64,000 bases of DNA from Posidonia oceanica (lineage: Eukaryota > Streptophyta > Magnoliopsida > Alismatales > Posidoniaceae), in the NCBI GenBank assembly GCA_037176725.1, contig JAZBRS010000029.1:129365001-129429000 (forward strand). Reading direction: 5' to 3'. This document shows, one piece after another, positions 1 to 64,000 of this stretch (position 1 is its first letter; every line of letters starts with the position of its first letter). Under the pieces are notes generated by a model that was not told the DNA's origin, did not search any database, and was given only the letters and a program-made list of their open reading frames with translations. A program made the translations under genes and the position numbers.

Positions 1-679
1 GCCTGCACACACAGGTTTATAAATTTCAATAACTGAGTTTGTAGCATGTTCCACATGAAATAGTTTTTACAGTATCCAACAAGAATTTTGCATCCCTTCT
101 AACTAAGCTGTCGTTGTATCATGTGGTATTACATGACACAGATCCAAAGTAAAACTGTGAAAATAGCACTAAAGTTAAAGACCTCCTTTTCCAACAAGGA
201 ATGCTCAAACTGAAAATAAGAGTAAGGGCATTGAGAAATTAATATGTGGCAAATACTAGTACAGCAGTACAAAAGCACAAAAACAAATGAAACAAAGACT
301 GTCCTGTCAAAACAGTTGAGAAGCCCGATAATGTTGAAACATCTAGCTAGTTCTTTTTTAAGCTAGTTCCTTTTTAATCAAATTGTATATCATCAGTACA
401 ATACTTATTCTGAAAAAGATTTAGTATCTGAGTTGTTTTGAGTCAGAGACACTTGTCTGAATCCGTTTAAGTTGGATCCAACTAAATAATAAGTACTCTG
501 TCTGTAGGATACAGATGATTCAGTAGACATGAGGTCTTTGCATCTAAGCATACATCAAAGTTCTGCATCATGTTTCTATAGTCTGTGATTTCAAATTAAA
601 ATTAATAGTGTTATTTTTAAAAAAAATGTTTTTGACGAGGAAAAAGAAAATAAAATAATACAGTTTATGAATAGCTCGC
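1..679. other. AT-rich sequence, probable intron of the ATX-like gene
   Basis: This stretch lies downstream, on the minus strand, of the third visible exon of the ATX-like gene. It is AT-rich, with short poly-T and poly-A runs, and I see no further exon in it. The next expected part of the protein, the cysteine-rich PHD region, is not recognisable. The simplest reading is one long intron, with the remaining exons beyond the left edge. Loss of the rest of the gene cannot be excluded from this window. Confidence 0.5.
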
Positions 680-1987
680 CTGGATCTGTGACTGGCATTC
701 CTGGTCCTGATTTGAGCCAGTTGCCTCTTCGACACCTTCAGGCAAGGGCTGAAGGCATGCAGGCTGGCTACTCACGTTTATCTCCTCCGTCTGTGTCCCC
801 ATGAACCCATGCTCAGCCAAGAAGGCCTCCTCTATAGCCATACGAAAAACACTAGGTTTGCTCTTGTGCAGCTGGGTCTGGCCCTGATACCTGCCAAGTG
901 ATGAGAGTTCGGTAATTTTGCATTTCAGAAAAGCCTTTTGATCGTTCAAACCTTCAAAGTCTACAGACCTGTCCAGGTAGTCTATGAATGGAAAAATCAT
1001 GCCTTGCTTCACCCACGCATAGTCCTGCACTTACCCAATTCCACAGAATCAACCAAAAAACCTTAAACATGATTATTAATTGCAAACACCCAACAGTTAC
1101 TTAATATAAAAAAGTAAACTTTTATTACGGAGATAAACCACGCGTGCAAGTTTGAGAACTTTTACCCTTCCACTGCCATTTCCGGAGTAACCAAAGAACA
1201 TCACACAGTGAGCTCCTGGAATGCACGAATCCAGAACCATCTCAGGAGCCTGCTGCATAGGGTCAATTACAATCGCCGGCCAGGCCGGAAACGACTTCCC
1301 CGGCTTGGCCCAGACGACATCCCCACAAACGAAATCCTCCGGCCGGAAAAAATCCTTCTTTCTCTCACCAACCTCCTTCTCCAACAACCTCCTCCCATCC
1401 GTCCTCCCCACAACATCATCCTCCTCCACCCTCCCTCCAGGGCAATACCACCTCTCCTCCTCCACGCCACTCAAGCTCTCCTGCAGCGAAGTGATGATAC
1501 TCCGAGACGTGGAGTACTTCCTCGCACTCCCGAAGTTCCTGCACGCCAAGTACCTCCTCTCCTCCTCCTGTTCCTCCAGCAACATATCCACACCACCATC
1601 AACCGATCCAAATTCCGGTTCTTTCCGGCAAAAATATCGATCATTTGGCACAAGAGCCCCATCCCCGCCGCCGAAATCGAGATCCCGACCTTCCTTGGAT
1701 TTGGGCTTCTCCTTCCTCGATGGGTCAATCATCACCGAATCGCTGAACCTCGCCGGGCGAACCTGCGCCCGCCGTCCCCGCCTCACCACCGGACGAACCT
1801 CGCAGACCGTGACCTCGCTACTCCCCGACGACGGAATTGTCCCCTCTTCCTCCTCATCCTCCCTCTTCCGCTTCTTGCGGCCGCCACCGCCATCGTCGTC
1901 GGACATGGACGACGCCTCGTGCCCCTTCTCAGCCTTGCAACGCTTCAAGCACGGCATTCTCGATCGAGAGCTCCGCTTGATTATCAT
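680..1987 (-). CDS. ATX3/4/5-like: ATX3/4/5-like histone H3 lysine methyltransferase, N-terminal exons (partial)
   Basis: This is the 5' part of a trithorax-like SET-domain methyltransferase of the ATX3/4/5 clade, a nuclear enzyme family that methylates histone H3 lysine 4. The start at 1987 gives MIIKRSSRSRMPCLKRCK, the characteristic N-terminus of this clade; an in-frame ATG at 2143 is rejected because it only adds 5' UTR-like sequence. Exon 1 (1166-1987) encodes a low-complexity acidic/basic region and the beginning of a PWWP domain (GDVVWAKPGKSFPAWPA). It splices AGG|GTAAAA to exon 2 (969-1024), giving GSGRDYAWVKQG. A 78-bp intron (891-968) is a multiple of three and open, so the unspliced reading adds 26 spurious residues; splicing restores YLDRYQGQTQL. 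Exon 3 (about 680-890) carries SVFRMAIEEAFLAEHGF and EATGSNQDQ. Its 3' end lacks a good GT donor; a GC donor (CAG|GCGAGC at 679) would avoid the stop at 665. PHD and SET domains would lie off the left edge. No frameshift or internal stop is seen in the exons. Confidence 0.88.
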
Positions 1988-2640
1988 CCCCACTCCCCCC
2001 ACGAATAAAAACCCTAATTCCGCGCGAGATCTTCCGGATATTGGAGAGAAGAAACAGGGGAGAGAGAGAAAGAGATAGAGAGGAAAGAAAGCCCCAATTC
2101 TTCTGGAGGAAAATTCGAATTCGGGTGGTGCGGTGGACTCCAATTCCTCGTATTATTATATTATTATTGTTATTAATTCTCTTTGGTTTCCCTCCCCTAT
2201 TTGAGCGTGGTCGATTTTTTGGAGATTTTAAGATCATTTCGCGGTGGCGTGCTCCTGCTTTCTTGATTCTTTCCCGTGTCTGTGCGGCGGGAAGCGGAGG
2301 GAAGAAGGAAATCTTGTCGATTTAGTAACGGTTTAATTTGAAAGAAGAAGATAAGGTTTGTTGTTGTTTATTTTTATTTTTATACGCGTGTGTGTGTGTT
2401 ACGAAGTGTACGAAATTATGTGCTTTGCTCTGTTTGGAAGCAGAAAAGGTTGGAGACCGGACCAGTAAAAAGAAAAAGGTGGTTTCTGAGGGGTTTTGGT
2501 GGGAATCAGTGAGACAGTGAGTGTCGGGGGGGGTTCTGTTCCGGTGACGACGACCTTTGTACTCTGGCGTTGTTTGGTTGTATTTTACGAGTGGGATACG
2601 GGTGGGAGTGTCGGACGGTAGCAGCGGATCTAGATTTTTT
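1988..2640 (-). promoter_or_regulatory. 5' UTR and promoter region of the ATX-like gene
   Basis: The sequence upstream of the start at 1987 contains pyrimidine-rich leader sequence (on the minus strand) of the kind common in plant 5' UTRs, a TTA/ATT microsatellite at about 2,149-2,178 and a short GT run near 2,388-2,400. No certain TATA box was identified, which would fit a housekeeping chromatin gene. Extent of the promoter is inferred from position only. Confidence 0.45.
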
Positions 2641-3366
2641 TTGTATGATAGGGTATAATTATATAGATAATAAATCTTTTAAAATAAATATAATAAATAA
2701 TAAAATTTAAATATTATTAAAATATTATTACATAAATATAATAAATTTTAAATATTATTGAAATATCAATCTCCTTGTCGTTTGTCATTTGACGAAGATG
2801 AATGAATTACCACAACATTACAATAGCACAACTGCTAGAAAAAATATATAAAAAGATTAAAAATATAAATACTATAACATTATAAAATCATACTCCATAA
2901 CTGCTATTGAAAATATGAAAATTGAAAAACATAAAAAAATGAGTAACAAAGAATGGATGGATGTTAGTATGATCATGGTAGCAGAGGGGAGTATTTTATA
3001 TAACGAATGATGATCTTTATATAGTTATATTCGTCATTTAGGATATTTTGTTTAGGATAGACTGACAGTTAGGAACTTAGGATTAATCTATATGATTGTT
3101 TGTTAGGGACAGTTAAGAATAGCTATTTGCCTATTTCTCATTTCCAGGTTATCAAGGCATGTAAGACCTAAAATACAATCTACTGCAACTGAAACTCGAA
3201 ACTGTAAAAACCCACTAGTGTCTAGTGGCCACTACCAGCATGTCCAGAATTTCAAATGAAACTCAATATCTGTAACTCATCCATAGCACATAAGACCCCA
3301 AAATCCAAATCATGAAATCAAAACCAACCTTAATCAGTGGGTTGCGGGCGTGACTTCGTGAATCAG
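2641..3366. other. AT-rich intergenic DNA
   Basis: Very AT-rich sequence with short repeats such as AAATATTATTAAAATATTA near 2,707-2,760, then unique-looking sequence. I see no gene. It separates the host gene from the start of the continuous retrotransposon block at 3,367. Confidence 0.5.
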
Positions 3367-3537
3367 TGTTAGGATCAAGTGGCTACTTTAGAGGGGGGTG
3401 AATAGAGTATTTAAAATTATAATAAATTTAAACAATTTTAAACACATAATAAGTAATATTCAAATAAATGATCTAAGATAAGAAATTTAAATATTGAATT
3501 ACAATAAGCATAGAAGGAGATAAGAACAATGAGATAT

Positions 3538-5702
3538 TGTCACGCCCCCCTGCGCGACCAAATAGCATCAACTACCCAAATAATGTTCAAAAGAATAAAC
3601 AATTAATTACATTTGAGAACAAATTTAAAACTTTTACAAAATTATTAAGATACTCCCAAGATCCCCAGTGTACGGCTATGTGGCTCCCCTAAACAAGCAC
3701 CAGGCTAAACTGTACTTCGACCCTGCACCTAAAAACCAAACACAAAACACGCGTGAGTGACATCTAAGTCATCCAGAACGTGTCACCCAAAACCACGGCA
3801 AACGGCAACAGAAACATTTACAACAAACAATAGACATCATAATTTACAGCAGTCTATGCTATTTAAAAGCATACCATTCGCTAATATCAAATCACATGCT
3901 TTTATAAAGCTATCCACATTTTTCTAAAACATGCAATCTCAAATACATCACAATTCATCTCAAATCCACACTCACACACACATCGATTCCAAATATCATC
4001 GAACACCTTGGCCACAGGTGAACGATACCAGCCACAAGCAGTTGCAGATAACACACGCATCTATTGGCTACAATGCCGCGGAAGACTACCCTGTGTGGGA
4101 GAACAATCCGCCCCGGGAACTCAGCCCTCAAATATAGCATGATCATTTCCATGATCAACATCATAACAACACGGGGTTACGCACTCAGGCGTCCCTTTGG
4201 TGCTCGAGCGTCTGGGGACTCCAACCCCAGCCCTAGCCAGCACCGACACAAAGGGTAGACCGTTTGTTTCAATGGGGCCTACTGTACCGCTAACCTCACC
4301 CTAGGCTACCTGACTCTTGGACCATAGGGCGTCTGTTTAAACACCCCTAATCGCCAGTCAGAAGTTTCGGTCTCTTGGTCCTCAAAACCACGGAAACCAT
4401 TTCCAAGCTCTTTTCGCAAACATGCATTTCTTTTCTAAAATCATTTAGAAATCCTTTCAAAACCTTTCCTCATGATCCACAAAACCATGCCAAAACACAA
4501 TAAAACCAAATACCTTGAAAACCCAAATCTCTCTCTTTAGAAACCATTTTACCCCAAAAACGGCACACCGAAAAATCAACACCGGTCGACCGAAAATCCC
4601 TGATTCGGGAGAACCAAATCAACCGGCAGACCGTTCTGGACACCGAGTCCGGGTTCAGACCAAAAACGGCACACCGAAAATGCCACAGGTAGACCAAAAA
4701 TCCCTGATTCGGTGGAACCAAACCCACCGGTCAAACCGATCCACACAGAAATCGGCAGACCGATCGATTTCGGCACACCGAAATCAGAATCTGGCCTAAA
4801 CTGACAGCAAAACGGGACACCGAAAATGGCGAGTCGTACCAATTTCTACCGAAAACGGCATACCAATCCAAATAGTCGTACCAATCTGGGCGATCTCAGA
4901 AAACCAAAAGCGAAACCCAAAACAAATCGTCCAAATGGGAACTCCAACCGATCTCACCACAAAAACCCATAAATCACAAGTAAATACTAGAATCAAAGCA
5001 TCACGAGTGCTCTACACATGAGCACAAAAATCAAACAAATCCATGCATCATACATCAAGAGATAAATTCACAAAGCTCAAGAGGTCAAATAAAACCTATT
5101 TCCATTCAAACCATAGCCAATCCAAAAACCATTCAAAACCAAACGAAATCCTACAATATTCATGACATAGCTAGATCACATGCATTCTAGGCAAGAATTG
5201 GAAAGAGATCCTAGGGGGAGACGCGTACCAACACCGGCGAACACTCCGCCCCCAAACCTCGGCCGGTCGACGAACACAGCCTTCCTCCGGCCGACGAACA
5301 CCACACCTCCTCACCGGCTTGCCTCCGCGCTCCTCCAGCACTGGCCGCACCTCCTCGATCTCCTCCAGCTGTCGGCGATCGCTTAGGCTGCAATCGGCTG
5401 TCGGGTGGAAAAAACGGAAGGAAGGAAGAAGAAAAGGGGAAGAAGGAAATGGGCACGTGCGGTGGGAAAATGGGCAAATTGCACTCTAACCCATTTTCCA
5501 CCACAAACCACACACACAGCCCCAAACATCCTTCATCAAAGCCCTCACTTCCTCACGACCATACCAAACAACACCGAGGAGCCAGAAACCAAACCACCAA
5601 AGACACACAACCCCAACACACCACAAACGACAACAACAACAACAGGGAAAGATTTTCCAAAATAATTAACTCAATTATATTATGAAAAATCAGGATATTA
5701 CA
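3538..5702 (-). mobile_element. Solo LTR (2,165 bp) with exact 5-bp target duplication, nested in element H
   Basis: The ends are TGTCACGCCC at 3538 and GGATATTACA at 5702, and the flanks carry the same 5 bp, GATAT, at 3533-3537 and 5703-5707. No second LTR, primer site or coding region lies inside, so this is a solo LTR left by recombination. On the minus strand it reads TGTAATATCC...GGGCGTGACA, typical of Ty3/gypsy LTRs. A block near its 3' end (about 3,740-3,800) matches the layout of the LTR-like copies at 36,833-39,378 (GGTGACA, GTCACTCACG, TGCAGGTGCAG-like motifs), so it is probably a relative of those. It contains the densest CGGT-NN-CCGA cluster in the window (4,557-4,890). Confidence 0.88.
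4557..4890. repeat. Cluster of CGGT-NN-CCGA palindromes (theme 1) in a solo LTR
   Basis: About a dozen short inverted repeats, such as CGGCACACCGA, CCGGTCGACCGAAA and CGGCAGACCG, are packed in about 330 bp. They are interleaved with copies of a longer phrase, AAAATCCCTGATTCGG, each followed by a GGAACC-type half-site. The same theme recurs at 6,107-6,362, 8,785-9,036, 33,186-33,345 and 38,115-38,270 in other elements. Confidence 0.8.
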
Positions 5703-6106
5703 GATATGACACAATCGATATATAGTGGTTCAGCCAACCCGGCCTAGTCCACTCTCAGATCCCCTCTGGAGTTCCCTTAATCTTATCAACGTAAATACAC
5801 TTACTTGATGAAGATAAAAGCTTTCTCTGCAAAAACCCGCAGAGCCCTTCTCATAGTTAAAGAAGTATCCTTCTTGATTATAACAGTCTTACAAGCAGTA
5901 TCTCTTTTTATCTCCTAACAGAATTATCACTAGGAATTTCTTTTTGGCTAACTTGGGAGTATTCTCACTAAATAGGATCTTTGAGCTTAGTAAATGGGTA
6001 GTACAAGATAGTATGAGTGTTGGTGTGTCTTAAGGGGTCCTATTTATAGGTATAGCAAGACCCAAAGCTGTGTCTAATGGATAGGTCAACGTTCACAAAT
6101 GACTAG

Positions 6107-6362
6107 TATAAACGGTATACCGAAATCAATCGGTCGACCGAAAATCTCCAACGTTCAACTAAATCGGTATTCTGGTTTGAAACGGTGTTCCGATATTAAT
6201 CTTAGCTATAGATCACACTAGCGGTGTACCGATGAGATTTGGTGGTTTAGACACTTTCCAGATTTCGGTATTCCGATATAGATCGGTATTCCGTTTTGGC
6301 TCAACAGTCATATTTAAATGAATATTTCACTGTAGCCCTGTATCCCTGGATAACGGTATACT
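6107..6362. repeat. CGGT-NN-CCGA palindrome cluster in the LTR of element H
   Basis: Sites include ACGGTATACCGA, TCGGTCGACCGA, ACGGTGTTCCGA, GCGGTGTACCGA and TCGGTATTCCGA. Relative to the minus-strand promoter they lie about 55-320 bp upstream of the TATA box at 6041-6050, that is in the U3 region of the LTR. Confidence 0.8.
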
Positions 6363-6738
6363 GGTGAGAATCGATTTTCCATTTCTGACCTAACTTCTAA
6401 ACATTTGGGATTTTTTAAGTGTTTTCCTCAGGCTTAGGTATGGATATTTTCCTAATTATTTTGGGAGATCTTTTACATCCTTTAGAGTACAAGAATGAAG
6501 AAAAATTTGCATACAAATTATTATAATAATATTGTCTTGATCTTTTTTCTTGTCTTCAAGTAGTCTCTGATGTAGAATTCTCTTCTGCATTCCATACTTT
6601 ACTTGGTATTCTTTAAGGATTGACTTTCCTTAGATATTCCACCTATCTTAAAATCAACTGAAGAATATTTCCTCAAGTAATATCATTAGTTCCATTTGTT
6701 ATCATCAAAATTAAATATATCATAGATATTTTTCAACA

Positions 6739-6756
6739 ATCTCTCCCTTTTTGATG
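6739..6756 (-). other. Polypurine tract of element H
   Basis: On the minus strand the sequence is ATCAAAAAGGGAGAGAT and abuts the LTR start TGTTGAAAAA. This is the standard position and composition of a polypurine tract priming plus-strand DNA synthesis, and it fixes the minus-strand orientation of the element. Confidence 0.75.
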
Positions 6757-7793
6757 ATGACAAAACAATATATATAAACATATTCATAATTTTCTCCCAT
6801 TGTCAATAAGTATACAACAAAGTTGATAGAATAAACATTTGACTAATTTTCAAATTTATATAAATGCTCCCCTTACTATAAGCCTAGATAAGTATGGATT
6901 ATATTGATGCTTTCAATTTGATTTTCATGCTCCCTCTTACTATAGGCTTTAATTCAAAAATATGTATGTTAATTTTTCTCTCCCTTTTTGTCATAATACA
7001 AAAAGTTTCAGCTTAAACCATAATATATTTATAATCAGGCCTTTATGCCATATTCAATCTAAGAAAATGTTCCAAATTGGAATAATTGTCTATAATTATT
7101 TCATACATTAAAAGAGATATACAAATACATTCATGAATGTTAAATTTGTCAATCAAGTATTTCTTTGAGATATCATGAGTAATCTGAACTCAGAATCTTA
7201 TAACCATTTAAGATATCAATCAGATATTTTAATTTTCTTCCTTTTCAAGTTAACATTATTACTATTGAATATTATTTACTTCTAAGTAATATGTATAGAA
7301 TCTAAGATCATTCATATAGCATAACACATAACACAAAGTCATATAATCAACATTCCATGTCATATAAGAAATGATAATGTTACAATATATGACCAAATAC
7401 ATGCCAAAAATAAGAAGAAATACATAGTAGAAGAGAGGAAATAATCCAATCACTGGCTAGAGGGTGGAGGCGAATGTCCTTGGAGATATCTCAGAATCTC
7501 CGTGTGTTGATCTTCCATTGTCTTTTCAATTCTCATCTGCCAATCATCTATACTGTTTTGCCAGTTGTCAACTTTGTTTTGCCATTCAAGGTTGGCCGCA
7601 AGATTTGCTTATTGACAGAGTTTGATCTCTTCTATTTCTTTTCTCAATTTTTCTATTTCTTCTTTATTATCCTCTTCTTCCTCTTCAGAACTCTCAACAT
7701 GAGGTACTTGAGAGCTTGAGGAAGATGGACGGACACTTTTAAGAGCATTTGCTCTCTCCGAAGCTTTCTCCATCCTATCTATAGTGATACTGT
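6757..7793 (-). mobile_element. Internal 3' region of element H, no gene seen
   Basis: AT-rich internal sequence between the decayed ORF and the polypurine tract. A few short open frames exist but none has recognisable domain content. No integrase, reverse transcriptase or RNase H was found, so the element looks non-autonomous. Confidence 0.5.
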
Positions 7794-8660
7794 CTATAGG
7801 ACGGGTTCTAATAGGAAGGATGGCTCATTACTTAATGGTACATCAAAATGAATGAATAGATATGTGAGAAGGGGTTCATAAAATAGTTTGGTTTTGATAT
7901 GTGTCATATGGTGGACTATGACACAAGCCCAATTTGCAGGGATCTTTTTCATTATTGCATATATTGTCTTACAAGTCATGCTACTTAACTCATCAAAATG
8001 TCCTTTCTTTTGTATGATATTAGCAGCAAGAATATATGCGATTATTCTAGATGTCCTAGTCAATTGATTTATTTTGTTGGGAATAAATGTACTCTTTTTA
8101 TTTACAGAGATGGTTTTATTTATTTCAGGATAATTTAAACCTAGTTCCTCAACAGATAAGGTGATGTCTATTCCTGAGGATGGAATTTTTAACAATTTTC
8201 CTATAAGAACTTCATCAAAGGTCATAACTTTACCTAATAGGTAGGAATCATAGGTGTCAGCTGAAATTACTAAGTTGGCATAGAATTGTGACACTAAGTG
8301 TCGATAGTACTTAAGATCGTCAATAGATGCTAAGAATGGAGTTAAGGACTGAGCTTGAAAGAGAGAGCATATGTCACCTAAAGTGTCGAAATCTACCTTC
8401 CGGTCGGTGAGGACTTCTTTGTTGGCATATCGCTACCGGTGAGCCTTCATGGCTTCCTCGTTGATGAAATGCAGAAAGTTGTTTTTGTAGGTGTGGTCAT
8501 CTTCGGAGGAGTCGCCGGAGTGAGTGACGGACGGAGCTTTTCTTTTGGGTTTTGGGCAAAGCTCATTTTGGGTGCCATTTGTTGAGGAGGAGGACGGAGA
8601 GGCGACAACGAATGGGTTTTGAGAAGGGAAGAAGGAGGCCAGAGAGACGTCGGAGGAAGG
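7794..8660 (-). pseudogene. Decayed 'putative plant transposon protein' ORF of element H
   Basis: On the minus strand one frame runs from the serine/proline-rich N-terminus (about 8660) to a stop at 7794, broken once by TAG at 8433-8435. Readable blocks are KPKRKAPSV, NNFLHFINEEAMKAH, DFDTLGDICSLFQ, LVSQFYANLV, then RTSRIIAYILAANI and KKGHFDELSSM near the C-terminus. The FYANL and ILAANI...KGHFDE signatures resemble the family annotated as a putative plant transposon protein domain (I believe Pfam PF20167), known from large non-autonomous retroelements. A TATA-like TATATATA lies at 8737-8744 upstream. No clear ATG was found for this frame, so the true start is undetermined. Function is unknown; the single stop shows this copy is probably dead. 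Confidence 0.6.
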
Positions 8661-8784
8661 AGGAGGATTAGGGCTTGCGAGCGGAGGTGGAAGCTTAGGA
8701 TTGGAAGGGAGTGTCGGCCAAAAACGGAAGATGGGGTATATATAGGAAACTTTAAACCCTAGGTTTTACAACCGAAAAAATGAT

Positions 8785-9036
8785 TTTAAAATGAAAAACG
8801 GTATACCGAAAAATGAACGGTATTTCGATTTGTTTAATAACTCATTCTTCTGGAGCAAAATGTTCTTCCGAATCAGGGATTTTTGGAACACCGATTTAAA
8901 TCGGTTTATCGACGAATAAATATATAATTTTTGTTTTACATACAAATCGGTAGATTGGAACAAAATGTTCTTTCGAAACAGGAATTTTCAGAAAATCGAT
9001 CCAAAATGATCTTCCGAAATAGGGATTTTCGGAAAA
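8785..9036. repeat. CGGT-NN-CCGA palindrome cluster upstream of the element H ORF
   Basis: Sites such as ACGGTATACCGA and ACGGTATTTCGA are mixed with copies of the AATCAGGGATTTT phrase (three near-repeats at about 8,872, 8,975 and 9,019). The cluster lies about 45-290 bp upstream, on the minus strand, of the TATATATA at 8737-8744. Its right end is cut by the LTR of the next element at 9042. Confidence 0.7.
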
Positions 9037-9129
9037 CTGGTTGTAGCGATCCCGTCTCGAAATCCGGACCGACAAGGGGCCCGAGAGAGAGAGGTCACTA
9101 GAAGAGCCGCAAAGAGGAAAACAAAAGAT

Positions 9130-9375
9130 AAAGTAAAAAAACGGAGTCGCCACCTAGTCTATTAAGTCGGGAGACGAGGAAAACCGGGGAAATGCATGAA
9201 AACATGCAAATGGATGTAATGCTATGCAAAATGAATGACTCGTGCCAAGGACGAGGGCAAAATGGTCACTACAGGCCAGGAAAAGGGTAAGGACTCCTGT
9301 TACACACGGGGAAGGTATTAGGCACCCACGATACATCTGGAATCGGTCTTTCTAGGCTAAACCCGCTCACATATG
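9130..9375 (-). other. Conserved LTR core block shared by at least six Tat-like LTRs
   Basis: A block of about 220 bp (GGAGTCGCCACCTAGTCTATT, then AAACCGGGGAAATG, GACTCGTGCCAAGGA, GGTATTAGGCACCC) is present in all Tat-like LTR ends in the window: here, 22,460-22,560, 14,640-14,860, 46,395-46,640, and reversed at 36,425-36,680 and 44,625-44,835. The rest of the LTRs has diverged far more. Position close to the 3' LTR end suggests R/U5 or processing signals. The role is inferred. Confidence 0.75.
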
Positions 9376-10309
9376 CAGGATTATCGCTAATGCTTGCCTT
9401 AACTGCGCCCCCAAGGGGCGAGGAATGCTATGCCATGCTATGAATGCTCTAAACATGCCTTAAATGCCTAAATACCATGTATGCTTTAATTACATGCTCA
9501 AATGTGTGCTCAAAGTGCCATGATGTGTGATGGGAAGTAAACGTGCAGCCTATGTGCTCAGCAGCGCTATCAGTGTTCCGAATGGGGCATGCCCTGGTTT
9601 GTGAGAACTCCAAACAGTAAGCATCACTGCTCTAAATGCAGTGCAAACGAGATACAAAACATTGGGTAAAACCACGCAATGCGGATAGCGACATGCAAAG
9701 GGGAAACAAAACAGAAGCAGCAAACCATGCCATGCAAGCGAGAAACAAAACATTGGGTAAAATCACGCAATGCGGATAGCGACACGCAAAGGGGAAACAA
9801 AGCAGAAGCAGAAAACCATGCAATGCAGGAGTACGACAAACATAGGGAAGCAAAATAGAGGCTATAAAACCTGATCTATGTGCTCGAGAAGACAGGTCGA
9901 GAAAACAATGCATGCGATGCAAGTTACAAGGCAATGAGTGATATACAGTGATTCAGGTGGGCATAGCTTGAGGATCTGATACCTGATATGAATAAACTTA
10001 GGTTGGAATGAAAGATCATTCAACCAAGAAGACCAGGATCGTTAGATTGTGAAGATCCAACGGTCCGATCAAAAGTTATTGAGAAATCAAGTCAGATGGA
10101 TCAAGGGCCAGATGAAAACCTATACTGATGCAATAGTGGTCTAAATGGGGGCCTAAATGCAAAATACCCATGTATGCATGCAATGTAGGGTGCTCTACAT
10201 GCAATGAAGCTAAAGGTGTTAAGAAAAGTGCAAGGGGCAATGTGCAAATGCAATGAGTATAAAATGCATGCAAAAGTGCAAACATAGGGACCTAAATGCA
10301 ATTAAAGTA

Positions 10310-11240
10310 AACTGCAGGGGCCTAAGTGCAATACAAAACAAACATGCAAACATGCAATCAATTGAAATTAGGATTAACATGTAATTAAAATAAACTATTA
10401 GATTTTACTGCAATGCAGTATAGTTTAAAATGCAACTTAAATGACATTTAAATGCATGTAGGACTTAAATGCAAATAAAACAAATTACTGGACTAAACTG
10501 CAATGCAATATAGTTCAAAATATGATTTAAATGATTGATTCGATGCAAAAAGAACTAAAATGCGAATAAAATGAGTTACAGGACTTTCCTGCAATGTAAT
10601 AAGATTCAAAACATGATTTAAATAATTGATTCAAAGCAAACAGGACTAATATGCAAATAAAATGAGTTACTGGACTTAAATGCAATGCAATAAGATTAAA
10701 AATGTGATTTAAATGAATGATTTAAAGCCTGCTGGACTAAAATGCAATTAAAATAAGTTACTGGTCTTAAATGTAATGCAATAAGATTTAAAATGTGATT
10801 TAAATGAATGGTTTAAAGCCTGCTGGACTAAAATGCAATTAAAATAAGTTATTGGACTTAAATGCAATGCAATAAGATTTAAAATGTAATTTAAATGATT
10901 GATTTAAAGCCTGCTAGACTGAAATGCAAATAAAATAAGTTTCTGGACTTAAATGCAATGCAATATAGTTTAAAATCCATTTAAATGAATGAATGAATGT
11001 GCAGTGAACTAAAATGCAATTAAAATAAGTTACTGGACTTAAATGTAATGCAATATAGTTTAAAAACACATTTAAATCAATGGATGCATGCTTAGAGGAC
11101 TTAAATGCAATAAAAATTAACTATAGGACTTTATGTTAATGCAATATGATTTTAAATCAAATTTAAATGAAATTCAAACGAAACCAGGACCTAATGCAAA
11201 CTAAAAAACCTGCAGGACTAAATTTCAATGCAGCAACGAA
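10310..11240. repeat. Degenerate ~91-bp tandem array in the LTR of element A
   Basis: Units of about 91 bp carry GGACTTAAATGCAATGCAAT, TTTAAATGAATG and GGACTAAAATGCAATTAAAA motifs in the same order, with roughly ten copies. The solo LTR 46,248-51,366 carries a related array in the equivalent place (47,690-48,760). Confidence 0.8.
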
Positions 11241-12419
11241 ATAAAAAATAAAACCATAGTCTGCTATAGTGCTACAGTGGCGACGTGGGCCTTTAGCAAT
11301 CCAGCGAGCTGCGGAGGCTCAGGAGGCGGCGGCGAGGCACGGGCAACGTACGACTGAGGCGCTAGGGGTCTGAAGAGGGCCTAGAGGCGGTCCGGAAGAG
11401 CGGCAGGCTATCTGCTGCGGCGAAGTCGGCTCACAGGCGGCAGCCGACGCCGGGGAAGAAGGAGAAGGCCGGCGAGGTTGAAAACGTGGCATAGGGCACG
11501 AAATGCACAGGCGATGGGCTGGGATGCAAGAAGGGACAACGACGGAACTAAGGGAAGCGCTAGTTACCTGAGGGAGTGTGCGGACTGTGCTGTCGACCTC
11601 GAATGGGTGCAGCAAAGGTGCTGCAGGCGGAGGCAGCGACGGGCCATAGGCGTGATCGGAGTAAGTTCCTTGGCGTCCTCCGGAGCTCAGGGAAGTCTCA
11701 AACCGCTCCCTTCACACTCAATTCCCAGATTTGGGAAAATGGGTGCCATTGTGAATTTTGGGTCTCTTTTCCTCTCTATGGCTCTCACTAGTGTTGGCTC
11801 TTGCAGGTGGGCTCGTGGGAAGCTGGTGAAGGTGGAGAGGGGGTGCTTTGGTGGGTCTGCGGCGGTGTGTGAGGTTGAATGGGTCGTTGCTGCACGAGGG
11901 AAGAAATGGGTTCTATAGGTGTTTGTGGTGAAGATGGGTGGTTCTGTGCGATCGTGAGGATTGCTGGGGATTGCTCTGGAGTCGTGGGAGTTCCTGGATT
12001 GCAATGGGTTGAATTGGGTCGCTGAGGATGCGTGTGAGAGATGTGAATCAGTGTGTGAGGGGTGCGAGGTTGCAGTAGATCCAATGGGGTTGTTGTTGGG
12101 TATTAGGAGGTGAATTGAGATTGCTCTGGAGGAGTTGGAGATCTGGGAATTGCAGTGGGTTGAATTGGGTGCTGAGGATGTCTGCCGTGTGTCAAGGGAG
12201 GGCGTATGTCTATGTGGGGTGTCCTAGTCTGTGTCCTCTCTCTCTCTGTGTGATCCCCCTCTCTTGCAGTTGTGTAGGTGTGTTTCTATGGGTCCGGCCA
12301 CAGAAGGTGGTATGGGCATGGTGGGCGTCGTGGAGGTCGTGGGTGATGGTTGCAGGTCGTGGTGTTTTGAAAGAAGAGGGAAAATGAAGGGGGAAGGCAG
12401 CAGTTGGTGGGTTTGTGAG

Positions 12420-12680
12420 GAAAAGAGAAAGAAAAGAAAAGGAAGAAGGAGGGAGAAGTGGGCCAGGCTGAAAAGAAAGAAAAAAGAAAGAAAGAGGAAG
12501 AGAGAAAGAGGGAGAGGAGGAAAGGAAAAGAAAAGAAAGAAAAAAGTTGGGTGGGTGGGCTTGGGCCGGTGGTGGAGAAAGAAGGAAAAAGAAAAAGAAG
12601 AAGAAAAGAAAGAAGAAAAAGAAAGAAAGGAAAAGAGGAAAAAGAGAAGAAAAGGAAAAAGAAAAAAAGAAAGGAGAATG
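12420..12680. repeat. Purine (GA/AAG) tract in the LTR of element A
   Basis: About 260 bp made almost entirely of G and A on the plus strand, broken by a GGTGGGCTTGGGCCGG segment. The long Lys/Arg/Glu open frames here are a by-product of this composition. An equivalent tract sits at 50,440-50,672 in the related solo LTR. Confidence 0.8.
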
Positions 12681-12859
12681 AGCTTTGGGCTTGGGCTTGG
12701 TGTGTGGGCTTCTAGGGTTTTCTAGGGTTTAGGTGGGATTTCTAGGGTTTATGTTTGAGGTTTTATCCTAGGTTTTGTGAGGTTTTTGTGTAAGTTTTCT
12801 AGGTTTAAGTCCACTAGAGAAGAGCTATTCATACAGAGGTCAAAAGTGGGGTGTCTACA

Positions 12860-12871
12860 GATGCCCCTCCC
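12860..12871 (-). other. Polypurine tract of element A
   Basis: On the minus strand GGGAGGGGCATC directly precedes the LTR start TGTAGACACCCC. The same GGGGCAT core precedes the LTR ending at 32,126. Related GATGCCCCTAG sequences at about 14,231 and 17,090 lie near the nested solo LTR. Confidence 0.75.
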
Positions 12872-14469
12872 TGAGCGAAGTCAAGGGGACCGAGGCTGCT
12901 GCTTAGGGTTGACAAGACACTCCACCTGACACCGGCGAGAGCCAGGTGTTGCTATTGGCAGGAGCCACTTATTCGACGGATACACCGAAAATCATGACTC
13001 GTTGCCTCAATGTAGATGCTAATGTGATGCTTACACTAATGCTATACTTACACTAATGCTCATTGCGCTATACTCCACTGGGGAAAAAGCGGGTGATGCA
13101 TGCACGTGGTTGTGGCAGAAAATGCAATGCAAAAGGGGCGCTGGGCAATACAGATAGGAAAGCCAGACGACCAAGTGCGCTGAGCGGTGTGTGGCTTCAG
13201 CGCGGGGGTGCCATTCACTGAGATTTTCTCGAGGCTAAGGCGATGCAAATATTGAAAGTAAGATGCTGTGGTTGTGCTTGCGGTGGTGGACACGTAATGC
13301 CAAGGAAGCGATCCTGGGCCGTGCACTACTACGGGCGTCATTCAAAGCAGGCAAGCTTCATAGAGCTGCAGGTGCTGAGGATATCACTTTAAGCAATGCG
13401 TGAACCAGGGGTTTGATTCTTAAGTATGCCATGTCCGGGAAAGCAGAATGCGGCAATTGGTGTGATGACTACAGAGAGTATAGCAGCGCAATGAGAATGC
13501 AATGTTATGGGATATTATGCAGTGAAATGCAGTGTATATACAGTGTGACGTCGAGCATGTGAAACCGAAGAAACGATCTTGGCCGCGCACTACCGCGAGT
13601 ATCATCCAAAGCGGGCAAGCTTCATAGAGCTGCGGGTGCTGAGGATGCTACCTTAAGCAATACGCGAACCAGAGGTTCGAACCCTAGGTGTGCGATGTCC
13701 GTGTGATGATGAGATACAATACTAGTACTGACTCTACTGGGAATACAAGGAAGATACATGATGATATGCAATAAGATGCTATGATATGCAATAGAATGCT
13801 ATTACACTACGATGAAGGGGTGATAAGTTAATGGACCTATCGCCGGATAGTTGGGGATTATCGACCCTGTGAGGAGTTAACGGACTCATCGCCGGATAGT
13901 TGGGGATTATCGGCCCGCGAGGAGTTAACGGCCTCATCACCGGATAGTTGGGGATTATCGGCCCGCGAGGAGTTATCGGACTCATCACTGGATAGTTAAG
14001 GCTATTAGCCTTGTGATGAGTTAACAGACTCATCATCGGATAGTTAGGGATCATCGGCCTGCGACGAGTTAACGGACTCATCACTAGATAGTTAAGGATT
14101 ATCGGCCCTGTGAGGAGGGAGAGTGGTGGGCATATCGAACCGGATGGCGCAGCATAGGTCCGTAGGCCGTCCCGCGATAGTTGGAGATGTTAGCCTAATG
14201 AGGGTGAGACAATATCAAAGGGAAACAAAAAGAGATGCCCCTAGTATCAGGAATGATACCAGGGGACAGCCGAAACGCCCTTGGCATCGAAGATGGTGAC
14301 AAGCCAACGAGTTTGTCAGGCAGGAGAGGTGATCACAAGTGGGAGGACTTGTAATCACAAATGCAAAGGGAATACCGTACCCGATGGTGTGGCAGAGGTT
14401 CGTAGACGTTCCCGTAACAGTTAGGGATGTCAACCCAATGCAGATGGAAATGTGATACCATGGGGCAGC
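12872..14469 (-). mobile_element. Internal 3' region of element A with two long repeats and a 48-bp array
   Basis: No gene is seen. Two segments (about 13,315-13,410 and 13,575-13,700) repeat GCGGGCAAGCTTCATAGAGC and following sequence. The 48-bp array is listed separately. An inverted repeat, CCCCTAGTATC...GATACCAGGGG, lies at about 14,237-14,264; its counterpart at 17,093-17,120 keeps the stem with a different loop. Confidence 0.6.
13815..14118. repeat. 48-bp tandem repeat, about six copies
   Basis: The unit contains GAGTTAACGGACTCATCACC followed by GGATAGTTGGGGATTATCGG and CCCGCGAG. GAGTTAACGGACTC is itself a short inverted repeat. Copies differ by a few substitutions. Degenerate relatives continue at 17,176-17,470 on the other side of the solo LTR, so the insertion split a longer array region. 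Confidence 0.85.
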
Positions 14470-17075
14470 TGTGACCGTCTGCCGCTTGGGCCCACGGCGG
14501 GTCTCGCAACGCTGCCATAGCTCGCGATGCGATCGTGCCGTGAGAGAGGGTGGTAAGCCGCGGTCAGCAGTGAATCTAGGGAAAAAACTCGACTCGAAAA
14601 CACTGAGAAAACGCAAAGAAAAAACACAAAGATAAGACAAAAATGGAGTCGCCACCTAGTCTATTGTTGGGAAGATGAGGAAAACCGGGGAAATGTAAGA
14701 AAACATGCAAATGGATGCAATGCTATGCAAAATGATTGACTCGTGCCAAGGATGATGGCAAAATGGTCACTGTAGGCCAGAGAAAGGGTAAGGACTCCTG
14801 TTACGCATGGGAAGGTATTAGGCACCCCCGACACGTCCGAGGAATCGGTCTTTCTTGGCTAAACTTGCTTGCATTTGTAGGATTGTCGGCAATGCTTGCC
14901 TTTAACTGTACGCCCAGGGGGCGATGAATGCCATGCCATGCTATGTATGCTTAAATGCCTGAATGCCATGTATGGAAAATTAAGCGTGCAGCCTATGTGC
15001 TTAGCAGCATTGCCTGTGTTCCGAACCGGGCGGGTCCTGGTTCGTAAGAACTCCAGACAATAAGCATCACTACCCTAAATGCGATGCAGGCAAGAAATTA
15101 AAATGCCGAAGAAAACCAAGCAATGCGAATAGCGACATGCAATGGAAAATAAGTCTGAGGCGGAAAACCACGAGAAAGCAAGCGATGCGAGGAGTAAAAC
15201 AGGTCGAAAGGACAAAGCCAAGGTGCAAAACTTGAAAGCCACAGCTAAATCACATGCTGGAATGATTAAACATGCTCTGGAAGTGAACAAATGCAAGAAA
15301 CGAGGATCGGGCCGAAAATAGCGATTAAAAACTGTGTACAGCAGATTTAAAATGTTGGACGCTGAAATCACCAGCGTCCAACGTTGGACGCTGGGATCTT
15401 CAGTGTCCAACACCTGAAGTCTGATTTTTCAAAAGGAGTGAATGCATGCTATGATAAACACTGATCTAAATGTAATGCAGTAACTGAGGATGCACAAATC
15501 ATGCTGTGCAATCAAAGCAAGAAGCTGGTAATCACAGGATCAAGGCAAACAAGCATTAGCAGCAAATTAAAACTCAAACAGGGAAGAGCAACGTTGGATG
15601 TTGGACATCCCAGCGTCCAACGAGGCAAGGCAGATTCAAAAAAAAAAAAATGAGCACTTGAATTAAAATGCATTTAAGGGCAGTAAAGCACAAGATTCAA
15701 GGCATGATACAGATATGTGTGTGCCAATGCATGCTTCATGCAATATGATCAGTAAATGATTGATTGCATTGTAAGAAAAACAAGCTAAAAGAGAACAGGG
15801 ACGTTGGACGCTGGTATTGGCAACGTCCTACGTTGGACGCGTCGTACCAAGCGTCCAACACCCTGAACTAAGATCAGACTGTAATGTAGCTAAGTTGACA
15901 TGCAATTAAAGAGAAATGAAACATGAGATTACAAAATAAGTGGATGCATGCGTGAGAGGTGTATGCACAAAGATTTAGACCTCAACAAACATTTTAATCT
16001 ACTTGCAAAGGAAAGAAAGCAACAAATGAGCAACAGGGACGTTGGACGATGGGAATGGCAGCGTCCTACGTTGGACGCACCAGTTCCAGCGTCCAACATG
16101 TCGAGTTGCTTCAGATCATTCACAGGCGCTCAAATGGATTGAAAACTTAAAATTAGCTAGGTAATAAGCAAGAGCATGCAATAACGATCACAGACATGCA
16201 TTTAATGCAAGAAATGACTGAGTGGTTTGCTCTACCTGCCTCCTCCCTTTCGCCGCCGGAATTCATGGCTTTTCCGGCCACTAGAGTGGTCGGAATGCCA
16301 CGAAGCTCGACTGTGGAACTTTCTGAGGGTGAGGGAGGAGTGAGGAGCTAAGGAGGAGGATGTACCTACCTGTAATTTACGCCAGAGATGTCGCAGTGGA
16401 GGTGTGTGCGGCCGATTGGAGTTGGCAGACTGTGGGCGGATGGTGAGCTTGCTGGTTGGTCTGGAGGCCGGGGAACTGTGTGGGAAGCTTTGGTGCACTC
16501 TGGGGGACACTCCTGGATCGCACAAGGGAGGTTGGGAGGCTCTGGTGGCTCTCAATTCTCTCCGGAATCCGACTGTCTCTCTTGCTGTCCCGTTTGAATG
16601 GGTTGTGAGTTTTTGGTTTTGTTTGCTGGGCTACCTAGGTGGCAGGGCATGGTGGGGGTGTCTCAGTATGGTGTGGCGGTATGGAGGGGAGATCGTGGGA
16701 GTTGTCAGAGGCCACAAAAGTCAAAAGGAGATCATGGGTGCTCTGGTTGCTGTTTCAGTGCATTGGACGCTTGGCTGGGTGCGTCCAACGTTGGACGCTG
16801 GAATTGCTACGTCCAACGTTGGTCGTTGAAATGGGTGCGTCCAACGTTGGCTGCTGCAATGTACAGCGTCCAACACTCGAAAGAGGTTTTTGGGGTATTT
16901 TTGTGGGATTTTGGTGGATTTGGGCAGGTTTGAAGGTTTAGGTGTAGGTTTGGGGTCGGTTTGAGGGTCTAGGTGTAGGTTTGGGTGGGTTTGAAAAAAG
17001 AGAGCCATCCCAGAGTCTGAGCAAGCTTGCAGGAGAGTTCACCATCTTCCAGGTAGTCAAAATGGGGTGTCAACA
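14470..17075 (-). mobile_element. Solo LTR (2,606 bp) with 5-bp target duplication GCAGC, Tat-like
   Basis: Plus-strand ends are TGTGACCGTC at 14470 and GGGGTGTCAACA at 17075. The flanking 5 bp are identical, GCAGC at 14465-14469 and 17076-17080. The interior holds the conserved core (14,640-14,860), five palindrome clusters (15,354-16,875) and a telomere-like tract (16,890-17,000), but no primer site, PPT or gene, so it is a solo LTR. It belongs to the same broad group as the element A LTR but differs in the middle, having palindromes in place of the 91-bp array. Confidence 0.88.
15354..16875. repeat. Five clusters of GTTGGACGC/GCGTCCAAC palindromes (theme 2)
   Basis: Clusters at 15,354-15,411, 15,591-15,621, 15,801-15,860, 16,040-16,097 and 16,762-16,875. 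The full form is four half-sites in alternating orientation, GTTGGACGC-n-GCGTCCAACGTTGGACGC-n-GCGTCCAAC with spacers of about 12-14 bp, which would fold as two adjacent hairpins around a perfect 18-bp central palindrome. The first four clusters start 210-240 bp apart. Confidence 0.88.
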
Positions 17076-17080
17076 GCAGC

Positions 17081-18700
17081 AAATAAAGATGCCCCTAGTA
17101 TCGTGAACGATACCAGGGGATAGTCGAAGCGTCCATGGCATCAAAATGCAAAGTGGAGACAAAACTAACGTGTTTGCCAGTCGAGTAGTTAGGGATACCA
17201 GCCCGGTGATAAGTTGACGAACTCATCGCTGGATAATTAGGACTATCAGCCTGATAAAGACATTTTGACGGACGTCAACCGGATAGTTAGGGCTGCCAGC
17301 CCAGATAGACATGAAGGAACTAGACAGAATGACGGGTGTCAACTGAGCAGTTAGGGCTGCCAGCCCGGCGAAGAGTTAATGGACTCATCACCGGATAGTT
17401 AGGGGTATCAGTCCGATAAATACATTTTGACGGGCGTCAACCGAGTAGTTAGGACTGCCAGCCCGGTGCAATGAGATGGATGTAAGGGCTCACCGTACGA
17501 CGTGCAATGCCAGTGGGGAATGCAATGGGTTGATGCGATGCAAATGCAAGGAAAGTGCGAGGGATACAAGAAGGAAAACGGGGACCCATCGTGGTGGGTG
17601 TGCTATGGTCTCAGAGTGGGCATGCGGTGTAGCGTCACGAGGTGACAAACGATGGACATTCCAATCATCACAGACCTACCCAACGCGGTGGGTGACCAAA
17701 GCTTTGAAAAAGTGCAGAGCCTTTGAGCGAGGTTAGGCAAAAAGTGCTCATCCTTGACTCTGATTTTCGAAAACAGAAGAAGGGGAAGATAGGTTATTAT
17801 GCATGTATGTTCTGTTCTACTCTCAGTCTCACTTTGTAGCCACATGCAAGAAATGACGCTGCTCAGGTGAGACCTGCCTGGGATTGTCGATGCCTGACAT
17901 CCTCTCGGCACTGCTTGTTGTCCAAAGTTGGGTTTTCTGATTAAAAAATTTTTCTGAGTTTTTTGTATTTTAGAAAGGGAACAAGCATGTTTTTTTAGTT
18001 TTGTGGATTTGTGATTTTTATGGTTTTTACTTTTTTAGAAAAACATAAAATCAAAACCAGCGGAAAGGGAAAGCATGTTTTTTGTTGTTTTTTGATTTTT
18101 TTAATGCTTTTGTCTTTTACAGGATGTAGGAAATGACATGTACATGCAGGAAGGGATATGTGCATGCGAGGAGAAGAATGCAAGTTTTTGGATTTTCATT
18201 GGTTTTGTATTTTTTTATGACTTTTCCGTTTTAAGAAAACATAAAAAAGGGAAAACTGGCGGAAAGGAAACCATGTTTTTTCATTGTTTCTTGATTTTTT
18301 GATTTTTTTGATGTTTTTGTCTTTTACAGGATGTAGGAAATGATATGTACATGCAGGAAGGGATGTGTGCATGCGAGAAGAAGAATGCGTGTTTTTGGAT
18401 GTTTCATTGGTTTTGTATTTTTTATGGGTTTTTTGTTTTATGGAGACATAAAATCAAAAACTTGAAGGAAGGAGAAACATGTTTTTGTTTGTTTTTAGTA
18501 TTTTTGATTTTTTTGTTGTTTTTTGGTTTTCCAGGATGCCGAAAAATGGAATGTACACATAGAAAATGAAAGTACATGTTTTTAGGTTTTTCATGTGTTT
18601 TGTATTTTTTATAGGTTTTCTGACATGGCGAGAAAACGCAAAACAAAACGAAAAGACAAAGCAAGAAATAAAGGAGAAAGTAAGAGGGACGTACCTATCA
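17081..18700 (-). mobile_element. Internal region of element A with 48-bp-related and ~205-bp repeats
   Basis: From 17,176 to 17,470 degenerate units alternate GGATAGTTAGG-CTGCCAGCCC and GACGGGCGTCAACC motifs. From 17,935 to 18,625 three to four copies of a repeat of about 205 bp are present (GGATGTAGGAAATGACATG at 18,122; 18,331; diverged at 18,534), T-rich between. No gene recognised. Confidence 0.7.
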
Positions 18701-21193
18701 GCAACCTCAGGATAGAGGTGTTGGGTCCATTCCTACGCTGCTGGTGCTATCAGTGGGGTCTGCTGTCGGCAGTGTGGGATGCACTGGGGCTACTGATGGT
18801 AGTGTAGGGAGCACTGGAGCTACTAGGGTTGAAGGAAATACAGACCTGGATGAAGCTGCGATCGAACTTGTTGGTGATGCTGCTGTTGCGTCTCCGAGCG
18901 TCCCCCGAGCAAACCAGGAAAGGTGGGAAAAGGAGATTGCGCCGATGGGATCGGAAGGATCCACCGGGGTGGAGCTGGACTCAGAGAAGACTAGAGTGAG
19001 GGAGAAGACTCCCGAGGTTCTGACATCTTCGAAGCCTGCAGGCTCGGAAGAGGAAGGGCCGGCTACACTAAGTTGTGCAAGTGTTGGTGCAAGTGCGTGT
19101 GCAGGTGTCGGTGTAGGTGCTGCCTCCTACGCGGAATGCTGAAGACCTTGCGGTCTATCAGGCCCTGGACGGCATCCCGTAAAGTGACGCAGTCATCCAT
19201 CGAGTGCCCCATGGCTCGATGGAAGTTGCAGAACTGATCCGTGTTATGCCACCACGGAGGGGGATTCGATGACGGGCGGACAGCTGGGAGTCTCAAGTGT
19301 GACTCGACCTAGGGGAAGATGACAGTCAATGGTTCAACTAGAGGGGTGTAAGCACTCTTGGCTCGACGAGGTCGTCTCTGTCCTAGTTGGAGTCCTTGCC
19401 GAGCAGGTGCGATGTGATGCACGGGCTCGACAGTGGCAGTGTGTGTAAGACTATGTGCGTACTCTAGCGGAAAAGAGTTTGGCTGACTCGCTGCAATGGC
19501 GGGCTCTGCGAAAGGCTCAACATATGCGACGGCGTCTTGTTCGGAGTAGTCGGGAGCGGAGTCTCTGTTGCAAGTGCCGCCACGGCAATTGCTGCTAGAG
19601 TTGTTGTTGATCTGCCCAACTATTGCAGCAAGTGCGGGGAAATGCCCACTTCGCAGTGTGCTTTCCATGCGGGCGCCAAATCTAATCAGCGATGCAAGAC
19701 TAGTGACTGCTTGGATGGATAGTAGGGCTCCAATCGCTGGCTGCGCCACCTTGATGATTATGTCGATAGATTCCTCGACGGAGGGTCTATCTCTGAGCTG
19801 GGCGGCTATGGAACGCCAGCGACCGACATACTCCCCGAATGGCTCATGGCACCTCTACCGAATGGCGACAAGATCCTCTTGCTTGGGGATCAAGTCAAGG
19901 TTAAAAGAATACTGATCAAGGAAAGCCTGGGAAAGATCATTCTAAGTCTGAACCGTGGCCATGTCAAGGGAAGTGAACCACTTGAGCGCAGGGCCGGTTA
20001 GACTCTTTTGAAATAGGCGGATCAGGAGCCTGTCGTCAGCTTGAAGCTGAGCAAAGTCTCTATAGTATGCCCTTAGATGCGTGATGGGGCAGCCACTACC
20101 GTTGTACTTTTCAAACTCCAGGATGCGGAAGTTCGAAGGGAGTGTGGCCTCTAGGAAGTAGCAAAGGTCCCGGAATCGGTAGGACTGGCGGTCCGTGCCT
20201 TGCACTTGACGAAGTGCTCTCTCCATATCACCTATCCTGGCGAGGAGAGCGTCTAAAACTGCTGTTGGTAATGATTGTGCAGCTAAGGCAGGGACAAAGT
20301 ATGCCGTATGGGTCGCGAAAGCGCTTCTCCAGATCCACCATCACGACACCTGGTGTCGAGGTGTGGGGGCCAGCATACCCGTGCGATCGTGAGTAGTGTT
20401 GTGGGATGCATGTGGGAGTCTGAACCTAATGCAAATGGGGTGAATAGATAGTATGCGGTGCAGTGTCAGGCGTAGTGCGTGGGAGCAGCAGCTATTGCAC
20501 TGGTTAGGTCCTGAGCAACGGGCTCTGAGGGTGTTGTGCTCCTGCCAATCCCAGAGACTGGCCACCAGGTGATGGAGTAGCATGCAGTGGATAGTGTTGT
20601 GTTGATGCAGGAGGCAGAAAAAGCGCCCACATCGCCGAAGTTGTGAGGAGCTGGGGTGATGGCAAGGGCGGAAATGCGGTGTGGTGAGCCTGCAGAGCTA
20701 TGGTGCGCTGCACCGGAACCTCAGGGGTCGGAGGGAGGGGGCGGACCGTAGTCAGGTCGAGTGCAAAAGCCATGTCTCGCAACCTCTCGGCCTTAGCCAA
20801 CAGGCGTCGTGCTTGCGAGGCAGGGGATTCGTCGACCGACGGGCCGGGGCGCAAAGGGGTGCTCGCCAAAGGGGGCACGGAAACAGAGGAGTCAATTGGG
20901 GGAGACCCTATGACAGAAACAGCCGCAAAGGACTGAATTCCCGAGATGGGAAAGCCCTAGGATGGAACAAAAGGCAACACTCCTAGAGCCTGAGTGACGG
21001 TCACTGCGGTTAACTCGGTGACAAACTCCAGATCGACTGGGGTCTGCCCTTGTCTCAAATAGAGGGGCTGGGAAGTCTCCTGCACCAAAAGTGGAGAAGA
21101 GACAACGACCATCAAAGCAAGGGAAGGAGAAACCGAAGTCGGTATCTCCTCTGACGCCAAAGAGGAAGAGGGCTCGCCAGTATGCTGGGCCAT
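18701..21193 (-). pseudogene. gag: Decayed Tat-lineage gag gene of element A
   Basis: Gag forms the virus-like particle that packages element RNA. On the minus strand the N-terminus (MAQHTGEPSSS at 21193) and a Pro-rich segment (SPQLLTTSAMWALF, about 20,580-20,640) are in one frame, and the capsid part follows after a frameshift: ILEFEKYNGSGCPITHLRAY, FQKSLTGPALKWFTSLD (before 19,942), then NDLSQAFLDQYSFNLDL and PFGEYVGRWRSIAAQL. Near 19,063-19,296 lies CNFHRAMGHSMDDC, the cysteine-histidine box expected just before protease in this lineage. Stops occur at about 20,956, 19,942, 19,860 and 19,309. The Pro-rich segment closely matches gag of the plus-strand element at 51,650-51,870. The sequence after 19,063 is Ser/Thr/Pro-rich with no protease motif. 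Confidence 0.82.
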
Positions 21194-21414
21194 AACGGAC
21201 AGCAAGCGAGTGCGAAAAGGTCTACAGCTGAAAGCAGGAACACGGAACACGAGACCTAAGGTGAGCTATTGTCGAAGGCGACAGATAGCTCAGAGACAGA
21301 GAGGAGGGATGCTCGAGATCCTGGCTGAGGAACTCGCACCTACCTGCAAAACAACAAAGGCATCAGAAGATGGAAGCAAAACAAGTTATTAGGAGTGGCA
21401 TGAATGACACACGT

Positions 21415-21735
21415 GCAAAATGAATGCCCTATTATGTACTCTCTCACCATGCATGTCCTGAGTAGGTGGCCTACTCGGACTCACTCATGGGAAATGGGTT
21501 TATTGACAGACTCCAGGCCAGAAAAAGTTGGTCCCCCGTCTAAATCCTAGCCAAAGCTCAGGCAGTAACGGGGTGGTACGTTAGGAGCCTCGACCCTACC
21601 AAAGCATGGGCAGTACCCTCTACTAACACCGACACGACCCCTGACAAGGGGGGACAGACCGACCAACTTGCCCCATGCCAAAGCAGTGGAACAAGAGACT
21701 GAGACTATCCTTCTCAGACTAAGTGGGTGGACTCA
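21415..21735 (-). other. Conserved leader block between primer site and gag (element A)
   Basis: About 300 bp of untranslated leader match, in the element's orientation, the leader of the plus-strand element at 45,478-45,785. Shared landmarks include TGAGTCCACCCA, GGGGTCGTGTCGGTGTTAGT and GCCTGAGC(T/C)TTAGCTAGGAT-type strings. Conservation of non-coding leader between otherwise diverged copies suggests an RNA packaging or dimerisation signal; that role is inference. Confidence 0.7.
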
Positions 21736-22349
21736 GGGATGAGAAGATGCATGCTTTCTAGTATGAATCAATCATGCGAATATGCTTTAAAGTGTTTTAC
21801 TTGCATTTTATTTAACCAAAGGGGAAATTTGCAAGTTTTGGCTCTAGTTGTGCTTAAAATTCAAAGTTTGGCTTTATTGTTGCTTTTAAATTAAGCCAAA
21901 GGGGGGCAAACATGTTTTTAATATCCTAGGCATGGCATATGCATGAAGGGGAAAGAAACAGGACGGCATGCCATGCAAGCAATCATACAACAAGGCAAAA
22001 GGCATGTGCCTGGCATGTGCAAGTGTTGTAGACATGATAGTGAAAAGAAAGCACTCATCACATCAAAAGGCAAGAATACATGGCATGTGCACGTGTGGTG
22101 GCATAGCAATTGTGTAAAACAAAACATTTACTACCCAAAAGGCATGTATTATTGCGCTAAGCAAGCATTTAGGCATGGCATTAAGCAGATAAGGCATGGA
22201 TAAGCGAGAAATAAAGTAAGTAAAGATAGAGTAAGCAGTAAAGCATGTAAAGACAAGGCAAGCAATAAAGTAATGGAAACAGGCATAAGGCAAGCAAAAT
22301 GCAAAATCCAAGCAAGCGAGAAAGCCAAAACGAAAGCCAGAGTCTAGAA

Positions 22350-22367
22350 TCCCCAGCAGAGTCGCCA
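22350..22367 (-). other. Primer binding site of element A
   Basis: On the minus strand TGGCGACTCTGCTGGGGA starts one base after the LTR end. It differs by one base from TGGCGACTCCGCTGGGGA at 44946-44963 in the plus-strand element. I did not identify the tRNA with certainty. A partial copy of the same sequence lies inside the LTR about 105 bp away (GGAGTCGCCACC, 22,469). Confidence 0.75.
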
Positions 22368-22368
22368 C

Positions 22369-22568
22369 TATAGCGATCCCGTCTCGAAATTCGAACCGAC
22401 GAGGGGCTCGAGAGAGAGGTCACTAGAAGAGCCGCGAAGAGGAAAACAAAAGATAAAGCAAAAAAATGGAGTCGCCACCTAGTCTATTAAGTTGGGAGAC
22501 GTTGAAAACCGGGGAAATGTATGACAACATGCAAATGGATGCAATGTTATGCAAAATGAATGACTATC
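22369..22568 (-). mobile_element. Truncated 5' LTR of element A
   Basis: Starts TATAGCGATCCCGTCTCGAA (TG changed to TA at the terminus) and matches 9042-9240 closely, then identity stops abruptly at about 22,568 within AATGAATGACT. The breakpoint joins unrelated sequence and marks a deletion or insertion boundary. Confidence 0.8.
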
Positions 22569-24099
22569 ATCAAGTGGATATTCTCCGATGGTGCAGCAAT
22601 CCTCAAGAGCATGGATCAGATCGAGCAGTCCGAGCCAGTCAACTCCTGCTATCTCAAGAAATACTACCAATGATCTGGAGTCGTATCCTTGCCTTGCAGA
22701 GTTCTCTTCCCCTGCACATCATGCACTCACTGCCACCCCGTAATCATGCATTCGCATCTGTATTTTCTTATTTGCTTTGCATACTATCCTGCCAATCATA
22801 AACAGCATCTGCTCATGGCATACAACACCATCATCATGCATTGCAATCATGTGTCCGATGAGGAAAATCGGAAGAGCTTGCCTACTCGAGAAGGGGTCCT
22901 ACCTTGCTTCATCTGATCCTACCTAGATGTCTTAGCCGATAAGGGAGCCACCTCCAACATGAGAAGGGACGAAATGTTCAAACCTCCTAGGACCTACACC
23001 TCGAGAGGGAGACAAAATGCTAGGGCGAGAGCGAGAGTGTGAGCTCAAATGAAAAGAACACCCGCCTACAAGGGCACAAAAGAATCAAGGAGATAGAAGG
23101 CGAAGATAGAAGCTAGCCTTAGAGTTAGAGGCGAGCAGAGTAGCCCTATTCCCTCAACAATCTTGGAGAGGAGTCAAAGCCAATGCTTGGGAAGCCTACA
23201 TTCCCCTAGGGACTAGCCACCCCTCTTAGCAGTGATACCTCCCAAACACTTGACCAGGCATCCATTACCTCCAAGTCAGGGATAGAGTGAGCCTGCACGC
23301 CTATGAGGGAGCAAAATAAAAAGGAAATCAAAAGAATAGGTGTAGGTCCTAGAGAGAATTTGGCATGAAGCCCATTCTCATCTTACCACCGATCAAACAG
23401 AGCATCACCCTTTTCTGTGTGCTACCAACAGCTAAGAGTCCAGGTAGAGTCTGATGAGGTTTGAGACCGCTCCCTTCTCTGTAGCAGGCATTGAAAGCAT
23501 TCCATATACTGAGGACGACAAAACATTTGCATCAATCATGCATTCATTCAGCATCTCCCCTCCAACCCTGCAAGGTTTCCACTCGACTCCGAGCCAAGGC
23601 ACATCATTGCCCGCTATGGAAGATCACTCGGCCAGTATGGCTAGGGACAGGACATTCCTATTCCGAACATGCATCGCTGATCCAACATCAATCAGGAGCC
23701 ACCGACAGCTAGCCAGTTCAGAAGAAGATACAGAGACTTCAGGCCAAACATTGCTAGTGGACCACAGATCAGAGGCAGAATCCTTGGCAGGAGGCAGAGC
23801 AGACTTGCCCACAGCTCAGGGATCACGGACACTATGTCAGGAGGCTAGGTCCGACCCCCTTGCGCCACCCAGAAGGGAGGAAAACCCTAAAAAATTGCTC
23901 GTTTATCGCTCTCGCGTAAGGCTCTCGCGCTATGCCCTCGCGTTTTTAACAGGGACTTTTGCATAACAGTTGGCTTTTGGAAGGGGTTGCATTTTACTTA
24001 CAGAATCAAGGAGGCACCAAGCCCCACATACAAAGTTCAACATGGAAGCATACACAACATCATTGTAACTTGATATTCATTAAAATCCAGTTACAAGCA
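22569..24099. other. Unassigned accessory sequence, no gene recognised
   Basis: The sequence follows the LTR breakpoint. A 170-codon plus-strand open frame (23,454-23,966) has no recognisable domain. A cluster of CTCGCG repeats at about 23,903-23,950, ending in GTTTTTAACAGGGAC, resembles the cluster upstream of the next gene at 25,738-25,790. It is probably part of the same accessory element as the PMD-like genes to the right. Confidence 0.4.
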
Positions 24100-25608
24100 T
24101 CAGTTTGGACCTGCACAAGTTGTAGGATTAATTAAACATACTACACTTTGCTTTCACTTACCCAAGCTGGTCCACGCCCTCTTGGAGCTCCCAGCATTGC
24201 TGAACAGAGGACCACTAGGCGGGACCTCACTGATGGGCCAAGTCCCTTGTACTTCGCTGATGTAAACAGTAGTATAGCCCGAGCCGGGCACCACAGCTAT
24301 ATCAGTAGATCTGATTCCACCTCGCATGTGATGGGCTAGCTTCGCCGTCATCACTGTAGAGTTGAGTGGATAAAGTCGGAAAATCTCGGACATCTGGCCC
24401 TCGACGAATGCATCTTGGCGAAAGTCGAATTGTCGTAGTACCCGGATGGGATGAAACTCGACACCCCCAGTAAATCCCGGCAAGACGACTAGCGGTGTGT
24501 TGCTTCCATTGAAGAACACGATGAATGGTTCCGCAGCAGCTGGGAGGATCTGCCAGATCACGGCGCCATCTGTCAGCCCCTCCAGATTTTCATACTCTTC
24601 CTGGACACTCCCAATGGTCCGAGCATGTCCAGAGCGACAGTAACTTTCAAAAGCAGGACGCTGGGGGCGGAGAGCCATTGCTCCCATATGGCAAGCCAGC
24701 CAGACTTGAAAGAAGAACATGTCAGTGGCAGTAGAACATAAAGCAGATCAGTCTATCAAGAAGTTGCAGTTGATAGTTTACCTGAACCAGAGCCACACAC
24801 TTGTGGAAGTGGAGACAGCGGTGAGAAATCCTGTCCAGCCCACAAAAGGTCTCTGCTAAGATCACCGGCGTCAGATCAATCTACCGGGTTACTACGACCA
24901 GCGCAATCTCAGCCACCTCTATTGCGACTGTCAGACGGCTGTGGCTAAAGATCAGTTCAACCAGGAAGCGGGTGACAAACCCCCTGAGCCACAAATCATC
25001 GCCTATGGTGGCACGCCTCTGAATCATCTGCTCAAAGTATTCTAGGCGAAGCCTAGGTGCCGGCCCATCAATACAGATTAGTCTTTCTGCACACTCCCTA
25101 GTAGTGAGGCCTGTTAGCTGACACAGAACAGACGCATAGTCCTCACGTCTCATGAACACAGCTGGCCCCAGCAGTGGTGACAAGCCGCAGATCCGACACA
25201 CCTCCTCTAGTGTGGGCGTCATTTCTACTTTGCCAAAGTGGAAAACATGGAGCGAGGGTTTCCAAAACCTCGCGGCAGCACATAGGAGGTATCGATTGAC
25301 TTCCACCTCAGCTACATTCAGTGTCCGGGAGGAAATCCCCCACAACCGCAGCTTCTCGCGATCGTCGGCATTGAGATCTCTGCTCCATGCCCGAAGCACC
25401 TTCGAACAGTGAACCGGGGTAACCAAAGTGGGGAAACCCTACACAAATTAGAGACAGAGGTCAGAATAGAGCTCAAGAAGCAAAGAAAATGGGGAAGAGG
25501 AAGTTGGACAGCAACCTCGCCGGACCAACAGGGACCCCCCACCACCATTGGGAGCTAGGGCACGGTTGGCCAACCATGGAGCCCAAGAAAGCCAAATAAA
25601 CCTACCAT
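24100..25608 (-). pseudogene. DUF7745 / plant-mobile-domain-like gene, damaged
   Basis: Exons on the minus strand: the ATG alone as the last codon of exon 1 (25606-25608, GAAATG|GTAGG), exon 2 (24782-25438, start GFPTLVTPVHCSKVLRAW), exon 3 (about 24,157-24,705) and a short final exon ending at the stop 24100-24102. The body reads FWKPSLHVFHFGKVEMTPTL, EEVCRICGL and later LAETFCGLDR and VWLACHMGAMALRPQ. The pattern FxFGxxEMTPTLEE resembles the DUF7745 and plant mobile domain families, found in MAIN-like host proteins and inside plant retroelements. An in-frame TAG lies at 24881-24883, and the exon 3 acceptor appears damaged (AA|G where AG|G is needed to keep frame). Function unknown; likely inactive. 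Confidence 0.62.
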
Positions 25609-26058
25609 TTCAAGAGAGATGGAAGAGGAGGCGGCCACGGGGTCCAAGGAGGCGATCTGGGCACTCCCACGAATTGTGGAAGTAAAGATATAGGTGCCCT
25701 AAAAGTGCAAATCACGTGTTAAAAGACGTGTAAATCGGTCCTGCGTCGAGGTCTCGCGTTTCTGTCTCGTGTTTTTAACAGGGAATTTTCTGGCTTTTGA
25801 CTTAAGTTAACTTAAGTCACCTGAGGGCGTGGAACCCCAGGATACCTATAGACGAAGCCATTTCCATAAAAAAGCATCCACATACTTTGAGTACAGATAC
25901 AAATACACGCATTTTGATACTCAAGAAGGCCCCCTGGGCATTTTGCATTCCATAATTAGTCTAGTTTACAGTGCTAGAGGGCATAAGCAGTAAAGTAAAC
26001 AGACAACACAAACAGCAAATACAACAAATGGATAGAGAAATCTGGTGATCACGAGCAT
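25609..26058 (-). promoter_or_regulatory. Upstream region of the DUF7745-like gene with CGCGAG cluster
   Basis: It separates the two gene-like units. On the minus strand it has CGCGAGACC/CGAGACAG repeats (25,738-25,775), the phrase CCCTGTTAAAAACACGAG, and a possible TATA (CCTATATC at about 25,685-25,692). It seems to be a separate promoter rather than part of a polycistron. Confidence 0.45.
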
Positions 26059-29000
26059 CTAATCCTCCTCGTCTGAGTCAAGGGGTGGAGCGCCCTGGAT
26101 CCTCTGTAGGGTCTCCCGGTCCTGCTTTCTGTGCAGCCTCCTAGCGATCCTGGCAGAGACAGCTCGAGACTGCGAAGGATCTGATCCCACGCTGCATTCC
26201 CCGGTTGGGGACTCGACGTCAGAAACATCTACCAGGGCAAAGTCTACATAGAAATCGCCACTGGATCCAGTGTTGACAGCCGACCGAGGGTTGCCACCCT
26301 AAAAAGCAAACATCGAGGCAATTAGCAGCATTTACAACTTAAATCAAGTTATTTACATTTGGTTCAAGTTTGTACCTGTGGAAGCCGTCGCTCCCGCCTC
26401 GCCTGTGCAAAGAAAGCTAGATATGTCAGAACAGGCAGATATACAAATGCAATAATTTAAAAACTTATTTTACAGCTATTTTACCTGAGCTGATCTCATC
26501 TGCCTCAGCCACTCCCGCAGCTGCACCTCGAAAGCCTGCATTCGAGTCAAAGATCAGAATCAGAGCACAAATACAGCATTCATCGAATCTATAGCGGTGT
26601 TGAGGATTTTTACTTGGCTCCAGTTCTCATTATACCACATATGCACCTGTTCATCCCGAAGGTCTTCCAGGAATAGATGTGGCTTGCCAACCTGCTCAAA
26701 CCAATCGACGTACTCCTCCCGGGTAACCTCCTAGATGGTGAATCGACTACAAGCAGCCGCCGACATGGCCAAAGCAGTCCGGGCAGTAGCCTGGGTCATG
26801 GTCCCAGATGCCATGTCAATGGGAGGCGGAATGGGAATGCTGAACTCGTTAGTGAACTGGTGGCAGACCCGCCCAGCAAGATAATAGGCATACCGCTTGA
26901 GGTAGAAGAACTGGAGCTGCACCCTCCTAAGTCTCCGGCCCGAGACTAGTGGGGCCCACTCCAGGTCCTCGTACCTCAAGAAAGGACGAAGAGTCACTTG
27001 AAAGCAAAACAAAGCAAGCATCAGAACAGTTCACTAAGCATTTGTATTTAATTCAAATTCATACTTGAGCTAACCTTGTCAACACCTATAATGTCCAGCA
27101 AATAGCGGTACACCTCGTACCCATAGGCTCTCGAGGCAGCCAGGTGATCCGGCTCACACCACTGCTGGGGAGGAGGAAGAAGCTCGGGGCGAAGGTGGAA
27201 GAAATAGTGTCCCCGCCAGGAGTGCTTTATCGCCCAGTATTGCAAAGTAAGACAGACAGAAATGTCAGTACAGCTAACAGATAAGCAGAATTAAATTGAT
27301 TCAGAACAGAAAGCAGCTTGTCACTTACAGTCACTAGGGGATACAGGCCGATGTACGACCGATAGTTCCTGCGAACCACATTGTCCAGGCCATAGAGAAG
27401 ATAAGCATAACTGGCGCCTCCCCAGTCATAGCACCAGAGCTCGCCCACGTCGGCTATATAGATGAGCCAATCTGCGTGGACACAATATCCAGATACATCA
27501 CAAAAAATGACCCCCAAGAGGTCCAGCAAGAAGTGCCGCAGGACAAAAGTTGCCTCCTGCGAGTCGGGAACCGGGTCTGGCCAGATCTTATCCCACTCCT
27601 GCAGCCACGATGTGCGGAAGTTGTAGGTCGAGTGCGTCTGCTCCGACGCCAGTCTCCCCAGCAGCTCGGGGACCTTGGAGTATCCCAAGGCCCCCTTGCC
27701 TACAATTGGCTCCCCTCCAAAAGTCAACCCCGACAGCAAGGCCCAGTGCTTGGGCAAGATCGTCATCTCGTCATAGGGGAAGTGGAAGGTGTGCGTCTCG
27801 AACCACCACCTCTCAGCCAATGCCCGAAAGAAGATGTAGTGTCCGTGAATAGTGGGGATCCTAAGAAAACTGCCGAAGGGACTCTGGTGAAGCAAGAAGT
27901 CCTGCCAAAACTATGGCAGACGGCGAAAGTGGACCAGCATCGTCGCCCAGCCACACCGCATCACTCGGCGGGAGTCCCCGTCCTGTACAAGCAACAAGCA
28001 CAAAATTAGAAACAACTAGCATACATGCGAAGGAGGAAACTAAGAAAGGAGAAGATTCGTTACCTCGAAATCGTCGCGGTTGCAGATGTGGTCCCCGCTA
28101 AGCAAGCGACCACCATAGTTCCCCACTTCCTGCCAGAATTGAAAGCATAAATCAGTTTCAGTTTCAGAAACAGAAGCACAGGCTGAAAGAGCTGAGTTTT
28201 GAATCTACCTCTCTAGGGATAACCAGGCCAGGGCTAGCAGAACCCTCCTGCATGTCATCGGAATCAGAAGCTCCCTCGAATGCCTGGGATCCTGAGGCTC
28301 TCCTACCCTGAGGCCTCGAGCTCGAGGCACCACTCGTGCTAGCTCGCCTCGAACCAGACTATGAAGCCAAAAGTCGGGAGGTTCAGAGCAAATCATATTT
28401 TAAATGCAAGAAAAAGCATACGAACGGCATTTATTTTACAGAGCAATGCCAAACATAGGCAGAATCACGCACACACAAATGCAAACAGCAGGCATGCTAA
28501 AAAGGAAATTACGAGTGTAGCCCCGCCTTACGCATGCAAATCAGGCAAATGGCAATGCAAGCATGTTTTCATCACGTATTTGGACAAATACTTGTATTTA
28601 AAATGCAGCCAGACACAACATCACCAAGCCTAACAAAAATACAGGGCATGGCAGGCAGGCATATATCAGCATTCAGACAAGCATGGCATCCAGTCCGGCA
28701 TACAAAAATCAAGAAGGCAAGGCACAGATTTGATCATGTATACACAAGCTTGTTCATGGCATTCAAATCAGATTAGCAAAAAATCATCATTTATGAACTA
28801 AACATGGCATACATCAAACATGGCCGAGCAAAGCCACAGCCGAGTGCCACCACCATGCAAAGCCACCCCCGCAGCTCGCACCACAGGCCGTGCAAAGCTG
28901 CAGCTGAGTGCCACCACCATGCAAAGCCATCCCCGCAGCTCGCACCACATGGTCGTGCAAAGCCGCAGCCGAGTGCCACCGCCGTGCAAAGCCACAGCCA

Positions 29001-29165
29001 CGGAACCCATCACTACCGGCACCACAGCGAACCCCAGCTCACCGCCGACGCCCCTCATTGCCGACATCCCTGGAAGAAGAGAGGAGAGAGGACGGCATAC
29101 AGAGCAAGAAGAAAATAAAAAGAGCAAGAAGAAAATAAAAAGGGAAAGAAGAAGGGGCGTACCAT
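26059..29165 (-). pseudogene. Plant mobile domain (PMD) gene, eight or more coding exons, two stops
   Basis: The PMD is found in MAIN/MAIL1-type nuclear proteins and in plant transposons; molecular function is poorly known. Exons on the minus strand: ATG as last codon of exon 1 (29163-29165, GAAATG|GTACG); 28209-28358 (SGSRRASTSG, Ser/Arg-rich); 28064-28129; 27329-27982 (main PMD: FFRALAERWWFETHTFHF, EMTILPKHWALLSGLTFGGE); 27075-27245 (YWAIKHSWRGHYFFHLRP); 26614-26996; 26485-26535; 26376-26402; and 26059-26298, ending DSDEED-stop. Nearly all junctions are GT-AG. Damage: TAG at 27911-27913, TAG at 26731-26733, and no AG at the acceptor near 27,245. The exon structure is otherwise intact, so decay is recent or the stops are bypassed. 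The position between retroelements and the ATG|GT start shared with the next gene suggest a mobile origin. Confidence 0.68.
28829..29010. repeat. ~62-64-bp tandem repeat in intron 1 of the PMD gene
   Basis: Nearly three copies of a unit containing GCCGAGTGCCACCACCATGC and CCCGCAGCTCGCACCAC. Open frames on both strands arise from the repeat and are not taken as coding. Confidence 0.75.
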
Positions 29166-30693
29166 TTCAGTTGTCGCCGGAGAGTCGCTTGCCGCCGCCG
29201 GAGATGGATCCGAGCTCCGGTCGCGCGTCCCACGCTTGCGGAAGGCTTGCCACTGGAAATGACGCCCGCCTCTATGCCTCCAACTGCCACTCCTCGCCGG
29301 TGTCACCCTGCCGCTGCGTGCACAGAGAGGGAGATGACCGCCTGCTGTAGAAGGTGGAAGAGGAAGAGAGGAATGGAAGTCCAGGGCACGGGCAGGGTTT
29401 TGTTTGAACAAAAAATGGAAATCAAAACCTTGGCAAAAATAAATGAATGGTGCATACTAAGTTGTAAATACATTCAAACTTTGGCAAATTAGGTGAAAGA
29501 GTGCATCCTCACCACAGAGCAATTGCAAGCGGTTACCCTGGTGGGACCCACCAGGTTTTAAAACCTTCAGCATTCCCAGTAAATTTCTTTAAGGGCTAAA
29601 GTGCAATTTACCCAGAAAATTTGCAATCACACTTTAACTTTGTAGCAAATTAACTTAAACTCCCTCCACTTGACGAAATTGTCATGGAGCCCGGTACAGA
29701 TGGATACCACCCAAGGGTCCTACAGAACAGTGAGATTTGCTATATAGCCTTGCAGTTTTATGAAATTGCACATAGGTCCCTGACTTTTTGCGCGGACAGC
29801 AGAAATGATCACAGTACCATGATAGAGCTCTTGCATCGATGTTCGACAACACTCGTCGCATCACGGATGCCTCCAGGTAGGTAGTAGAGCAATGATATTC
29901 AGAAAATTGCAAAATAACCCTGCAATTCTATGAAATTGCATACAGGTCCTTGGCTTTTGCACATATATCTGAAATGGCTACAACATGAGGCAAAACCCTC
30001 GCATCAGTACACCAGAAGCCCGACAGTGCTAGTCACATCATGAGTACCCTGGATGGACAGCATAGCAGCAGTATCCAGCAGACTGTGGGACATTTCCTCA
30101 GGCTTGCAGAAATTACAGATAAGCCCCTAGCTTTTTCAGAAATGTCGAATCGGCTCCAACTCTCGACCGAGCCACAGCAGGACCCTTCAAGATTGCAAGG
30201 GAATCCCTACAGGACCTAGTCAGGTCATAACAGTCCGAGACGGGCAGTAAATCTCACAATTTGGGCAAATTGCAAAGAGGCCCCCATAGTTTATCAAGCA
30301 GTCAGAACCTCTTCAAGAGGATTAACAGTTTGATCAAAGCATCATCACAGCATCCCTCAGTCATCCCATGTCAGGTAGGATTGTCAGACGGCCGACCGCG
30401 AAAATTGTACGGAAGCCCCTATCTTTCCATGGGAGCCACAGAGCACACTTTTGGCACCCTATACAGCTGCGGTCAACCTGCAGAGTGCCCCTTCAGCCTG
30501 ATACATCTTTCAGAGCACACAACAACCAGACAAGAGTACAGAACCCCAGCAACGGGATAAATTGCAACTACACCCCTACAGTTTGGCACATCTGCATATG
30601 TGCCCCTACCAGAATAGGAGCTGCAGTTTCACCCATCAGGCGATGCAGTCACAAGTCACCGGCTGGACGCATCGGAGCACTTTCGAGCTTTCC
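29166..30693. repeat. Upstream region with degenerate ~180-bp repeats and a 19-bp palindrome
   Basis: A near-perfect inverted repeat, CCTGGTGGGACCCACCAGG, lies at 29,537-29,555. From about 29,735 roughly five degenerate units of 160-200 bp begin with a phrase like GAAATTGCACATAGGTCCCT (29,762; 29,932; 30,110; 30,268; 30,558). The phrase resembles the (A)ATGCAA...GGACTTAAATGC units of the Tat LTR arrays. This may be LTR sequence of the element whose end is at 32,126, but a left boundary was not found. Confidence 0.5.
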
Positions 30694-31387
30694 CTTTCGC
30701 ATTGTCTCTTCGGAGTCTCGCCCGCTTGCTTCCTTAGGCGAGGACAAGTCTTTCGCGTTGCCTCTTCAGAGTCTCGCCCGCTTGCTTCCTCAGACGAGGA
30801 CAAGCCTTTCACGTTGCCTCTTCGGAGTCTCGCCCGCTTGCTTCCTTAGGCGAGGACAAGCCTTTCGCGTTGCCTCTTCGGAGTCTCGCTCGCTCGCTTC
30901 CTCAGGCGAGGACAAGCCTTTCGTGTTGCCTCTTCGGAGTCTCGCCTGCTTGCTTCCTCGGTCGAGGACAAGCCCTTCGCGTTGCCTCTTCGGAGTCTCA
31001 CCCGCTTGCTTCCTCAAGCGAGGACAAGCCTTTCGCATTGCCTCTTCGGAGTCTCGACCGCTTGCTTCCTCAGGCGAGGACAAGCCTTTCGTGTTGCCTC
31101 TTCGGAGTCTCGCCCGCTTGCTTCCTCAGGCGATGACAAGCCTTTTGCATTGCCTCTTCGGTGTCTTGCCCGCTTGCTTCCTCAAGCGAGGACAAGCCTT
31201 TCGCGTTGCCTCTTCGGAGTCTCGCCCGCTTGCTTCCTCAGGCGAGGACAAGCCTTTCGCGTTGCCTCTTCAGAGTCTCGCCCGCTTGCTTCCTCAGGTG
31301 AGGACAAGCCTTTCGCGTTGCTTCTTCGGAGTCTCTCCCGCTTGCTTCCTCAGGCGAGGACAAGCCTTTCGCGTTGCCTCTTCGGAG
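30694..31387. repeat. 56-bp tandem array, about twelve copies
   Basis: The unit has GCCTCTTCGGAGTCTCGCCC, GCTTGCTTCCTCAGGCGAGG and ACAAGCCTTTCGCGTT. Copies are 90% or more alike by eye, so the array is young or homogenised. CCTCAGGCGAGG is a short inverted repeat and the unit contains a CGCG step. Because 56 is not a multiple of three, translation cycles through three frames and gives long artefactual open frames on both strands. Confidence 0.92.
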
Positions 31388-32126
31388 AATCTTCTTTAAT
31401 TAATTAGTTTTATATGATATATAGATTATACCATATAAATGATAGAAAATTGTAGGAATGTCAATAATTATGGGAAAAAAGTTATAATACCTTATAAAAA
31501 TCCCATATATTATATTAATGCTGAGGATGACAAAATCCGTTGAGAGAGAGAGGCAGGATGGTTGTCGCCTGTCTTCACGGCGACAGCTCTAGTCGCCTTC
31601 AGGAAGGGCGACTAGTGGTGTTGCTTTGTAAAGTGGCGACAGGACGGTCTTTTTGCATTTTTAACCCTGTCTTTTATATTAATCTAGAGAAACATGCTAA
31701 AATCTGGAAAAAACTTCAGAAGTTCCATGAAACCATAAAAACATCTTCTTTAACATTAAGAAACTCAAATTTGCCACTGATTCGAGTGGAATGAGAGCAT
31801 TAACTCTGTCACAGTTAATGAACTCTCATTGAATAAGGTTAAGGGGACTCAAACTTGCCACTAGTTTGAGTAGAATAAGAGTGTTAGCTCTGTCACAGCT
31901 AACGGACCTAAATTGAGAAAAAGTGTTCAAGATACTCAAACTTGTCACTGGTTTGAGTGTGTCAGCTCTGCCACAGCTAACGAATCAAGTAAAATTAGGT
32001 GATGTCTTTAATTAAATCACGGAAAAACTAGAAAATGTGTTATTAGGCCTTAGTTATGTGATTTAGGGTGCCTCAAAGGTTCCTATCCTTAAAGAACTCT
32101 GGAAAATGTGAAAATGGGATATCTAC
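31388..32126 (-). mobile_element. LTR end of a minus-strand element (J), left boundary unknown
   Basis: The plus-strand end GGGATATCTACA at 32126 is followed by AATGCCCCTCC (minus-strand PPT). On the minus strand it starts TGTAGATATCCC, like the plus-strand LTR starting at 51,977 (TGTAGATATCC). It includes a GGCGACT/AGTCGCC cluster (31,566-31,653) and three repeats of ACTCAAACTTGCCACT...GTTAGCTCTGTCACAG (31,745-31,985). The LTR may extend left through the 56-bp array. Confidence 0.6.
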
Positions 32127-33185
32127 AAATGCCCCTCCTTGGAGTTGATCTTGGAACAAGATCGGCTCCAAGGCAAGAACAGTGTCCCATTGAGCATTTC
32201 CTGAAGAGGGGAACTCTGTCTCTAACAATCCGCCACTAGGGGAAACTAACTAAAGAAAACAAAAAAGAAGTGGTGAACGGACTTGGTTTCGGGACATTGT
32301 CACACAGCCGAGTGGTTTGATTAAGTGCCATCATATTGAAGGCTCGGGCATGGAGGGGTCAAGCCAGTTTCGGAGCTATTTGTCACAGACGGTGTCAAGA
32401 CCATATCAACCATGTAGAGATGTGCTTCAATGAGGCAAAAACTAAGGAGGAGATCGCAGGGATTTACCCTATTGCTGATCGAAAGGAGAAAGATTTTGGC
32501 ATCATGTTTGAGATTTTACTTAGATTGGAATTGATAAAAAGGATAAGTAGGAATTGATTGGCTCTAGGAGGATCACATATTCTAAGGGTTTCTAACACTC
32601 TTTAAGAACATTGCTCCGTTCGTGCTCCACTTCCAATGATATGAGAAATAAATGCATGGATGCATGATTCAAGCAAACAATGATAATGCAAGGTCAACAT
32701 GCAATGCAATGAATGGTCCACATGCTAGGTTAGGCCAACGGGGTATAGTTGGTTCCAAGCCATATGGACATATGCAAAATGAATGAATGCAATTCATTAT
32801 GGTTAAGTGTTTTCCGTCCTTGAGTGTGACCAGTACCCTCGGGAAAGGACCGTCATCCCACAACTTGATTTGGCAAATAAAGAGGTTCTATAATTAAAGA
32901 ACCGGGTGAGGGAGTGAACCCTTCATTTGCCAAACCAGGGTTTGCCTTTTAGTCAAAGTGGATGTGCCTTCGTGCACCATATGAGCCTCCAAGGCGTGAG
33001 CTCATTCTTCATATTGTAAGCTTTACACCTGCACACTTAATAACACATGTTAGTAATCACAGGTGAACCTTTCCTAGTCCCTAAGGGGATTAACTAAGTT
33101 ATACTTGTACAGAAAATAAAGTAGTCACTTAATCAACATTACTTGCTCCTATGTCGAACTTGTTTCCTGCTTGTGCTCCTGTGCC
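32127..33185 (-). mobile_element. PPT and internal fragment of element J, no gene recognised
   Basis: AATGCCCCTCCTTGG at 32127 is the PPT on the minus strand. Beyond it is AT-rich sequence containing GCATGC-rich stretches (32,650-32,800) but no recognisable protein. The right end merges into the LTR-like sequence at about 33,186. Confidence 0.45.
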
Positions 33186-33473
33186 TATTTTCGGTCGACC
33201 GGAATAATTTGGTCTTCCAAATCAAGGATTTTCGGTCAACCGAATGAAAATCGATCTATCGAATTCTGGATCTGGATTGTATCCAGACCTCTTGTTCGGT
33301 TGACCGAATGAAATTCGGTCTGTCGAACCTGGTATGGGATGTTTCCCAGGCCTATTTTTAAGGGATTTTAATTAATGATTATTTAGCTTTTATTTGTGCT
33401 TATGCCTGTGATTATTTTGTGGCTTGATAAAGGTTTTCAAAGATAGTCTTTTGAAAAGATATGAATGTGTTTC

Positions 33474-36400
33474 TGTAGACACCCCATTTTGACAGTCCGG
33501 AAGTTGGTTGTTTTCTCCTGTAGGCTCGTGTGGACTCTGGAATGGCACTCCTTTTTTCTAACCCATTTCTACCCCCAAAACCTAGCCTAAAACCAAGCCT
33601 AAAACCCTTGCCTAAACCCCGAGCCTTAACCCAAGCATTTTTGCACCTTTTTAGCCCAAGCCCAAGCCCATTTGCAGCCTTTTGCCAACTAAGTGTGTTG
33701 TACGCTGGAATAGGCAGCGTCCAACGTTGGACACGCCCTGTGCTAGCGTCCAACGTTGGACGCCTCCTGCTCCAACGTCCAACGACTCGGTTGCAGCAGC
33801 AGCTACTCCGCCCTCTTCGGCTCACCTCCCGTCCACTCCACCACCTCCCCGCACTTACTACCTGTCCCCTCTTGCACTCCAAGCCACCCACTACCTTCCA
33901 AGGCCGAGTTACTAGCCATCTTCTCCATCTCAGCACCATTTCCGCTCTCTCGGCCCTCACTGCCTTCAGCCGCCCTTGTCAGCCACCGCCGCAGCTTCGC
34001 CGGCCGTCTGACGCGCCCCTGCCAAGCCCCTGCCATCCCTCGTGGCTCCCTCACACCCAGAGCCTCTGACTCCACCTGCCAAGCCTGCCAATTTCCCTTT
34101 GATCCGCTGCCATTTGCAGCAAAACCCAAGCAACCCATGCACAAAACCAGCACCAAACACCCTTCTTCCCAAGGACACACCCACTCTTTTTGCAATTCTC
34201 CACCTCCAGAGCAAAGACGAAGTATCGACCTTCCTCTTGGACCCTTCGCCGCCCTCTCCCGTGCTTCCAACAGCCCGCAAGACCTCGCTGGAGTCAGCTC
34301 TGCCACTCCTTCCACAGTGCAGGTGAAGGAGGTCGACACGCCGTTCCAAGCCGCAACCAAGTAGGTTCTCTATCTCCGTAGCTCATGCATGCTAGGTTGA
34401 GTGTTTCCCCATGCTTTCCATGCATCTTAGCATAGCACACACCCCTCCATTGCTCGGTTTTCCGGCGATGAGGAGGAGGAGGTGGGTGGAGCATTCCACC
34501 TGCCTATTCTTGGTACCAAGCATACCACCATGCTTGTTGTCAATCACTCTTGCTTATTAGCAAGCTTGCTTGAAGTTTTGGTTCCATTTGGCCGCGATTT
34601 GTGGCCAGAGGGAAGTTCAGTGTGTTGGACGCACCAGCTGGTGCGTCCAACGTTGGACGCGGCATAGGCTAGCGTCCAACACTCTGCTTTCCTTAGCTTT
34701 TGTTCTGATGCTTTCCATGCTCTATTGTTGGTCTATTTCTGTGAGTTTGTGCTGCATGCCTTCTTTATGCGTTTCCAGATGCTATGCCATGCCATGCTTG
34801 TCTCTTGGTTTTGATCCATGCCTAAGTCTTTTTTGCATGCTTTAAGTCTGCTTGCTTTCTGCCTGCGTTGGACGCCTAGGTGAGCCGTGTCCAACGTTGG
34901 ACGCTGGTTCATCCAGCGTCCAACATGCCTGTTAGTTTTAACTTGCTGCCATGCTTGCACCTTGCCTCTTTTTGCTATTTATGCATGATCCATGCTTGCT
35001 TAGAGATGCCTGGTCCCTACGGCAACCGTGCTTAGGTTTGCTAGAATCCTTTCAAGTTGCATGCTCCTTTTTGCAAGTTTTTAATCTTTTATTTCCATGC
35101 ATGCTTTCTTTTTATTTCCTCTCATGCATTATATGCTTGCTATGAATGTTTCCTTTTGCTCTGGCATGTCTCAGTAGTTTGCATGCATATAGGTAGGGTT
35201 TAGAGCTGAGCTCCCCCTTAGCACAGGTGGGTTTGCATTCTGCTGGCGTTGGACGCCAGAGGCTTCAACGTCCAACGTTGGACGCTGCTGTCTCCAGCGT
35301 CTAACGGTCCTGCTCCTCTGCTTGCTTTTAGATGTTTGCATGTTGCTCTGATCTTTCTTGTTTGCATGATTCCTGCGTTTACATGCATGCTTAGCTTTCT
35401 TTGCAATTATTCCATGGCTTCCTTAGTTCATATGCTATTTTCCATGCAAGTTCTTGTGTGTTTGTGCCTCCCAAGGCGTTGTACGCTACTGGTGCAGGCG
35501 TCCAACATTGGACGCCGGCTCAACTCGCGTCCAACGTCCTGGTTGTGCTTCATGCCTGGCACAGTTTGCAGATGGTAAGTTTTTGACTTTTTGTGTGATC
35601 CCATGCTTGTATGCTCAGTCTGTGTTTGTCCCCAGCAGCCCAAATGCATGTTCCTATTTTCATTTGCTATTTGCATGCTTATTTCTCTTGCTTTCCTCTG
35701 GCCTGTGTTGGACGCTAGCCTCTCTGGCGTCTAACGTTGGATGCCATGCCCACGGGCGTCCAACACCCTGCTTGCTTTGATCCTTGATCCTAGCTTGCCC
35801 CTTGCTCTAAGTCCTCCTCTGGTCTTCTATCAGGTTAGTCCTGCATGTCATGCACCCATCTAGCTGCATTTCTGCATCTGTACTACATTCATGTAGCTAG
35901 AATGCATCATTTTTTAAAAATTGCATGCTGTCAGCCTCCAGCAGGTGTTGGACGCCAGCAATGGCAGCGTCCAACGTTGGACGCCGCTGTTGCCAGTGTC
36001 CAACGCTTGTAGTTGGCTTGATTTGGTTTTAAAACGCCGACTTGATTTCATTCGCCGTTTTTCGTGTTTTATCGCTTCTTGTTTGTACTGCTGCCCCACC
36101 ATGCATGCTGCCTAACCCCTGTTTTGGTTTTGTGCCTTGCTTTGCATTGTTTTCCGCATTTCGCACCATTTTCTGCACCTACTTTGCTTTATCGCTTGCA
36201 TGCCGTTCACATTGCCTGGTTTGCCCCGCAGCTTTGTTTTATCGCCTACATCTGCATTAGGGCTATGATGCTTACTGCCTAGGAGTTCTCATGAACCAGG
36301 GTCCGCCCAGTTCGGAACACTAGCAGCGTTGCTAAGCACATAGATAGCACGTTTATTTCCCATGCATAGCAAGTAGACATTCATTGCATTTAGGCATTAG

Positions 36401-36827
36401 GTTAGCATTTCCCTGGATTAGCGCGAGATTGCCTAAGAAAGACCGACTCTCGGACGTATCGGGGTGCCTAACACCTTCCTCGTGTGTAACAGGAGTTCTT
36501 GCCCTTTCTCTTGGCTCGCATCGACCTTTCCTTTATCCTAGGCATGAGTCATAGCATAGCATAGCTTAGCATTGCATCCCTTTGCCCCCTCTTTGCATCC
36601 GATTTTGCATGTTTTTTCATGCATTACTCTCGATTTTCCCTGTCTCCCAATTCAATAGACCTGGTGGCGACTCCGATTTGTCTTATCATTTTCTTTTTCT
36701 TCTTTTGCCAGCGTTTCTGAGTCAAGTTTCTTCCCTCAGATCCTGCCGCATATGGTGAGCCTATTTTGATCGGTGCACGTGAGCTTTTGGCATCGTGCAT
36801 GGACGATCAGAATTCAGGATTACTACA
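33474..36827 (+). mobile_element. Solo LTR (3,354 bp) with 5-bp target duplication GTTTC, Tat-like
   Basis: Starts TGTAGACACCCC at 33474 and ends GGATTACTACA at 36827, with GTTTC on both sides (33469-33473 and 36828-36832). Rejoining the flanks restores continuity with the neighbouring copy at 38,320-38,420. The interior has a short telomere-like tract (33,575-33,670), seven palindrome clusters and the conserved core (36,425-36,680), and no gene. It is inserted in the opposite orientation to the solo LTR at 14,470. Confidence 0.9.
33697..36005. repeat. Seven GTTGGACGC/GCGTCCAAC palindrome clusters, partly at ~235-bp period
   Basis: Clusters at 33,697-33,784, 34,623-34,682, 34,866-34,925, 35,247-35,306, 35,477-35,536, 35,706-35,765 and 35,946-36,005. 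Each of the last six is 60 bp long with four alternating half-sites; start-to-start distances are 243, 381, 230, 229 and 240 bp. Spacers are rich in TGCATGC and differ from each other, whereas the half-sites are kept. Confidence 0.92.
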
Positions 36828-37950
36828 GTTTCAAAAAGGTTTGCCGAGATTTTTGTCGAGGCCGAAACCTAGGAGTCGTGTGGTCTGGACCCGGCGATAC
36901 GACGCCGTTCCTGGTGCGTCGCACACTTCACCTGGGCTGAGGTTTGGGGGTCGGGGTGCCGGCCGTACCTAGCGGTATCGTGGCAGCGGACTCGGGAGGC
37001 ATGATACTCCTGCGTAGCTGGGCGTGATACCCTAGTTGCTACGGGCACCGGAACTCGCCTTTGTTTTGGGGTGTTGGTTGAGCCTAAGGGTGAGGAGCCT
37101 CTAGTGGTTCAGAACATTGAGCTTGTGGATGCCGATAGTTGCGTGCCCTGTGGTTTTGTTTGGAGTGTGGACAGCTTGCCTAGGTGGGGTGAGTAGCTTT
37201 CCCAGGTGATGATCGCTTTTTGAGGCTTCTCTAGTGTGAGAATGTGTGACGGGCACGTTCCTCCACAAGGCAGGTATTCGTGGCAGTGCAATGAGTGTGG
37301 GGGTGAGTCCTTGGCTACTGCTTGAGGCCAGGTTGGTTGCTTGGCGCCAGGCAATGCGACTAGTTGTAGTTTTTCTGTGCTTGTGGGGCTGTGTTTGGTT
37401 TGTTGCTGGCCGTATTGGGCCTTGAGCTTTGCCTATTTTGTGGCTTTGTAGCTTTTACCGAGTTTTGGGCCTAGAGTTTTCCCGCCTTTTTGCGGCATGT
37501 GGTTTCTGTTGAGTTTTGGGCCGGTAAGCCGGGTTTTGAGATAAATGAGACTGATTTACATCTGATTTTTCCGATTTAGCTTATTGGGCTTTAGGAAAGA
37601 TGTTTTTTTATATTATAAAGTGATTATGTTGATCCAGATTTGGGGCTTTTGACCGGTTTCACGCCGTATTGTGGTTTTATGCTAGTTTTCTCGTGGTTTT
37701 TGCGAGGTGTGTGCTGGGTGACAATTTCTGGTCACTCACGTGTGTTTTATTGTGGTTTTAGTTGCAGGTGCAGATGATTCGCTGGTTTGGGATCATAGTG
37801 CATATAGCTGGAGTCATGTAACTGTCCACTGCAGGTTCCTAGCATAGATTTTTGTTGTTTAGCTCGTAGATAATTGTATATGTAGCTTTTATTTATGTTT
37901 TAATTTGTTTGGGCTTTTGGAATGTGTTGGTAGCGACTCGGGTTGTTACA

Positions 37951-39378
37951 CTTGTGGTTTTTTGGTGTTTTTGTGAGCTATGTGCCTCGGAATGCCATGA
38001 TTCTTCTGTTGATGCATTCCTTGTCTCATTCCGGACATTTTGGTAAATTGTATGCGATTTTTCAGTGAATGTAGGGAAAATGGGATTTTTGGGAAAATGG
38101 CAAGTTTGCCCGGCTGTGCCCTGATTCAGCATGCCGATCCTTCGGCTTGCCGTGGCAGGGGATAGTTCGGAAGACCAAAATCTTTTGGTCTGCCGAACCA
38201 GGGCTTGGAGTGGTAACAAGCTCTTGGTTTGGTCGACTGGAAGATTCCGGTTTGCCAAACTAGTGCCTGGGACTTTTCCTAGGCATGTTTTGGTGGGTGT
38301 TTGTTTATTGATTAATTAGTGTTTAATTGTGCTTTAGCCTATGTTTATCTTGTGGCTTGATAATGGTATTCAAAGATGATTTTTGGGAAAATATGGAGGT
38401 GTTTTCAAAAGGTTTTGCCGAAGTTTTGTTGGGGCCGAAACCTGGGAGTTGTGTGGTCTGGACCCAGGGATGCGACGGTGTTCCTGGCGTGACGCACACT
38501 TCGCCCGGGCTGAGTTTCGGGGGTCGGGGTGTCGACCGTACCTAGTGGTATCGTGGCAGTGGACTCAGGAGGTATGATACTCCTGCGTAGCTCGCGCGTG
38601 ATACCCTAGTCGTCACAGGCACCGGGACTCGCCTTTTTGTGGTGCTGAGGGACCCATGAGTGGTCCAGAGCACTTTGTTGCGAGCACCAATGAGGTGTGT
38701 CCTGTGGTTTTGTCTCGAGTGTGGACAGCTCGCCCAAGTGGGGTGAGTAGCTTTCCCAGGTGGGGATCACTTTTGAGGCTTCTCTGGTGTGAGAATGTCG
38801 TGACGGGCATGCTCCTCTACAGGGCAGGTGTCCGTGGCAGTGCAGTGAGTGTGGGGGTGAGTCCCTGGCTACTGCTTGAGGCCAGGTTGGTTGCTTGGCC
38901 CCAGGCAATACAACTAGTTGTGGTTTTGTGCTCGCGGGGCTGTGTTTTGGTTTGTTGTTGGTTGTATTGGGCCTCCAGCTTTTCCCGCTTTTGCGGTATT
39001 TAGATTTTTGCTGAGTTTTGGGCCGGTGGGCCGAGCTTTGATTAATAAGGATTGATTTACATCCGGTTTTCCCGTTTTGGGCTTATTGGGCTTTGGGAAA
39101 TATGCGTTATTATTATAAAATGATTATGCTGACTCGGATTTGGAGTTTTGATTGGTTTATGCCTTATTGTGGTTTCTATTCCGGTTTTGTCGTGGTTTTT
39201 GCGAGGTGTGTGCTGGGTGACAATTTCTGGTCACTCACGTGTGTTTTATTGTGGTTTTAGTTACAGGTGCAGATGATTAGCTGCTGTTGGTTCATAGTGC
39301 ATATAGTCGAAGTCACGTAGTTGTCCACTGTAAGTTCCTGGCATAGATTTTGTGTAATAGCCTGTTTATAATTGTAAC
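37951..39378 (+). mobile_element. Second, head-to-tail copy of the Ty3-type LTR (G2)
   Basis: It directly follows the 3' end of the first copy with no internal region between. From 38,320 to 39,378 it follows the first copy almost base for base in order, then is cut at ATAATTGTA where minisatellite sequence begins. It contains theme-1 variants at 38,115-38,270 (TTCGGAAGACCAAA, TTTGGTCTGCCGAA). Open frames on both strands are short and not shared as proteins. Confidence 0.65.
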
Positions 39379-39381
39379 AAG

Positions 39382-39495
39382 CACAAGTAGGGCCCACAAC
39401 AAGCCACAAGTGGGGCCCTCAAACCAATCACGAGTGGGGCCCACACAAACCACCAGTGGGGCCCACAAACAATCACAAGTGGGGCCCACGAGGCC
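39382..39495. repeat. 22-24-bp minisatellite, five copies
   Basis: The unit is close to CACAAGTGGGGCCCACAAAC. GTGGGGCCCAC is an 11-bp palindrome around GGCC, so each unit is a potential small hairpin. Confidence 0.85.
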
Positions 39496-40150
39496 AAAAA
39501 CACCCGTCCACAAATACAGGAATTCATTAAATCTGTACAATTACAAGGGAAAAGAATTCCCAGATGTTACACAATCGTCGACACCCTTTCCAAGCAAGTC
39601 GAGACCTTCGGTTGAGATATGCTTGATGATGACAGGGAAGAAGCTTGAGATCTTTCTTTGGTATTGATGAAGCTCGAGATCATCATGGAAAAAGAGAAAA
39701 AATGGTTTGGGAAAGAAGTTGAAAGGAGAAAATTTTGGTGGAGAAGTTGGGTTTAGGATTTATGATGTAGAAAAAATAGAATAAGATGGAGAAGAAGAAG
39801 ATGGAAAAGAAAGGCAAATTTGTCCAAAAGAAATATTGTAAATGTCATGTGACCCTTTAAACCCGACGGAAGGGACTTATTGTTTATCAGAGGTAGTTGA
39901 GGGGGGTAACTTGTAACGAAAAAAGTTTAGGATACTAAATTGCAAAACTTGAATAGTTGAGGGGGTAAATGGAAGAAGATAGGAAGAAGGGCAAATTTGT
40001 CCAAAAAAATACTGTAACCCTTCAAACTTTATGGAAGGAGTCTTATTGTTTAATGGAAGTAGTTGAGGGGGCAAGTTGTAACGAAAAAATGTTAGGGTAC
40101 CAAATTAAAAAATGCAAATAGTTGAGGGAGGTAAACTGTAAATTAACCTT
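39496..40150. repeat. AT-rich sequence with a ~178-bp direct duplication
   Basis: From about 39,790 to 40,140 two copies of GGCAAATTTGTCCAAAA...TAGTTGAGGGGG...TTGTAACGAAAA are in tandem. No gene recognised. The copia LTR begins at 40,151. Confidence 0.65.
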
Positions 40151-40430
40151 TGAATAAAAGAAGAAAAGAATATTATTGCTTAATAACAAAAGGAGTACAA
40201 TCTCCTATATATAGGAGAACCAGAAAATAAAGAAAGAAAAAATGGAATGTCCATAGTGCACGTCTACCCCTAACCCCAAACACGTTAGGGAATTAGCGGA
40301 TGTTAGGCTTGGAAGTCCGCTCCACATCCCCGTGTCATCAGGGAATTAGCAGACGTTCGACTCAGACATCTGCTTAGATCCCTATATCATCAGGGAATTA
40401 GCAGACGTCTGCCAGGGTACAATATTGACA
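40151..40430 (-). mobile_element. 3' LTR of the copia remnant (280 bp)
   Basis: On the minus strand it starts TGTCAATATTGTACC next to the PPT and ends TTCTTTTATTCA. A TATA-like CTATATATAGG lies at about 40,204-40,214, which fits a copia promoter. Three copies of CAGGGAATTAGC(A/G)GA at 40,287-40,405 form a short internal repeat. The outer boundary at 40151 is chosen from the TG...CA rule. Confidence 0.65.
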
Positions 40431-40444
40431 CTCCCCCTCAAGCT
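40431..40444 (-). other. Polypurine tract of the copia remnant
   Basis: Minus-strand AGCTTGAGGGGGAG next to TGTC is the classical copia arrangement. Confidence 0.85.
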
Positions 40445-40469
40445 GAGAGTGTCCAAAAAAGACAATCAA

Positions 40470-42072
40470 CGATACCCCTTTTGAGTCCAAGAGTATCCTA
40501 GAAAGATACATTTTATTGCCCAAGGAGATAACCTGTCAAGTCCATTGATGAATATGTACATAACAAGTACACCCCAAAACACAAAGAGCGAAAGAAAACA
40601 AACATTTATTTGGAAAGACCACTTGAAAAGGAATAGCACCCCCAAGAGCAGAGGATGGCATCCTATCGACGAAAAAACAAGTAGTTAAAACAGCATTGCC
40701 CCAAAAAAGTTTTAGGAACATTCATTTGGAACATCAAGAATCGAGCAACGTCTATTACATGCCTATTTTTCCTTTCAGCCATGTCATTTTGGTGCGAAGT
40801 GTAAGTACAAGAACTTTGATGAATAATGCCATGAGTAGAACAATTAGTGTTAAAAGAACTTTTCATGTATTTGAGCGCATTGTCAGTTCTCAAGATACGT
40901 AAGGGAGTAGAAAATTGTGTCATTATTTCATGGTGAAAAGATTTGAATACATAAAAAAAAATGATCTATCTTGAAGAAGGTAAAGTCATGTCATTCTAGA
41001 GTCGTCATCCACAAAGATGATAAAATATTTAAAACCACCAATAGTAGCAGCATGACATGGTCCCCTGACATCACTATGAATTAATTGGAACAAACTAGTA
41101 CTTTTATTCTCAAAACGCAAAGGAAAAGACACTCGATGATGATTGCCTAATTGGCACGCATTACACGAGAAATTAGATACCGACTCACTAAGGGACACAA
41201 TTTTCTTCAATTTAGTAATGGAAAGATGACTAAGACAGAAATGCCATTGAAATGGAGAAACAACAGTAGACGTAGCAGGAATAGAGCCAGGACTAAGATG
41301 GTAGACTCCGTCTGACTTAGCACCCTTACCAATTGTCACCCTCGTCTGAAGCTCCTGAAAAAGACAATGAGAGGGAAAATAGGTTACTGAACAATTCAAG
41401 GATTTGGTAATTTGACTCACAGATAATAAGTTAAAGGATAACTTGGGAACATGTAAAACATGATCTAACGTAATAGATGAGGTTTTAACAGTGCCTACAC
41501 CATTGATTGGAGACACGGAACCATCTGCAACAGTAATGGGAGAGCACCGAGACGTAACAGAAAGGCTAGAAAACAGAGTGCGATTACCTGTCATATGACT
41601 CGAGGCACCAGAATCATTTAACCAACATTTATTATGAGAGACGAAAAAAGCCGATGTATCGGACTTTAGAGCATGTGTAGCAACAGTGGTAGAAGATTGA
41701 GATACACGAAGACGGTCATACTCCTCAAGAGAAAGATGAATTATATCACCAGATGTTGGAGAAGTGTTCGCAGTAGCCACAACTGCTCTAGAAGACTTTG
41801 ACCCGTGATCCAATGTAGTTTCCCATGTTTTTTCCAACAAGTATCCTCTGTACGTTTCAACTTGCCACAAAATGTGCACTTCCGATCATCACACAGCTGG
41901 CCATTACGCCCTCCAAAGGACTGTCGGTGGTGACCATTAGGCACTTTGTTAGTCCTAGAGCCATCATGTGCAGCCATAGCAGAATGATCCATCAGTGTCA
42001 TAGCTAACGGGGATATAGTAAAGAATGCAGTAGATAGACGAGAAAATACAGATGTTAATGAAGGAATAGTCT
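40470..42072 (-). pseudogene. gag-pol: Copia gag-pol fragment: gag zinc knuckle, protease, integrase
   Basis: On the minus strand: gag C-terminus (MTLMDHSAMAAHDG...CTFCGKLKRTEDTC, where the zinc-knuckle histidine is lost), then, after a frameshift, protease with DSGASSHM (about 41,615), the GAG-pre-integrase segment (WHFCLSHLSITKLKKI; CNACQLGNHHRV) and the start of integrase (LIHSDVRGP, FVDDDSR). After an interruption near 40,930-40,985 the integrase core resumes with LRTDNALKY and THGIIHQSSCTYTSHQND, and decays by 40,470. Reverse transcriptase is absent. Stops and frameshifts make the copy inactive. Confidence 0.85.
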
Positions 42073-42397
42073 GTTAAAATTGGGGCTCAAATAATATACA
42101 AATTTTATAGAATTAAAATTCGATTTCCCAAAATCTAACATGACAAATCATCACAAAAAAGAGTATATGCGGAAGTGTACCTAAATCTATGTGAAAAACA
42201 TAGGTTTCCTTGATCATCAACCTAAATCTGGTCTTCCAAGCCTCTAAGCCCTCTTTTCTTCTTCAAACTCAAGATGGGGTGAGAGAGAAGGGAGGCTATG
42301 CTATATCATGTGTACTTAGGGCTTGGGGACCAAGACCCCTTTTATAGAATTCTCTTAAAACACATCTTCCCAATTTGATCCATCAACAAATGGCAAT
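42073..42397. other. Short unassigned segment between copia remnant and next LTR
   Basis: It begins TGTTAAAATTGGGG, directly at the copia breakpoint, and could be an LTR fragment of another element. It contains CCCCTTTTATAGAATTC, a possible promoter-like stretch. No gene. Confidence 0.35.
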
Positions 42398-42476
42398 TGT
42401 AGACACCCCGATTTTGTAGTCCTTCGTCGGCGGTTTTCTCCCAGGAATGTGCTCGGTCGTGGCGGCCCCCACCTAT

Positions 42477-42728
42477 TCACTAAATCCAAACCCAAACCTA
42501 AGCCTTGTCCAAAACCCAACCCTAAACCCAAGCCTAATCCTAAAACCAATCCAAAACCCAACCCTAAACCCAAGCCTAATCCCAATACCAAGCCTAATCC
42601 CAATACTAAGCCTAAACCCAAGCCTAATCCCAAGCTCAACCCCAAACCCAAGCCTAATCCTAAAACCAATCCCAATACCAAGCCTAAAACCCAAGCCTAA
42701 GCCCATTCCAAGCCCAAGCCCAACCAAA
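42477..42728. repeat. Degenerate telomere-like CCTAAN tract in the 5' LTR of element D
   Basis: About 250 bp of hexamer-like units, CCCAAA, CCTAAA, CCTAAT, AACCCA, near the LTR start. Equivalent but shorter tracts lie at the same end of the LTRs at 12,690-12,830, 16,890-17,000, 33,575-33,670, 51,130-51,265 and 62,690-62,960. Confidence 0.85.
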
Positions 42729-42761
42729 AAATCAGAAAAACATCCAAAATCTACTCTGGGT

Positions 42762-44392
42762 CGTTGGACGCTGGATATGCCCGTGTCTTATGTAAGACGC
42801 AGAAATTCCAGCGTCTAACGTCGCCAGTCTCTATGGGACGTAAGACGCTACCTGAAACAGCATCTTATGTAAGACGTAGCTCAAGTACGCGTCTTACACA
42901 CCGGGACTGACAGAGCTTGATTTTGGGATTTCAATCGACTCCCAAGTGCAAATACCTTTGTGTCCTCCATCTAGAACACATTTCCGGCCAAGTCCCATGT
43001 CCCCTCATTTCCACTTCAGCTGTTACACCCATGCAAACCAAATAAAATCCTTTCTTCTCCTCCATTGAAGGGGAGGCACCCATTATCCTGAGGAAAAATT
43101 CCCAGAACTTGACCACGACAAAAGAACCTGAATTGCTACACCTCCGACCAACCAATAACCTCCTTGGTGCCCAGCCAAACCCTCCAGCCGCCACCATCGC
43201 CGCTGCAATCTCTGGTAGAACCTCGCCGGCGAAGGGAAGCAACATCAACCTCCACAACAGGTAAGTTTCCCTTCCCTTTTAGATTAGAATCTTGAATTCT
43301 ATGTCGAATGTGTTCAAGTCAATACATATAATCTAAAATTGCTTGAGTTATTTCTCTATTTTTGCCATTTTATTTTTTCTCTGGTGATGGGTTCCGGCCA
43401 CACGAGGCCTCCGGCCATTGAGCTCAGCCGAGAATCCAGTCATCCCCGCATGTGCCATGCCATCTCCCGGTCTTCCCTAACCTCCACTGAGCTTCATGGC
43501 CATGTACCATGGCTTCCTGGCCTTACAATGGCAGGAGAACCCATTGGATTCCGGCGAGAGGCAAGTGGAGGTGGGGAGGACAGTATGGACGTCCATTTTT
43601 TATAGAATTTGCATGTTTATGTTCGTAGATGTCTATTCTTGCTTGTGGAGTGATTTTTGTTTGGATTCGTTTCGATTTGAATGGATTCTTAATCTGAATG
43701 CTCTGTTAGGGCGTTGGACGCTGAGTCTGGTGCGTCTTACGTAAGACGCTACCAAGGCTAGTGTCCAATGCCCCTGATGTCGATTTCCCATATTTTCTTT
43801 CATAAAATGATTTGGATGCTTCCTAATATTTGATTTATGATGCATGATGAGATTTTGACCTATCCTTATTATGTTTTTTTCATAAAAACATTTGGTAAAA
43901 ATAACCATGTCATGGTTCTGAGATTTATCATAAAACCTATTTTCAGGGTGTAAGACGCCAAGGGCACAGCGTCTTATGTAAGACGCTGTGTTCAGTAGCG
44001 TCTTACATTCCTGTTCAGATTTCTACAAATTTTATCTCATCAGATGCTTTTTATTGATATTTGAGATCTGATATGTGATACTTGCAGCCAATCTGAGCCT
44101 TAGTCACATGTGCTTTTAGCTTTCTACTGGTTTCCTTGGGTTTATTTGACTCATTTACAAACTGTCATCTTTTGAATGGAATCTTTGGAAATGTTTGAAT
44201 GAGTTTGTAAGTTGATATTGGAGTGAATATCTTGATTGCATATCATTTCCCCATCGTATTTTGATTTTTCATGAATAAAATAAGAGGTCTGTTAATTTCA
44301 AAGAAGTCATATTATAAAATCTGTGTTTTATGTATTAGATGCAGGATATTGTGCGTCTTACATAGGACGCTGGGAATCCCAGCATCCAACGC
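42762..44392. repeat. Palindrome clusters with GCGTCTTACGTAAGACGC variant (theme 2b)
   Basis: Clusters at 42,762-42,905, 43,712-43,769, 43,949-44,007 and 44,336-44,392. The central site in the second is the perfect 18-bp palindrome GCGTCTTACGTAAGACGC. Outer half-sites in the same cluster are still GTTGGACGC-like (GCGTTGGACGCTGAG... GTGTCCAATG), so old and new half-site types coexist in one LTR. Confidence 0.9.
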
Positions 44393-44945
44393 TTTCAGTA
44401 AACTGAATTTCATTTTAGAGTTTTTCGACATTGTTTTTGGGTCTGTTTGCTTTGATTTTAATCATCCAACATGATTTACATGTCTACAGTGTTTTGAGGC
44501 ATTTAACTTTCACTTTTGACATATTTCAAAGATATTTAGCATGTTTTCAAAAGGCATATAGCATATTTTCACTTAGCATGGCATTATCGCCTTTGGGCGT
44601 ATAGTAAATGGCATCATTGCCGACATTAGCCACAAACGAGCGGAATAACCCAGAAAGATCGACTCTCTCGGGCGCATGGGGGTGCCTATCACCTTCCTCA
44701 TGCGTAATAAGAGTCATTGCCCGATCTCTGGCCCGTAATGACCTTGTGTCATATCCTTTGCGTTTTATTTATTTTACATGTTTTTCTTAGTTTTCCTTGT
44801 CTTCCGGTTTTCCAAATAGACTAGGTGGCGACTCCAAGTTTTGTTTTGTTTTCTTTTCTTCGGCTTTCGCCCGTTTTCTTCATCTTTTTGCCGTGACCAA
44901 CGATTCGGCTCATATCGAGACGTTCGGTTGCATGGTTACAGAAAC

Positions 44946-44963
44946 TGGCGACTCCGCTGGGGA
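44946..44963 (+). other. Primer binding site of element D
   Basis: TGGCGACTCCGCTGGGGA, five bases after the LTR end TTACA. The same first ten bases occur inside the LTR at about 44,826 (GGTGGCGACTCCAAG), 120 bp upstream. Confidence 0.8.
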
Positions 44964-45477
44964 TAACCAGACTCCAGCTTTCGTTTTCGCTTTTCTGTTT
45001 AGTGGCTTTCTCCTATTTGCATGATTGCTCGCATGTGTTTGCTTTATTTGCTTGCCTAGTTATCCATGCTTTGATATCTTGTTATGTGCCATATTTGTAT
45101 GCCTATCTTACACCTATGCCATGCCATGTTATACATGCCTTTTTGATGTGTTGAGTGTTTTCCTTTTCACAAATCATGTCACAACACTAGCACATGTCAT
45201 GTACATGCCTTTTGAAGTGTGTGTTTGATGTTTGCATGCCATATTTGGGTGTTTTCTCCCCTTTTTGTAATTAAACCTAGGGATAATTAGAGACATGATT
45301 GCTTTCCCCCATCGTTTAATAATAAAAATAAAAAATGAAAGGACACATAAGAATGTACCCTAGGCATAACTAGAGCCAAACATTCATATTTATCCCCTTG
45401 GTTAATAAAAAATCATGTAAAAAACATCGAGCATACTTGCATACTTGATCATACTAGGGGCATGCATATTTTTTCCT

Positions 45478-45785
45478 TTGAGTCCACCCATCAGTCTACG
45501 AAGGGCAGTCTTGGTCTTTTGTTCCATGGCTATTAGCATGGGACGAGTTGCCGATCTGTCTCCCCTTGTCTGGGGTCGTGTCGGTGTTAGTATGAGCTCA
45601 CTGCTACAGTAGGAGTCAAAGCTCCCAACGCACCACTCGTTCTCTGCCTGAGCCTTAGCTAGGATATAGAACGGACACCTGCTTTCTACCCTTGAGTCGG
45701 AGACCTATATACCCTTGTGAGAACCCGGAGTAGAATGTCTACTAGAACGCACTTAGATTGGTGAGAGAGAGCATATTAGAAAGCA
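45478..45785 (+). other. Conserved leader block of element D
   Basis: Non-coding sequence homologous to 21,415-21,735 of element A in the element's own orientation, from TGAGTCCACCCA to GTGAGAGAG. GGGGTCGTGTCGGTGTTAGT is identical in both. Possibly a packaging signal. Confidence 0.7.
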
Positions 45786-47689
45786 TTCATATGCATCATG
45801 CCACCCTAATAACATTTGCATTTGTCTTTTCGAGATGTGACATTCGTTTTTGTTTGTTGAAACAAGTTAGAGAGTGAGTTCCTTAGTCGGAGTTCGAGTT
45901 GTTCTTTCCATGATACCCCTATAGCAACATTTTCTCGACCCTCTTTTCTCGAGTAATTCGTCGTTTCCGACGATAGCTCCCCGTAGGTCTCATCCTTTTG
46001 GTTTTCACCGCAGCCTTATCCTCACTCGCTCACGGTCAGCCATGGCCCAGCGTGTTAGCGAGCCTTCACTCTCGATTTCTTTGGAGGAGGTCCCGAAGTC
46101 GACTCCTTACTCCTTTGCTGTCACTTCTGCTGTTCCTTCCTATCAGGCATTCCAGTCTCAAGCGCCTGGGAGTTTCACTCCACTCATTTCGGGGCGTCGG
46201 TAGGCTCTTGTTAGTACAGAGTCTGTCACCAAATATGTTTCGATGACTGTAGCGATCCTGGAGTTCGGATCGTCCATGCACGATGCCAGAGCTCGCGTGC
46301 ACCGATCGGAATCAGGTTCACTATTAGCGGGTGTGTCCGAGAAGGGAAACTTGACTCGAAAACACCGAAAAAAGGGGAAAAAGAAAGATAAGACAAATCA
46401 GAGTCACCATCGTGTCATTAAGTCGGGAGACAAGGAAAATCGGGGAAGTGCATGAAAAACATGCAAAACCACACAAAAAGATGTAATGCAATGCAATGCT
46501 ATGCAAAGAAGATGACTCATGCCAAGGACGAGGGCAAAACGGTCATTACGGGCCAGAGAAAGGGTAAGAACTCCTGTTACACGCGGAGAAGGTATTAGGC
46601 ACCCCCGACACGCCCGAAAATCGATCTTTCTAGGCTTTCGCTCGCTTATGAGAGATGATGCATGCTTTAAATGCCTAAATGCCATGAATGCCTGCTAAAT
46701 GATGTGCCTGAATGCTTAAGTGCTAGGTATACTGTGATTACATGCTCAAATGTGTGTTCTAAATGATGCGATGCACAAGGAAAGTAAACGTGCAGCCTAT
46801 GTGCTCAGCAGCGCTGTCAGTGTTCCGAACCGGGCGAACCCTGGTTCGTGAGAACTCTAGACAGTAAACATCACTGCCCTAATGCAATTGCAAGCGATTA
46901 AAACAAAACGGCGAAGAAAGCCCAGCAGATGCAAGCGACATGCAAGGGAAAACAAGAGCTGGCATGCAAAACGGTGCAAAGCAAGCGAAAACAATAGCGG
47001 ACACACAAAACGGTGCAACAACAAGCGAAAAGGAAGGTGGACACGCAAAACGGTGCAAAAGCGAAAGGAAACAAAAGTGGGCACACAAAATGGTGTGAAA
47101 ACAAGCAAAAACGAGATCAGGCATGCAAAACGGTGCAAATGCGAGCAAAAACAGATGTAGGCACGTAAAACGATGCATGCAATGCAAATGAGGAAGCAAT
47201 GAATGCTGTGCAGTGTTCAAATGGACTTATCTTGGGAATCTGAGGCCTGATCTGAGATAACTTTGGTTTAAATGAAAGATCATTCAACCAAGAAGACCTA
47301 GACAGTTAGATCGTGGAAATCCAACGGTCCGATCAAAAGTTATTCAGGTTTCAAGTCAGAAGGCTCAAGGGCCAGCAAAGGTAGGGGTCTAAGTGCAAAT
47401 AGTCCCTAAAGGTGTGTAAAACAAGGATGTATGCATGCAAGAGTGCTGAGGATGCTTGAATGAATGCAAGGATGCAAGGTACCATGATATGGGAATGCGA
47501 ATGCATGTAGAAATACAATGCATGAACCTAAGTGTAATTTGGGAAAACTACAGGGGCCTACATGCAAAATGTCCCTATGTGGGTGCAAAACAGGTCTAAT
47601 GCATGCAAGAATGCTAATGCAATGATGCATATGCTGAATGCAAAGCTAATTGGGAGGTATGCATGCAAAAATGCAAGAAAAGGACCTAA

Positions 47690-48760
47690 ATGCAGTTTTA
47701 AAAACATGCAGGACCTAAATGCAATGCCAAGAAAGCATGCAGACATGCAAAGTTGAAAACAGGGACTGACATGCAATTTCAGAAAACAGTTGGACCTTAA
47801 AACAATGCAATGTGGTTTAAAAATGCAAATTGAGTGATGCATGCATGCAAAATGGACTGATATGCAATTATGGCATTTTTCTGGGTTTTTTAGCAATGCA
47901 ATATAGTTTAAACAGGATTTAAATGAAGTCAGAACATGCAGCTGGACTAATGTGCAAATAAAACATGTTTTTGGGTTTTTCTGCAATGCAATATAGTTAA
48001 ATGCAGATTTAAATGAATGAATGAACTGATGTTGGACTAAGATGCAATTTTGAAAACATGCAGTACTTTATTTCAATGCAGTATGATTTAAAATGTCATT
48101 TAAATGATTTTCAAACCAACAGATGGACTGAAATGCAAATATTTAAACATGCAACACTTTAATGTAATGTGATATGGTTTTAAATGAAAATTAAATGAGA
48201 TGCAAACCAACAGAGGACTTACATGCAAATAAAACATTTTTAGGGTTGTTTATGCAATGCAATAAGGTAAACATGGCATTTAAATGATGTTAATGCATGC
48301 TCTGAGGACTGACTTGCAATTAAAACATGTTTCTGGATTTTTTAGCAATGCAATAAAGTCGAAAAATGCAACTTAAATGAATGCAGTTGATGCAAGGACC
48401 TAGATGCAAATATTTAAAAGTGCTGGATGCAACTACAATAAAAAAACAGAAGATATGCATGCTGTGCTTGGACTTGTGTGCAAATAAAACAAAGTGATGG
48501 GGTTTTATGCAATGCAGTATTGTTTAAAACAAACATTAAATGATTCATCAATCAAGCCTGGACCAGAACGCAAATAAAATAAGCTGCAGTAGTTTACTTC
48601 ATTGCAATAAAGTCAAAAAAGAGAAATTAAATGACAGTAGTTGATATAGGACCCAAACACAATTAAAAATAACTGAAGAGCTTCACTGCAAAGATAAAAA
48701 CTAAGCGTTTAACTACTGATGGACCTACTTGCAAGTATTTAAAAACTAATGAAATTAATT
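47690..48760. repeat. Degenerate ~90-bp tandem array in the 5.1-kb solo LTR
   Basis: Units contain GCAATGCAATATAGTTTAAA, ATTTAAATGAA and GGACTGATATGCAATT-like strings, ten or more copies. It corresponds to the array at 10,310-11,240. Confidence 0.78.
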
Positions 48761-50439
48761 TCAATGCATGCTTTAAACTTTACTAAACTTTTAAAAAACA
48801 AAAAAATAAAGCTACAGTGCCTTCTTCCCCGCGCGACCTCAGCAACTGTGCTGGAGGAGGAAGCAGCGGCGCTAGGTGGCTCCGGCGGGTGGTAGGCCAA
48901 GCTGAGGCCGGAGGAAGCAGGAGGCGATGCTGGTGAAGCGTTCGGAGTTGTCGGTGACGATCGGAGGTGTCTGGAGCGTACTGACGGCTAAGCTGGTTTC
49001 TGACCGGAGTTGCAGAGATGGTGCCGGCGCTGGAAGCTGCAGAACAGCTCAGAGATGGGTCGGCGAGCTTCCTGGAGTAGAGGCGGGCCTCGCAGGAGTC
49101 TCTGGAGCAACGGAGATGGTCTGAGTCGTCTGGACGACATGGAGGTTGCTTGCAGAGAAGGCGGAGGACGGGGCAGGTGCTGGAGGCTGCGGTAGAGGCC
49201 AGGCAGTGCTGATCCAGCTTCCTGGAGCTCTAGCGAAGGTCTGGATGAGATCTGGAGCGATTCGGCGCACTGAGGTGGCCAGGAGCAAGCGGCGGAGCTA
49301 CAGCGGAGCTAAGGCACACGCGGGCAGAGGAGGGTCTGGAACGGCACGCTGAGGGGTGGAGCTGGCTTCTGGCATCCTGGTGATGCTTGGGGGAAGCTCC
49401 AGAGCAGCTGCGGAGGACCGAAGCGCACGGGGTGCTCGGCGACAGTCGCGGCTGGAGTGCCATCGCCGGGGAAGACGACTGGAGCGACGAGTCAACCTAG
49501 AGCTAGGGGGCACTAAACCTACTCTTATCTATCTAGAAAGCAAGAAGGAAGTAAATGGAGTGTGGTGGCAGGGTTTTTTACCTGAGACAATGATCAGCAT
49601 GTGCTGTCGACGTCCAATTGGGTCGACAGGTCGATGGGAGGCTGCAGCAGCGCTGGGTGGACCGGAAGCGGCACGCAGCGATCGGAGGTGGCTCCTAGTG
49701 TTGCGAGGGTGATCCAGAGCTGCTCAGAAGTGAGCTGCGATGCTCGGAGCTCAAGTTGGGAATTTTGGGTCAACTGTGGTCTTTTTTGGCTAAGTTCGGG
49801 CTGGTGGCTCTCCGGTTCTCTCTGAGTGGTGGTTTGGGTTCGTGGAGGTCCAGTGAAGAGGGTGGAGTGGTTAGATCAGGGTGGTGTGGGCTCTGTGGTG
49901 AGTTGGAGATTCTGGACGTTTCAGGCAAAGTTGGGTTCAAAGGTGTTTGTGGTGGAGAGGGTGGTCTGTTGGGCGTTAGGGGGCGAGCTGAGGATTGGGT
50001 GGAGAAGGTGGTTGTGCGGTGAGTGTCGTGGAGAAGTTTGAAGGGCTGGGAGTGGCTGTGTGAAGGTGTTTGTGAGCTTGGGAGTTGCAGGTTTGCTAAG
50101 GGGAAGCTCTCTGGTTTTTTCTCTCACAAAGCTTGCTCTCTCTAGGTTCAAACTGATTGGAAGGGAAGAGGAGGAGGAGTTTTGTTCACCGACTGCCACT
50201 CGAGTGGGCGTGGCTCGCACAGAGGCTGGGAATTGGGTTTGCAGGTGGTTGGCAGGTGTGGCAGTGAAAGGAGGAGGCTGGCAAGAGGTGAGGTCGTGAG
50301 GCTGCAAGCGCCGAAAGGTGGAGTGTGGGCAGGAGGAAGAGTGTACGGCCGTGCGGGTGGTTGTGTGTGTGTGTCTGTGCAGGTGGATGGCGTGTGTGCG
50401 GTTTGAAAAAGGAGGGAATGGGAGAGGAAGCTTCTGCTG

Positions 50440-51110
50440 TGAGGAGAGGAAGGAGAAGAAGAGAAGGAAGGAGGAAGGCCTGGGTCGTGCGGACCGGGCT
50501 TGTGTGCGGGAGAAAAAAGGAGAAGAAAAGGAAGCAGTGGGCTGGGCTTGGCGTGGGAAAAAGAAGAGAAAAAGGAGAGAAAAATGAGAGAGTGGGCCGG
50601 GCCTAGAATGGGGAGGAGGAAGAAAAGGAAGAAAGAAAGGGAAAAGGAGAGAGAAAAAGAAAAAGGTTTGGTTTTTGGTTTTTAAAGTTGGGTTTGGTAT
50701 TTTGGTTTTTAAAAGTTTGTTTCTTCCTTTTAGATTAAGTTTTTAATTGTTTTAATTGTTTTTAAATTGGTTTTTGACTTGTTTTAGTTGTTTTTAAGTT
50801 TTTTAATTTGTTTTAAGTTTTTTAGCTTGTTTTTACTTGTTTTTAAGTTTTTTAACTTGTTTTAATTGATTTTAAGTTTGTTTTCTTGTGATTAGTTGTT
50901 TCTTTAAGTTGTTTTAATTGATTTTAAGTTTTTAGTTGCTTTTTGTTTTTGAGTTCGTTTAACTTGTTTTAATTGTTCTTTAGGTTTTTAGTTGCTTTTT
51001 AAATTGGATTTTTCTTTTAAATTGTTTTTTTTAAGTATTTTTGATTTGTTTTTTATTGGATTTTTGTTTTAAATTGTTTTAAGGAGTGTTGGTTTGTTTA
51101 TCTTTAGGTT
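50440..51110. repeat. Purine tract followed by T-rich TTTTAAGTTTTTAACTTG repeats
   Basis: 50,440-50,672 is almost pure G/A. 50,690-51,110 is made of about 25-35-bp degenerate units around TTTTAAGTTTTTAACTTGTT. The same unit, reverse complemented, appears at 63,400-63,980 in the LTR at the right edge, which starts with the same TATTGACACC terminus. Confidence 0.75.
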
Positions 51111-51976
51111 TTTCTTAGGGTTTTGTCTTGAATGATTTTCTAGGATTTTTGAGGAATTTTCCTAAGGGTTTCTAGAATTGTTTTTAGGGTTTTGATTTTG
51201 GGTTTGGTTTGGTTTAGGGTTTAGGGTTTGACCTAGGATTCTTCTAGGGTTTAGGTTTAGGTTTAAAAGTTTTTTTTAATTTCCTGTTTTTTTTTGTGTG
51301 GGGTTTTCTATGGTTTCACGAGAGAGAGAGCCACTAACATAGAATCGAAAAAATGGGGTGTCAATAGTGACCGCCACTCGTGCTCTGGATTTCCATTTCA
51401 CTGCTCCCCTTACTCAGGGCTTCGATACTTTTGGCACCCACTTTGTTGAGTCCTCTTCTATTGTAGGATCCTTCCCCTTTGGACAGTCTGTGTCCCAGCC
51501 ACTTATGGCCTCTGGTCCCTCACCGATCCTACATTTCAGTCTTCCCAGTGACGGGACCCCTGACGAGCAGTATCAGAATATGATGGAGGTGGCCCAGACA
51601 CTGTAGGGCATGGCTCTGTCTATTCACTCACTTGTAGTTCCAACTACTCCTGAGTTCCCTCAACAGCCATTTTCTCTATTTTAGGCACACCCTACTGCAC
51701 CTCTGCCTCAGCCATCGCCCCAGCTTCTCACTACACCGGTGATGGGGGCGACATCCGTGCCTTCAGCACAGACACTACTTAGCGCACAGTATCCACCTCT
51801 GGTATCTGGTGGCCACCCCCTTGGGTTGGTAGGAGCACAGTACACACAGAACCCGCTGCCTGACACCATACCAGTGCAGTAGTTGTTGCTCCCTCATTCT
51901 GCACCCTAAACAGCACAGTCTTCTGCATATCGCTTTTTTGTGCCTCCACAGGTCCTGCCTCCATCAGGCATGCCAC

Positions 51977-53511
51977 TGTAGATATCCTATTTTCGCATTT
52001 CTGAGAGTTCTTTTGAGGGTAGAAACCTTGAGGCGCCCCAAATCTCATGCCTGAGTTTGATAACGCATCTTCCAGATACTCCTTGACTTCTTTAAAGCAT
52101 CACTAGACCCTACCTAGACTCAGGTTGTTGGCTGTAGCAGAGCTAACTCGCTCGGACTCATGACAAGTCCAAATACCTTGGGTATCCTTCACTTCAACTC
52201 AGATTTAAGGTTGGAGTTGAGTTAACAGAGATGCTTCCTTGATTTCATAGGCTATCTGTAGTTTCCCAGCCTCCCATCTTGTTTCCTCTAGCAAAAACCC
52301 AGGAAAGGAGCTAAAAACGACCTAGGTAAGTTAGTAGCCACTTGGGGAGGCGACTCACATAGTAGCCACCTAAGACGGCGACTACAGCTGTCGCCCATTT
52401 ACCAGCCGACTACACTAGCAGCCAGTTGAGGAGGCGGCTCAGTCAGAAGCCATCTCAGGTGGTGACCCATGTGGACGTCAACTAGATAGGCGACTGGGAG
52501 ATTGTGGGCAACGGTTGTGCCCCACTATCCCCTCAACTCTCAAGCGCCAGCTCATCAGGCGACTGAACGGTTGTGGAACCGCCTCGGTCTTTCCACGATC
52601 TTTGACCGTCAGGCGTCACTCTATGCAGCGATTAGCGATCGTGGCTCCTTTCGAACCGCTTTTCCACAGTTATTTCCCACTCCCCCCTCGACCGTTAGGC
52701 CCCAGCTCATGCGGCGACTAAAAGTCGTGGCCTCGTTCTCGGGTCGTCCCACATTTTGACCAAATGGTTGCTAGGTTTAGGTGCCACTCCAACCGGCGAC
52801 TCAAACTAACTGCCATTTTTCTAGAATTTTCTGAACTCCAACCGTCCCCACACCCCTAGAGTCTATAAATAGACCCCTTAGGCTGGTGGTTTGAGGGTCG
52901 GAATTTTAGAAAGAGAAATCCCCCCAGAGAGGAACTCCCAGAAAAGACAGAGCCCTATCAATTGTGAGCCACCTCCAGAGAGCTAGTTTTCCAATCCAGA
53001 AACACTACCTCCTCTCCCCAATAGGCTACCAACCTGAGCTTCTACCTCCAATCTGGGAATCCTCAGCTACGCTGGAGCTCTGACCGTGCTTCCTTCCAAT
53101 CTCATTGCACATAGCATAAGGGTGAAAGGGAGTATCTTCTTCTATTCTAGTTTCTTACTACATCTCTTTACATTCCTTAGTATAGAATCATAGCATATGC
53201 ATACGGGGAACAACCCCCGGTCAGTATTTACTTTCTTTTAGTCATGTCGTTTCACTCATCTCTATTATTGATACTACACCGAAGCTAATCTATGTCATTC
53301 TGTTTTGAAGGAAAGGAAGGAACTCACGCAACACGAGGAAGTCGCTAGACGACACCCTGCCGTCGATCTAGTGGTCCGAGGACCCGCATCATCATAATCT
53401 CCCCCCAGGTGTCTTGTCTGCCTAGAGACGAGTGGCGATCACAACAAAGGCTGTCGACGTCGTGGAAGTGCTGGCATCTCCTTAAACACCCCCCCAAATT
53501 CCACATCTACA
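51977..53511 (+). mobile_element. 5' LTR of element B (1,535 bp)
   Basis: Starts TGTAGATATCCTATTTTCGC at 51977 and ends CCACATCTACA at 53511, seven bases before the primer site. A canonical TATA box, TATAAATAG (52864-52872), follows a cluster of GGCGACT/AGTCGCC palindromes (52,330-52,800). Downstream of the TATA box is a leader-like segment with AGAGAAATCC and CCAGAGAGGAAC. The first about 110 bp recur at 55,872-55,980. Confidence 0.8.
52330..52800. repeat. GGCGACT / AGTCGCC palindrome cluster (theme 3)
   Basis: Roughly a dozen alternating half-sites (GGCGACTCACATAGTAGCCACC, truncated forms GGCGACTA, CAGTCGCC-like, AGCCGACTAC). The cluster ends about 65 bp before the TATA box at 52,864. Further half-sites occur in the leader at 53,760-53,850 and 54,545-54,635, and in other units at 31,566-31,653 and 61,712-61,900. 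Confidence 0.75.
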
Positions 53512-53518
53512 AATTAAG

Positions 53519-53538
53519 TGGCGATCACGGTGGGACTC
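53519..53538 (+). other. Primer binding site of element B
   Basis: TGGCGATCACGGTGGGACTC follows the LTR end by seven bases. It differs from the TGGCGACTCCGCTGGGGA site of elements A and D, so a different tRNA primes this family. A partial copy, GTGGCGATCACAACAAAGG, lies inside the LTR at about 53,431. Confidence 0.65.
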
Positions 53539-54914
53539 GGCTTTAGCCAACCCCCGTGCTACGTGAGTTAATTCCTCCCCTTCTTTCCATTATCCTCATA
53601 GATTTAGGAGTAGTTTTTTTAGGTTCGGATAATCGTGCGCTTAGGTTTTCATGATATCCCGAACCTTTTTCGATTTTTCTCTCCCTCTGTTTCTGACGTC
53701 AGTAAAATCCCAAGTTCCAGCAGTTGGGGCTATTTTACTGAGCTTAGGAGACTGTGTTGCGAGCCGCCAGTACGAGCAGCGTCTGTCTGAGCTGCTCCTC
53801 CAGAGGGCGACTGAAATAGACGTCGTTTAAGCAGGCGCCTCCCTCAGTCCGGTTTTTTACTACAGACCTCTTAGTTTTTTCCTGTACTTTGTGTTGTGTT
53901 TTTAGATCTGCAGTAGCACTAAAAATTAAAAACAAGCTTCCCATGTCCACTGTACTCTAGTTTTTTAACGGTTTCTAGCTTTGCTTGTGTCCACCCTTAA
54001 GGTGGAAACTAGTTGTTTTGTATTAAAGTGGAAGTCCCTTGAGGAAGTCTTCTTCTAACTAGAACAGTTAACCTGAGCGAACCCGGGCCAGTGCAAGTCA
54101 CTCTCTCATACTCGGTGTTAGCTGCAATAGTTAGATCAAGATCTCAAGGTGTCCCAAGTATTGTTATTGGCTTCTCTTTCTCTCTGAGCCAATAGTGGAA
54201 CTTGGTAGATACTTTACACCTTAGTACTCTATGTTTTATTGCTTTATAGTTTGTTAAGTGCCGAGCCTAAGGACAGAATCCTAGGTGGAGGGTCCCTCTT
54301 TAGAGAGACAAGCCCCCCATCTAGGTCCCTCTTAGTGGACCCTAGCGAAGGTCAAGGAGGAGTACCTTAAAGCCAACCAATCCCAGTTGCTTGTGACCCA
54401 TGCAGGTGTAATTAATCAATCCATTAATTAAACACCTAAACAAGTAAAAGCAACGCATTGTTCGAAACCTACTCTCGTTTTCCTTCTTCACTGATTGCGT
54501 GGTCTGTCCAAGACAGACCCGGTTTGTTGACTGAACTAGGGGCACAGCCGCCAGTTCAGGAGGCGCCTCGCTGAGCCATCGGTGAAATCGACGACTTGTC
54601 AGGCCGCCTTTAAGACAGGCGACTAGTAGGGGATTACGATTCAATGCATTGTTTGCAGGGATTAGGCATACTACTAATCACAGGATTATAAGCACAGATT
54701 GTTTGCATTTCTGTTATTTTTCTTTTCAAATTCTATCGTGTCTGTATTAATCAGTGTTCATTGAGTCTACAATTTCTTTTTTATCTCCTGTAATAGTCTA
54801 GAAAAACAAAAGCAAAAAAAAAGACGAAACAAAAGAGAAAAAAAGAGAAAAAAAGGGAAAAAGAAAAAAAAGAAAAAAAAAGAAAGAGAAAAAATACAAA
54901 AAAAGAAAAGAACA

Positions 54915-55871
54915 ATGGAGCGCATGAGCACTACCTCTACCTCCATGGCACAGCAAGGCCAAGGCCCGGACGGGTCTTTCTTCAGAGGCTCAACCTCACA
55001 AATGGAAGGGCCAGGAACCCCCGGCTTCTCACTAGCCACTGGCCGGCGAAAATTCCTGCACGCCTCCATCCCCTTCGATTACCACACTGATACAAACGAA
55101 GAAGGAGGGGAGGTGGATCAGTCTCGAACAATAGACATCCCGCCCGAGTTCACGCATCCCGAGGCAACTTCTAACGTTGTGCCTCCCGTTGTGACTACTT
55201 CCAACCCAATTAAGGAGGAGACCTATGAGGTTCGGCAATCCCTGGCTCAACAACAACATTTCATGCACACAAACCCACAAACCTCCACCCTCCAAGAACA
55301 CCACAACCACCTATTCCATACGCCCGTCTACACGCACGCCACACCTAACCCTACCTTCCCTAACCAAGGCCCCTATCCACCATACTACCCGACACCCACC
55401 TACCCTTATATCCACCCAACTCCACCATACGCAACCCCATACCCACCACAACCTCCCGCTAACACGCCATACTACCCCACTCCACCTCCACCACCATCCT
55501 TCCATCCACAACAACCTCCCGTTAACGCACCTCACTACCCTACATGACCCCAATCATTATTCTTCCATCCACCACATAACCCATCGCTACCACCATTCCC
55601 ACCAACACACCAGCACCCGAGCCAGGGGCATTACGCCGCACTAGGGACTGATCTTAAGAGGATGATTGCCGAAGCCTTAACAGAGGCCGGGGTCACTTCC
55701 AAGACGCTCATTGGCTACGACATCTCCAAGTTCCCTCACTTTGCCCTTCCCTCTGGGTTTAAAATGCCAAAAATGAGGAGATATAATGGTACGGAGGATC
55801 CCAGGAACCACATAGCTGCCTTCACTATGGATACTCTGTCATACCGTTATGATGCCGGGCTCACTACATAC
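54915..55871 (+). pseudogene. gag: Gag of element B, one stop, fused to an LTR fragment
   Basis: A single frame from MERMSTTSTSMAQQGQGP to 55,871 is broken only by TGA at 55,545-55,547. The N-terminal third is polar, the middle is a Pro/Tyr/Thr-rich spacer (PYYPTPTYPYIHPTPPYATP), and the C-terminal part starts the gag capsid domain (FALPSGFKMPKMRRYNGTED). The capsid is cut after about 60 residues where LTR sequence begins at 55,872. Zinc knuckle and pol are absent. Confidence 0.75.
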
Positions 55872-55980
55872 TGTAGATATCCTATTTTCGCATTTCTGAG
55901 AGTTCTTTTGAGGGTAGAAACCTTGAGGCGCCCCAAATCTCATGCCTAAGTTTGATAACACATCTCCCAGATATTCCTTG
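55872..55980 (+). mobile_element. LTR fragment of element B fused to its gag
   Basis: Nearly identical to 51,977-52,085 (only a few substitutions), then the match stops at about 55,980. It is not preceded by a polypurine tract, so it is not a normal 3' LTR boundary; a recombination or second insertion joined gag to the LTR start. Confidence 0.75.
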
Positions 55981-56857
55981 TGGATGGTCAAGGACTGAAA
56001 AGGCCCAGGGAGTAGCAACCCAAATAAGGACTGGTGTGTGGACCGAAGTCTTTAAAGGGTGCAGGCATGACCCAAGGGACACACCCACAAATGTAAGGCC
56101 CACTCATCTGGTTGAAACGAACCCCAAGACTAATGCTTAAAATAGGTACTCATCTTTCCCCATTAGAAGAACTAAAAAACCAAAAAAAATCATATAACCC
56201 AAAAAACCAAAAAAATCATATAACCCAAAAATCCAAAAAAATCATATAACCCCAAAAAAAACCAAAAAAAATCATATAACCCAAAAACCAAAAAAAAATC
56301 ACATAATCCAAAACTTAGAAAAAAAACCAAGACATCCAACCTACATACAAGTGAAAACTTAGTAAGTAGGAAAACCGGAGTTAATCTGGCCGATGATGCA
56401 ACCATCGACTCACCAGGATTCGGAGTTAGCGTCCTACTCAAGCGTGTCTCACGACTTGGGTGCGCTCTCTCAACAAAGACATTACTAGCATAATGATCTT
56501 TAGAGCATCCACGGATGACTCATAATCAGCGTCTACTGGGCTCTGATTTCCATCTCTTTAGCTGAGGCCAGAAATTAACTCCCTCCACCCATTTAAAATA
56601 AACATGCATTATGCCTTTTGTTAATTAATTAACTTAGCCTAAATCCTTTTCAGTTGACATACTTTCTCTTTGATTGATTAGTTAACTTAGCCAAATCATT
56701 CGCCAAGGGAGGTATGCTCGTTGATTACTAACAAAAAAGGTAAGCATGTGCAGGAAGCAAGGCGAAACAAAAAAAAAAAACCATTCATATAAATATTCAC
56801 AAGTTCAGACTCTGCCAAAAGAAAAGTACAGACTCTGACAAAAAGAAAGGTACAAGC
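55981..56857. other. Unassigned retroelement-like sequence, no gene
   Basis: 56,180-56,300 contains four to five copies of an AAAAAATCATATAACCC unit of about 28 bp. The sequence after 56,350 has the style of Tat leaders but was not matched with certainty. No gene. Confidence 0.4.
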
Positions 56858-59800
56858 TCAATGGCCGGACTCGCCGCTACCCTCACGTCCACCACCTGGA
56901 GGCCTCGGCGCGGGCCACGCCACAGAAGATGTTGCTCCGCTCTGGCTCTTCTCCTGAGACGTCCTCAGTATAGAACGAACCATCTCAAGATGAGGAGAAG
57001 AGCGCGCCCTCGAAATCTGCTTAGCTGTTAGAGCCTTAGAATGCCCTGACCCCGCAAGAGTTGCAGCAACCGGACCAGGAATGTCAGCGTCAGGAACAAC
57101 CATTGCAACTATCGCCTGAGCCTCCGCCAATTGTGCCTCCAACTCCTGTATCTGCTGGCTACGACCAGCGCTCAACTGCAGTAAAGAAGACAGCAGTCCC
57201 AGAGTTAGAATAATTAAACAAGAAGGCTAGCAGTAGTCAAATATGCTCAAGTAGAAAAGAGTTACCCTTCTTGTGGAGTCCGCCTCAAAACGTGCCCTGG
57301 CTGTCTCCCTCTCAGATGTCGCCACACGAGCCTCTAACTCCTAGAAGCGGTTGTCACGCTCCCGCTCCACCTGACTAAGACGTCTCTGTAACTCCTCGGC
57401 ACGCCACAAGGCATCGTCCAGCTGGCACTGAGTAGGACCAGTGGCCGGAGGTGTATGGATCAGATCCATCATCGCCAGAATCTGCACAATAAAGCCATAC
57501 GAGTTAGAAGACGGATATTTACAGGTACTTAAAGCAGAAAAAGTGCGGAAATACCTCTGAATCGCGAGCCTGGACCTCCTCCGCAAGCACGCCCTCGGCA
57601 TGGGAAGCGGCTGGACCTGTGGTGGCAGTAAGGGCAGGCTCTGCACTTGTTGAAGCACCCTCAGCCTGTATCAAAGCAAACACGACAATTAGACAAGCAG
57701 AAACAGACACCAACAACTAACAAAGGGAAACACTACTCACTCGTGCTCGAAGCTCCTCCATCTGGGACAGGAGCTCGTCCCTCTCCCTCACCAGCTCTGC
57801 CACTCTCAAGGAGTGCTCCTCCTGCTGAGTCCTGCACACCTCAGTCATCCCCTCTGAAGCGTCCATCTGCACAAACAAGGGAGATACATAAGCAAGTGAA
57901 CAAGCAAAAGGGCAGTCAAATAACACAACACCGGGAGGGATTGCTTACCAACTCCTCAATATGGCTGCGGGCAATCGCCAACTCGCGACGAAGGTCGCCG
58001 ACGCTCTCGCTAGGACCAGTGCCCATCGGAACGTTGGAGCGACCATAAAAGACGTCACGGTGGAAGATGATCAGGCGGCTAAACTCAAAATCAAACCAGG
58101 TCCTCCATGCCGCCTTCGTCTCTGCAGAATCACTAGAGAGAGGATCTGTGCCACCCGAGCGCCAGTTCTCGAGCTGCACTCCAAACCGCTGAGGAGCATC
58201 ACTCCAACCTCCCGAAATTGATCTCCGGGAGCAAACCGTAGGACCTGGCACCAGAATGACCTGCTGAAGGCCGAACTGTCGCAAAACACGGCCCACCTTG
58301 ATGTAGTGACACTGGAAGAGGCTAAAAAGCCAGCACTCCCGAAAGAACAAGTGGGAACCACGTGCCACGGGCTCCTCATCAGCATGCTCACCCTCGGAGT
58401 AGGGTCTCCAGACAACCTGCAAGCACAAATCAGTCAGAAACCAGTAAACTGTGCAAGAGAGAGGGACCTAAGCACCGAAACTCACCCACTCCTCTGGGAG
58501 GATCTCTAATAGGAAGCGGCCCAGATGTCTCACAGGACGAATCCGCTCCGGAGCCAGCTGCACCTCGCTCCACCGCCGAGCCCGGGGAAACTCGATGGGA
58601 CCATCTCCTAGCACTCCAGGTCAGAGGTACACGAAGTGCTCAAAGATCCAGGTCTGTCACACAAAGCAATAATTCCAAGTCAGCAACAGTCAAACAAACA
58701 GAAGGCAAACAAATAAATAAAGCACAAATCTGGAAAAGAGGCAAACAGCCTGAAAGAGAGTGGGTTTGGCCCGCAGCAAAAGACTCCAGCCGGGAGATCA
58801 AATAGACCAGCACGGCTGAGCCCCAAGAGTACCTACCAATCCTCTCCACCTGAAGAAGGAGAGGAGCAAAACCGGCATGCCACATCTAAGAATACGTGCC
58901 GAAAACGAGCCTATGAAATAGGGTGGACAAAAAGAGCCGAAGCTGCTGGTCCGCTATCTCCGGGGTCACCTCGTCAGCAAGAAGAAGGTCGTCCAGTCGA
59001 TCCTTCAGCCACTTGATGTTGACGCGTGTATGGAAGCGATCGGAAGGGGGAGGTCGTACACCATAACAAGCCTCAAGCTCGGCACTATAGTCAGGCTACA
59101 AAGGCACTATCACAGGCTCTCTGTCAACCCTCAGACCCACCAGCCGCACTACGTCCTCCAGGGTAATCATTATCTCGCCTACGCGAAAGATGAAGCTGCC
59201 GGAACTCCTGTTGTACCTCTCAGCGAAAGAAACCAGCAGTCCCAAGTGAATCTCGAAAGGCATGATCTCCAAGAAGTGGCCGAAGCCCATCCCTGCAAGT
59301 CTCGCCCGCTGGAACTCTGGGAGGTCGAGGTATGTCTCGTGCAAGTCAGCCCAGCTAGAGCGCGTCCGGCTCGATAGTGGCATCTGGCATAAAAGAAAAC
59401 ATTAGGAACATTAGCGACTTAATAATAATCAAACAAAGTAACTTAATAAAAGCCGAAAGACACATAAAACTCACCTGTCCTAGCTCTGCGAGGTCTACCG
59501 CTGTACGGGCTCTCCTGGGAGGAGAAGGGGACGCATCTGGAGCAGGAGCACCCCCGTCACCAACCTCAGGCGGGACAGGAGACGGCGCACGTGGCCGCCT
59601 CGCCCGGAGCTTGCGGGGACGAGAGGAACTCGCCTCTGCAGTGGAAGGACCGGCCTCGTCCCTTCTCGTCTCAGCCTCCTCATCAGAAGCCCTGAAATAG
59701 TATCACAAGTAGAGCATAGTCAGATAAAATCATTAATTCTCTTAATTGTTTCCCTAAACACTAAGTAATCCACGTAACCAACAAAAAGGGAAAGAAACGC

Positions 59801-61526
59801 ATCACTTTAACTAACCAACTTAAACTTAAAATTTAATCCCTAAAAATTTCTTTAAAAAAGCTCATCCTTTTAATCAACTCTTTTTAATAAAAGCCATCCT
59901 TTTAATAAACTCTTAATAAAACCCATCTTTTTAAACTCTTTTTAAAACCTATCCTTTTAAACTCTTTTTAAAACCTATCTTTTTAAACTCCTTTTAATCA
60001 ACTCCTTTCTTAAAACCCATCCTTTTCAATCAGCTTTTTTTTAAAAAACCTATCTTTTTAATCAATCCTTTAAAAGTCAATCCTTTAAAATCAATCTTTT
60101 AAAAAATCGATCTTTTTAAAATAAATCGATCTTCTTTTTTTAAAATCCATCTCTTTTTTAAATCCATGTTTCTTTTTAAAACCATGTTTTTTTAAAATCC
60201 ATCTCTTTTAAGTCCGTTTTTAATCCATCTTTTAAATCCACCTTTTTAAAACCATGTTTCTTTTTAACCCATCTTTTAAAATCCATCCTTAAAATCCATT
60301 TTTTAAAAAAAATCCATCCTTTAAGGTTATCTTTTAAAGTTTTAAAGGATCATCCTTTGTGAAAGCCCAAACTCTAATAGCCTAACTTTAAAATTAAAAC
60401 TCCAACCCTAAACCAACTTAAACCTTTCACTAATCCATATAGGTAACAAAAATATCATTTAACAAACCAATTAAGGATTAACAACCAGATCCTTTTACAT
60501 GTTTAACCCCCAAAATCAAATCTCCACATTTAAATTCCAAAAATTAATGAAATCTCTTAAATTTCTGGGAAAAATTCGCCATAACCTCCCCTACAATTTC
60601 GACTAAAAATTTTTATTTCCCTGCAAATTTACAACACACATACACATTTCCACAAGAAAGGGCTAAATAAACGTCCAAATATTCATAAGAATGGATTTCC
60701 ATTCACATTCCACACAAAATTTCCATTCACATTTCACATTTACCATCTCACATTTCACATTCACACTCCATGTTTAAAAATTTAACATTTAAAACATAAC
60801 TTTAAATAACTAAATCCAATAACTGAATTTACATCAATTTTCCATGAACTTAAACCAAATTGAGTTTGAATCTAAATTCTACAACTGAATTTAAATATAA
60901 ACTCCCGCAACTAAACCAAATTGAGTTTAACCTAAATTTCCACAATTAGGACCTAAAAAAAAAATCAGAATTTTTAAGTAAACTGAAAACTAGACTAAAT
61001 TACAACAGCATTAAACCAACAGCTGGGCTAAATTATAACAGAATTGAATTAAATTAACCAGAAATTCAGAATTTAACCAAGATTTCAAATTTAAAAACCG
61101 AACTAAATTAAAAACTAAAAACTGAATCAAAATCGAACTAAATTAAAAACTAAAAAACTGAATCAAAATTGAACTAAAAACTGAAAACTTAAGATTGAAT
61201 CAAAAATAAACTAAAAACTGAAAACTAAAAACTGAATCTAAATTAAACTAAGACTGAAATTGAAATATCCACAATGAACCTAAATTAAGAATTTCCATAA
61301 CCATTCTAACTTATCCATCCTAATTAACAACAAGAAAACCAAAAGAAGAAAAACAAGAAAGGGGAGAGGAAGGTTACCTCAGACACCGACGAGGCCGATC
61401 ATCCGCGCCGCGGTCACCACCGGCGCCACCACCCGCACTGCCTTCAGCGTCGACGCTCAAAAGAGAAGAGGAAGGAGGAGCCGGGTCACCATCCATGCCT
61501 TCACCCCCACTACCGCTGCTTGCCAT
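56858..61526 (-). pseudogene. Nine-exon plant mobile domain gene with coiled-coil C-terminus, four stops
   Basis: Exons on the minus strand: 61378-61526 (MASSGSGGEGMDGD, Gly/Asp-rich), 59475-59691 (basic/Pro-rich), 58730-59383 (PMD first half: LAGMGFGHFLEI, VGEIMITLEDVVRLVGL; IGRYSWGSAVLVYL), 58486-58653 (TWIFEHFVYL, FLLEILPEEW), 57949-58416 (VVWRPYSEGEHADEE; RVLRQFGLQQVI), 57741-57866, 57555-57665, 57266-57481 and 56858-57175. Exons 6-9 are Gln/Glu-rich coiled coil (VRERDELLSQMEELRAR; LQRRLSQVERERD). Junctions are GT-AG with consistent phase except the exon 3 donor, now CAG|AT. In-frame stops are at 59096-59098, 58886-58888, 58621-58623 and 57341-57343. PMD proteins are nuclear, of poorly known function. 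The complete architecture with few lesions indicates a recently inactivated gene. Its neighbours suggest it travels with retroelements. Confidence 0.75.
59830..60350. repeat. CCATCTTTTTAAAA-type minisatellite in intron 1 of the PMD gene
   Basis: Degenerate units of about 15-30 bp, around ATCCTTTTAAACTCTTTTTA, many copies. It lies within the 1.7-kb first intron. Confidence 0.75.
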
Positions 61527-62095
61527 CAAACGAAGAAGGAGGAGAGGAGCGTGTAGCCGCTGCCATCGGAGCTCGCCGGAGAACGCCGCACCACGCCGGA
61601 GACGCCGCCAGACGGTGGAAACACCGCCGGATGGAGTGGAAGAGAAGAGGAAGAAAGGAGGAGAAGGTTTGAAAGCTCTGAACAACAGAGGGCAATGGCC
61701 AGTTTTGGCTACTGATTCGTAGCCTGGTCGCCAGTAGAAGAGGCGACTCAGTCAGACGCCTTTTCGACAGGTGCTTCACACAGCTCTTCGCGCGTCGACT
61801 TTCCCGCCTCGATTTGAACCCTCTGAAGGGAGCGCAAATCGAGTCGCCCTAAAAAGAGGCGACTCAATAGGGCGCCAGAAGGGACGGCGGCTAACAACGG
61901 CAGAAGGTTTTTATCCCTTAATTCCCCTCTAAAACACGAACCTATACATTAACAAACGACAAAACACAATTTAGAAGCTAAAATGTGATTCAACCCAAAA
62001 TATAATTCAAGAACTGAAACATAATTCAACCCAAACTTAAACTCAAAAGCTAAGACATGGTTCAACCCAACTTAAAATTAAAATTCAAGACATAA
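61527..62095 (-). promoter_or_regulatory. Upstream region of the PMD gene with GGCGACT palindrome cluster
   Basis: Theme-3 half-sites (TGGTCGCCAGTAGAAGAGGC, GGCGACTCAGTCAGACGCC, GAGTCGCCCTAAAAAGAGGC, GGCGACTCAATAGGGCGCC) lie at 61,712-61,900, immediately upstream of the transcript leader. No confident TATA box. The rest (61,930-62,095) is AT-rich with repeated TTCAACCCAA strings. Confidence 0.6.
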
Positions 62096-62633
62096 TTAGC
62101 CATGCATTGCCATGCTCGAGCGGTTAAGCCCAAGCATCTTCAGAAACTCCTGCTTGTCACCAATATACTTTTGAGGAGTGGGGCACCACCGTGTGTACCA
62201 TTTCACGTACTTCGCCTCCTGGGACTCCCGAGCAGTTGCAGAAAGCCGAGGCGCACTCAGAGACACTCGCCTGCCGATGTAAACCCAACGTGCTATGTAC
62301 TCCAAGACCATCCGCTCATCCCGGTCACCGTCTTCCTTGCGAACGCGGATTGGAGGGGTCAGAATTGCATCAGCCGGGACAACTAGCTCCTGATTCAGCA
62401 AACGGGGGCAGTGATGGATGGGGTACAGCACAAATGATGTGGCACTTGTCAGGACAAGCTCAAGGTCACTGTGAGCTGTGCTCATCACCTGCGCTTTGTG
62501 AGCTCCAGGCAGCTTCGGAACGAAGTCAAAATCCTGTAGTGATAAGCGTCCTAGACGGAGGACGGAGTCATGGAAGCTCAGACCTGTGAAATCTATATCA
62601 CAACAGCAATGGAACATGAACCACCTGTGCAGC
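62096..62633 (-). pseudogene. PMD-like C-terminal fragment, truncated by an LTR
   Basis: A minus-strand frame of about 173 codons ends at 62096. The C-terminal segment EAKYVKWYTRWCPTPQKYIG resembles the YxxWYxxxT motif near the end of plant mobile domains. Upstream it reads VLEYIARWVYIGRR. Its 5' end abuts the LTR starting at 62,634, so earlier exons have been lost or displaced. No start codon is assigned. Assignment is by motif only. Confidence 0.45.
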
Positions 62634-64000
62634 TATTGACACCCCATCTTGGCAGGCCTGGACCCTTGGAGCCCTCTTGGGGATTGCTGGATCAAGCCCC
62701 AACCAAACCCTAACCCTAATCCTCCTCTCTACCCTTCAAAATCAGCCTGTCTTGACCTAAAACTTTACCCCCCTTCCCAACCTCAAAACCTAACCAAAAT
62801 CCATAGGGAAACCCACCAACATCCACTCAACAAACCTACCCAAAGACCTAGGAATTTTCAAACCTAACCCATTCCCAAAAACCCTAGAAAACTTAGGTGA
62901 AACTACCCTTTTTCTACACCTTGAAACCCCTCCAAAACCTCCTTAGAATCAAACCAAAACCTTAGACCCAACACTTCAAACCCTAGACTACCCACTCACC
63001 AATTTCCACCCCATTCCGAGACCATTAAGACCCTCTTTCACCCAAATTATCCTTTTCTCTCTCCGGGATTATCACTTCCTCTCTCCTCTCTCTCTCCTGG
63101 TTATCATCTCTCTTTTCATCCCTTTCTTGTCCTTTTTTTGGTCTGGCTGTGGGCCCCCTCTGTGCTTCTATCCTTCCTCTATCTTATCCCTATTTTTACT
63201 TTATTTTTAACACTTTTTCTGAATTTTTAAAAATCGTTTTCCTCCAACCTATATATTTTCCTTATTTCCCTCTTTTCCCCTTTTCCTTCTTCCTTCTCTT
63301 TTTTCTTTTCTCCCTTCTGCAAAAATCCACAAAAACCCATAAAAATCTGTAAAATCTCAAAACATAAAACAAACAAATCAGTACCCTAAGAAAAACAATT
63401 AAAGAATATTAAACAAGCAATTAACAACTTAAACTTAACTTAAGCAAGCTAAGAAGAAAACCAAGCATGCAAACTAAAAAATGCAAAACAAATCAAAAGA
63501 AAGCACTGAAAAATCAAGGAAAAAGCTAAAATAAAATCAAAACCCACCAAAGGTAAAAACCCATCAGAAGAATTAAAAAACAAACCCAAAAAGAAGAATT
63601 AAAAAATCAAATACTAAAACAAGTAATTAAAGAAGGCAAAAGACTTAACCTAATAAACATAAGAAAAACAAGTTAAAAACTTAATTAAAAAAGAAAAGAA
63701 AAACACATCTGAAAGACCTAAAAGACACCCTATCAAACCAGAAAAATCCAACTAAAAACTTCAAGAAAAATCAACCAAATAAAAATCAAAACACAACTTA
63801 AAAGACTTAAGAAGCAAAAAACCCTAAAAAGACTAAAACTTAAGGACCTAAAACCAACCCTAATTAATACAAAATAAATCCTAAAAAATCCTAATCAATA
63901 TTCTAAGTGTCCAACAAGGGAAATGCAATTTTTAAAACAATTTAAAAAGGGTTTAACAAACATTTAATCAAGTAAAAACCAATTAAAAGCAAAACCAAAA
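62634..64000 (+). mobile_element. 5' end of a long Tat-like LTR, cut by the window edge
   Basis: Starts TATTGACACCCCATCTTGGC, matching the minus-strand start of the solo LTR 46,248-51,366 (TATTGACACCCCATTTT). Then come a telomere-like tract (62,690-62,960, AACCCTAACCCTAATCC), a pyrimidine-rich tract (63,040-63,320) and TTAAAAACTTAA-type repeats (63,360-63,990). This is the same order as in the 5.1-kb solo LTR. The LTR would continue several kilobases to the right. Confidence 0.75.

What the first reader, a model, noticed from the sequence alone, without database searches (positions are those of the whole stretch)
33697..36005. Periodic four-part palindromes (GTTGGACGC/GCGTCCAAC) inside an LTR
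Six consecutive 60-bp blocks have the same layout: half-site, spacer, perfect 18-bp palindrome GCGTCCAACGTTGGACGC or close variant, spacer, half-site. They recur at 243, 381, 230, 229 and 240 bp. Spacers differ but half-sites are kept. Each block could form two back-to-back hairpins or bind a dimeric protein as paired sites. Preservation of the half-sites while spacers diverge implies selection or gene conversion on the palindromes. I know of no described plant LTR element with this architecture.
Basis: partly seen in the sequence, partly recalled or inferred. Interest (0 to 1): 0.9.

Follow-up and report, generated by a model that had tools for sequence, protein, structure and literature searches.

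The report
Palindrome arrays in plant retrotransposon LTRs
A large family of plant retrotransposons carries, in its terminal repeats, regularly spaced four-part palindromes whose arms are kept while the sequence between them changes; they are probably control sites, and they offer a second plant case, outside the known Sirevirus one, for studying how such elements drive or hide themselves.

Summary
LTR A (33474-36827) is a solo LTR with 5-bp target duplications. It holds six 57-58-bp blocks at the stated spacings, plus a three-unit cluster at 33697. The unit is a 28-29-bp hairpin: 9-nt arm, 10-11-nt spacer, 9-nt arm. Two more LTRs in the window carry the blocks; in one the arm is largely GTAAGACGC instead of GTTGGACGC. 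In the 2.96-Gb host genome the 18-bp palindrome occurs 47,725 times exactly (reversed control 0). Of 135 sampled palindromes, 128 have both outer arms at spacer 10 or 11. Between homologous copies half-sites change at less than half the rate of spacers (0.10 against 0.35 at 20-30% flank divergence), so palindrome-specific constraint is shown. New: spacers are not free; within a block they are complementary to each other and to themselves beyond chance. No RNA-strand signature survives control. Best reading: arrays of dyad binding sites for a sequence-specific protein in LTRs of a probably Tat/Ogre-like family. Palindrome arrays in LTRs are known from Sireviruses; the compound geometry, the scale and the probable Ty3 setting are new.

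The parts
33474..36827 (+). LTR A, solo LTR of a probably Tat/Ogre-like family, TG...CA ends
   Evidence: TGTAGACACCCC start, TACTACA end, 5-bp direct repeats outside; homologous to LTRs B and C
33469..33473 (.). target site duplication GTTTC, left copy (right copy 36828-36832)
   Evidence: sequence
33697..33783 (+). cluster A1: three hairpin units (29 bp each), folds as one 87-nt dyad
34624..34680 (+). block A2 (two units), inner palindrome 34643-34660
34867..34924 (+). block A3, inner palindrome 34887-34904
35248..35305 (+). block A4, inner palindrome 35268-35285; homologous to B2 and C3
35478..35535 (+). block A5, inner palindrome 35498-35515; homologous to B3 and C4
35707..35764 (+). block A6, inner palindrome 35727-35744; B has only one degenerate unit here (15593-15621)
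35947..36004 (+). block A7, inner palindrome 35967-35984; homologous to B4 and C5
14470..17075 (-). LTR B, second solo LTR, opposite strand, TSD GCTGC on both sides
16762..16874 (-). cluster B1: four hairpin units
16041..16097 (-). block B2
15803..15859 (-). block B3
15593..15621 (-). degenerate single unit at the place of block A6
15354..15411 (-). block B4
42398..44940 (+). LTR C, 5' LTR of a related element (3' end inferred from the ACA before the primer site); same layout, half-site GTAAGACGC/GCGTCTTAC mixed with GTTGGACGC
44946..44963 (+). primer-binding-site-like TGGCGACTCCGCTGGGGA behind LTR C (tRNA-Arg type is recalled, not tested)
42763..42819 (+). block C1: outer arms GTTGG/GTTAG type, inner TAAGAC type
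42840..42897 (+). block C2: all four arms TAAG type
43713..43769 (+). block C3: outer arms TTGG type, inner palindrome GCGTCTTACGTAAGACGC
43950..44006 (+). block C4: all four arms TAAG type
44334..44390 (+). block C5: outer arms TTAG and TTGG type, inner arms TAAG and TAGG type

Best explanation
The blocks are an array of dyad-symmetric binding sites for a sequence-specific DNA-binding protein, host-encoded or element-encoded, in the control region of the LTRs of a very abundant, probably Tat/Ogre-like Ty3 family. Each block offers four half-sites in fixed register (arm, 10-11 bp, arm, arm, 10-11 bp, arm). Selection acts on the copies that still transpose, so arms are kept across families while dead copies decay, mostly by C>T and G>A. 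Extra symmetry next to the arms and in the spacers is kept up either by selection for the dyad or by templated correction between palindrome arms. SHOWN: LTR context, geometry, conservation of arms and register in a genome sample, slower change of arms than of spacers and flanks, within-block complementarity of spacers, arm-sequence difference between related LTRs. INFERRED: that a protein binds, that the effect is transcriptional or anti-silencing, that only active copies are under selection, and which mechanism keeps the symmetry.
For: Register: 128 of 135 sampled palindromes have both outer arms with at most 2 mismatches at spacer 10 or 11; at four decoy offset pairs, tried on the left side, at most 2 of 135 do. 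Rates in three flank-divergence bins: half-sites 0.042/0.089/0.101, spacers 0.109/0.237/0.356, flanks 0.087/0.170/0.248 (34, 41 and 76 alignments); with blocks defined in one copy only, so that decayed partners count too, half-sites 0.047/0.091/0.102 and spacers 0.115/0.231/0.348. Same-length homologous spacers 0.596 identical against 0.891 for arms at 20-30% divergence, n 342. Paralogous blocks in A: arms 0.89-0.96, spacers 0.25-0.36, flanks 0.32-0.40. T2 in 280 of 280 and A6 in 273 of 280 arms of 70 families (arms were accepted with up to 2 mismatches). Spacer 1 with spacer 2: Watson-Crick 217 of 590 (0.368) against 0.298 permuted, z 3.9, with GG and CC depleted; z 6.9 with gaps allowed. Base pair beside the inner palindrome: A-T 13, G-C 7, T-A 4 of 30 blocks. 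Arm deviations are C>T or G>A in 9 of 11 cases in A and 8 of 13 in B; CpG o/e is 1.15-1.28 in blocks against 0.47-0.61 outside. Precedents: Sirevirus palindromic motifs (PMC2829016, section 9); cis-regulatory arrays often palindromic (PMC10760457, passages).
Against: No binding, expression, methylation or small-RNA data were available. No TATA[AT]A was found in A or B, so position relative to the start of transcription is unknown. No known factor site was matched; the VOZ pattern GCGT-N7-ACGC (recalled) does not occur in the window, here it is N10. With a gap-permissive alignment the A-C and B-C half-sites were no better kept than spacers, partly because the arm itself changed to GTAAGACGC; only A-B differed. 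One-sided arm variants are common: TAGG/TTGG 19 against TAGG/TAGG 2 of 194 palindromes. Pairwise rates come from related, non-independent copies.
Confidence: 0.5

Rival explanations
1. The blocks work as RNA: hairpins in the LTR transcript (for packaging, dimerisation, RNA processing, or as the source of small RNAs).
For: All 14 two-unit blocks fold better than 100 mononucleotide shuffles (z -4.0 to -9.4), which the inverted arms alone would give; long-hairpin covariation score 0.291 against 0.169 shuffled, 0 of 500, two-hairpin form 0.208 against 0.160, 2 of 500; G-T over A-C pairs 82:53 in spacers, P 0.004. Sirevirus palindrome clusters attract small RNAs (PMC10760457, passages citing Bousios 2016).
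Against: Sense and antisense fold equally well (P 0.57). In the window G-T and A-C in spacers are 16:15, in arms 12:5. CpG decay is strand-biased in flanks too, 527 TG to 365 CA, and half-sites (46:25) do not differ from flanks (P 0.38), so the G-T excess needs no RNA selection. No Rfam family at gathering score in 33001-37000 and 14400-17200; LTR C was not searched.
Confidence: 0.2
2. No present function: an old tandem array whose arms are kept alike by template switching between inverted repeats, a mutational bias.
For: Residual tandem similarity (about 230-bp and multiples) between blocks in A; spacers complementary within blocks although they differ between blocks, and weakly alike in direct orientation (z 2.8, P 0.005); template switching homogenises inverted-repeat arms (PMC8604942, abstract).
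Against: Within-block correction should not keep the same 9-mer across blocks and families; three of five blocks of LTR C keep inner and outer arms of different sequence. The spacer inversion expected from template switching was seen in at most 1 of 695 homologous spacer pairs.
Confidence: 0.2
3. Target sites of an element-encoded anti-silencing or regulatory protein, as VANC proteins use short motif arrays in VANDAL transposons (a special case of the best explanation).
For: Half-site difference between related LTRs; other LTR-like regions in the window carry the same 28-bp geometry with another half-site; VANC targets vary between related transposons and form repeats (PMC5735166, passages).
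Against: VANC motifs are arrayed in one orientation, these are inverted; A and B are solo LTRs and C is interrupted, so no encoded protein could be examined. Its confidence is counted within the best explanation.
Confidence: 0.12

Closest known systems
Sirevirus (Ty1/copia) LTR repeated motifs, Bousios et al. 2010 (PMC2829016, section 9 read) and maize Sirevirus palindromes (Bousios 2016, not held; seen only as cited in PMC10760457)
   Same: Many copies of a palindrome per LTR, sequence specific to the family, symmetric arms with variable intervening bases, CpG-rich
   Different: Here the sites are compound (four arms in fixed 10-11-bp register), the core is not CGG-CCG, they spread over about 2.3 kb of LTR instead of 300-500 bp, and the LTR is probably of the Ty3 Tat/Ogre type; maize Ty3 elements are reported generally to lack an obvious peak of such structures (PMC10760457, passage)
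VANC target arrays of VANDAL21 transposons (PMC5735166, passages)
   Same: Short motif repeated in noncoding TE DNA, varies between related families, units evolve together
   Different: Direct orientation, another 9-base motif, DNA transposon (recalled); the binding protein is known there and not here
Tnt1 superfamily U3 regions (PMC1838419, passages)
   Same: LTR regulatory region that turns over fast between subfamilies
   Different: The word palindrome does not occur in that text
Retand LTR elements (PMC11963269, abstract and passages)
   Same: Tat lineage, tandem arrays in noncoding DNA
   Different: LTRs 315-1,194 bp against 2.5-3.4 kb here; arrays lie in the internal region

Membership tests
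Tat/Ogre lineage of Ty3 retrotransposons | 5-bp target site duplication and TG...CA LTR ends | tested here: met
   LTR A GTTTC, LTR B GCTGC; shared with most plant LTR elements, so weak
Tat/Ogre lineage of Ty3 retrotransposons | primer binding site complementary to tRNA-Arg | tested here: inconclusive
   LTR C is followed by TGGCGACTCCGCTGGGGA; its match to tRNA-Arg is recalled, no tRNA was compared. tRNA-Arg is among those used by non-chromoviruses (PMC6317226, passage)
Tat/Ogre lineage of Ty3 retrotransposons | additional RNase H domain between RH and INT | not testable with these tools
   A and B are solo LTRs; the internal region behind LTR C is interrupted by another LTR whose end is at 46248. 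A Pfam scan of pieces of it failed and was not repeated
Tat/Ogre lineage of Ty3 retrotransposons | extra ORF with plant mobile domain (57% of Ogre elements, PMC6317226 passage) | tested here: inconclusive
   One ORF above the PMD cut-off at 27227-27910 and one below it at 24881-25438 (29.2 against 34.9 bits; DUF7745 above cut-off); neither was tied to these LTRs
Sirevirus repeated motif | at least eight palindromic copies per element | tested here: met
   8 inner palindromes in LTR A alone
Sirevirus repeated motif | CGG-CCG core (12 of the 13 listed motifs) | tested here: not met
   the palindrome is GCGTCCAACGTTGGACGC or GCGTCTTACGTAAGACGC
Sirevirus repeated motif | copies start 200-400 bp into the LTR and span 300-500 bp | tested here: not met
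   first cluster starts at 224, last at 2474 of 3354
Sirevirus repeated motif | Ty1/copia polyprotein | not tested
   no internal region belonging to A or B
VANC-type target array | motif arrayed in one orientation | tested here: not met
   arms alternate in orientation
VANC-type target array | motif differs between related elements | tested here: met
   GTTGGACGC in A and B, GTAAGACGC in C, at homologous blocks
microRNA precursor | Rfam gathering score | tested here: not met
   best hit MIR5229, 27.9 bits against 80, with several unrelated miRNA families also below threshold

The most novel reading that the evidence does not exclude
The 28-29-bp dyad unit is a general control module of LTRs in this genome: unrelated LTR families keep its geometry while swapping the half-site (GTTGGACGC, GTAAGACGC, AGTCGCC/GGCGACT), as if each family were paired with its own fast-evolving binding protein that protects or activates its LTRs.
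Probability: 0.18. Interest if true: 0.85.

Novelty: new variant of a known kind. Interest (0 to 1): 0.55.

Why it matters
It carries the palindrome-array theme, known from Ty1/copia Sireviruses, into a very large, probably Ty3-type family, with enough copies (211,533 palindromes with up to two mismatches) to test statistically why such arrays persist although hairpins are thought to invite silencing. The half-site change at homologous blocks, and the second half-site family with the same geometry, make co-evolution with a binding protein directly testable by DAP-seq and methylation data.

Tried and rejected
Spacer inversion by template switching: 1 of 695 homologous same-length spacer pairs, rejected. 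RNA-level selection from G-T over A-C: positive in the genome sample, absent in window spacers, and explained by a strand bias also present in flanks; kept only as a rival. MicroRNA precursor: only sub-threshold matches to several unrelated families. VOZ-type site GCGT-N7-ACGC: absent from the window. Viral-collection hits of the 18-mer: 3 loci with one copy each and no array, taken as chance. Strict dyad coupling of arm types: 10 of 10 dyad pairs agree in LTR C at position 3 (permutation P 0.003), but 56 genome families show no clear preference of dyad over hairpin concordance there. In 194 palindromes, not cleaned of related copies, positions 3-5 agree beyond permutation (z 3.4, 7.5, 4.7) and CpG positions do not. 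Exact genome counts are 47,725 TTGG/TTGG, 1,303 TAAG/TAAG, 834 mixed, 120 TAGG/TAGG (the tool calls counts of repeats lower bounds); the one-sided TAGG count did not complete, so that test is incomplete. Within-spacer self-pairing was not significant in the window but is in the genome sample (z 4.9). The spacer core (positions 5-8) shows no gapless pairing excess in 30 genome blocks; the signal sits next to the arms. Direct likeness of spacer 1 and 2 is weak (P 0.15 in the window; P 0.005 in the sample). A label says flanks were realigned; they were not, and one search replaces it. One search's gap-permissive comparison supports the constraint for A-B only. A Pfam scan of pieces of C's interior failed; of 10 further ORFs scanned, 1 had hits (DUF7745 and PMD).

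Sampling limits: 30 loci (L004-L033) were seeded by exact 18-mers from the first 4.4 Mb of contig C1, so inner arms there are biased; outer arms and spacers are not chosen by the seed. Of 20 stretches asked for, 18 were given: 6 aimed at clusters and 12 placed arbitrarily or beside the window; 2 of those 12 held palindromes. Overlapping loci were dropped (9 of 48; 42 sequences with the three window LTRs). Blocks without both outer arms (7 of 135) were dropped before the spacer tests. Clustering by spacer likeness cut 128 blocks to 70; 56 are isolated two-unit blocks. In the window tests the clusters A1 and B1 and the single unit 15593 were left out except where said.

Full report
What is there. 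The interval lies in a solo LTR (LTR A, 33474-36827, + strand) bounded by TGTAGACACCCC and TACTACA and flanked on both sides by GTTTC. It contains seven clusters of a 28-29-bp unit: a 9-nt arm GTTGGACGC, a spacer of 10 or 11 nt, and the reverse complement arm GCGTCCAAC. The 18-bp palindrome is simply the junction of two units. The stated spacings are exact. Chance does not explain it.

Relatives in the window. LTR B (17075 to 14470, - strand) is a second solo LTR with GCTGC on both sides, and LTR C (42398-44940) is a 5' LTR followed by a primer-binding-site-like sequence. Outside the blocks the three are identical at 49-54% of ungapped columns, and they carry homologous blocks (A4-B2-C3, A5-B3-C4, A7-B4-C5). 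B1 has four units. In C the arms are of the GTAAGACGC type, throughout two blocks and mainly in the inner palindrome of the other three, where the outer arms remain of the GTTGGACGC type (GTTAG in places; one inner arm of C5 is TAGG).

Genome-wide test. The window's own genome (2.96 Gb) has 47,725 exact copies of GCGTCCAACGTTGGACGC (reversed control 0) and 211,533 with up to two mismatches (control 5). In 48 fetched loci (270,540 bp, partly overlapping) I found 135 distinct inner palindromes with context; 128 have both outer arms at spacer 10 or 11. Spacing between neighbouring palindromes (160 with up to 3 mismatches) repeats that of LTR A: 60 of 130 gaps under 3 kb fall at 200-260 bp and 16 at 28-29 bp; clusters have 2 units (131), 3 (10) or 4 (3), single units not being detectable this way.

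Constraint. In pairwise alignments of copies, binned by flank divergence, half-sites differ at 0.042, 0.089 and 0.101, spacers at 0.109, 0.237 and 0.356, flanks at 0.087, 0.170 and 0.248 (34, 41 and 76 alignments; a fourth bin has 2). Those counts need a recognisable block in both copies. When blocks are defined in one copy only, the half-site values hardly move: 0.047, 0.091 and 0.102 (67, 86 and 155 directed alignments). Spacers may look faster than flanks in part because BLAST keeps alignable flank. Half-sites change slowly although they are CpG-rich, and most of their changes are transitions (0.79-0.87). The pairs are not independent of each other.

Spacers are not free. The minimum-energy fold of 11 of 14 two-unit blocks in the window is one long hairpin in which spacer 1 lies against spacer 2; A2 and A6 fold as two hairpins, C5 as neither. 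In the window, own partners pair better than permuted partners: P 0.00025 for Watson-Crick pairs over all 14 blocks, and with permutation inside each LTR P 0.007 (Watson-Crick) and 0.0005 (with G-T). In 56 genome families Watson-Crick pairs are 217 of 590 (0.368) against 0.298 permuted, z 3.9, with GG and CC depleted, so base composition is not the cause. Self-pairing within spacers is also raised in that sample (0.395 against 0.306), though not in the window. The excess is strongest beside the inner palindrome, where A-T, G-C and T-A all occur (13, 7 and 4 of 30), absent in the spacer core of those 30 blocks, and absent outside the block. So both the two-hairpin and the one-dyad symmetry are favoured; the data do not choose between them.

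DNA or RNA. A G-T over A-C excess in the sense strand (82:53, P 0.004) would point to RNA, but CpG decay is strand-biased in flanks as well (527:365) and half-sites do not differ from flanks (46:25, P 0.38). Orientation was set by T-over-A skew, so this bias is partly built in. Sense and antisense fold alike. I therefore favour DNA-level function.

Mechanism. Fixed register (arms 19-20 bp apart, about two helical turns), an arm 9-mer shared across sampled families, and symmetry argue for a dimeric sequence-specific protein on paired sites. Unit numbers of 2, 3 and 4 and a change of half-site between LTRs fit an array under turnover. Template switching can keep arms of one block alike (PMC8604942, abstract) but should not give the same 9-mer everywhere. 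What the protein does, activation or protection from silencing, is inference.

Known background. Sirevirus LTRs carry palindromic motifs, at least eight per element, nearly all with a CGG-CCG core (PMC2829016, section 9). [quoted passage not shown] VANDAL transposons show motif arrays read by their own protein (PMC5735166, passages). The Tat/Ogre label for A-C rests on the C primer site (tRNA-Arg recalled), on LTR ends shared with many elements, and on a plant mobile domain ORF elsewhere in the window (PMC6317226, passage); it is likely, not proven. Searches for this motif or for palindromes in Ogre LTRs listed no description; only listings were seen for most papers.

Noticed in passing
31563-31641, 52333-52480, 61726-61892: Other LTR-like regions carry 28-bp-period hairpin units AGTCGCC-N9-GGCGACT-N5, the same geometry with an unrelated half-site, several of them degenerate; at 31563/31591 the end base pair changes from T-A to A-T. 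In the region starting 51975 the array lies about 400-530 bp upstream of a TATAAATA at 52864-52871. A genome count was asked for and not answered.
   Followed up: partly
33190-33330: Palindromes of the type TTCGGTCAACCGAA just upstream of LTR A; the core CGGTCGACCG equals the repeated motif listed for the Vitis Sirevirus (PMC2829016 Table 3).
   Followed up: no
40986-41885 (-): Fragment of a Ty1/copia-type polyprotein (Pol_BBD above cut-off, GAG-pre-integrase below it; the copia assignment is recalled).
   Followed up: no
33474-36827 and 46248-51366: RY-type TGCATG is enriched: 18 in LTR A (shuffle mean 2.7, max 9) and 20 in LTR E (mean 1.6, max 5).
   Followed up: no
24881-25438 and 27227-27910 (-); 7794-8432 (-): ORFs with DUF7745 (PMD below cut-off), plant mobile domain (PF10536) and Transposase_32 (PF20167).
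   Followed up: no
30693-31387: 56-bp tandem array, 12.4 copies, 91% matches.
   Followed up: no
33404-33472 plus 36828-37852, and 38337-39351: Diverged tandem duplication of about 1.5 kb; LTR A is inserted inside its first copy.
   Followed up: no
10370-11171 and 47853-48231: About 91-bp tandem repeats in two further LTR-like regions (D, E) that lack the palindromes but share the LTR 3' end with A and B.
   Followed up: no
1097-2152 (-): Host gene fragment with a PWWP domain; named hits include Ensete and Stephania proteins.
   Followed up: partly
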